DNA of 27,453 nt from a virus. Positions 1-27,453 of this stretch are shown one piece after another. The notes below the pieces were generated by a model that was given only the letters and a program-made list of their open reading frames with translations, was not told where the DNA came from and searched no databases. The stretch lies in the IMG/VR virus record IMGVR_UViG_3300046463_000235, positions 1 through 27,453 of that record, one strand, 5' to 3'. Position numbers and translations under genes: made by a program. Each line of letters opens with the position of its first letter. Positions within the stretch are counted from its first letter, which is position 1.

Positions 1-273
1 TCCAGCCTGTGCTCGAAGTGACCGCTCAACCGATTCCCGGTAAGGGCATTCAAAATCGCATTCTTCTGAACCGACTTTCTCACAGCCAACCATTCGGTGA
101 TTAATGTCTCGCATCGCGCCACAGTCGAAATCTCCTTGCTCGTCATCGAAATCGTCAAAATCGTTGAACACATCGTTCAGCATGAATTGCTCTAAGTTGC
201 AATCGCAGGTACATGCGTTCTCACCTATGCATTGGCTGTGCATTCCAGCCTCACACTCGGGACAGATCGGCAT
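1..273 (-). CDS. Cys- and Asp-rich small protein, 3' end beyond window
   Basis: The reverse strand is open from an ATG at 273 to the window edge, giving at least 91 residues. The N-terminus carries a C-x2-C pair (ICPEC), then Cys15 and CTCDC, followed by an acidic stretch rich in Asp and Phe (DFDDFDDEQGDFD) and further cysteines (CGAM, VGCEK, EECDFECPY). The spacing suggests metal binding, probably Zn. The start lies two bases after the stop of the zinc-ribbon gene upstream on the same strand, so the two are probably co-transcribed. I recognise no family and the C-terminus is missing, so I assign no function. The Cys pattern is a clear protein-level signal that the plus-strand frames here lack. 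Confidence 0.6.
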   Translation of the reverse strand, partial: MPICPECEAGMHSQCIGENACTCDCNLEQFMLNDVFNDFDDFDDEQGDFDCGAMRDINHRMVGCEKVGSEECDFECPYRESVERSLRAQAG

Positions 274-275
274 AG

Positions 276-440
276 CTACGGCTCCCAATTCCCTTTGGTC
301 CGCTTATCATTCGGAAGAAAGTCTTCCTCGGTCCATCGGCACCCGCAATTAATGCAATGGTGCTGGCCTTCGTGGTCTATCTTGCGATCACATTGCGCTC
401 CGCACATCGGACAAAGGCTCGCATCACACAGACTCGCCAT
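276..440 (-). CDS. 54-residue zinc-ribbon-like protein
   Basis: An ATG at 440 opens a 54-codon frame. It contains C-x2-C (CPMC, residues 10-13), Cys17, and a second knuckle CINCGCRW at residues 29-36. This is the usual pair of Cys knuckles of a small zinc ribbon. The start codon overlaps the stop of the upstream reverse-strand gene (TGATG), and the next gene begins two bases after its stop, so this is the middle of a compact reverse-strand operon. The C-terminal third is charged (WTEEDFLPNDKRTK). Such ribbons occur in small phage regulators and nucleic-acid-binding proteins. The precise role is unknown. Confidence 0.65.
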   Translation of the reverse strand: MASLCDASLCPMCGAQCDRKIDHEGQHHCINCGCRWTEEDFLPNDKRTKGNWEP

Positions 441-682
441 CAACTCAACTCCGACATAAGTGTGAATCCGTAATTGTTAGCAGTCAGGTGAAATAAGGCT
501 ACCAAATCGTGCCAGTTGCCCTCGGCAAAGCGAGCGTAGCCGTCGTGATCTTCAAATTCCCAGCCGGAAATGAGATGGCCCTTCGGAAAGACACATACGA
601 ATGCCCTTGGCACACGTCGAATCGTCCACCGATAAACCTTGCCATCTGAATCCGATAACCTGATTTGAATTGGTTTCGCCAT
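440..682 (-). CDS. 80-residue protein of unknown function
   Basis: An ATG at 682 is preceded on the reverse strand by a good ribosome-binding site (AGGAG, about 8 bases upstream). The 80-residue product is soluble and of mixed composition, with a basic N-terminal half (KVYRWTIRRVPRAFV) and an aromatic, acidic middle (GWEFEDHDGYARFAEGNWHD). There is no signal peptide, membrane segment or known motif. It overlaps the following zinc-ribbon gene by one base. Small early phage proteins of this size often act on host enzymes, but nothing here identifies a target. Codon use and tight packing support a real gene. Confidence 0.6.
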   Translation of the reverse strand: MAKPIQIRLSDSDGKVYRWTIRRVPRAFVCVFPKGHLISGWEFEDHDGYARFAEGNWHDLVALFHLTANNYGFTLMSELS

Positions 683-742
683 TTCGTTTTCTCCTCTTGG
701 TTCCCGATGGTATCGGGCTGTGTCGGCTTGTGCGTGCCGAGG

Positions 743-865
743 TTATGCTCGATTGACCGGCAAACTCCCATCCCACAGCAGCCAGCTTGCGACAAAGACA
801 AACGGAAAGAAGAGCACGGTCACAAGCAGGGCACCGATAAAGGCCAGTATTTTCAGGATTGGCAT
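743..865 (-). CDS. 40-residue single-pass membrane peptide
   Basis: An ATG at 865 with a strong upstream GAGGAG gives a 40-residue product. One hydrophobic helix occupies roughly residues 4-32 (ILAFIGALLVTVLFFPFVFV followed by ASWLLW). A short polar C-terminus ends in NRA. There is a Lys at position 5 and no cleavage site, so it is probably an uncleaved inner-membrane peptide. It is the first gene of the reverse-strand cluster, with 60 bases separating it from the next gene. Phage peptides of this form include superinfection-exclusion proteins and small holin or antiholin components, but sequence alone cannot choose between them. Confidence 0.55.
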   Translation of the reverse strand: MPILKILAFIGALLVTVLFFPFVFVASWLLWDGSLPVNRA

Positions 866-895
866 GGTCGATCTCCTCATGCAGCATAATGATGC

Positions 896-920
896 TGACA
901 TATTGTGACGTACTTGTCAA
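896..920. promoter_or_regulatory. TGAC half-site cluster between divergent genes
   Basis: This stretch lies upstream of the reverse-strand cluster and just before the terminase genes. It contains TGACA (896-900), TGACG (906-910) and the inverted TGTCA (915-919). The last two form the inverted repeat TGAC-6-GTCA. Read on the reverse strand it also includes a perfect TTGACA -35 hexamer (920-915). No convincing -10 hexamer lies at the ideal distance, so the promoter assignment is weak. The repeated half-sites suggest an operator for a dimeric regulator controlling the reverse-strand genes. Confidence 0.3.
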
Positions 921-978
921 GGCCATCGGCTCACTTTTTTCTTGCTTTCTCGGCCATTCGGATGTACAAGCCTCAGAC

Positions 979-1509
979 GTGGAAAAGCGTGCTGCCCGCA
1001 TAGAGAAGTTCTGCCGAGCCTATATCATTGACTTAAACTCTCGAAATGCTGCAATATCAGCAGGTTACAGCGAAAAGACGGCAGGGTCACAAGGTTCTCG
1101 ACTGTTAAAGAATGTAAAAATTTCGGCTAGAATTGAACAGCTTCTGCACAAACAGGCGGATAAACTTGACATTACAGCAGAACGGGTTCTTCGAGAATTG
1201 GCCTTACTTGCATATTCCAATATGGACGACTACGTCGATTTGGAATGTGGAAAGCGTGTGCTTAACACCGCAAAGCCAACACGAGACCAAATGGCTGCTG
1301 TCTCTGAAATTACAGAAGATACCACGGGGGGTACCGGCGATGGTGAGCGCAAGCGCGTTCTCCGGACCAAGTTCAAGCTCATAGATAAAGGCGCGAATCT
1401 CGAACGCCTCGGACGGCACCTCAAGCTATTCACCGACAAGATCGAGCATTCCGGCCTTGATGGTCTGGCCGACAAGCTCAATCGAATCAGGACGCGCAAA
1501 GCCACATGA
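979..1509 (+). CDS. terS: Terminase small subunit
   Basis: The product resembles the Terminase_2 family of small terminase subunits, which recognise phage DNA and load it onto the large subunit for packaging. The family signature is clear in the N-terminal helix-turn-helix region: FCRAYIIDLNSRNAAISAGY followed by SEKTAGSQGSRLLKNVKI. A middle helical stretch and a charged C-terminus (LADKLNRIRTRKAT) follow. The frame is open from 859, but residues before the GTG at 979 look non-coding and would overlap the divergent gene at 743-865 and its leader. I therefore use GTG 979 (176 residues). ATG 889 or 892 are alternatives, and none has a strong ribosome-binding site. It lies directly ahead of the methyltransferase and large terminase, as expected. 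Confidence 0.85.
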   Translation: MEKRAARIEKFCRAYIIDLNSRNAAISAGYSEKTAGSQGSRLLKNVKISARIEQLLHKQADKLDITAERVLRELALLAYSNMDDYVDLECGKRVLNTAKPTRDQMAAVSEITEDTTGGTGDGERKRVLRTKFKLIDKGANLERLGRHLKLFTDKIEHSGLDGLADKLNRIRTRKAT

Positions 1510-1613
1510 GCGATTATGCAGCCCGTAACGTTTATGCAGGCTCTAATGGAATCAATGACTTATATGCCCGCGCGCGCGGGTTTATGCCTACGAATCGGCA
1601 GGTGACTGCATAA
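1506..1613 (+). CDS. 35-residue linker ORF between terS and methyltransferase
   Basis: An ATG overlapping the terS stop (ATGA) opens a 35-codon frame ending one base before the methyltransferase start. The product is polar and Tyr/Arg/Asn-rich (MSDYAARNVYAGSNGIND, then LYARARGFMPTN) and matches no family I know. The exact fit between neighbours supports translation. However, the DNA is also unusual, with TTATGC repeats and a GC palindrome, so the stretch may act as a DNA site or only serve to carry ribosomes into the next gene. Real but functionless coding is possible. Confidence 0.4.
   Translation: MSDYAARNVYAGSNGINDLYARARGFMPTNRQVTA
1567..1580. repeat. Perfect 14-base GC palindrome
   Basis: CCCGCGCGCGCGGG is its own reverse complement and alternates purine and pyrimidine through its core. 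It is flanked by TTATGC copies at 1514-1519, 1533-1538 and 1582-1587 within about 75 bases. It sits immediately after the small-terminase gene. Some headful phages carry their packaging start site in or near terS, so a pac-related role is conceivable. It could equally be a methylation or protein-binding site, or a chance feature of coding DNA. Confidence 0.35.
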
Positions 1614-1614
1614 A

Positions 1615-2247
1615 ATGACGCCTTATTTCGAGGAAGACGGCATCACGATCTACCACGGAGATTGCAGGGAAGTGCTGCCTGAACTTGAGCCTGCTGACCT
1701 TGTGCTTACAGACCCTCCCTATGGAATCGAGTTTGTGAGCAACCATAGAATCATTCGGCATGATCCGATCACAGGAGACTCAAAACTGCCCGTGGAGACA
1801 ATTCGGCATTGTATTTTGAAGAGTTTACGAGCGGCTTATATATTCTGTCGATGGGACAATCTTTCGGCGTTACCGCAACCGCGATCTGTGCTTGCTTGGG
1901 TTAAGAATAATTGGTCAATGGGCGACCTGCAGCATGAGCATGGGCGACAATGGGAAGCTATAGCGTTCTACCCGATGAATGGACACGAATTTATAAATCG
2001 GATACCGGATGTGATACACGCTGACAGAACCGGGAATGAACTGCATCCGACCGAAAAGCCAATCGCACTGATGAAAGTTCTGATTGCTGCGAATGTCGGA
2101 GAGACAATCCTCGACCCCTTCATGGGCAGCGGCACAACGCTCCGAGCAGCAAAAGATTTAGGCCGACGCGCCATCGGCATCGAGATCGAAGAAAAGTACT
2201 GCGAGATCGCGGCAAAAAGGCTAAGCCAGAAGGTATTCCAGTTTTGA
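1615..2247 (+). CDS. DNA adenine N6-methyltransferase
   Basis: This is a member of the N6_N4_Mtase family, which transfers a methyl group from S-adenosylmethionine to DNA bases. The catalytic motif IV is DPPYG at residues 33-37; the Tyr form favours adenine N6. HPTEKP lies at 144-149, and the AdoMet-binding motif I is DPFMGSGTT at 167-175, followed by GIEIEEKY. Motif IV ahead of motif I is the beta-class order, and the short segment at about 45-140 would hold target recognition. At 210 residues it is compact but complete. No restriction enzyme is adjacent, so it is probably an orphan enzyme protecting phage DNA or marking it for packaging. Its stop overlaps the TTG start of terL. Confidence 0.92.
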   Translation: MTPYFEEDGITIYHGDCREVLPELEPADLVLTDPPYGIEFVSNHRIIRHDPITGDSKLPVETIRHCILKSLRAAYIFCRWDNLSALPQPRSVLAWVKNNWSMGDLQHEHGRQWEAIAFYPMNGHEFINRIPDVIHADRTGNELHPTEKPIALMKVLIAANVGETILDPFMGSGTTLRAAKDLGRRAIGIEIEEKYCEIAAKRLSQKVFQF

Positions 2248-3722
2248 GCGCAAAGCCCAACCTTCTCGATGAAATGCTCGAAGAGATTGGCGAGGTAATT
2301 CTCGACCCGCTTGCTTACGCTCAACGCTTCTATCCTTGGGGCGAAGGATCGCTCGAAGGCTCAACCGGCCCAAGAGTCTGGCAATCGGAAATCTTGGGCT
2401 ATCTTCGGGATCACATCTCCAATCCAGCCACGAGGTACACACCTTGCAAGGTAGCGGTATCGTCGGGCCACGGCATCGGCAAGTCAGCCTTCATGGGCAT
2501 GGTCTGCAATTGGGCGATGTCAGTGTGTGAGGATTGTAAGGGCGTGGTAACGGCAGGCACCGGCACGCAGCTTTCGACCAAGACAGTCCCCGAGATCAGC
2601 AAATGGTTCAAACTAAGCTATAATGGCGATTGGTTCGACGTTCGGGCAACCTCGATTCGCAGCCTCGACAAGCAGCACGAACTCTCCTGGCGCATCGACT
2701 TCGTAACCTGGAGCGCACACAACACAGATGCTTTCGCCGGTCTGCACAACAAGCTGAAGCTAATTCTCTTGATTTACGATGAAGCTAGTGCTATTGAAGA
2801 CCCAGTATGGGATGTTTCCGAGGGCGCACTAACCGATGAAGAAACGATTATCATCTGGCTCGCGTTCGGCAACCCGACCAAGAACACAGGCCGCTTCCGA
2901 GAATGTTTTGGAAAGCTCAAGCACCGATGGAAAACGTATCAGATCGACTCTCGGACCGTCGAAGGAACCAACAAAGAACAAATTGCGAAGTGGATCGAAG
3001 ACTACGGAGAAGATTCCGATTTCGTCCGTGTACGTGTTCGGGGAGAATTCCCTCGGGCTGGGTCTTCGCAATTCATCGGGTCTGATGTTGTTGCGGCAGC
3101 TCGAAGCTGTAAAGCAGAGAGTTTCCTGGGAGTACCAAAGATTCTGTCTTGCGATGTCGCGCGATTTGGTGCGGATCAGACAGTCATCGGCTGGCGACAA
3201 GGACGCAAGGCTGTTATCTTAGAAAAACTTCGAGGCAAGGATACGGCATTCGTCGGCGACCGCATAATTTATTGGCAGCAGCAAGAGAAGCCGGATGCAA
3301 CCATCATCGACGGAGACGGGATTGGCGGAGGAGTTATCGACCACATCAAATATCGAGGATTCACAGAACGCCTCTTCGAGTTTCGCGGAGGATTTCCTGC
3401 TTCTGACCCCGCCCAGTATTTTAATAAACGCAGTGAGTGTTACGGACTACTCCGTGATTGGCTTAACGGTCAAGTCGAAATACCGAACGATCCTGAACTC
3501 GACATTGAACTCACTGCGCTTGAATATGGCTTTAGCAATAAGGGACAAATCCAGATCGAAAGCAAGGACGATTTGAAGGAACGATTGCCGACCATCGGCT
3601 CGCCAGACTGCGCCGACATGCTGATGATGAGTTTTGGCGTCAAAGTAGCGCCGCCACCGCCGAAGCCCGAGGTAGAGATGCGCTATCCCGGTGAGAATAA
3701 GTTGAACTGGATGGGAATGTGA
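2244..3722 (+). CDS. terL: Terminase large subunit (packaging ATPase and nuclease)
   Basis: This is the motor that pumps DNA into the procapsid through the portal and cuts it. The N-terminal ATPase has Walker A GHGIGKS (residues 75-81) and Walker B LILLIYDE (173-180). A coupling-motif candidate FGNPT is near 208. The C-terminal RuvC-like nuclease has Asp304 (LSCDVARFG), Asp356/Asp358 (IIDGDGIGGG) and Asp455/Asp458 (SPDCADML). At 492 residues it matches the roughly 500 of P22 gp2. The start is a TTG that overlaps the methyltransferase stop (TTGA), so translation is probably coupled. All catalytic residues are present and the gene looks intact. Confidence 0.95.
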   Translation: MSAKPNLLDEMLEEIGEVILDPLAYAQRFYPWGEGSLEGSTGPRVWQSEILGYLRDHISNPATRYTPCKVAVSSGHGIGKSAFMGMVCNWAMSVCEDCKGVVTAGTGTQLSTKTVPEISKWFKLSYNGDWFDVRATSIRSLDKQHELSWRIDFVTWSAHNTDAFAGLHNKLKLILLIYDEASAIEDPVWDVSEGALTDEETIIIWLAFGNPTKNTGRFRECFGKLKHRWKTYQIDSRTVEGTNKEQIAKWIEDYGEDSDFVRVRVRGEFPRAGSSQFIGSDVVAAARSCKAESFLGVPKILSCDVARFGADQTVIGWRQGRKAVILEKLRGKDTAFVGDRIIYWQQQEKPDATIIDGDGIGGGVIDHIKYRGFTERLFEFRGGFPASDPAQYFNKRSECYGLLRDWLNGQVEIPNDPELDIELTALEYGFSNKGQIQIESKDDLKERLPTIGSPDCADMLMMSFGVKVAPPPPKPEVEMRYPGENKLNWMGM

Positions 3723-4126
3723 TGGAATTAAGCCGTCGATCATTCTTGGGAATCACAGTAGGAGGAATTGCTGCGGCTGCTGCCGTAAGAACGTGGCCTT
3801 TCCGCATGTTTAGTTTTCCTGAAAATATATCTGTCGAGCCAATCCTTTCAGCGAATAGTATCCGGTATCTACGAGCGTTTGATCCGATTCAAGGCAAATT
3901 CATTAGCCGATTTGATGTGTTGTATGGATGGCAACAAGTCCTCGATATTCCAAGTGGACCGTATGATGCAGAAGTTCTGAGCGGGCCTCTTTCCAGCCAT
4001 GACTTGCAAACATTCTCGGCTAAGATGATGCGGCAATATGGTGCAGTAATTCCTACTCCAATCATACCTTTGCAACAAAGAAGCAAAGAACCGATGCAAT
4101 GTAGCTGGCAAACATGCTCTATTTAA
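3722..4126 (+). CDS. Small protein with twin-arginine signal sequence
   Basis: The N-terminus reads MELSRRSFLG followed by a small-residue hydrophobic stretch (ITVGGIAAAAAVRTW). It fits the Tat motif S-R-R-x-F-L and h-region. Tat signals send folded proteins across the inner membrane. The remaining ~105 residues are soluble, with no recognised domain; FDVLYGWQQVL near the middle is the most distinctive stretch. The ATG at 3722 overlaps the terL stop (TGATG), and a GTG lies one codon earlier. The gene end overlaps the next gene. A Tat substrate in a packaging cluster is unexpected; the twin Arg could instead be an uncleaved anchor. Function unknown. Confidence 0.7.
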   Translation: MELSRRSFLGITVGGIAAAAAVRTWPFRMFSFPENISVEPILSANSIRYLRAFDPIQGKFISRFDVLYGWQQVLDIPSGPYDAEVLSGPLSSHDLQTFSAKMMRQYGAVIPTPIIPLQQRSKEPMQCSWQTCSI

Positions 4127-4731
4127 TCCGCCATGAAGAAACCCCGCTCAACGCCGCAGGCCGCAACCGAGGCACCGACGATCCGCCGTTATCCCCGAAA
4201 GGTCGGCAAGACGCAGCATCAACAGGCAGAATGCTCAGAGGTAAGGTTGACCGCATTGTTGCCGACTCCCCGAAGCGCACGCAGGAGACAGCCAAGATCA
4301 TTTCAGGCGGCAAGCATGTCGAGACTGACGCTCGGCTCAAGACTCTCGACATCGGCGAGTACAGCGGCAAGAAGGCCACAGCATCGAGCGAGAAGGAATT
4401 CGACAGCAAGTACATCGACCATCCCGAGCGCAAGATACCGGGCGGCGAATCGGTCAACACCTGGCTCCCGAAGTGGAAAGCCACGTACAAAGACTATCTT
4501 CAGCAATCGAAACATGAGAATATCGCGCTCGTCACGCATGGCAGACCCGTATCATCGGCTGTGCATGGCTTTACAACTGATTCTCTCAAAGAGAAGAATG
4601 TGCCAAAGCTCGGATGCTGTGTGTTCCAGGTCGGAGGCGACGGAAAGCCAAAGCAGATGAAAGCGCCGAAAGTTGTGAACTCGAATCCGGCAGCACCGGC
4701 AATGAAGCTCAGTCAGTTAGCGAGGGCATAA
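4114..4731 (+). CDS. Histidine phosphatase (phosphoglycerate mutase-like) with C-terminal tag
   Basis: This belongs to the histidine phosphatase superfamily, whose members remove phosphate through a phospho-histidine. LIRHEET (residues 4-10) holds the catalytic Arg6 and His7, with Glu where the family usually has Gly. SPKRTQETA holds Arg55, LDIGEYSG lies at 78-85, GGES near 110, and VTHGRP carries the second His at 142. The phosphatase fold appears complete by about residue 175. After it comes a Pro/Ala/Lys-rich linker (KAPKVVNSNPAAPA) and the ending MKLSQLARA, which recurs in the next genes. The substrate is unknown. It overlaps the Tat-signal gene by 13 bases and the next start by one (TAATG). 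Such an enzyme is unusual in a phage head operon. Confidence 0.88.
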   Translation: MLYLIRHEETPLNAAGRNRGTDDPPLSPKGRQDAASTGRMLRGKVDRIVADSPKRTQETAKIISGGKHVETDARLKTLDIGEYSGKKATASSEKEFDSKYIDHPERKIPGGESVNTWLPKWKATYKDYLQQSKHENIALVTHGRPVSSAVHGFTTDSLKEKNVPKLGCCVFQVGGDGKPKQMKAPKVVNSNPAAPAMKLSQLARA

Positions 4732-4892
4732 TGCCGTGGACTCGGAAGCAAGTTAAATATTTACTCTCAAAGGGATCGCCGCTGACTTCGGGACAGCGAA
4801 AGAAAATGGTCGGCGAGCTACACGCGAATCCGGCAATGGGTCACAAGAAGAAAGGCTCGACAATGAAGCTATCGAAGCTGGCGCGTGCCTAA
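4731..4892 (+). CDS. 53-residue basic phage protein with LARA-type C-terminus
   Basis: The ATG overlaps the phosphatase stop. The product is basic (MPWTRKQVKYLLSKGSPLTS, then GQRKKMVGEL) and contains HANPAMGHKKKG, an arrangement I associate with very small proteins in phage head operons. It ends GSTMKLSKLARA, matching the end of the phosphatase. The short helix-forming N-terminus and basic charge would fit nucleic-acid or capsid contact, but no function is known. It overlaps the following GTG-started gene by 8 bases. Confidence 0.75.
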   Translation: MPWTRKQVKYLLSKGSPLTSGQRKKMVGELHANPAMGHKKKGSTMKLSKLARA

Positions 4893-5124
4893 AGCGACCT
4901 ATCCACCGGGGCATGAAGCCGGGATGCGAGTGCCGAAGGGCGGTTCGATGTGCAAGAACTGTGAATATCTGGCCAATGCAGCGCGTCGGCTTTGCGGTAA
5001 CAGCTATTTCATCAAGTGGAACGGATCGAACGTGATTCCCGGCCAGATCGACGCCTATTGCTCCGATTTCTATGAACCGGCGAAAGGGCCAAGCACCAGG
5101 ATTTCACAGCTTGCGAGGGCTTAA
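4885..5124 (+). CDS. 79-residue four-cysteine protein with LARA-type C-terminus
   Basis: The GTG at 4885 lies within the last codons of the previous gene. ATG 4924 is an in-frame alternative that lacks the first 13 residues (MPKATYPPGHEAG). Four cysteines are arranged as C-x2-C (MCKNCEYL), RLCGN and YCSDFYEP, suggesting a metal or Fe-S site. The middle IKWNGSNVIPG is a distinctive motif I have seen in small phage proteins of unknown role. It ends GPSTRISQLARA, the third copy of the shared terminal motif. Stop and next start overlap as TAATG. Confidence 0.72.
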   Translation: MPKATYPPGHEAGMRVPKGGSMCKNCEYLANAARRLCGNSYFIKWNGSNVIPGQIDAYCSDFYEPAKGPSTRISQLARA

Positions 5125-5252
5125 TGTTTGACGTTCTTTTCCGTCCAATGAGCGACATTCAGATCGCGTTCATGTCCGGCCTGGTAGTCGGCATTTGGCT
5201 TGCAGTAGGAGTACGAAGGCTTGCTCGGATGGCAGCGAGGGCAAATGGCTAA
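5124..5252 (+). CDS. 42-residue single-pass membrane peptide
   Basis: A short frame begins at the ATG overlapping the previous stop (TAATG) and ends 8 bases inside the next gene. The product has a polar N-terminus (MFDVLFRPMSDIQ), one hydrophobic helix (IAFMSGLVVGIWLAVGV) and a basic tail (RRLARMAARANG). The charge pattern suggests the C-terminus stays in the cytoplasm. The tail contains LARMAARA, a loose echo of the neighbours' LARA ending, which may be chance. Its size, helix and exact overlaps support a real gene. Role unknown. Confidence 0.55.
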   Translation: MFDVLFRPMSDIQIAFMSGLVVGIWLAVGVRRLARMAARANG

Positions 5253-5466
5253 ACTCACAGCAGCGGCACGGCGCAAGATTCCGAAGGGCAGCTTCGCAGT
5301 CCCAAGCAAGGCCCCAAAGTCGGGCAGCTACCCGATCAATGACCGATCACACGCCAAGAATGCGCTGGCCAGGTCCACGGGCAAGGCTGTGGCAGGCAAG
5401 GTTCGAGCAGCGGTACATCGGAAGTACCCGGATATTAAGATTTCGGCACTGGCGAGGGCGAAGTGA
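5245..5466 (+). CDS. Small basic phage protein (DUF6582-like) with LARA-type C-terminus
   Basis: The product starts MAKLTAAARRKIPKGSFAVP and continues with SYPINDRSHAKNALAR and KVRAAVHRKYPDI. This is the pattern of a widespread small phage and bacterial family in which a Lys/Arg-rich N-terminus leads to a YPI-D-x-x-HA-x-NAL-x-R core and ends near KVRAAVxRKYP. I recall it as DUF6582, without certainty. The function is unknown. In this copy the family core is followed directly by KISALARAK, the fourth LARA-type ending. The upstream in-frame ATG at 5221 adds residues coming from the membrane-peptide gene, so 5245 is preferred. Confidence 0.75.
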   Translation: MAKLTAAARRKIPKGSFAVPSKAPKSGSYPINDRSHAKNALARSTGKAVAGKVRAAVHRKYPDIKISALARAK

Positions 5467-5594
5467 AACTAAAAGGGCTTGGACCATTGAAACTCGGCCC
5501 TGTGTTCGAGCAATTCAGCTACGATTCTTTGAAGATCGAATACTACGTGCAGTTTGCAGGTTCATTTGTGCTGATCGGATGGCAATATCTCTGA
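5463..5594 (+). CDS. 43-residue hydrophobic small protein
   Basis: A GTG at 5463 overlaps the previous stop (GTGA), and the TGA at 5592-5594 overlaps the ATG of the GroES-like gene (TGATG). The exact fit at both ends is the main support. The product starts MKLKGLGPLKLGPVFEQF and ends YVQFAGSFVLIGWQYL, a hydrophobic stretch that may insert in a membrane. No family recognised. It also fixes the start of the GroES-like gene at 5594 rather than the in-frame ATG 5579. Confidence 0.5.
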   Translation: MKLKGLGPLKLGPVFEQFSYDSLKIEYYVQFAGSFVLIGWQYL

Positions 5595-5926
5595 TGATTT
5601 TACCCCGCAACGATCTCGTGCTCATCGAACGCTTGGAAGTCCCTCCTGTCGGCAATATCATCGTGCCCGACATTGCCCAGGAGAAGAGCATCCTCGGCAG
5701 GGTGCTGGCAGTCGGGCCCGGGAAGCTGATCGAAGGCATGAACGGCGGCTGGGTACGAAAGACTCCCGAGGTGAATATCGGGGACATCGTGTACTTCAAC
5801 TCGAAGTGGTCGGAGTTTGCAGGCAGTCATTACGCCGAGGACCAGATTGCTTTCGATGATCGGCTGCATCTTGTATTCGAGGCCGACATCTTCCTGAAAG
5901 TTGGACATGGCCGTAACGCAAACTAG
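5594..5926 (+). CDS. GroES-like co-chaperonin (Cpn10)
   Basis: The 110-residue product matches the Cpn10 fold: LPRNDLVLIERLEVPP at the start, then a short mobile-loop equivalent (GNIIVPD) with hydrophobic IIV where GroES has IVL for GroEL binding. GRVLAVGPGKLIE, VNIGDIVYFNSKWSEF and a terminal EADIFLKV follow. GroES caps GroEL during protein folding, and phage versions such as T4 gp31 let GroEL accept the phage coat protein. Its position just before the portal, scaffold and coat genes fits that role. No GroEL is present, so it would use the host's. The portal start lies inside its 3' end. Confidence 0.85.
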   Translation: MILPRNDLVLIERLEVPPVGNIIVPDIAQEKSILGRVLAVGPGKLIEGMNGGWVRKTPEVNIGDIVYFNSKWSEFAGSHYAEDQIAFDDRLHLVFEADIFLKVGHGRNAN

Positions 5927-8015
5927 CAGAACGACCGATCCGACGATTGAGACAGCTTTAGAGAGGTTCCGTCTTGCTGCGGAAGCCGACAATGAATGGC
6001 GCACCAAGTGTCTAGACGATCTGGATTTCTCCATCGGCAATCAGTGGCCTCTCACCATCGAAACAATCCGCGAAAAAGATGGTAGACCATGCCTTGTCAT
6101 GGATCAGATTCAGCAGTCGATCCGGCTAGTCTGCAATCAGTACCGTCAGCAGCCTCCGTCCATCACAATCAGCCCAGTAGGTGACGGCGCAGACGTGGAA
6201 ACGGCGGATATTCTTCAAGGCACTGTCCGGCACATTGAAACGAACTGCGATGCTCAAGTCACTTATGAAAAGGTGCACGAAGGCATCGTTAGGACAGGCT
6301 TCCATAGCTGCCGGATACTGACCGATTATGTCGATGACGATTCGGACGAACAGGAAATCGTCATTGAGTGGATTCCGAACGCTTTCTCGGTCTATTGGCA
6401 GCCCGGAGTTCCGCAAGCAAAGGCCCGATGGTGTTTCATCATTGCTGACCTGCCGAGAGACACGTACAAGGCCGAGTACCCTGACTCTGACCTAGCCACC
6501 TCGAGCGATTGGACCTCGACAGGAAATCAACCTGCCGAATGGATCAACAAAGAGTATATCCGGGTAGCGGAGTATTTCGAGGTCGTGGATGTAGACCGAG
6601 GCAAGGGCAAGCGTCCCGGTAAAAAGGTCATGTGGCGCAAGATGACGGCCTATGAGGTGCTCGATGAGAGAGAGCTTCCCGGCACATCCATTCCCGTTTT
6701 CACTGCGTATGGCGATGACATTGATGTGGATGGAAAGCGTTATGTGGCTGGCTTGGTACGAAACGCAAAGGGTCCGCAGCGCCAGTACAACTACATGGTC
6801 AGCGGAGCAACCGAAACAGTTGCTCTTATTCCGAAGTCCCCGTACATAGCCGTCGAAGGTCAGCTAGCAGGCCGGGAAACGCAGTGGGAACAGGCCAATC
6901 TCCGAAACTTCGCGGTTCTGCAATACAAGCAAGTGGATATTTCAGGAAAGCCCGCGCCGCCACCGCAGCGGCAGACAGCGGAGGCTCCGATCCAAGGATT
7001 CGCACAGATGATCGGGCAAGCATCGAATGACCTCAAAGCCTCTCTCGGGCTGTATGATCCATCGCTTGGGCAGCGTCGAGGCGACGAATCCGGCAAGGCC
7101 ATTGAAAGGCTTCAGCAGCAGGGCAACATCGCCACATTGAATTATTCCGACAACATGAGCCGGATGATGAAGCGGCTCGGGAAGTCTCTCCTTGAATGGA
7201 TTAAGGTCATTTACAGCGAGCCTCGGGTGCAAAGGATCATCAATCCCGACAGCACCGTTAAACATGTCGTGATTCACAACGGCGAAGACCAGCAGGAAGA
7301 CGCGCAAGCCCTAGCGCTGAAGGAAGACATCAAGAACATCTACGACATTGGAACAGGCCGGTATGACGTGATTATCTCAGTCGGGCCGACTTATCAATCG
7401 AAGCGCCAAGAGGCTGTATCGACGCAGATGGACTTGCTCAAGGTATTGCCTCCTCAGACGGGCCAGATTCTTGTGGACCTGATCGTTCGGAACATGGACA
7501 TTCCCCAGGCGAACGAGATGGCCGACCGGATCAAGAAAACGCTTCCTCCGAACATCGTGGAAGGTGACCAGGGTGACCCAAAGGTTCAGCTTCAACAGGC
7601 GCAGGCACAGCTTCAGCAATTCAGCCAGCAGCATGAATTGATGACCAAAGCCTTGCAAGAGGCGCAGCAAGTAATTCAGACGAAGCAAGTCGAGCAGCAA
7701 GGCAAGAATCAGATAGCGCAGATGGAACAGGCCACAAAGGAAAACATCGTTCGGATGCAGGAAGCAACCAAGCTGGCCGTAGCTCAGATCAACGCCTCGA
7801 AGGACGCGAATCAGACCATCGCTGACCAGGAAATTGCGCAGTATGAGCTTTTGCATAACGCGGCACACGACATCGCCTTACAGAAAGACCAACAAGAGCA
7901 TCAGCAGGCTCTCGCGCAGCAACAGCAGGCAGCGGCGGCGCAGACACAGCAATCCGATCAGCAATTCCAGCAGCAACAGGCTCAACAGCAACCAGAACCG
8001 ACAGGAGCGCAATAA
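5907..8015 (+). CDS. Portal protein (P22 gp1-like)
   Basis: The 702-residue product resembles P22-type portals (P22 gp1, 725 residues). These form the dodecameric ring at one capsid vertex through which terminase packages DNA. Early residues (LDDLDFSIGNQWP, then CLVMDQIQQSIRLVCNQYRQ) match the typical start of the family. The core includes GTSIPVFTAYGDD and QRRGDESGKAIERLQQQGN, which I take as the clip/stem region. From about residue 556 the chain becomes a Gln-rich predicted coiled coil ending in near-poly-Gln, comparable to the long alpha-helical barrel of P22 portal. ATG 5907 is chosen over TTG 5901. Order before scaffold and coat supports the call. Confidence 0.92.
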   Translation: MAVTQTSRTTDPTIETALERFRLAAEADNEWRTKCLDDLDFSIGNQWPLTIETIREKDGRPCLVMDQIQQSIRLVCNQYRQQPPSITISPVGDGADVETADILQGTVRHIETNCDAQVTYEKVHEGIVRTGFHSCRILTDYVDDDSDEQEIVIEWIPNAFSVYWQPGVPQAKARWCFIIADLPRDTYKAEYPDSDLATSSDWTSTGNQPAEWINKEYIRVAEYFEVVDVDRGKGKRPGKKVMWRKMTAYEVLDERELPGTSIPVFTAYGDDIDVDGKRYVAGLVRNAKGPQRQYNYMVSGATETVALIPKSPYIAVEGQLAGRETQWEQANLRNFAVLQYKQVDISGKPAPPPQRQTAEAPIQGFAQMIGQASNDLKASLGLYDPSLGQRRGDESGKAIERLQQQGNIATLNYSDNMSRMMKRLGKSLLEWIKVIYSEPRVQRIINPDSTVKHVVIHNGEDQQEDAQALALKEDIKNIYDIGTGRYDVIISVGPTYQSKRQEAVSTQMDLLKVLPPQTGQILVDLIVRNMDIPQANEMADRIKKTLPPNIVEGDQGDPKVQLQQAQAQLQQFSQQHELMTKALQEAQQVIQTKQVEQQGKNQIAQMEQATKENIVRMQEATKLAVAQINASKDANQTIADQEIAQYELLHNAAHDIALQKDQQEHQQALAQQQQAAAAQTQQSDQQFQQQQAQQQPEPTGAQ

Positions 8016-8227
8016 TGTTTCAGCAAGCATCTTTAAATCAGAATTACGAACATCCGAAATGTGAATGCCATGAATGCACGCAAGCTCGATGGAGAATGTA
8101 TGCAGGATTCGGCAAAGCTTCGACACTGGGTCCACAAGGACTCCAACCTCTATCTTCCGGTTTGACGGGCCTGGGATGTGCTGACAACTCATTTGTCAGA
8201 GATAAGATTGATAAAGGCACACTCTAA
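8015..8227 (+). CDS. 70-residue protein with CECHEC motif
   Basis: The ATG overlaps the portal stop (TAATG). The small product contains CECHEC at residues 17-22 followed by TQARWRMYAGFG, which could bind a metal ion, then a Gly/Leu-rich linker and a charged C-terminus (RDKIDKGTL). I recognise no family. It lies between portal and scaffold, where phages often keep small head or regulatory proteins. The stop overlaps the next ATG. Confidence 0.6.
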   Translation: MFQQASLNQNYEHPKCECHECTQARWRMYAGFGKASTLGPQGLQPLSSGLTGLGCADNSFVRDKIDKGTL

Positions 8228-8382
8228 TGGCTGAACCAAAAGCTGAAGATCATCCTCCGATGGATGAAAAAGACGTGTTGAGGCTCATTCTAAACGGCTG
8301 GGATTACGAGAGGGCCAAAGGAATCGTGCAGAATTACAACGATGCTCGGGCCGGATGGCTGGGAAAGAAGAACGGCCAATGA
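8227..8382 (+). CDS. 51-residue acidic protein
   Basis: A short frame starts at the ATG overlapping the previous stop (TAATG) and ends overlapping the next gene (ATGA). The product is acidic at the start (MAEPKAEDHPPMDEKD) and helical after that (VLRLILNGWDYERAKGIVQN). It ends in a basic stretch (GWLGKKNGQ). Overlaps at both ends and protein-like composition support it. No family or function recognised. Confidence 0.55.
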   Translation: MAEPKAEDHPPMDEKDVLRLILNGWDYERAKGIVQNYNDARAGWLGKKNGQ

Positions 8383-8627
8383 CCATCAAATCATATAAAG
8401 ACAGGCCTAAGATTAAGCGATTATTAGCATCTGGTCTGTGCATGGAATGCGGGTTACAACCGCTTGCAACTCTCACATTATGTAATCAATGTGCTGATCG
8501 GCACAAACGCATAACGCGGGAACGCAGGAGCAATCAACAGAGAGAAACTCTCAGGAAGCGCAGAGATTCCTATCGCTACCAAGAAGAAAATATTGACTAT
8601 TCCTATGTGCAGATGGCGGAAAGGTAG
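8379..8627 (+). CDS. 82-residue zinc-finger-like basic protein
   Basis: The ATG at 8379 overlaps the previous stop. Residues 21-44 hold two Cys knuckles (CMECG and CNQCADRH), followed by a strongly basic, Arg-rich helix (KRITRERRSNQQRETLRKRR) and a Tyr-rich acidic end. Paired C-x2-C knuckles with a basic tail resemble small DNA-binding ribbons, or the zinc-binding part of HNH proteins without a catalytic core. A nucleic-acid-binding role is inferred only. The next gene starts 12 bases after its stop. Confidence 0.65.
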   Translation: MTIKSYKDRPKIKRLLASGLCMECGLQPLATLTLCNQCADRHKRITRERRSNQQRETLRKRRDSYRYQEENIDYSYVQMAER

Positions 8628-8639
8628 GAGATTACGACA

Positions 8640-9545
8640 ATGGCCGATGAAACCGTAATAGTCGAAACGCAGGAAGTTCCGCTTGGCGAAGCGTCGATGG
8701 CCGAGTACAAGAAAGCCGTCAAGGATGGCAAGGAAGTCGCCACGCGAGAAACGATCACGGCCAAGCCCGAAGAGACGGAAGAAGTAAAAGAGGCAAAGCC
8801 GAAAGCGCGCGGCGGATTCCAAGCCAAAATTGACCGTCTCATCAAAGCGCAAGCCAGTCTTGAGGAAGCAAAAACGGCTGCCGAGAAACGCGCTGCTGAA
8901 GCTGAAGCCAAGCTGAACGGCAACGGCGTTCCGAAAACGGAACAAACGAACGGTGAACCACAGCGTGAGAGTTTCCAGACCGATGCCGAGTATCTGAAGG
9001 CTTTCACACGCTGGGAAGTCAAACAGGAAATGAAGGCAGAACGGGAAGCTGAGCAAAAACAAGCTTTCGAGGAGCAAGTTAAGGAAGCTCGAAGCGCCTA
9101 CAACGCCCGGATGATCGCTTTGCAGGCCGAAAACGAGGAATACAAGGAATTGATGAGCCAGTCGATTTCGGTTCCAGCGGCGATTGAAGGTCCGATCACA
9201 CTGGAAATGGAGAATGGGCCGGAAGTGGCGATATTCCTGGCTCAGAATCCCGATATTTGCAAGGAATTAACGGAAATGTCTGCATCTCGGGCGATTGCCG
9301 AGGTTTGGAAGATTTCCGAGAAGCTGGCAGAGGGGAAAACGGAGGAAACCGATGAAGAAAAAGAAACACGCGAGGCAGCCGAAGCCGAAGAGCAAGAAAA
9401 AGCCATCAAAGCGGCAGAAATAAGAAAACGGCCCCCGGCTCCGATCAAGCCAGTGTCGGGTGGGTCAAGCCGCTCGACGATTCCGCTAGACAAAACAGAT
9501 TATCAGGCGTACAAGAAACTCAGGTCGCAAGGGCGCGTACAATAA
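8640..9545 (+). CDS. Capsid scaffolding protein
   Basis: A ribosome-binding site (TAGGAG) precedes ATG 8640. The 301-residue product is highly charged, Lys/Glu/Ala-rich and mostly helical, with coiled-coil stretches (IDRLIKAQASLEEAKTAAEK; AEREAEQKQAFEEQVKEA). It ends in a basic helix (DYQAYKKLRSQGRVQ). P22 scaffold (gp8) is about 303 residues, mostly helical, and binds coat through a basic C-terminal helix-turn-helix, so length, composition and C-terminal charge agree. Its place between portal and coat is the standard one. It would guide coat assembly and leave the shell before or during DNA filling. Sequence similarity is weak, as usual for scaffolds. Confidence 0.85.
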   Translation: MADETVIVETQEVPLGEASMAEYKKAVKDGKEVATRETITAKPEETEEVKEAKPKARGGFQAKIDRLIKAQASLEEAKTAAEKRAAEAEAKLNGNGVPKTEQTNGEPQRESFQTDAEYLKAFTRWEVKQEMKAEREAEQKQAFEEQVKEARSAYNARMIALQAENEEYKELMSQSISVPAAIEGPITLEMENGPEVAIFLAQNPDICKELTEMSASRAIAEVWKISEKLAEGKTEETDEEKETREAAEAEEQEKAIKAAEIRKRPPAPIKPVSGGSSRSTIPLDKTDYQAYKKLRSQGRVQ

Positions 9546-9736
9546 TGTTGCTAAAAACATTCAGCATCATTACAGGAGGATTTTTGCCGGTGGAAATAAA
9601 AGATGGCAATCCGCCGGAAATTATCTTTTTGAAGGATTCCGACGAAAGAGTGAAAGAATGCCTTGCCAGCAAGATCACTCTGGAAGGTAGGAATCCTAAT
9701 GGCTCGCTAATTTTGCGTGATTGGAGTAATACGTAA
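9545..9736 (+). CDS. 63-residue protein between scaffold and coat
   Basis: The ATG overlaps the scaffold stop (TAATG). The product is short and of mixed composition (ITGGFLPVEIKDGNPPEIIF; LEGRNPNGSLILRDW) and probably beta-rich. There is no membrane segment or signal. I do not recognise it. Small genes between scaffold and coat sometimes encode decoration or head-completion proteins, but there is no sequence support for that. A 157-base non-coding region with hairpins follows it. Confidence 0.55.
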   Translation: MLLKTFSIITGGFLPVEIKDGNPPEIIFLKDSDERVKECLASKITLEGRNPNGSLILRDWSNT

Positions 9737-9738
9737 CT

Positions 9739-9769
9739 TTGAAAATCTAACCTGTGAGCGTTTAACGCT
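9739..9769 (+). promoter_or_regulatory. Candidate coat-gene promoter with palindromic -10 region
   Basis: TTGAAA (9739-9744) lies 16 bases before TTTAAC (9761-9766), matching five and four positions of the sigma-70 hexamers. The -10 is embedded in the perfect palindrome AGCGTTTAACGCT (9757-9769), which could be an operator or a short hairpin. It stands in the only sizeable gap between scaffold and coat, where an extra promoter for the most abundant protein would make sense. The assignment rests only on hexamer matches. Confidence 0.35.
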
Positions 9770-9777
9770 TAAAACCT

Positions 9778-9821
9778 GCCGGTTCAGGTCCGGCAACTTC
9801 CGTAGAGCGGTTGTCTCGCTC
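9778..9821 (+). other. Two hairpins in the coat-gene leader
   Basis: The region holds two perfect five-base-pair stem-loops, each with a seven-base loop: GCCGG-TTCAGGT-CCGGC (9778-9794) and GAGCG-GTTGTCT-CGCTC (9805-9821). Neither is followed by a T-run, so they are not typical terminators. They precede the coat gene by about 70 bases and may stabilise or process its mRNA. The first resembles a tRNA T-arm, but no tRNA can be built around it. Confidence 0.4.
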
Positions 9822-9893
9822 CCAACCTCCTGATTCGGAAACAGGAACGGCTCAAACAGCGTTTCTAATTCTCGAAGATAGGAGGAAATCCAC

Positions 9894-11111
9894 TTGAGTA
9901 ACACCCTGTTAACCATCGGGATGATCACCCGTGAGACTCTTCGTGTGCTCGAAAACGAATTGACCTTCACGCGGCAGATCAACCGAAGCTACGATTCGCA
10001 GTTTGCAAAGGCTGGAGCGAAGATCGGCAACGTGCTCAACGTGCGCTTGCCGGTGCGCTTCAACTATTCTCAGGGCCAAGGTCTTGTGCTTCAGGACTTG
10101 ACCGAAAGCTCGGTGCCGGTTGTTCTGAACATTCAGTATCAAAGGTCGTTTGCCATCACATCCTCGGATTTGGCTTTATCGGTGGACGATTTCCGAAAGC
10201 GATTCATCGAAAAGGCTATGAAGAGCATGGCAAACCAGATCGACCAGGACGGTCTAGCGCAGTACAAGAACGTGAACAACGAAGTCGGCACACCTGGCTC
10301 GGTTCCGAATACCATCCAGACCTACCTCGACGCAGGGACTCTGCTATCGAACGAAGCGGCTCCTCTCGAAGATCGGTGCCTCGTCATTAGCCCAGCCATG
10401 AACGGCACGATTGTTGGTGCCTTGACTGGGCTTTTCAATCCACAGAAAACGGTCAGCGAACGCTGGATGAAGGGCTTGATGTCGGAAGAGACGGTCGGCT
10501 TCGACTGGTACATGGATCAGAACTGCAACCAGCATACCGTCGGGCTTGGCGGCGGTACTCCTCTTTCCAACGGCGTGGCGCAACTTGGTTCGAGCATCAT
10601 CACCGATGGCTGGACCGCTTCAACGGCGATCCTCAATCGTGGTGATGTCATCCAGTTTGCCAACGTGTTTGCCGTCAACCCGCAAAGCCTACAGACTTTC
10701 GGGACGCTGGCAAACTTCGTGGTGACGGCTGATGTTTCCTCGGATGGCGGCGGCGCGGCGACAATTCCGGTGCAGATCAACGGAGCCGGGGCCGTGCTAG
10801 TCGGACCTTACCAGAACGTAAGTCAGGCGATTGCTGACAATTCGGCTATCACCATCAACGGCGCTTCTGGAACCAAGTCTCAGCGCGGGCTGGCCTTCCA
10901 TCCCGACGCTTTCACGTTCGCTTCTGCCGACTTGCCGCTCTATGGCGGCCTCGACATGGCGGACCGGATTGCCGACGATCAAGACCTCAAGATGAGTATG
11001 AGGGTGATACGTGACTACGACATAAATCTTGATAGGGCTCCACTTAGGATGGATTTACTCGGCGGTTGGGCGACGCTTTATCCCCAGCTTGCCGTGCGTA
11101 TCGCTTCGTAA
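9894..11111 (+). CDS. Major coat (capsid) protein, P22 gp5-like
   Basis: The 405-residue product follows the P22 coat family pattern (P22 gp5 is 430 residues). The N-terminal helix region TRETLRVLENELTFTRQINR and SQFAKAGAKIGNVLNVRLPV match the family start; then QDLTESSVPVVLNIQYQRSF. The long core includes SPAMNGTIVGALTGLFNPQK, and the C-terminus contains FASADLPLYGGLDMADR. The start is TTG 9894, fixed by the strong AGGAGG 9 bases upstream. Coat forms the HK97-fold shell assembled around the scaffold. A separate leader and probable promoter fit high expression. A weak hairpin (GGCTCC with GGGGCC, 11120-11136) follows the stop. Confidence 0.92.
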   Translation: MSNTLLTIGMITRETLRVLENELTFTRQINRSYDSQFAKAGAKIGNVLNVRLPVRFNYSQGQGLVLQDLTESSVPVVLNIQYQRSFAITSSDLALSVDDFRKRFIEKAMKSMANQIDQDGLAQYKNVNNEVGTPGSVPNTIQTYLDAGTLLSNEAAPLEDRCLVISPAMNGTIVGALTGLFNPQKTVSERWMKGLMSEETVGFDWYMDQNCNQHTVGLGGGTPLSNGVAQLGSSIITDGWTASTAILNRGDVIQFANVFAVNPQSLQTFGTLANFVVTADVSSDGGGAATIPVQINGAGAVLVGPYQNVSQAIADNSAITINGASGTKSQRGLAFHPDAFTFASADLPLYGGLDMADRIADDQDLKMSMRVIRDYDINLDRAPLRMDLLGGWATLYPQLAVRIAS

Positions 11112-11161
11112 CAAATTAAGGCTCCCAATCGGGGCCGGAAAGTACATTTCAGAGGATAGCG

Positions 11162-11827
11162 ATGGCGATAACAACAACAACACTCACTTCAGCCTTATCC
11201 GCAACCGATACACTGGTTCACGTTGCGAGCGCGACCGGCATTACCGCTCCCAACTTCCAAACCGCAGCGGGCATCACCGTTCTTGTGATTGAACAGGAAC
11301 GAATGCTCGTTATCGGCGCTCCGAACGGGACTTTTGTTCCTGTTCTGCGCGGCCAAGGCGGTACACAACAGGTCGCACACGCAAACAGCGCCCTAGTTTT
11401 CATCGGATTGCCAACGGATTTCGCGGCGTTTATCGAAATCTTTGGAAATTTGATGACGAGTCAGCAGACTCAAGAAGGCGTGACCCAAAATGCGGTCAAG
11501 CTCTTCGGTTCTGCTGATGCCGTGCTTTCCAGCGTGTCGAGTTACAACGTCGTTATGACTGCCGGCGTGGATGCGATTACGCTTCCAACTCCGATAGCGG
11601 GCGACGAAGGCAACATCATCGACATCTGGAGCGCGACCGCTCAACAGCATACCGTAACAGCGGCTTCGGCTGCCTTTGCGGTTGCCAGCGCAAGCGGCCT
11701 TCGGACCATTTGCACGTTCCCGGCGCAGATCGGGGCAGGAATCAAGCTCCGAGTTTGCAACCTGCTCTATCACGTTATCGGGACGGGCGGAACGGGTACG
11801 AACAGTGGTCCCGTGGTCTGGACGTAA
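11162..11827 (+). CDS. Putative virion structural protein, 221 residues
   Basis: GAGGA precedes the ATG. The product is Thr/Ala/Gly-rich and beta-predicted. The first ~80 residues (MAITTTTLTSALSATDTLVH, then ITVLVIEQERMLVIGAPNG and VLRGQGGTQQVAHANSALV) form a compact domain that I recall near coat genes of soil phages, without a known name. A second part (about 100-221) has LPTPIAGDEGNIIDIW and a Gly/Thr C-terminus. It has no signal peptide. Its position directly after coat suggests a decoration, head-completion or fibre-base protein. Function is inferred from position only. Confidence 0.7.
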   Translation: MAITTTTLTSALSATDTLVHVASATGITAPNFQTAAGITVLVIEQERMLVIGAPNGTFVPVLRGQGGTQQVAHANSALVFIGLPTDFAAFIEIFGNLMTSQQTQEGVTQNAVKLFGSADAVLSSVSSYNVVMTAGVDAITLPTPIAGDEGNIIDIWSATAQQHTVTAASAAFAVASASGLRTICTFPAQIGAGIKLRVCNLLYHVIGTGGTGTNSGPVVWT

Positions 11828-11856
11828 CCAATTAGTTAATAGCTTTACAAACCCGA

Positions 11857-11882
11857 GGGGCAGCGGCTTGGTAGCCTGCCCC
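11857..11882 (+). terminator. GC-rich hairpin in the 11828-11941 gap
   Basis: GGGGCA (11857-11862) pairs with TGCCCC (11877-11882), with an inner GGCT/AGCC stem and a TGGT loop. A two-base GC bulge interrupts the left arm. It is followed by ACACAATA rather than a T-run, so intrinsic termination would be inefficient. Further small inverted repeats follow before the next gene. It could attenuate or process the transcript after the coat region. Confidence 0.4.
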
Positions 11883-11941
11883 ACACAATACCCCGGCGTT
11901 GTCGGGCATCCTTAGACTAGCTCCTAGCGAGGTTAGGACAC

Positions 11942-12922
11942 ATGCCACCAATCACACAGTACGGCAGCTTTACGAAACAGATTGCGGACCAGATCAATGC
12001 GAACATCAATGCGGCTGGATTAGCTTTTCTGAACGGTAACATCATCATGCTCGACCCATTCGCTGGAGTCGATACGAATGACGGCATCACGGCCCCGGTG
12101 AACACGCTTGGTAGGGCTTATGGCATCGGGCGTGAAGGCAAGAACGACGTAATCGCGCTCATTTCGAATGGCCTCACGACCTCGACGGCACGCGTCAATA
12201 CGGCTTTTGTCTGGGCCAAGAACGCGCTGCACCTGGTCGGAGTATCGTGTGGAGTCAATCTCTCGAATCGCGCGAGAATTGCTCCATCGACTTCGGCTAC
12301 AGCGTTTGCCAACTTCCTGACAGTGAGCGGCTCCGGCTGCCTTTTCAGCAACATTGAACTATTCGCCGGATTCACGACCGGAACTACAGCGGCAATTGCG
12401 CTCACCGTGACAGGCGGAAGAAATCTATTCTACAACTCGCACATCACCGGAATGGCCGACGCTGCAAGTGCGGCTGACGCCGGAAGCCGACACGTAAAGA
12501 TCAGCGGCACAGGCGAGAATCAATTCGTAAACTGCACCATTGGAAGCGACACAATCGCCCGTACGAATGCCAATGCCTCCATTGGGCTTGCAGGCGGCAC
12601 GGCCCGCAATGAATTCCGTAACTGTGTATTCCCATTCTATTCCGGTGACGGTAATAGCCTCGGCATCATCGTTCCAGCGGCGGGCATGGACCGCTTCCAA
12701 CTTTTCGACAAGTGCATCTTTATCAACGCGATCAAATCGGGCGCTACCGCAATGACTGCTTTCGGTGCGATTACGGCACAGACCAGCCCTGCCGGAATGC
12801 TCGTTTACCGAGATTGCGGCATGGTGGGGATCACAGCCAACGAAGGAACGACCAAGACGGCGGCTTATGTCATCGGGCCAGCAGTCAGTTCCTCTATGGG
12901 GATTGGCGTCAACCCGGCGTAA
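11942..12922 (+). CDS. Putative beta-helix virion protein, 326 residues
   Basis: The ATG is preceded by GAGG and AGGA. After a helical N-terminus (FTKQIADQINANINAAG) comes a phrase typical of beta-helix proteins (LDPFAGVDTNDGITAPVNTL). A series of short rungs with an Asn-Cys or similar turn follows: QFVNCTIGS, EFRNCVFPF, LFDKCIFIN and VYRDCGMVG. Such repeated rungs are characteristic of right-handed parallel beta-helices of the pectate-lyase type, common in phage tail and decoration proteins. No catalytic site is apparent. There is no signal peptide. It may decorate the head or tail and bind a polysaccharide, but that is inference from fold and position. Confidence 0.75.
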   Translation: MPPITQYGSFTKQIADQINANINAAGLAFLNGNIIMLDPFAGVDTNDGITAPVNTLGRAYGIGREGKNDVIALISNGLTTSTARVNTAFVWAKNALHLVGVSCGVNLSNRARIAPSTSATAFANFLTVSGSGCLFSNIELFAGFTTGTTAAIALTVTGGRNLFYNSHITGMADAASAADAGSRHVKISGTGENQFVNCTIGSDTIARTNANASIGLAGGTARNEFRNCVFPFYSGDGNSLGIIVPAAGMDRFQLFDKCIFINAIKSGATAMTAFGAITAQTSPAGMLVYRDCGMVGITANEGTTKTAAYVIGPAVSSSMGIGVNPA

Positions 12923-12931
12923 AGGGGACAG

Positions 12932-13123
12932 ATGGACGGTTTCCCGAAGTTCAAATATCACGTTCGCGGCGGCGGCCACATTGTCGTGACTACGCCCGAA
13001 CAAGAAAAGGCTCTTGGGCCGGAATGGGTCGATAACAAGGCCCCTCAGCTTAGTTTGTCACCCGTTCCGGTCACAGAGAAAAGGCGCGGAAGGCCAGCAG
13101 GAAAAGAAGCAGGGACTCCCTGA
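12932..13123 (+). CDS. 63-residue basic protein
   Basis: The ATG follows AAAGGGGACAG. The product opens with a short beta-like segment (FPKFKYHVRGGGHIVVTTPE) and ends in a disordered basic tail (TEKRRGRPAGKEAG) that contains an AT-hook-like GRP core. Equivalent small proteins often precede the head-tail connector genes in P22-like soil phages, but I know no function. Its stop is 6 bases from the end of the reverse-strand HNH gene. Confidence 0.65.
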   Translation: MDGFPKFKYHVRGGGHIVVTTPEQEKALGPEWVDNKAPQLSLSPVPVTEKRRGRPAGKEAGTP

Positions 13124-13128
13124 TGAGA

Positions 13129-13596
13129 TTAGAAGAATTTCCAGGTACGGTTAAGCTTGATATCGGAAACAATCACTTGAGTTATTCCGAATCGGGATGC
13201 TATTTCCCTTTGGGAGAGTCCTTGCTTCAGAAGTTCTCTTATTTCGTGCACCTTTGTTACCGTGAGCTTGCGAGGCTTTCTTCCTTTTTTCGCAGAATCA
13301 GTCATGTTGTCCTGATTCGTGCCGATGAACAAGTGGTTTGGATTGCAACACGGCGGATTGTCGCATCGGTGAAGGACAAAATAGGGGTAAGGATCAATGC
13401 CGCGAGTGATCAGCCAAACGATTCTAGTGGAAACAAATGCTTTTGCGCTACGAATCGTGACATTGCCATAGCCACTTCCGACTCTACTGCCATTCCAAGT
13501 CCAGCATTCATTGTCAGATTTTATGCTAACTTTGTTCCAAAATCTATTCCGCTCGCTATTGGTAAGACTATTAAAAGGCAATGGCTTAGCGTGCAT
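13129..13596 (-). CDS. HNH homing-type endonuclease
   Basis: This 155-residue reverse-strand product has the HNH_3-like core: ERNRFWNKVSI and CWTWNG at the start, then a central LHRCDNPPCCNPNHLFIGTN with His76, Asn86 and His88, and a following DNM-D-S-KKGR element. The C-terminus (about 111-148) is a helix-turn-helix (VHEIRELLKQGLSQREIASR) that probably sets target specificity. Such free-standing endonucleases spread by cutting DNA at uninterrupted sites in related phages. It is the only full-sized reverse-strand gene among the late genes. It abuts the gp4-like gene, whose start appears altered. No good ribosome-binding site precedes its ATG. Confidence 0.9.
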   Translation of the reverse strand: MHAKPLPFNSLTNSERNRFWNKVSIKSDNECWTWNGSRVGSGYGNVTIRSAKAFVSTRIVWLITRGIDPYPYFVLHRCDNPPCCNPNHLFIGTNQDNMTDSAKKGRKPRKLTVTKVHEIRELLKQGLSQREIASRFGITQVIVSDIKLNRTWKFF

Positions 13597-13607
13597 GGGA
13601 GGATTTT

Positions 13608-14357
13608 ATCACTGCGCTGGATTTAATTTCAAGCTCCATGCGTTTGATAGGTGCCCTCGCAAGCGGAGAAACGCCTACAGGTGCGGAGGCATCGGACTCA
13701 CTTACTGTCTTAAACGCCATGCTCGATAGCTGGGCAGCCGACCGTTTGATGGTCTTTACCGTCGCCATTGATGAATTTGCGCTCGTTCCGCTTCAGCAGA
13801 CCTACACGTATGGAGTTGGAGGGAATTTCAACGCGGCACGGCCTCCGAGGATCGACCGAATCAGCATCGTTTCGCTAACGAATCCGGCACAGCCTCTCGA
13901 ACTCCCGATTGACTACTATACGGGCCTCGACTGGCAGCAAGTTCCGGTGAAGAACATTCAAACCACGCTTCCACAGGCGGTTTATGACGATCAAGCGTTC
14001 CCGCTTCGGAATTTGAGCTTCTGGCCGATCCCGACAGTCGTGGTCAACACCAGAATCTATCGCTGGGCGCAGCTTACGAGCTATCCGAATCTTGTAACCG
14101 ACATCACCTACCCGCCTGGGTACATCGAAGCCTTGCGCTACAACCTGGCTGTGCGGCTCATGGCCGAGTTTCCGGGCGGCTTTGATCCAGTCATGTCGGC
14201 CACTACGGCCCCGCTGGCTGCGGAGTCGCTGGCGCGAGTGAAGAGCATGAACTTGCCGTTGATTGAAGCGTTCTGCGATGCGGCGCTGACAGCAAGAAAC
14301 GTCAGGTACAACTATTATTCCGACACTCCGGTAGGCGGGCAGGGAGCGAGGTGGTAA
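13608..14357 (+). CDS. Head-closure / tail accessory protein, P22 gp4-like
   Basis: The product resembles the P22_Tail-4 family, ring proteins that bind the portal after packaging and start tail assembly. Signature: LDLISSSMRLIGALASGETP followed by AEASDSLTVLNAMLDSW. The first ATG in frame is 13638, but that would remove ITALDLISSS, a stretch that the family normally has. A strong GGGAGG (13597-13602) lies five bases before ATC 13608, so either a rare ATC start is used or the original ATG was damaged at the HNH junction. The rest (YTYGVGGNFNAARPPRIDRI; YPPGYIEALRYNLAVRLMAE) is intact. It is longer (about 249 residues) than P22 gp4 (166). Confidence 0.85.
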   Translation: MTALDLISSSMRLIGALASGETPTGAEASDSLTVLNAMLDSWAADRLMVFTVAIDEFALVPLQQTYTYGVGGNFNAARPPRIDRISIVSLTNPAQPLELPIDYYTGLDWQQVPVKNIQTTLPQAVYDDQAFPLRNLSFWPIPTVVVNTRIYRWAQLTSYPNLVTDITYPPGYIEALRYNLAVRLMAEFPGGFDPVMSATTAPLAAESLARVKSMNLPLIEAFCDAALTARNVRYNYYSDTPVGGQGARW

Positions 14358-14360
14358 GCC

Positions 14361-16322
14361 TTGCAACCATTTGACCTCGTAGGGCCAAGCTATACCAGCC
14401 AATCTCCGAATCTCGCCGATCAGCTTACAATGAACTGGTATCCCGAGAGTTCGGAAGGCGAAGGCCAATCTCCGGCGGCGCTGTACCCGACTCCAGGCAC
14501 GGCGGTATTCTGCGACACCGGGAACACTCCGATTCGTGGTGAAATTACCGCAAATGACCGAACTTTTGTCGTGGCAGGCAGCCGATTCTTTGAAATCCTG
14601 TCGAACGGCACGAAGACTCAGTTCGGAACGGTCGTAAACGATAGCAAACCCGTCTCGATGGTAGCCGGAAGCTCGCAAATCCTCATAGCCAGTGCTGGCA
14701 ATGTTTACGTATTTGACTTTTCAACCGGGCTTTTGACTACTTCGACCATTAATGTCGGTGGGCAGAACGGTGTGGCTTCGAGTTCACTCGGATCGGGCGG
14801 CACCGGATATTCGGTCAACGATCAATTCACCATCAACGGTGGCAATTCCGACGCTGTGGGGATTGTCGATACGCTCTCCGGCAGCGCCGTGGCGACCTAC
14901 CACTTAACGAGCGTTGGGACAGCTTATGCGATCGCTACCGTGTCCACGACGAACAACACAGGCACAGGCTCGGGCCTGACCATCAACATTCTAACGGTCG
15001 GCGGAGGATACCAGATCAACGACACAGGCACGGTCAATGGCGGGTCGGTTCTCGCAACGTACATTGTGAATACTGTAGATGCGAACGGAAACGTCCTAAC
15101 CTACACGATTACAAGCCCCGGAAGCGGGTACATGATTACCACCGGCGAACCAACGGCGACCGGAGGCTCGCAACCTGGAATCGGAGACGGATTCACGATC
15201 AATGTCACCGGGACGGGAACAGCAAACACATTCATGGCGCTTCCGGCTGGCACGCTCCTCGGGTCTGTATCTTTTGTCGCATACGTCGAGGGCTTTTTCG
15301 TAGCACTCTTGTCCAGCTCCAATCAATTTCAATGGTCCGCGCCTCTCGATGCGACAAGCTGGGACCCGCTCGACACAAACCGAGTCTCTGTGTTTGCCGG
15401 AAATGTGCTTTCGATGTTCGCCGATCACAATGAATTGTGGTTTTGGGGTGAACGGCAGACCCAGCCCTACTTCCTCTCCGGCGGTCCTAACACATTTGAC
15501 ATTATTCAGGGCGGCTTCATGGAAGCAGGTATATTCGCGCCGAATAGCCCTGTACGCCTCGACAACTCGATCTTCTGGCTTGGAGGAGACGAACGCGGCG
15601 CTGGCGTGGTGTGGCGCGCGAACGGCTACACTCCGGCGAGAGTGTCGAACCATGCTATCGAGTTTGCGCTTCAAGGCTACTTGACTACATTCGGGGCGGT
15701 CGGACTTTCCGATGCGGTCGGCTATTCCTATCAGGATCAAGGGCATGGCTTCTATGTTCTGTACTTCCCGACAGCGAATGCCACCTGGGTCTATGACGTG
15801 GCAACCGGGATGTGGCATCAAAGGGGCTTCTGGAACGCGACTAACGGAGTATTTACCGCGCATCACAGCCAGAACCATACCTTCAACTTCGGGAAGCATC
15901 TGGTCGGAGACTGGTCGAGCGGCAAAGTCTACAATATGTCGATTTCTTTGTTCACGGATGGGGAAGATGTAATCCGGCGGGTGAGACGCACTCGGCACGC
16001 TTCCTCGGATCAGAGCTTCGTATTCTTCAAGACCTTGCAGATTTATGCCGAGACGGGCGTTGGGCCGATGCCTCCATTGCTTGACGGTGGCGGCAATCCA
16101 CGCGACCCGATGATTAATTTAAGGTGGAGCAATGATGGCGGCCATCAGTGGAGCAATGAATTATCTGCCGGGATTGGCCAAGCTGGAAACTACGGTCAAC
16201 GAGTAATGTTTAGGCGTTTAGGTCGAGGCCGCTCAAGAGTCTGGGAAGTGAGTGCTTCCGACCCGGTTCCTTATCGACTTGTCGGGGCTTATCTCGATGT
16301 GAGCGCCGGAGAGGGGGCTTAG
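14361..16322 (+). CDS. Packaged-DNA stabilisation / tail protein, P22 gp10-like, with inserted repeats
   Basis: The start (MQPFDLVGPSYTSQSPNLAD, then TMNWYPE) and the core (NQFQWSAPLDATSWDPLD; GNVLSMFADHNELWFWGERQ; QPYFLSGGPNTFDII; VYDVATGMWHQRGF) match the P22 gp10-like family. These are beta-propeller-like proteins that cap the gp4 ring and keep DNA in the head. P22 gp10 is about 472 residues; this one is 653. The extra length is mostly a Gly/Thr/Asn-rich insertion at about residues 131-288 containing two tandem copies of a ~70-residue unit. TTG 14361 is the start, with GAGGTGG about 6 bases upstream. The gene follows the gp4-like gene as in P22. Confidence 0.88.
   Translation: MQPFDLVGPSYTSQSPNLADQLTMNWYPESSEGEGQSPAALYPTPGTAVFCDTGNTPIRGEITANDRTFVVAGSRFFEILSNGTKTQFGTVVNDSKPVSMVAGSSQILIASAGNVYVFDFSTGLLTTSTINVGGQNGVASSSLGSGGTGYSVNDQFTINGGNSDAVGIVDTLSGSAVATYHLTSVGTAYAIATVSTTNNTGTGSGLTINILTVGGGYQINDTGTVNGGSVLATYIVNTVDANGNVLTYTITSPGSGYMITTGEPTATGGSQPGIGDGFTINVTGTGTANTFMALPAGTLLGSVSFVAYVEGFFVALLSSSNQFQWSAPLDATSWDPLDTNRVSVFAGNVLSMFADHNELWFWGERQTQPYFLSGGPNTFDIIQGGFMEAGIFAPNSPVRLDNSIFWLGGDERGAGVVWRANGYTPARVSNHAIEFALQGYLTTFGAVGLSDAVGYSYQDQGHGFYVLYFPTANATWVYDVATGMWHQRGFWNATNGVFTAHHSQNHTFNFGKHLVGDWSSGKVYNMSISLFTDGEDVIRRVRRTRHASSDQSFVFFKTLQIYAETGVGPMPPLLDGGGNPRDPMINLRWSNDGGHQWSNELSAGIGQAGNYGQRVMFRRLGRGRSRVWEVSASDPVPYRLVGAYLDVSAGEGA
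14793..15209 (+). repeat. Two tandem ~70-residue units inside the gp10-like gene
   Basis: Unit 1 (14793-14996) and unit 2 (14997-15209) share the pattern G-x-GY-x-[IV]-ND-x-x-T-[IV]-NGG. Both then have a TY-x-[IL]-TS motif (TYHLTSVGTAY; TYTITSPGSGY), an I-[AT]-T step and a closing TIN-[IV]. Their DNA is diverged, so the duplication is old. The units break the gp10 family core and probably form surface-exposed beta domains. Confidence 0.7.
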
Positions 16323-16561
16323 TGGCTATTTTCGATGCTCCTCCAGTTCGCACGGCCTTCCCGGATGCAAAGGCATGGCAGGGAACAGGCACTCCGGCAT
16401 GGGCCTGGGTGAAGTGGTTTCAGGCGATCACGGACAGATTCAACGCCCTTTTCGTGACTCCTCCGATTGTTACCGGATCGAGGGGCGGAAACGTGGCCTT
16501 GACAAATCTTTTACAATCTCTAGACAGGCAAGGTTACATCAAGGACAGCACAACGCCATGA
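16322..16561 (+). CDS. 79-residue tail-region protein
   Basis: A GTG at 16322 overlaps the gp10-like stop (TAGTG), a sign of translational coupling. The product is compact: APPVRTAFPDAKAWQGTGTP, then WVKWFQAITDRFNALFVTPP and LTNLLQSLDRQGYIKD. Small proteins with this Trp-rich middle often follow gp10-like genes in related phages, but their role is not known to me. No membrane helix or signal. Stop and next start overlap (ATGA). Confidence 0.7.
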   Translation: MAIFDAPPVRTAFPDAKAWQGTGTPAWAWVKWFQAITDRFNALFVTPPIVTGSRGGNVALTNLLQSLDRQGYIKDSTTP

Positions 16562-16701
16562 TCTGGTTTCATGAAAACAATCACGGAAAGCAGTTCGCTA
16601 TAAAGTTGGCATGGTTCGCCATTGCTTATGCTTATGACATTCAGATCGACAGATGCAGGTTTCTGTTCAGATTTGGGAAATGGCGCGTGAGTCTTCCATG
16701 A
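16558..16701 (+). CDS. 47-residue basic/aromatic small protein
   Basis: The ATG overlaps the previous stop and the TGA overlaps the next ATG, giving an exact fit. The product (MIWFHENNHGKQFAIKLAWF, then AIAYAYDIQIDRCRFLFRFG) is aromatic and basic, ending KWRVSLP. Similar short sequences with a WFHEN start and a DI-x-x-D-x-x-R-x-R-x-FRFG-x-W end accompany phage structural operons. Function unknown. Confidence 0.6.
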   Translation: MIWFHENNHGKQFAIKLAWFAIAYAYDIQIDRCRFLFRFGKWRVSLP

Positions 16702-17048
16702 TTACAGTCGAACGATTGCCGGACAACGAATACGACACGCTGATGAGCATTGAAGAGGGCTATGTCCCCGATCCGCAGGCTAGCATTGTGGTGGTCGCCA
16801 AATTCCAGGGCGACATCATCGGGCGCATGATGCTGATCGGAGTGAAACATATTGAAGCGGCTTGGATCAATGAACGATTCCGAAGCGGCACTCTTCTTGA
16901 ACGCCTGACGGCGGAAATGGAAAAGCACGCTCGGGCGGCGGGAATAAAAACTGTTTTCGTTTATTCGCAGACGAGTGAAATGGACGGTTACGTCGAACGC
17001 CTCGGCTATGAGCGGTCGCCTCTCCGGGTGTTCAGGAAGGACTTGTAA
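16698..17048 (+). CDS. GNAT-fold acetyltransferase-like protein
   Basis: The 116-residue product (ATG 16698, overlapping the previous stop) has a GNAT-like arrangement. MITVERLPDNEYDTLMSIEE is strand and helix one, IVVVAKFQGDIIGRMMLIG gives the central strands, and RSGTLLERLTAEMEKHARAA occupies the cofactor-helix position. IKTVFVYSQTSEMDGYVERL and GYERSPLRVFRKDL form the C-terminal part. GNAT enzymes transfer acetyl groups from acetyl-CoA to amines. The classical Q/RxxGxG/A loop is degenerate, so activity is doubtful. GNAT-like genes recur at this spot, between tail and ejection genes, in related phages. An in-frame ATG at 16653 is less likely because it overlaps the small gene upstream. Confidence 0.7.
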   Translation: MITVERLPDNEYDTLMSIEEGYVPDPQASIVVVAKFQGDIIGRMMLIGVKHIEAAWINERFRSGTLLERLTAEMEKHARAAGIKTVFVYSQTSEMDGYVERLGYERSPLRVFRKDL

Positions 17049-17836
17049 TGCCAATCGCGGCAGTTATCGGCGGTGTCAGTTCCCTTGTTGGGGACGTAAT
17101 TGGAGCGCATTCCGCAAGCAAGGCAGCCGCAGCACAGGCAGCAGCCGCAGCGCAGGCGCAACAGCTTGAACAGCAGAACGCGAATCAGGCACTTGGTCTT
17201 CAGCGTGGAGCGCAGGGCCAATCGCAGGCCAATCTTAGCCCTTACGTGCAATCCGGGCAGATGGCTCTTGGTCGATTGGGTGCCATGCAGGCGTTCAGCG
17301 CACCGACAGCCCAACAGGCTGCCGAGACGCCTGGTTATCAGTTCCAGCTTACACAGGGACTCAAAGCCTTGCAGAACTCAGCAGCAGCTCGGGGAGGACT
17401 TCTCTCCGGCGGCACGTCGAAAGCAATCAACGATTACGCTCAGGGGCAGGCTGCATCGAACTACGGGAACACTTACAACCGGGCATTGCAGACCTACCAG
17501 ACGAATTTCGGGAATCAATACTCGCTTGCCGGACAGGGACTCGGAGCAGCTACGAATCTCAGCAGCCTCGGGCAACAGAACGCTAATGCAAGCTCGGGAG
17601 TGCTCGAAAACTCAGCTAATGCACAGGCGCAGGCTCTTGAGAATGCAGGCGCAGCGCGAGCAAGCGGCTATGCAGCGCAGGGAAACATTCTTGGTGGAGC
17701 AGTCTCAGGATTCGGGAACGCCATCGGAAATCAGATACAGCTCTCGCAAATGGGGAAATCGCAATTCCCGGCTGGGTATAACCCTGGCGGCGGGCCAGCA
17801 CAGTTATACGGGAACGATGTAACCGGGATTCGGTAA
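17048..17836 (+). CDS. DNA transfer / ejection protein (first internal virion protein)
   Basis: The start overlaps the previous stop (TAATG). The N-terminus is a hydrophobic Gly/Val stretch (MPIAAVIGGVSSLVGDVIGA) followed by Ala/Gln-rich helix (SKAAAAQAAAAAQAQQLEQQ). The middle has ARGGLLSGGTSKAINDYAQG and YGNTYNRALQTYQTNFGNQY, the pattern of small internal proteins that databases often name DNA transfer protein p32. In podoviruses such proteins are packed in the head and ejected to help DNA cross the cell envelope. It is followed by two more large Gln/Ala-rich proteins, the usual set of three. The exact role is inferred. Confidence 0.75.
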   Translation: MPIAAVIGGVSSLVGDVIGAHSASKAAAAQAAAAAQAQQLEQQNANQALGLQRGAQGQSQANLSPYVQSGQMALGRLGAMQAFSAPTAQQAAETPGYQFQLTQGLKALQNSAAARGGLLSGGTSKAINDYAQGQAASNYGNTYNRALQTYQTNFGNQYSLAGQGLGAATNLSSLGQQNANASSGVLENSANAQAQALENAGAARASGYAAQGNILGGAVSGFGNAIGNQIQLSQMGKSQFPAGYNPGGGPAQLYGNDVTGIR

Positions 17837-17849
17837 AACGGAGGATAAG

Positions 17850-19346
17850 TTGGGCAGCATTCCGCTCGTAGCACTTGCAGTCAGACCGCAGCCCTACCAA
17901 GACCCGATTGCGAATCAGCAACGGTTGATGAGTCTTCGTGCGCTCGGGCAATCGACTGAACAGCAGGCGGCGCTTGCTCCGGGTGTGCAACAACTTCAAC
18001 AGCAAGCTATTCAGACTGGACAAGTGGATATTGAAAAGCAAAAACGCGCATTAGCGGATCAAGACGCCTTGACAAAAGCCATGCAGCAATGGGATGGCAA
18101 AGATTATACGCAAATACCAGCACTCGTAATGAAGAACGGTGGTTCTTTTAATGCAATCTCCTCGGCCACTCAGAATATTATCTCCCAAAGGGAAAAGGCT
18201 GCGGAAACGGCCAAAAATGCGGCTCAGGCGCAAAGCGACGAAACCAACGCTGAAATAAAGAAGAATGACGAATACCGAGGACGTTTGCAGGACATCATCT
18301 CGGCCCCGACAGATCAGAAGCAGACTCTCTGGGATCAGGAAGTAACAAAAGAAGAGCAGGCCGGAACGATTCAGCCGGGGCAGATGTCGCACACTTATCC
18401 AGGAGATGCCGAAGCAACCTCTCTGGCGAATCACTTTGCGTTGGCTTCTCAGCTTCACAAGGAAGCGAAGGACGCGCAGGAGACAGCGAACCAAGAGCAG
18501 GAAAGAAAGCAAGCCGTAGCGAATGCAGCCGAGACAGCCAGACATAATCGGGCAATGGAAGGCATTCAAAGCGGTGGGGCTGCCGGTGCATTGACTGACG
18601 AAGCCACGGACCAAGCAGCCCAACGGTATTCAACATCGGGGCAGCTCCCGCCAACGGGACGCGGAGCTGCTGGACTCGCTCAGACGCGCAAGATCATCAA
18701 TCGTTCGGCGGAACTGAATCCAGGTCAAGTGCTCGCGGCGAACTCGGCGGAATTCAAGGCGAATCAGCAATCGCTGTCAAAGATTCAATCGAACTTCGAT
18801 CAGGTTACGGCTTTCGAGAACACAGCCGGAAAGAACCTCGACATTTTCCTGAACACAGCAAAGAAGCTGGATGATTCCGGCAGCCCGTGGGTCAATAAGC
18901 CGTGGCGCGACGTACAATCCGGTCTTGCCGGGAATCCAGACCTCGCAGCCTACAACACGGCTCGCACTACGGCCCTGACGGAAATCGCAAAAGTGCTAAA
19001 CAGTTCAAACGCCTCGGGCGTGCTCTCAGATTCAGCGCGCGCTGAAGTCAGCGGCCTAATCGGACCTAATTCTTCACTGAAACAAGTGGAATCTGCCGCG
19101 AACATTCTCAAGCAAGACATGGCGAATCGGCATCAGGCTTACCAGCAGCAGATCGGCGACATTCAAAAGAGGCTAGGGGGAGCGCAAGGAGGTGGTCAAA
19201 CGCAGTCCGGCGCTCCTTCCGCTTTGCCTCAAGGTGGCGGGAAAGTCATCGACAAGGCCACGGCACAGCAGTTTTATCAGCAAGCCGGAAACGATCCAGA
19301 CAAGGCTCGACAACTCGCAATTCAGAATGGATGGAAACTGCAATAA
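17850..19346 (+). CDS. Ejection-type internal virion protein, 498 residues
   Basis: TTG 17850 is fixed by GGAGG nine bases upstream. The product is Gln/Ala-rich and almost entirely helical. Coiled-coil segments (QAALAPGVQQLQQQAIQTGQ; EKAAETAKNAAQAQSDETNA; EAKDAQETANQEQERKQAVA) are followed by a more ordered helical part (about 290-440: SFNAISSATQNII lies earlier, and AGKNLDIFLNTAKKLDDSGS, ARAEVSGLIGPNSSLKQVES come later). The C-terminus has DKATAQQFYQQAGNDPDKAR. This resembles P22 gp20/gp16-type and T7 core-type ejection proteins in size, composition and position. Direct family matching is not possible by eye. Confidence 0.72.
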   Translation: MGSIPLVALAVRPQPYQDPIANQQRLMSLRALGQSTEQQAALAPGVQQLQQQAIQTGQVDIEKQKRALADQDALTKAMQQWDGKDYTQIPALVMKNGGSFNAISSATQNIISQREKAAETAKNAAQAQSDETNAEIKKNDEYRGRLQDIISAPTDQKQTLWDQEVTKEEQAGTIQPGQMSHTYPGDAEATSLANHFALASQLHKEAKDAQETANQEQERKQAVANAAETARHNRAMEGIQSGGAAGALTDEATDQAAQRYSTSGQLPPTGRGAAGLAQTRKIINRSAELNPGQVLAANSAEFKANQQSLSKIQSNFDQVTAFENTAGKNLDIFLNTAKKLDDSGSPWVNKPWRDVQSGLAGNPDLAAYNTARTTALTEIAKVLNSSNASGVLSDSARAEVSGLIGPNSSLKQVESAANILKQDMANRHQAYQQQIGDIQKRLGGAQGGGQTQSGAPSALPQGGGKVIDKATAQQFYQQAGNDPDKARQLAIQNGWKLQ

Positions 19347-20867
19347 ATGGCCGACGATATATTCAGCCAAGTGCATCAAGAGGCTCAGGCGCAGCAAGCG
19401 TCTCAGAATGACGTGTTTTCACAGATACACACCGAGGCTCAACCGCCGTCTGCGTCTATGCTCGATAAACTGTCCAGCGGCATCACATCGGCATGGAAAG
19501 CAATGCCAGTCGGCATGATTAGCGAGATGAATCAACACATTGGAGACTGGGCCAATCAAAAGGCCGAGCAAAACAGGCAGGAGAATCTAGCGGCAGTCGC
19601 CAAGGGCCAGCCCCAACCGCACAGCGAAGTCACGAATACAGCCCTCGGGATGCTCGGAAGTGCTGGGAAAATGGGCACTGTCACTCCGACACAGGGCGCT
19701 ATTGCTGGAGCTGCCGTGCTTGCCCCGGAAGTTGTCGGTCCTGCTCTCGTAGCGCATGGCGGCTATACGGCAATCAAGAATGCGCCCGCAGCGATTCAAG
19801 GGAATCCAGATGCGGCAGAAGCCTCGTTGACTGGCGCAGCCGAAGCAGCGGGCGGCGGTGCGATGACAGGAGAGGCGCTTGCTGGTGGCCTGAAGAATAC
19901 CAATATAGGAAAAGTTGTTCAAAAAGCGAATCCTGGCGAACTTGTGCGCGACATTACCGGCACCACACCGGAAAGAATCGCTGAACTTCAGCAGGTTCCT
20001 CAGAAAATATCTGACATTCGCCAGTTGGCGGTGGACGCAGAAGCAAAAGCAAAAGCAGCAGCTAAAGCTGCCTACCCAGACATCAAGACGCCAGTGAAAA
20101 TTGGGCCTCCAGTTTCCGAGGCAGAGCCATTCGATCCGACCGCCACTGTAGATGCGAAACAAACTGAAATTCCTTTCAAGCAAGCCCAGGAAAAGTACAG
20201 CCAGCTTGGGATCGACGCACGCGCAGCGCATATTGCGCGAATGCGAGGGCTTATCACGGGATTCGATGAGGCAGACATTCTGAGACAGAAGTCTGAACTT
20301 GGCGATGCCATGCAGGATGCGGCAGAGGCAGACGGAAAGCTCGATGACTACAACGCAGCGCAAAAACAGTTTCGCCAGTACATGACCGACTTCCATAATA
20401 GAGGGTCGGCTGTGGAACCGCTTCTGGAAGCAAACCCGAGCGATACGGTTAAAATTGCAAATCACTTCCTCAACCCAGATAAGGGAGCGCGGACTGTCAG
20501 CACGCTATCGAAATACGGGATCGACACTTCGCCCATAAATGATCTGCTCTCACGCGGCGCAACACCCCTAAAGATCGACGTAACTGAGGCAACAAAACTT
20601 GCAAAGGTAGGGCCGGAGAGTTACGCGCAGCAAAGATTACAGGAAAGCATTGACCAGGCGGAATTTAATCGCCTGCAATCCAGCGCACAAGCGCGACTGC
20701 CGGCATGGGCCATGCGGAAAACATCGGAACTTCCGCTTGTGCCGGAAGCCTTGCAACCTAACATCCCGACGCGGTTCTTGATATCGAAACTACTGAGGTC
20801 GAACTTCGCAAAAAGTGCCGTCGGAGAGGGAGCAATTCAGTTGCGGAACTTAGGGGCAAAACCGTGA
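19347..20867 (+). CDS. Ejection-type internal virion protein, 506 residues
   Basis: The ATG directly follows the previous stop. The N-terminus contains a 17-residue duplication (DDIFSQVHQEAQ / NDVFSQIHTEAQ). A hydrophobic segment GAIAGAAVLAPEVVGPALVA (about 113-132) could insert in a membrane, which fits an envelope-penetrating ejection protein. The rest is helical and charged (ADILRQKSELGDAMQDAAEA). The C-terminal part includes LPAWAMRKTSELPLVPEALQ. As the third large internal-type protein in a row, it completes an ejection set. No lytic transglycosylase motif is seen. Its 3' end overlaps a convergent reverse-strand gene by 31 bases. Confidence 0.72.
   Translation: MADDIFSQVHQEAQAQQASQNDVFSQIHTEAQPPSASMLDKLSSGITSAWKAMPVGMISEMNQHIGDWANQKAEQNRQENLAAVAKGQPQPHSEVTNTALGMLGSAGKMGTVTPTQGAIAGAAVLAPEVVGPALVAHGGYTAIKNAPAAIQGNPDAAEASLTGAAEAAGGGAMTGEALAGGLKNTNIGKVVQKANPGELVRDITGTTPERIAELQQVPQKISDIRQLAVDAEAKAKAAAKAAYPDIKTPVKIGPPVSEAEPFDPTATVDAKQTEIPFKQAQEKYSQLGIDARAAHIARMRGLITGFDEADILRQKSELGDAMQDAAEADGKLDDYNAAQKQFRQYMTDFHNRGSAVEPLLEANPSDTVKIANHFLNPDKGARTVSTLSKYGIDTSPINDLLSRGATPLKIDVTEATKLAKVGPESYAQQRLQESIDQAEFNRLQSSAQARLPAWAMRKTSELPLVPEALQPNIPTRFLISKLLRSNFAKSAVGEGAIQLRNLGAKP
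19353..19457 (+). repeat. Duplicated 17-residue N-terminal motif
   Basis: Residues 3-19 and 21-37 of the 506-residue internal protein share the pattern [DN]-D-[IV]-FSQ-[VI]-H-x-EAQ followed by a polar stretch ending in AS. The DNA copies (19353-19403 and 19407-19457) differ at many synonymous and some coding positions. Short repeated D-[IV]-F-x-x-[VI] motifs can act as docking or processing signals, but none is established here. Confidence 0.6.
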
Positions 20868-20986
20868 CGAATTCCGTAGAGATGGTCGATCATTTTGGCG
20901 AATGAATAGAGCGCCAGTGACAAGCATCCGGCACCTACAAGGAAAATGAACCATATGGAAGCAATCAAAAACGCGAGATGGAACAT
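20837..20986 (-). CDS. 49-residue single-pass membrane protein
   Basis: The ATG at 20986 overlaps the stop of the upstream reverse-strand gene (TAATG), with GGGG-TGAAG ahead of it. The product has one long hydrophobic helix (FHLAFLIASIWFIFLVGAGC, then LSLALYSF) and a basic, aromatic C-terminus (MIDHLYGIRHGFAPKFRN). Its 3' end runs 31 bases into the end of the forward ejection gene. In late-gene context a small membrane protein could be a lysis factor or an anti-superinfection protein, but no family is recognised. The plus-strand frame in this interval looks non-coding. Confidence 0.5.
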   Translation of the reverse strand: MFHLAFLIASIWFIFLVGAGCLSLALYSFAKMIDHLYGIRHGFAPKFRN

Positions 20987-21105
20987 TACTTCACCCCTTT
21001 CGGCGCTCGGAAAGCGTGTTCTCGATACGCGTCTCGGGCTTTCTTGGCTTCTCGGACGATCTCGGCGTCGGTTATCGGCAGCGGGTACATCGGATTCATG
21101 TTCAT
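20986..21105 (-). CDS. 39-residue helical protein
   Basis: An ATG at 21105 opens a frame that ends by overlapping the membrane-protein start. The product begins MNMNPMYPLPITDAEIV and continues as an amphipathic, charged helix (REAKKARDAYREHAFRAPKG). There is no clear ribosome-binding site. A promoter-like pair of hexamers ends only about 8 bases before the ATG, so the mRNA may be nearly leaderless. Other in-frame ATGs (21099, 21090) are possible starts. Function unknown. Confidence 0.48.
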   Translation of the reverse strand: MNMNPMYPLPITDAEIVREAKKARDAYREHAFRAPKGVK

Positions 21106-21113
21106 ATGAGCCA

Positions 21114-21142
21114 AGTGTACATAGCCGGATATTCGGTGTAAA
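21114..21142 (-). promoter_or_regulatory. Candidate promoter of the reverse micro-operon
   Basis: On the reverse strand TTTACA (21142-21137) and TACACT (21119-21114) are separated by exactly 17 bases, matching five and four positions of the sigma-70 hexamers. Transcription would start near 21107, about two bases before the ATG of the 39-residue gene. It would therefore drive the two-gene unit at 20837-21105 against the direction of the late operon. Confidence 0.4.
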
Positions 21143-21158
21143 GGGTACTTTAGTACCC
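21143..21158. promoter_or_regulatory. Inverted repeat GGGTACT-TT-AGTACCC
   Basis: A perfect seven-base inverted repeat with a two-base centre lies directly next to the candidate reverse promoter -35 and only three bases before the GTG of the forward tail-fibre gene. As DNA it could be a regulator binding site for both directions. As forward mRNA it would fold the start region and hide the AAGGG that might serve as ribosome-binding site. Confidence 0.5.
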
Positions 21159-21161
21159 ATT

Positions 21162-22226
21162 GTGGCACTGATTCTACTAGCTTTACCTGCTTTCGGGCAG
21201 GTTCCGGTGAACGTGGGACCTGAACCAAAAACCCAGTTTCTCGACAATTCCGGCGTGCCACTGGCCTTCGGGATTGTTTGCACCTACCAAGCCGGGACTA
21301 GCACTCCATTTGCGACGTACACTGACTCGACCGGATCGGTAATGAACGCAAATCCGACGGTATTGGACGCCGGGGGCCGAGCTAACATCTGGTGGCAGAG
21401 TCCTGCTTATAAGGTGGTCCTTGCGGGCGGAGGAACGTGCGGCAGCCCAAGCAATTTGATTTGGACCGTCGATAATTTTCAGATCGGCGTGTTCTTGAAC
21501 GGGAACAATACCTGGACTGGGACGAATACGTTCAGCGGCAACGTAGTGGTCAACGGAACCTTCACGGCAAACTCGGGAGGAAGCCTCAACGGAACTTTTT
21601 CCGGCAACCCGAACTTTTCGGGAAGTCCTACGTTCTCGGGAACCATCGTCGCCAGTCAATTTCAATCGACCGTCGCAACCGGCACGCCACCCCTGATCGT
21701 CGCCAGCACGACCGAAGTAGCGAACCTGAACGTGGCCGCACTCGATGGATGCGTAACAACTGGTACGCCATCAGCAGGTGGATGGACAACAGCGAGTCAG
21801 CTTCCAGGGATTGTGTATAGCACGCCATCCTCTTCGGTGAATGCGAGCATCGGCACAGTGACAATGATTACAGTCGGCGGTAGCGATGCTACCTACCGCT
21901 TTTCCTTCTATCCGGCTGAAACAGTAGTCGGGGCCAGTTGTGCCGGAAGCACCGACATTCAGATGGTGCTTACCTTCCAAGATCCGAACGCAGTCGGAGC
22001 GAGCACCATATCAGCCCCGGCTAATTTTCATATTGCCAGCCTCGGCAATGGGACTGTCGGCCCGGCTTTCAGCTATGGTTTCGGTGCTCTTACCTTCACA
22101 CCGCCATTCAGGGCGAAGACGGGGACGGCGATTCAGTATGCAGTTACGTTCACTGCCGGAGGAAGCTGTTCTCCCGCACCGAAGTACCAAATTTTCCCGA
22201 TCTTGGAGCAGTTGACAAGTATGTAG
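21162..22226 (+). CDS. Tail-fibre-like protein with N-terminal signal-like segment
   Basis: The frame is open from 20946, but residues upstream of 21162 look non-coding and lie over the reverse-strand genes, so GTG 21162 is the first credible usual start. A rare start further upstream (ATA 21132) would give a better signal peptide with a Lys. ALILLALPAFG then Q resembles a Sec signal cut before Gln. Next is a phage fibre N-terminal domain (FLDNSGVPLAFGIVCTYQAG; TPFATYTDSTG; NPTVLDAGGRANIWW; IWTVDNFQ) known from tail fibres of podoviruses. A Gly/Asn/Thr repeat region (TFSGN, NFSGS, TFSGT) leads to a C-terminal domain shared with the 865-residue protein. Probably a receptor-binding fibre. Confidence 0.8.
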   Translation: MALILLALPAFGQVPVNVGPEPKTQFLDNSGVPLAFGIVCTYQAGTSTPFATYTDSTGSVMNANPTVLDAGGRANIWWQSPAYKVVLAGGGTCGSPSNLIWTVDNFQIGVFLNGNNTWTGTNTFSGNVVVNGTFTANSGGSLNGTFSGNPNFSGSPTFSGTIVASQFQSTVATGTPPLIVASTTEVANLNVAALDGCVTTGTPSAGGWTTASQLPGIVYSTPSSSVNASIGTVTMITVGGSDATYRFSFYPAETVVGASCAGSTDIQMVLTFQDPNAVGASTISAPANFHIASLGNGTVGPAFSYGFGALTFTPPFRAKTGTAIQYAVTFTAGGSCSPAPKYQIFPILEQLTSM

Positions 22227-22245
22227 GTCTCTATGAAAATGACCT

Positions 22246-22902
22246 ATGCTCATCTATCGTGTTATCAACAAATCCAATGGGAAAATTTACATTGGTAAAA
22301 CGCAGTCAAACAACCATCTGCTTCGGTGGAAGCAGCATATTCAACAGGCCAAAGCTGGGAGTCAATTATATTTTCACAGAGCCATCAGAAAATACGGACC
22401 AAATAACTTTGAGATTTCCATTATGAAAAGAGCCAATAATTCACTAGTGCTTGAGCGTTTGGAGCGACAATTTATAAGACTGAATCGCTCCGATGAACAT
22501 GAAATTGGCTACAATATGACGAAGGGCGGCATTGGTTTTTTTGGGAGCCATTCAATCGCCACGCGCAAGAAAATGAGCAAATCTAGGAGAGGCAATAAGT
22601 ATGCCTTGGGTGTTCGGCATTCAAGACAGGCCCGCATCAATATGGGCAAAAGTCATATCGGTAGTCATCGTTCTATGGCAACCCGGCGCAAAATAGCGCG
22701 AGCACTCATTGGTAATAAAAATCCTTTGGGAACAGTCCGCTCTAAGGCTTTTTGTCGGGCAATTAGTGCCAGATTCATTGGCAATAACTATGGGACCGGA
22801 AAACGCTCAAAGGAATTTTGTAGGCAAGTTAGCCTACGAAATATGGGCAATCGCTATAAGACTGTCTGGAAAGAACGGCTTATGAAAGGAGTTCTCACTT
22901 GA
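22246..22902 (+). CDS. GIY-YIG homing endonuclease with NUMOD3-like repeats
   Basis: The N-terminal GIY-YIG nuclease has LIYRV, the IYIGKT loop (14-19), Arg27 and His31. The catalytic Glu is near 73 (RLERQFI), and GYN lies at 88-90. The C-terminal half holds several basic NUMOD3-type DNA-binding repeats (TRKKMSKSRRGNK; SHIGSHRSMATRRKIARAL; IGNKNPLG; FIGNNYGTGKRS). Such free-standing enzymes are selfish elements copied into recipient phages by repair of the cut they make. It sits between two tail genes, is AT-richer than its neighbours, and overlaps the TTG start of the next gene (TTGA). The catalytic residues appear intact. Confidence 0.92.
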   Translation: MLIYRVINKSNGKIYIGKTQSNNHLLRWKQHIQQAKAGSQLYFHRAIRKYGPNNFEISIMKRANNSLVLERLERQFIRLNRSDEHEIGYNMTKGGIGFFGSHSIATRKKMSKSRRGNKYALGVRHSRQARINMGKSHIGSHRSMATRRKIARALIGNKNPLGTVRSKAFCRAISARFIGNNYGTGKRSKEFCRQVSLRNMGNRYKTVWKERLMKGVLT

Positions 22903-25496
22903 AGAAATTTCTCATTCTCGGATTCGCGCTTTTGATGCTTTCGGCCAGACTTCCGGCTCAGAATCGCGTTACAGCAACACTTTCGGCGGCAGCTTCGGAT
23001 TGCGCTACTACGAACGTATGCCTCGCACTTCCGATTACCACTTCAGTCGGCGGGGCGACATTCACGGTAAGCGCCAATGCATCGAGCAATACGCTGCAAT
23101 TCGAGGCTACAGCCAATGGCGGCACGACTTGGGTTGCATTAAATGTCACGCCATCGAACAGCACAACCGCCGCCAGTTCGACCACATCGACCGGCACATG
23201 GCAGGCAAATGTGGCTGGATACACATCCGTACGCATTCGCATGTCCACGCTTGTCAGCGGCACTTCGACTGTAACGCTTTCCACTTCCACCGCTTCCGCT
23301 CGGGCCGGGGGCGGCGGCGGTGGGTCGGGCACGATTGGCGGCACCATCGCAGCAACGCAAGTTGCCTTCGGATCGGCAGCCAATACGATTGCTGGCGATC
23401 CGAACTTGACGTGGGATAACACCGCGAAAGAATTGGGTGTTGGCTGCGACCCGAATACGGAAACCGATGGGTGCGTGCTTATCGGTCTTCTTGGAACGGT
23501 TACAGGCACACCTCAAGGGGACGAGTTTGCTTTGCAGGCGAATGCAGACATCACCGTAAACTCGCCTAATACCACCGCCACGGAGTTCGCTGGAAACTTT
23601 TCCGGCGTAGCTGCTCATGGAAGTGGAATTTTCGCAAGTGCTCTGTTAGGGGTTGCCGGTGGAAATACTTATGATGGAACAGGGACCGTTGCAGAAATGG
23701 ACGCTATTGTCGCTGTCGCGCCATCAAATACCGGAGGCGGAACGATTAACGTCAATCACGGCGTGAACGGCGGCGACCAGCACGGCGTCGGCTCGACACT
23801 CAACGCAGCCTATTTTGCTCCGAATCAAGGCACCGGAGCGAATGATTATGCTATCTATCTCTTAGGCGGAAAGGTCCACAACGGGGACTATGCGGCATCC
23901 TCGAATGTATGCACGGATTCTGGCAGCAACCTAACGACATCTTTATGCGCCACCGCTGGGCAGACAAACCTAATCGACATAACGCAAGCGCCTTACAACG
24001 CCGTAGGGGATGCGGTCCTAATTCCAAACGTGAGTACCACCAGCGGCCTGCCTGATGTGACCTGCGGAGCCTGTACGTTCACGGCTGGGATGGTTGGCAA
24101 GGCGATTCAGATTTATAACACGAATAATGGAAACATCCTGCACTACACCACAGTCGCCACCTTTGTCAGCTCAACTCATATAACAAGCACAATCAATGCA
24201 AGCATCACTTCGACGACAGGGCGAGCAATCATTGGCACGGAGAATCAAACCGCGATTTCCAGCGCAATCACCGCAGCCATTGCGTCAACGGTCCCGGTAA
24301 CCGTATACGCCCCCCCCGGTAATTATATGTGCAGCGGCCAGTGCGTGGCCATCACTGGAACAAATCCCATTGAATTCAGAGGAGCGGGCCTCAAGGTTAC
24401 GAACTTTTTTCATAACTACTTTGGGCTTGGGAATAATAATTTCTTCACATCTTCAAACGGAAACACCTACTGGCATGATTTCAGCGTTGGATTCGACAAG
24501 GCGGGTACGAACTCGATCCCGGCCAGCGGCTCAACAACCGACTTGATGAACCTTTACGGCACGCGAATCAGCAAAGTCGGAGTGTATAACTGGTCTGCGG
24601 TCAACAATTATTGCATGGTTTCAAACACGGATGCGGCTCGGATAGACTTCCCCATCATACAGAATTGCTTGAATGGCTTGAACCTGCTCTGGAAAAATAT
24701 TACGGTCACTGATCCTTATATCACCGTGACGAGCGGCAAAGGCATTCGCTTTTTTGATTTCACCGCAAACGTCACCGGCGGCTCGATAGGCTGTGGTTCT
24801 ACCGGGGGAACTGCGATTTCGGCAGAAGTTCAGGGAACGCCAGCCAATTACTCAATCATGGGAACAACGCTTACGGCTCCCGGTTGCACCGCCTTCACCT
24901 CAACCGCAGCAGCATCCGTCACAACGCTTCAGGGCGTGATTATCACGGCTGCGACTGGAAATTCTACTGGCATAAATATCGGCTCCACGTCCAAGGTCAT
25001 CGCGTCGGGAACCTATATTCAGTCATCCGGGACAGGCAATGGAATAAACAATTCCGGCACATACGAAGACCTTGGCGGGAATGTCTTTGCGGCTACTGGC
25101 GCGGCCAATTACACCGGGGCCGGAACCTACCTTAAAACTCCTGAAGCCGTGGGATCGGATGTTCAGCTTGCAAAGGCGGCAGCACAAACAGCCAAAACCT
25201 TGTTTACGGTAGGAACAGTCACAGCCTTCTTCCGTGTCCACATTTCCGTGGAATGCACCACGACATCGGCCTCGGCAACCGTGACGCCCGCAGTTCTGTA
25301 TACCGATACATCGAACACCGCACAGACGGTAACGGGTACGGCTGCGACGTGTACTGCTCTCGGTGCGGCAAGCAATACAAGTCAAGACGTAACTTTTCGG
25401 GCTTTGACTGCCACAACGATTCAATATCAAACTACGATTGTAAACACGCCGACGTATGACATCAGCGTGACAGTCGAGCAATTAGGGATTACTTAA
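22899..25496 (+). CDS. Large secreted-type tail/adhesin protein with beta-helix region
   Basis: TTG 22899 is preceded by AAAGGAG. The N-terminus is a classical Sec signal (MKKFLILGFALLMLSARLPA, cut near Gln21). Then come a Thr/Ser-rich beta domain (to about 135), a poly-Gly linker (GGGGGGSG) and a repeat-rich middle. A pectate-lyase-like beta-helix (about 400-750; ITAAIASTVPVTVYAPPGNY, IEFRGAGLKVTNFF) and a C-terminal domain shared with the 21162 gene complete it. There are 16 cysteines, mostly in close pairs (VTCGAC, MCSGQC), fitting disulfides outside the cytoplasm. At 865 residues it may be a receptor-binding or polysaccharide-degrading spike. A signal peptide on such a protein is unusual. 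Confidence 0.78.
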   Translation: MKKFLILGFALLMLSARLPAQNRVTATLSAAASDCATTNVCLALPITTSVGGATFTVSANASSNTLQFEATANGGTTWVALNVTPSNSTTAASSTTSTGTWQANVAGYTSVRIRMSTLVSGTSTVTLSTSTASARAGGGGGGSGTIGGTIAATQVAFGSAANTIAGDPNLTWDNTAKELGVGCDPNTETDGCVLIGLLGTVTGTPQGDEFALQANADITVNSPNTTATEFAGNFSGVAAHGSGIFASALLGVAGGNTYDGTGTVAEMDAIVAVAPSNTGGGTINVNHGVNGGDQHGVGSTLNAAYFAPNQGTGANDYAIYLLGGKVHNGDYAASSNVCTDSGSNLTTSLCATAGQTNLIDITQAPYNAVGDAVLIPNVSTTSGLPDVTCGACTFTAGMVGKAIQIYNTNNGNILHYTTVATFVSSTHITSTINASITSTTGRAIIGTENQTAISSAITAAIASTVPVTVYAPPGNYMCSGQCVAITGTNPIEFRGAGLKVTNFFHNYFGLGNNNFFTSSNGNTYWHDFSVGFDKAGTNSIPASGSTTDLMNLYGTRISKVGVYNWSAVNNYCMVSNTDAARIDFPIIQNCLNGLNLLWKNITVTDPYITVTSGKGIRFFDFTANVTGGSIGCGSTGGTAISAEVQGTPANYSIMGTTLTAPGCTAFTSTAAASVTTLQGVIITAATGNSTGINIGSTSKVIASGTYIQSSGTGNGINNSGTYEDLGGNVFAATGAANYTGAGTYLKTPEAVGSDVQLAKAAAQTAKTLFTVGTVTAFFRVHISVECTTTSASATVTPAVLYTDTSNTAQTVTGTAATCTALGAASNTSQDVTFRALTATTIQYQTTIVNTPTYDISVTVEQLGIT

Positions 25497-25497
25497 T

Positions 25498-26208
25498 ATG
25501 AAGCGCAATCTACAACTCGCTGCCTTCCTGATGACCGGCGTGCTCATCGGAAACCTTCTCGGCGGATTTGTTCACGCGCAGACCTATCTTAGTGCAGTCG
25601 AAGTCCCTCGGGGAACGATCTTACTGATGACAACTGCCTGTCCCTCTGGTTATACAGAAGTTACGGCTCTGAATGGAGCAATGCCACTTGGCACGATAGC
25701 CGCGAACGGAGATGTCGGCACAACTGGGGGAACGAACACAATCACGCCGACAGTGGCAAGCCTCACAGCGGCGGCACAGACGGTCAGCTATCCGGTGAAT
25801 GTCCCAACTATAGCTGCTGGAAGTTTCACACAACCTACAATCTCTTGGCCGGTCGGAGTGCCTACAAACGGAGCGATTGCGATTGGTACTTTTGTCAATG
25901 TAGCGACGACTACAAGCGGAAACTCGGCAGCGACAAACATTGCTGCTGGTACCGGCTCGTTGACGGCAGCAAAGGCCACGGCTCCCAATTTGACCGTGCC
26001 TGCTGAAGGGCATAGCGGTTCTCTCACTCCCCCTACAATCTCATGGCCTGCTGGCGTGCCTACGAACGCAAGTGGAGCATTTAGTGAGGGAGCAATCTCA
26101 TGGCCCGCGAATCCACCCACAAACGGGACTTCTAGCGTTACGGGCACTCTCAGCAGCTTCGACAACCGTTCGGCATGGGTGAAGGTGATCTTTTGCCAAA
26201 AAGCATGA
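25498..26208 (+). CDS. Tail-collar-like protein with Sec signal and ISWP repeats
   Basis: The ATG follows the previous stop by one base. The signal peptide is MKRNLQLAAFLMTGVLIGNL then LGGFVHA, with likely cleavage before Gln28. The mature part begins like a phage tail-collar domain (VPRGTILLMTTACPSGYTEV, GAMPLGT) and ends with its usual closing motif (SFDNRSAWVKVIFCQKA). In between are Thr/Ala-rich beta repeats, three of them built on ISWP-x-x-[VP]-PTN. The only two cysteines (48 and 233) lie near opposite ends and could form a disulfide. Collar-domain proteins are receptor-binding tips of phage tails. An export signal on one is unexpected. Confidence 0.78.
   Translation: MKRNLQLAAFLMTGVLIGNLLGGFVHAQTYLSAVEVPRGTILLMTTACPSGYTEVTALNGAMPLGTIAANGDVGTTGGTNTITPTVASLTAAAQTVSYPVNVPTIAAGSFTQPTISWPVGVPTNGAIAIGTFVNVATTTSGNSAATNIAAGTGSLTAAKATAPNLTVPAEGHSGSLTPPTISWPAGVPTNASGAFSEGAISWPANPPTNGTSSVTGTLSSFDNRSAWVKVIFCQKA
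25822..26124 (+). repeat. Three ISWP-x-x-[VP]-PTN repeats
   Basis: Copies at 25822-25869, 26017-26067 and 26074-26124 encode GSFTQPTISWPVGVPTN, GSLTPPTISWPAGVPTN and GAFSEGAISWPANPPTN. The second and third are almost adjacent, separated by only two residues. The repeats suggest a repeating beta-turn structure or an exposed binding loop. Confidence 0.75.
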
Positions 26209-26540
26209 ATCCCTGGTCGAGGTTACAGTGGGTGAACAAAAGAATCGGAAATCTGCATAAAGAGATTATTGCCCGTGAGCGAGAACGAACCAAACTGCGG
26301 GAGATCATGGCTGCCGAGCTTCGAGGCTGGCCGGATTACAAGGTGACGCGACGGGAAAGTGAAGTCTTGACCATGCTGGCCGGAAATCCGTTGCTGACGA
26401 ATAAGGAAATTGCGAACAACCTTTTCATCACCGAAAGAACGGTCAAGTTTCATATGAGTTCACTGCTCAAGAAATTCGATGCCACGGATCGGGGCCAATT
26501 GATGCAGATTTCAAGGGAACAACAGGGAGCAATCCAATGA
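26205..26540 (+). CDS. LuxR/GerE-type helix-turn-helix regulator
   Basis: The ATG overlaps the previous stop (ATGA). The C-terminal half is a standard LuxR-type DNA-binding domain: VTRRESEVLTMLAGN, LTNKEIANNLFITERTVKFH with the recognition helix at about 76-91, and MSSLLKKFDATDRGQL. The first ~40 residues form a charged coiled-coil-like helix (NKRIGNLHKEIIARERERTK) rather than a receiver or ligand domain. It is 111 residues long. This suggests a constitutive or oligomerisation-dependent transcription factor. Its position among exported tail proteins is odd. It may control late phage genes or reprogram host genes. The next gene start overlaps its stop. Confidence 0.85.
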   Translation: MNPWSRLQWVNKRIGNLHKEIIARERERTKLREIMAAELRGWPDYKVTRRESEVLTMLAGNPLLTNKEIANNLFITERTVKFHMSSLLKKFDATDRGQLMQISREQQGAIQ

Positions 26541-27202
26541 AACGGATTCTAGCACTCGCAATTCTCGCGCTTGTCGCATCTTCGGCGATGGCTTCGATTG
26601 GGCCGACGCTCCGAATCACTGCCGATCCGCAGACCGGAACGCATCAAGGCCAACTATCCTGGGTCGCGCCTGTCACTACGGGCGTTGTCTATACCGGATT
26701 CAATGTCTATCGGGCAACTTGCACCGGGACTGTAACAGCGGGAGTATGCAGCACCGATTCGACAGCCACGTTTGCGAAGATTACCGCAACCGCGCTTCCC
26801 GCTACGGCCTTGAGCTATACCGATACGCCACTTACGGCGGCAACGAGTTACATCTGGTACGTCACTTCCCTGTGCGCGACTTGCACGACAACGGAAAGCA
26901 TTCCCTCGAATCATGTGGCCGGGACAACCACAGCGAATCAGCCGCCACCGCCAGTGCTCTCTATCACTTCGGTTGCCATGAATGTCACCGGGAACACTGA
27001 AACCGTGACGGCGCAATGGACTGATACATCGGGGACCCAGCAAGCCTTTAAGTTCTCAAATGGCACGTCCTTCGTGGCGCAAGGACTTACTTCTGATCCG
27101 AGCGGGAACTTCGCACAGCGATGGACCGGGCCAGCGGGAACACCGATTATTTTCATGGTTTCCAACGCAGCGGGAATCTCCGCTAGTCAGGCGGCGAAGT
27201 GA
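26537..27202 (+). CDS. Secreted fibronectin-type-III-like protein
   Basis: The ATG overlaps the regulator's stop. A clear Sec signal (MKRILALAILALVASSAMA, cut before Ser20) precedes a fibronectin III-like domain (QGQLSWVAPVTTGVVYTGFN, VYRATCTG, SYTDTPLTAATSYIWYVTS). The proline linker NQPPPP comes next, then a second beta domain (about 141-221). Four cysteines form two close pairs (CTGTVTAGVC and CATC), consistent with disulfides after export. FnIII domains in phages usually lie on tail proteins and may bind host carbohydrate. Here it is a small stand-alone exported protein. Function unknown. Confidence 0.75.
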   Translation: MKRILALAILALVASSAMASIGPTLRITADPQTGTHQGQLSWVAPVTTGVVYTGFNVYRATCTGTVTAGVCSTDSTATFAKITATALPATALSYTDTPLTAATSYIWYVTSLCATCTTTESIPSNHVAGTTTANQPPPPVLSITSVAMNVTGNTETVTAQWTDTSGTQQAFKFSNGTSFVAQGLTSDPSGNFAQRWTGPAGTPIIFMVSNAAGISASQAAK

Positions 27203-27453
27203 ATGTGAGCATAATTAATCAAGGCATAGGCGCTTTCGGGGTCACAACCACTCCGCAGGGATCGTTGTTCCCGAGAGGGACAACTTTCGCATGGACCTCT
27301 TCCAATGTTCTCATAGCAACCGCCGTTCCCGGTCCGACAGGACTTACTTGCACTGTGACGGGAATTCAGGTCGGGGAAATAACGCTTACATTTGCGGCCA
27401 CTTTGCCCAATAATGCCATCGTTCAAAATTCACTTCCCGTGCAGGTGACAGCC
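27199..27453 (+). CDS. Ig-like (BIG2-type) protein, 3' end beyond window
   Basis: A GTG overlapping the previous stop (GTGA), or a second GTG two codons later, opens a frame that runs to the window edge (85 codons seen). The product is beta-rich, with FPRGTTFAWTSSNVLIATAV and LTCTVTGIQVGEITLTFAAT, the core pattern of bacterial Ig-like (BIG2) domains used on phage tails and bacterial adhesins. No signal peptide is seen at this start. The family assignment is by pattern only. Confidence 0.6.
   Translation, partial: MNVSIINQGIGAFGVTTTPQGSLFPRGTTFAWTSSNVLIATAVPGPTGLTCTVTGIQVGEITLTFAATLPNNAIVQNSLPVQVTA

Follow-up and report, generated by a model that had tools for sequence, protein, structure and literature searches.

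The window analysed here is the whole 27,453-nucleotide stretch (positions 1 to 27,453) of the IMG/VR virus record IMGVR_UViG_3300046463_000235, and it represents part of the genome of a P22-type podovirus that infects Acidobacteriota. PHROG matches revealed P22-type portal, scaffold, coat, head-closure and DNA-ejection genes (phrog_156, phrog_8865, phrog_283, phrog_578, phrog_598), the ordered head and ejection gene set by which a P22-type podovirus was recognized. Judging from their sequences, the genes at 22899, 25498 and 26537, together with that of gp426, probably code for the tail fibres and spikes with which this virus binds its receptor. The signal-bearing fibre genes sit within the late structural block and adjoin the ejection genes. 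The features of the region are the following.

21129..21197, + strand: cryptic signal-like segment of gp426, IFGVKGTLVPIVALILLALPAFG, without a suitably placed canonical start codon; homologues are conventional there
21162..22226, + strand: gp426, head-binding-domain fibre/spike protein (phrog_26190); shortest likely ORF, with an alternative ORF from 20946
21198..21491, + strand: gp426 mature N-domain (mature residues 1-96), P22-type tailspike head-binding domain and virion-docking module by profile, single-sequence and structural matches and by phage tailspike homologues
21279..21281, + strand: gained cysteine pair of the mature gp426 N-domain, first residue (Cys28), from comparison of copies
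21438..21440, + strand: gained cysteine pair of the mature gp426 N-domain, second residue (Cys81), from comparison of copies
22899..25496, + strand: gp865, tailspike-like (TTG start, 865 aa, 16 Cys), with a conserved N-module, variable middle and conserved C-module
22899..22958, + strand: predicted gp865 signal peptide, MKKFLILGFALLMLSARLPA (then Q), from the rule; conserved in L014 and L027, while L001-L005, L007, L012 and L015 keep its character
23001..23021, + strand: gp865 N-domain cysteine pair C35 and C41, DCATTNVC (alignment A5)
25119..25493, + strand: C-terminal module of gp865 (residues 741-865), exchanged among proteins that otherwise differ; it contains a separate Cys pair
25498..26208, + strand: gp236, fibre protein described as collar-like (236 aa), with two invariant Cys, C48 and C233; without Pfam or PHROG match
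25498..25578, + strand: predicted gp236 signal peptide, MKRNLQLAAFLMTGVLIGNLLGGFVHA (then Q), from the rule, homologues and codon comparison
26537..27202, + strand: gp221, fibre-region protein (221 aa, 4 Cys)
26537..26593, + strand: predicted gp221 signal peptide, MKRILALAILALVASSAMA (then S), from the rule; the homologue in L001/L008 has MKRFLLCVPLFLMCAASPIRA (then Q)

Signal peptides were sought with a rule-based predictor for Sec and SPase I, which required a positive n-region, a hydrophobic h-region and an A-X-A-like site. The original prediction held that the genes at 22899, 25498 and 26537 start with cleavable-looking signals, and all three products (gp865, gp236 and gp221) satisfied the rule, compared with 0 of the 26 other listed genes in the window. 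Packaging, head and ejection genes carried no signal, and signals were confined to the fibre region. As a null, 4 of 109 out-of-frame ORFs passed at their first start and 16 of 109 when any start was allowed. The signal region was kept at the protein level while the DNA drifted, and we therefore regard the signals as beyond chance: 22 codons of the gp865 signal differed from L014 by 9 synonymous and 3 other changes, and 29 codons of the gp236 signal differed from L008 by 12 synonymous and 3 nonsynonymous changes. Moreover, homologues on independent contigs retained signals, which clustered in the fibre region of relatives, and all three Sec parts were kept across unrelated proteins, the residue at -1 being small and that at +1 often Q. 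For gp865 the site that the rule preferred lay four residues nearer the N-terminus, after LSA, and the site between PA and Q was chosen from homologues. A lipobox was looked for in the three signals and none was seen.

The cysteine numbers given in the original prediction were borne out by counting (16 in gp865, 2 in gp236, 4 in gp221). The N-domain pair of gp865 was retained in nearly all homologues having that domain, C48 and C233 of gp236 were invariant across 11 homologues, and the C-terminal module of gp865 was 68-85% identical to that of L001/L008, L009, L010 and L011. Conserved cysteine pairs, candidates for disulfides, were present in the gp865, gp236 and gp426 families. The proposal that disulfides form outside the cytoplasm is well supported by this sequence conservation, and Sec export of the fibre-region proteins is a well supported prediction. 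Neither Pfam nor PHROGs named gp865, gp236 or gp221, tblastn of gp865 and gp236 against INPHARED was without a match, and a related-locus search with gp221 found no relatives. Two earlier labels were not supported by Pfam: the "collar" of gp236 was a motif resemblance only, since none of 11 members matched a Pfam collar family and gp236 had no PHROG match, and the "FnIII" of gp221 found no PF00041 match in the record and no Pfam match for this protein. Foldseek tailspike matches for gp865 were weak and came from a low-confidence model (mean pLDDT 49), so they are hints only. Its N-domain model had a fold in common with YomS/XepA.

The start of gp426 needs separate treatment. A weaker signal had been proposed at 21162, and a GTG start there leaves no n-region; a good signal (IFGVKGTLVPIVALILLALPAFG, then Q) requires an ATA start at 21129 or a very long n-region from 20946. 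A signal on gp426 of the window would depend on such a start. The homologues in L014, L007, L030, L031 and L124 carry conventional signals. The homologue in L027 has the same cryptic signal as the window, and a canonical start is likewise absent.

By sequence and predicted fold, the N-domain of gp426 is a P22-type tailspike head-binding domain. In profile searches it was matched by PDB 7eeq "Tailspike head-binding domain" (E 4e-14 for A1 and 1.2e-7 for A2), which it also matched as a single sequence. The first 13 rows of a Foldseek/VIA search were tail structures of P22, Sf6, Pam1 and Pan3, the domain model having been cut from a full-length prediction of low confidence, whose mean pLDDT was 61 and in which most of the N-domain lay at 78-90. 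The body, where a beta-helix receptor-binding body was looked for, was predicted at low confidence. Purifying selection acts on the head-binding domain (dN/dS about 0.1). In 92 of 94 signal-less copies, 11 public-record phages among them, Met adjoins the start of the domain, and in an acidobacterial clade (support 96/91) the signal is placed directly before it; L129 is unrelated and was left out of this comparison. Predicted cleavage thus restores the N-terminus seen in the signal-less homologues. Such homologues had been named beforehand as a sign that the hydrophobic starts are assembly segments, and they do occur in other phages. Nevertheless, their domain starts almost exactly at the predicted cut, so the signal resembles an added cassette rather than an assembly segment. 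A pair of the Cys28/Cys81 type was found in 8 of 10 signal-bearing copies and in 1 of 94 signal-less copies (L027, with its cryptic signal), counts that share descent and reflect few independent events, as the tree needs only two signal changes. L126 and L127 have the signal and a head-binding domain without the pair, which weakens a strict coupling of the two.

We then considered the relatives and their hosts. Every recognisable fibre or spike gene of three near-complete relatives was signal-bearing, and consequently no other receptor-binding candidate is visible in them; few of the large signal-bearing genes of relatives were named by Pfam. A P22-like prophage (L124) integrated in Acidicapsa dinghuensis carries a signal-bearing fibre, and the genome of this host encodes VKOR and DsbA-like families. 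The plaque isolate Tunturi_2 has five signal-bearing fibre-region genes in one block, those of gp12-gp14, gp16 and gp17, with 2-34 Cys each (one of the five recognized by eye), and no other full-length fibre gene able to adsorb the virion was seen in it. In contrast, Tunturi_3, a podovirus of the same host strain, Tunturiibacter X5P2, has no signal-bearing fibres, and the tail genes of the siphovirus Tunturi_4 also lack signals. Export is thus not a host necessity, and we discarded the idea that acidobacterial hosts in general require such signals. A profile search detected no recognisable homology between the fibres of Tunturi_2 and those of the window; Tunturi_2 is therefore an independent parallel and not a family member.

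Comparison with known systems places these proteins more closely. The window has the P22-type head set, and gp426 shares its head-binding domain, in sequence and fold, with the tailspikes P22 gp9, Sf6 gp14, Pam1 and Pan3. P22 spikes are made in the cytoplasm. The homologues examined from other phages begin with the head-binding domain itself and are signal-less, whereas the gp426 group combines a Sec signal with the gained Cys pair. The coat proteins pIII and pVIII of filamentous phages are virion proteins with Sec signals; however, filamentous phages extrude through the envelope, and the window belongs to a tailed phage with P22-type head genes. Tunturi_1 and Tunturi_2 are likewise podoviruses of Acidobacteriota (PMC11924767), and Tunturi_2 shares a signal-bearing, Cys-rich fibre block, although of unrelated sequence; the main text of that paper does not mention signal peptides. 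WceF of Pantoea stewartii is an exported, tailspike-like trimeric beta-helix (PMC7949094), but it is a bacterial enzyme with a Tat signal from an exopolysaccharide cluster and not a part of a phage virion. Signal-peptide and SAR endolysins such as Lys44 of fOg44 show that a tailed phage can have the host Sec system carry a late protein out of the cytoplasm ahead of lysis (PMC6116005). They share Sec use with the window proteins and differ as lysis enzymes that are not virion parts.

On balance, we think it probable that the spikes are first exported, then oxidised in an extracytoplasmic compartment and, at or after lysis, docked onto virions via the head-binding domain. Sequence shows directly that signals are present, conserved and limited to fibre genes, that gp426 has a head-binding domain, and to which phylum the hosts of the relatives belong; cutting of the signals, formation of disulfides and docking after export are inferences. 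Fibre and spike proteins would be made as precursors with Sec signal peptides, which SecYEG would export and SPase I would cut, giving gp426-type proteins the N-terminus of signal-less head-binding domains. The periplasmic oxidation system of the host would close the disulfides while particles without spikes were assembled in the cytoplasm. When the membrane is broken at lysis, ready-made spikes would dock through the head-binding domain. The P22 tailspike is able to dock in vitro. Spikes already exported might, in addition, remove or mask surface glycans before lysis and so limit readsorption. Among the three fates proposed originally, docking at or after lysis fits best, because the head-binding domain of gp426 is under purifying selection and the near-complete relatives have no signal-less recognisable fibre or spike gene; superinfection decoys and secreted adhesins fit less well.

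There are four other potential explanations. First of all, the exported proteins may be dispensable for the virion and act at the surface of the producing cell before lysis, destroying or masking receptors and so blocking superinfection or readsorption to debris. Signals on a tailspike-like architecture do imply export before lysis, and glycan-targeting fibres typically have variable middles flanked by conserved end modules. Nevertheless, this is unlikely, given that gp426-type proteins retain a virion head-binding domain under selection and that neither the near-complete relatives nor Tunturi_2 show another full-length fibre gene for adsorption. Secondly, the proteins may be secreted exopolysaccharide hydrolases or adhesins that alter the biofilm of a lysogen, as WceF may; its Tat-exported tailspike fold (PMC7949094) and the integrated state of L124 agree with this. 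We consider it quite improbable, since Tunturi_2, in whose isolation paper (PMC11924767) no integrase is named, has such clusters too, the head-binding domain would be useless, and the genes form part of the late structural block beside the ejection genes. Thirdly, that the hydrophobic N-termini stay uncleaved in the virion as membrane-active or assembly segments, for instance for membrane docking during DNA ejection, is very doubtful: the lack of a clear start in gp426 of the window speaks for it, but a complete Sec architecture is conserved in unrelated proteins, the predicted cut restores the N-terminus of signal-less homologues, and the cysteine gain fits an oxidising compartment. Finally, an artefact of wrong starts and composition mimicking signals on ordinary fibre proteins, which the null ORFs passing the rule might suggest, is extremely improbable because the feature recurs in author-annotated Tunturi_2 genes, a prophage of a named genome and many IMG/VR contigs, and is conserved at the codon level.

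Export followed by docking assumes that spikes have access to virions at lysis, and the route would be new for a tailed phage. An open-access literature search found neither an earlier report of such exported spikes nor virion proteomics. The export question is directly testable, since Tunturi_2, with exported-type fibres, and Tunturi_3, without them, both form plaques and come from one host strain. Our results suggest that in a group of short-tailed viruses infecting soil bacteria the host exports spike parts before they join the virion. We give an even chance to the broader reading that a tailed-phage lineage moved its receptor-binding proteins to Sec and completes the virion only at lysis, by two-compartment assembly. 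The standard teaching is that tailed phages are assembled entirely in the cytoplasm. Should their receptor-binding proteins be exported before they dock, the order of assembly, the control of superinfection and the role of disulfide-stabilised spikes would need rethinking.

Judged from its sequence, the window, which is the entire IMG/VR record (27453 bases), is a piece of a P22-type podovirus genome, with its features in this order:

terminase
portal (phrog_156)
scaffold (phrog_8865)
coat (phrog_283)
head closure (phrog_578)
ejection protein (phrog_598)
two proteins without Cys
fibre region, with the mature N-domain of the fibre-region protein gp426 at 21198-21491
27199, ORF truncated by the right edge of the window, weak Big_2-like match

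The original prediction had placed export signals on the fibre-region genes at 22899 (gp865), 25498 (gp236) and 26537 (gp221). This was borne out by a rule-based test (positive n-region, hydrophobic h-region, A-X-A-like site; false-positive rate 4 of 109 out-of-frame ORFs, first starts), in which all three had good Sec/SPase-I signals and none of the other listed window genes did. The 22 codons of the gp865 signal differed from those of the related locus L014 by 9 synonymous and 3 other changes, one being the start codon (TTG in the window, ATG in L014), and the 29 codons of the gp236 signal differed from those of L008 by 12 synonymous and 3 nonsynonymous changes; this reading-frame conservation supports the signals as real. 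With gene starts in the IMG/VR relatives set by a simple script, homologues retained the signals, though their sequence drifted. The Cys counts predicted for the three proteins also agreed with ours; the gp236 pair was invariant in 11 homologues, and the gp865 N-domain pair was present in most. Full-length models of gp426 and gp865 were of low confidence, and that of gp865 (22899-25496) tentatively matched two prophage proteins, YomS over nearly the whole chain (Foldseek, TM 0.78) and XepA, the PBSX 'exported protein'.

Further features lie in or beside the fibre region:

20839-21111, minus strand, two small ORFs between the gene gp506 and gp426, running against the structural operon
21143-21158, possible operator lying between these ORFs and gp426, a perfect palindrome (GGGTAC-TTTA-GTACCC)
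22246-22902, free-standing GIY-YIG/NUMOD3 homing endonuclease gene separating gp426 from gp865
26175-26540, LuxR-type HTH gene within the exported-fibre cluster, overlapping the end of gp236

The endonuclease gene looks inserted, since at the gp426/gp865 junction the two neighbours are ~16 bases apart in L027 and overlap in L014. The first minus-strand ORF is PITDAEIVREAKKARDAYREHAFRAPKGVK and the second the small hydrophobic protein MFHLAFLIASIWFIFLVGAGC. L027 keeps the first, with a small hydrophobic ORF other than MFHLAFLIASIWFIFLVGAGC after it.

The key to the case is gp426. Tailspikes and fibres from public-record phages match its mature N-domain with their N-terminal module, as does the solved head-binding domain of the Pam1 tailspike. 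When the predicted domain was compared by structure, the top 13 matches were P22, Sf6, Pam1 and Pan3 tail structures. Through this domain such spikes grip the virion. It begins at or beside the initiator Met in all 11 public-record phages read and nearly all of ~80 further IMG/VR copies. For the acidobacterial clade, cleavage as predicted would put the mature start no more than 1 to 3 residues away from the start of the signal-less proteins. Signal and Cys pair occurred together in 8 of 10 signal-bearing copies, and the pair in 1 of 94 signal-less ones, that of L027, which shares one cryptic signal with window gp426. On the tree, signal-bearing copies formed one clade (support 96/91) and a second pair (L126/L127), so independent events of this association are few, and the Fisher test makes it look stronger than it is.

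In three near-complete relatives (G414, G402 and G408), again with scripted gene starts, every recognisable fibre or spike gene had a signal, beginning in the gp426-type gene of G408 at an internal TTG start; no head gene had one, and the ejection proteins had no Cys. One additional signal-bearing gene lies between head closure and ejection in G402. At L119 5189-7595, signal peptide and head-binding domain stand in three tandem copies, the first two shortened, which looks like fibre cassette duplication. L004 5636-13034 holds four consecutive signal-bearing genes, two with a common gp865 N-module, and fibre modules there seem shuffled behind a common exported N-terminus.

From the relatives we infer an Acidobacteriota host. 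A P22-like prophage with this architecture of signal and head-binding domain is found in Acidicapsa dinghuensis, a member of that phylum, on a scaffold of 1.16 Mb, and two further Acidobacteriota genomes hold signal-bearing versions. VKOR and DsbA-like thioredoxin families in the Acidicapsa genome make an oxidising periplasm plausible. In this prophage, the gene directly after the coat gene (L124 3750-4781, phrog_1101 tail protein) is also signal-bearing.

Cultured Acidobacteriota phages, including the Tunturi genomes (PMC11924767; its main text is silent on signal peptides and on mass spectrometry), provided an independent test, with genes read from the authors' own starts. The signal-bearing fibre block of the podovirus Tunturi_2 spans 9802-22744:

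9802, 13371, 15362 and 18453, fibre-block genes passing the rule
18115, small gene inside the block, left out of the test
18902, failing the rule, probably owing to proline, by eye signal-like (MKKLILILPLIAASFAGA/Q)
22771, 32591 and 39222, small genes outside the block that also pass the rule, the last lipoprotein-like

The four large signal-bearing genes of the block have 10-34 Cys, and the head genes no such signals. Tail genes of the siphovirus Tunturi_4 had no signal. The fibres of the podovirus Tunturi_3, isolated on the same Tunturiibacter strain X5P2 as Tunturi_2, had no signals and few Cys; some podovirus lineages therefore have the trait, and the host does not require it. Tunturi_2 fibres showed no recognisable homology to those of the window, thus representing a parallel case.

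In the open-access papers searched we found no prior report of spike export of this kind, an absence that is no proof. Exported spikes may act as surface decoys or destroy receptors, or may be secreted enzymes resembling WceF (PMC7949094), and the hydrophobic N-termini may be uncleaved anchors. None of these possibilities explains all three of the following: the retention of the head-binding domain, the absence of other fibre genes and the exact junction. Purifying selection on the domain (dN/dS about 0.1) argues for continued docking, and without docking the three near-complete relatives would have no visible receptor-binding protein. We therefore favour export, oxidation and then docking, by which spike precursors would pass through Sec, be oxidised after export, and dock onto virions at lysis or later. 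P22 spikes can join finished particles in vitro, so this final step would be chemically reasonable.
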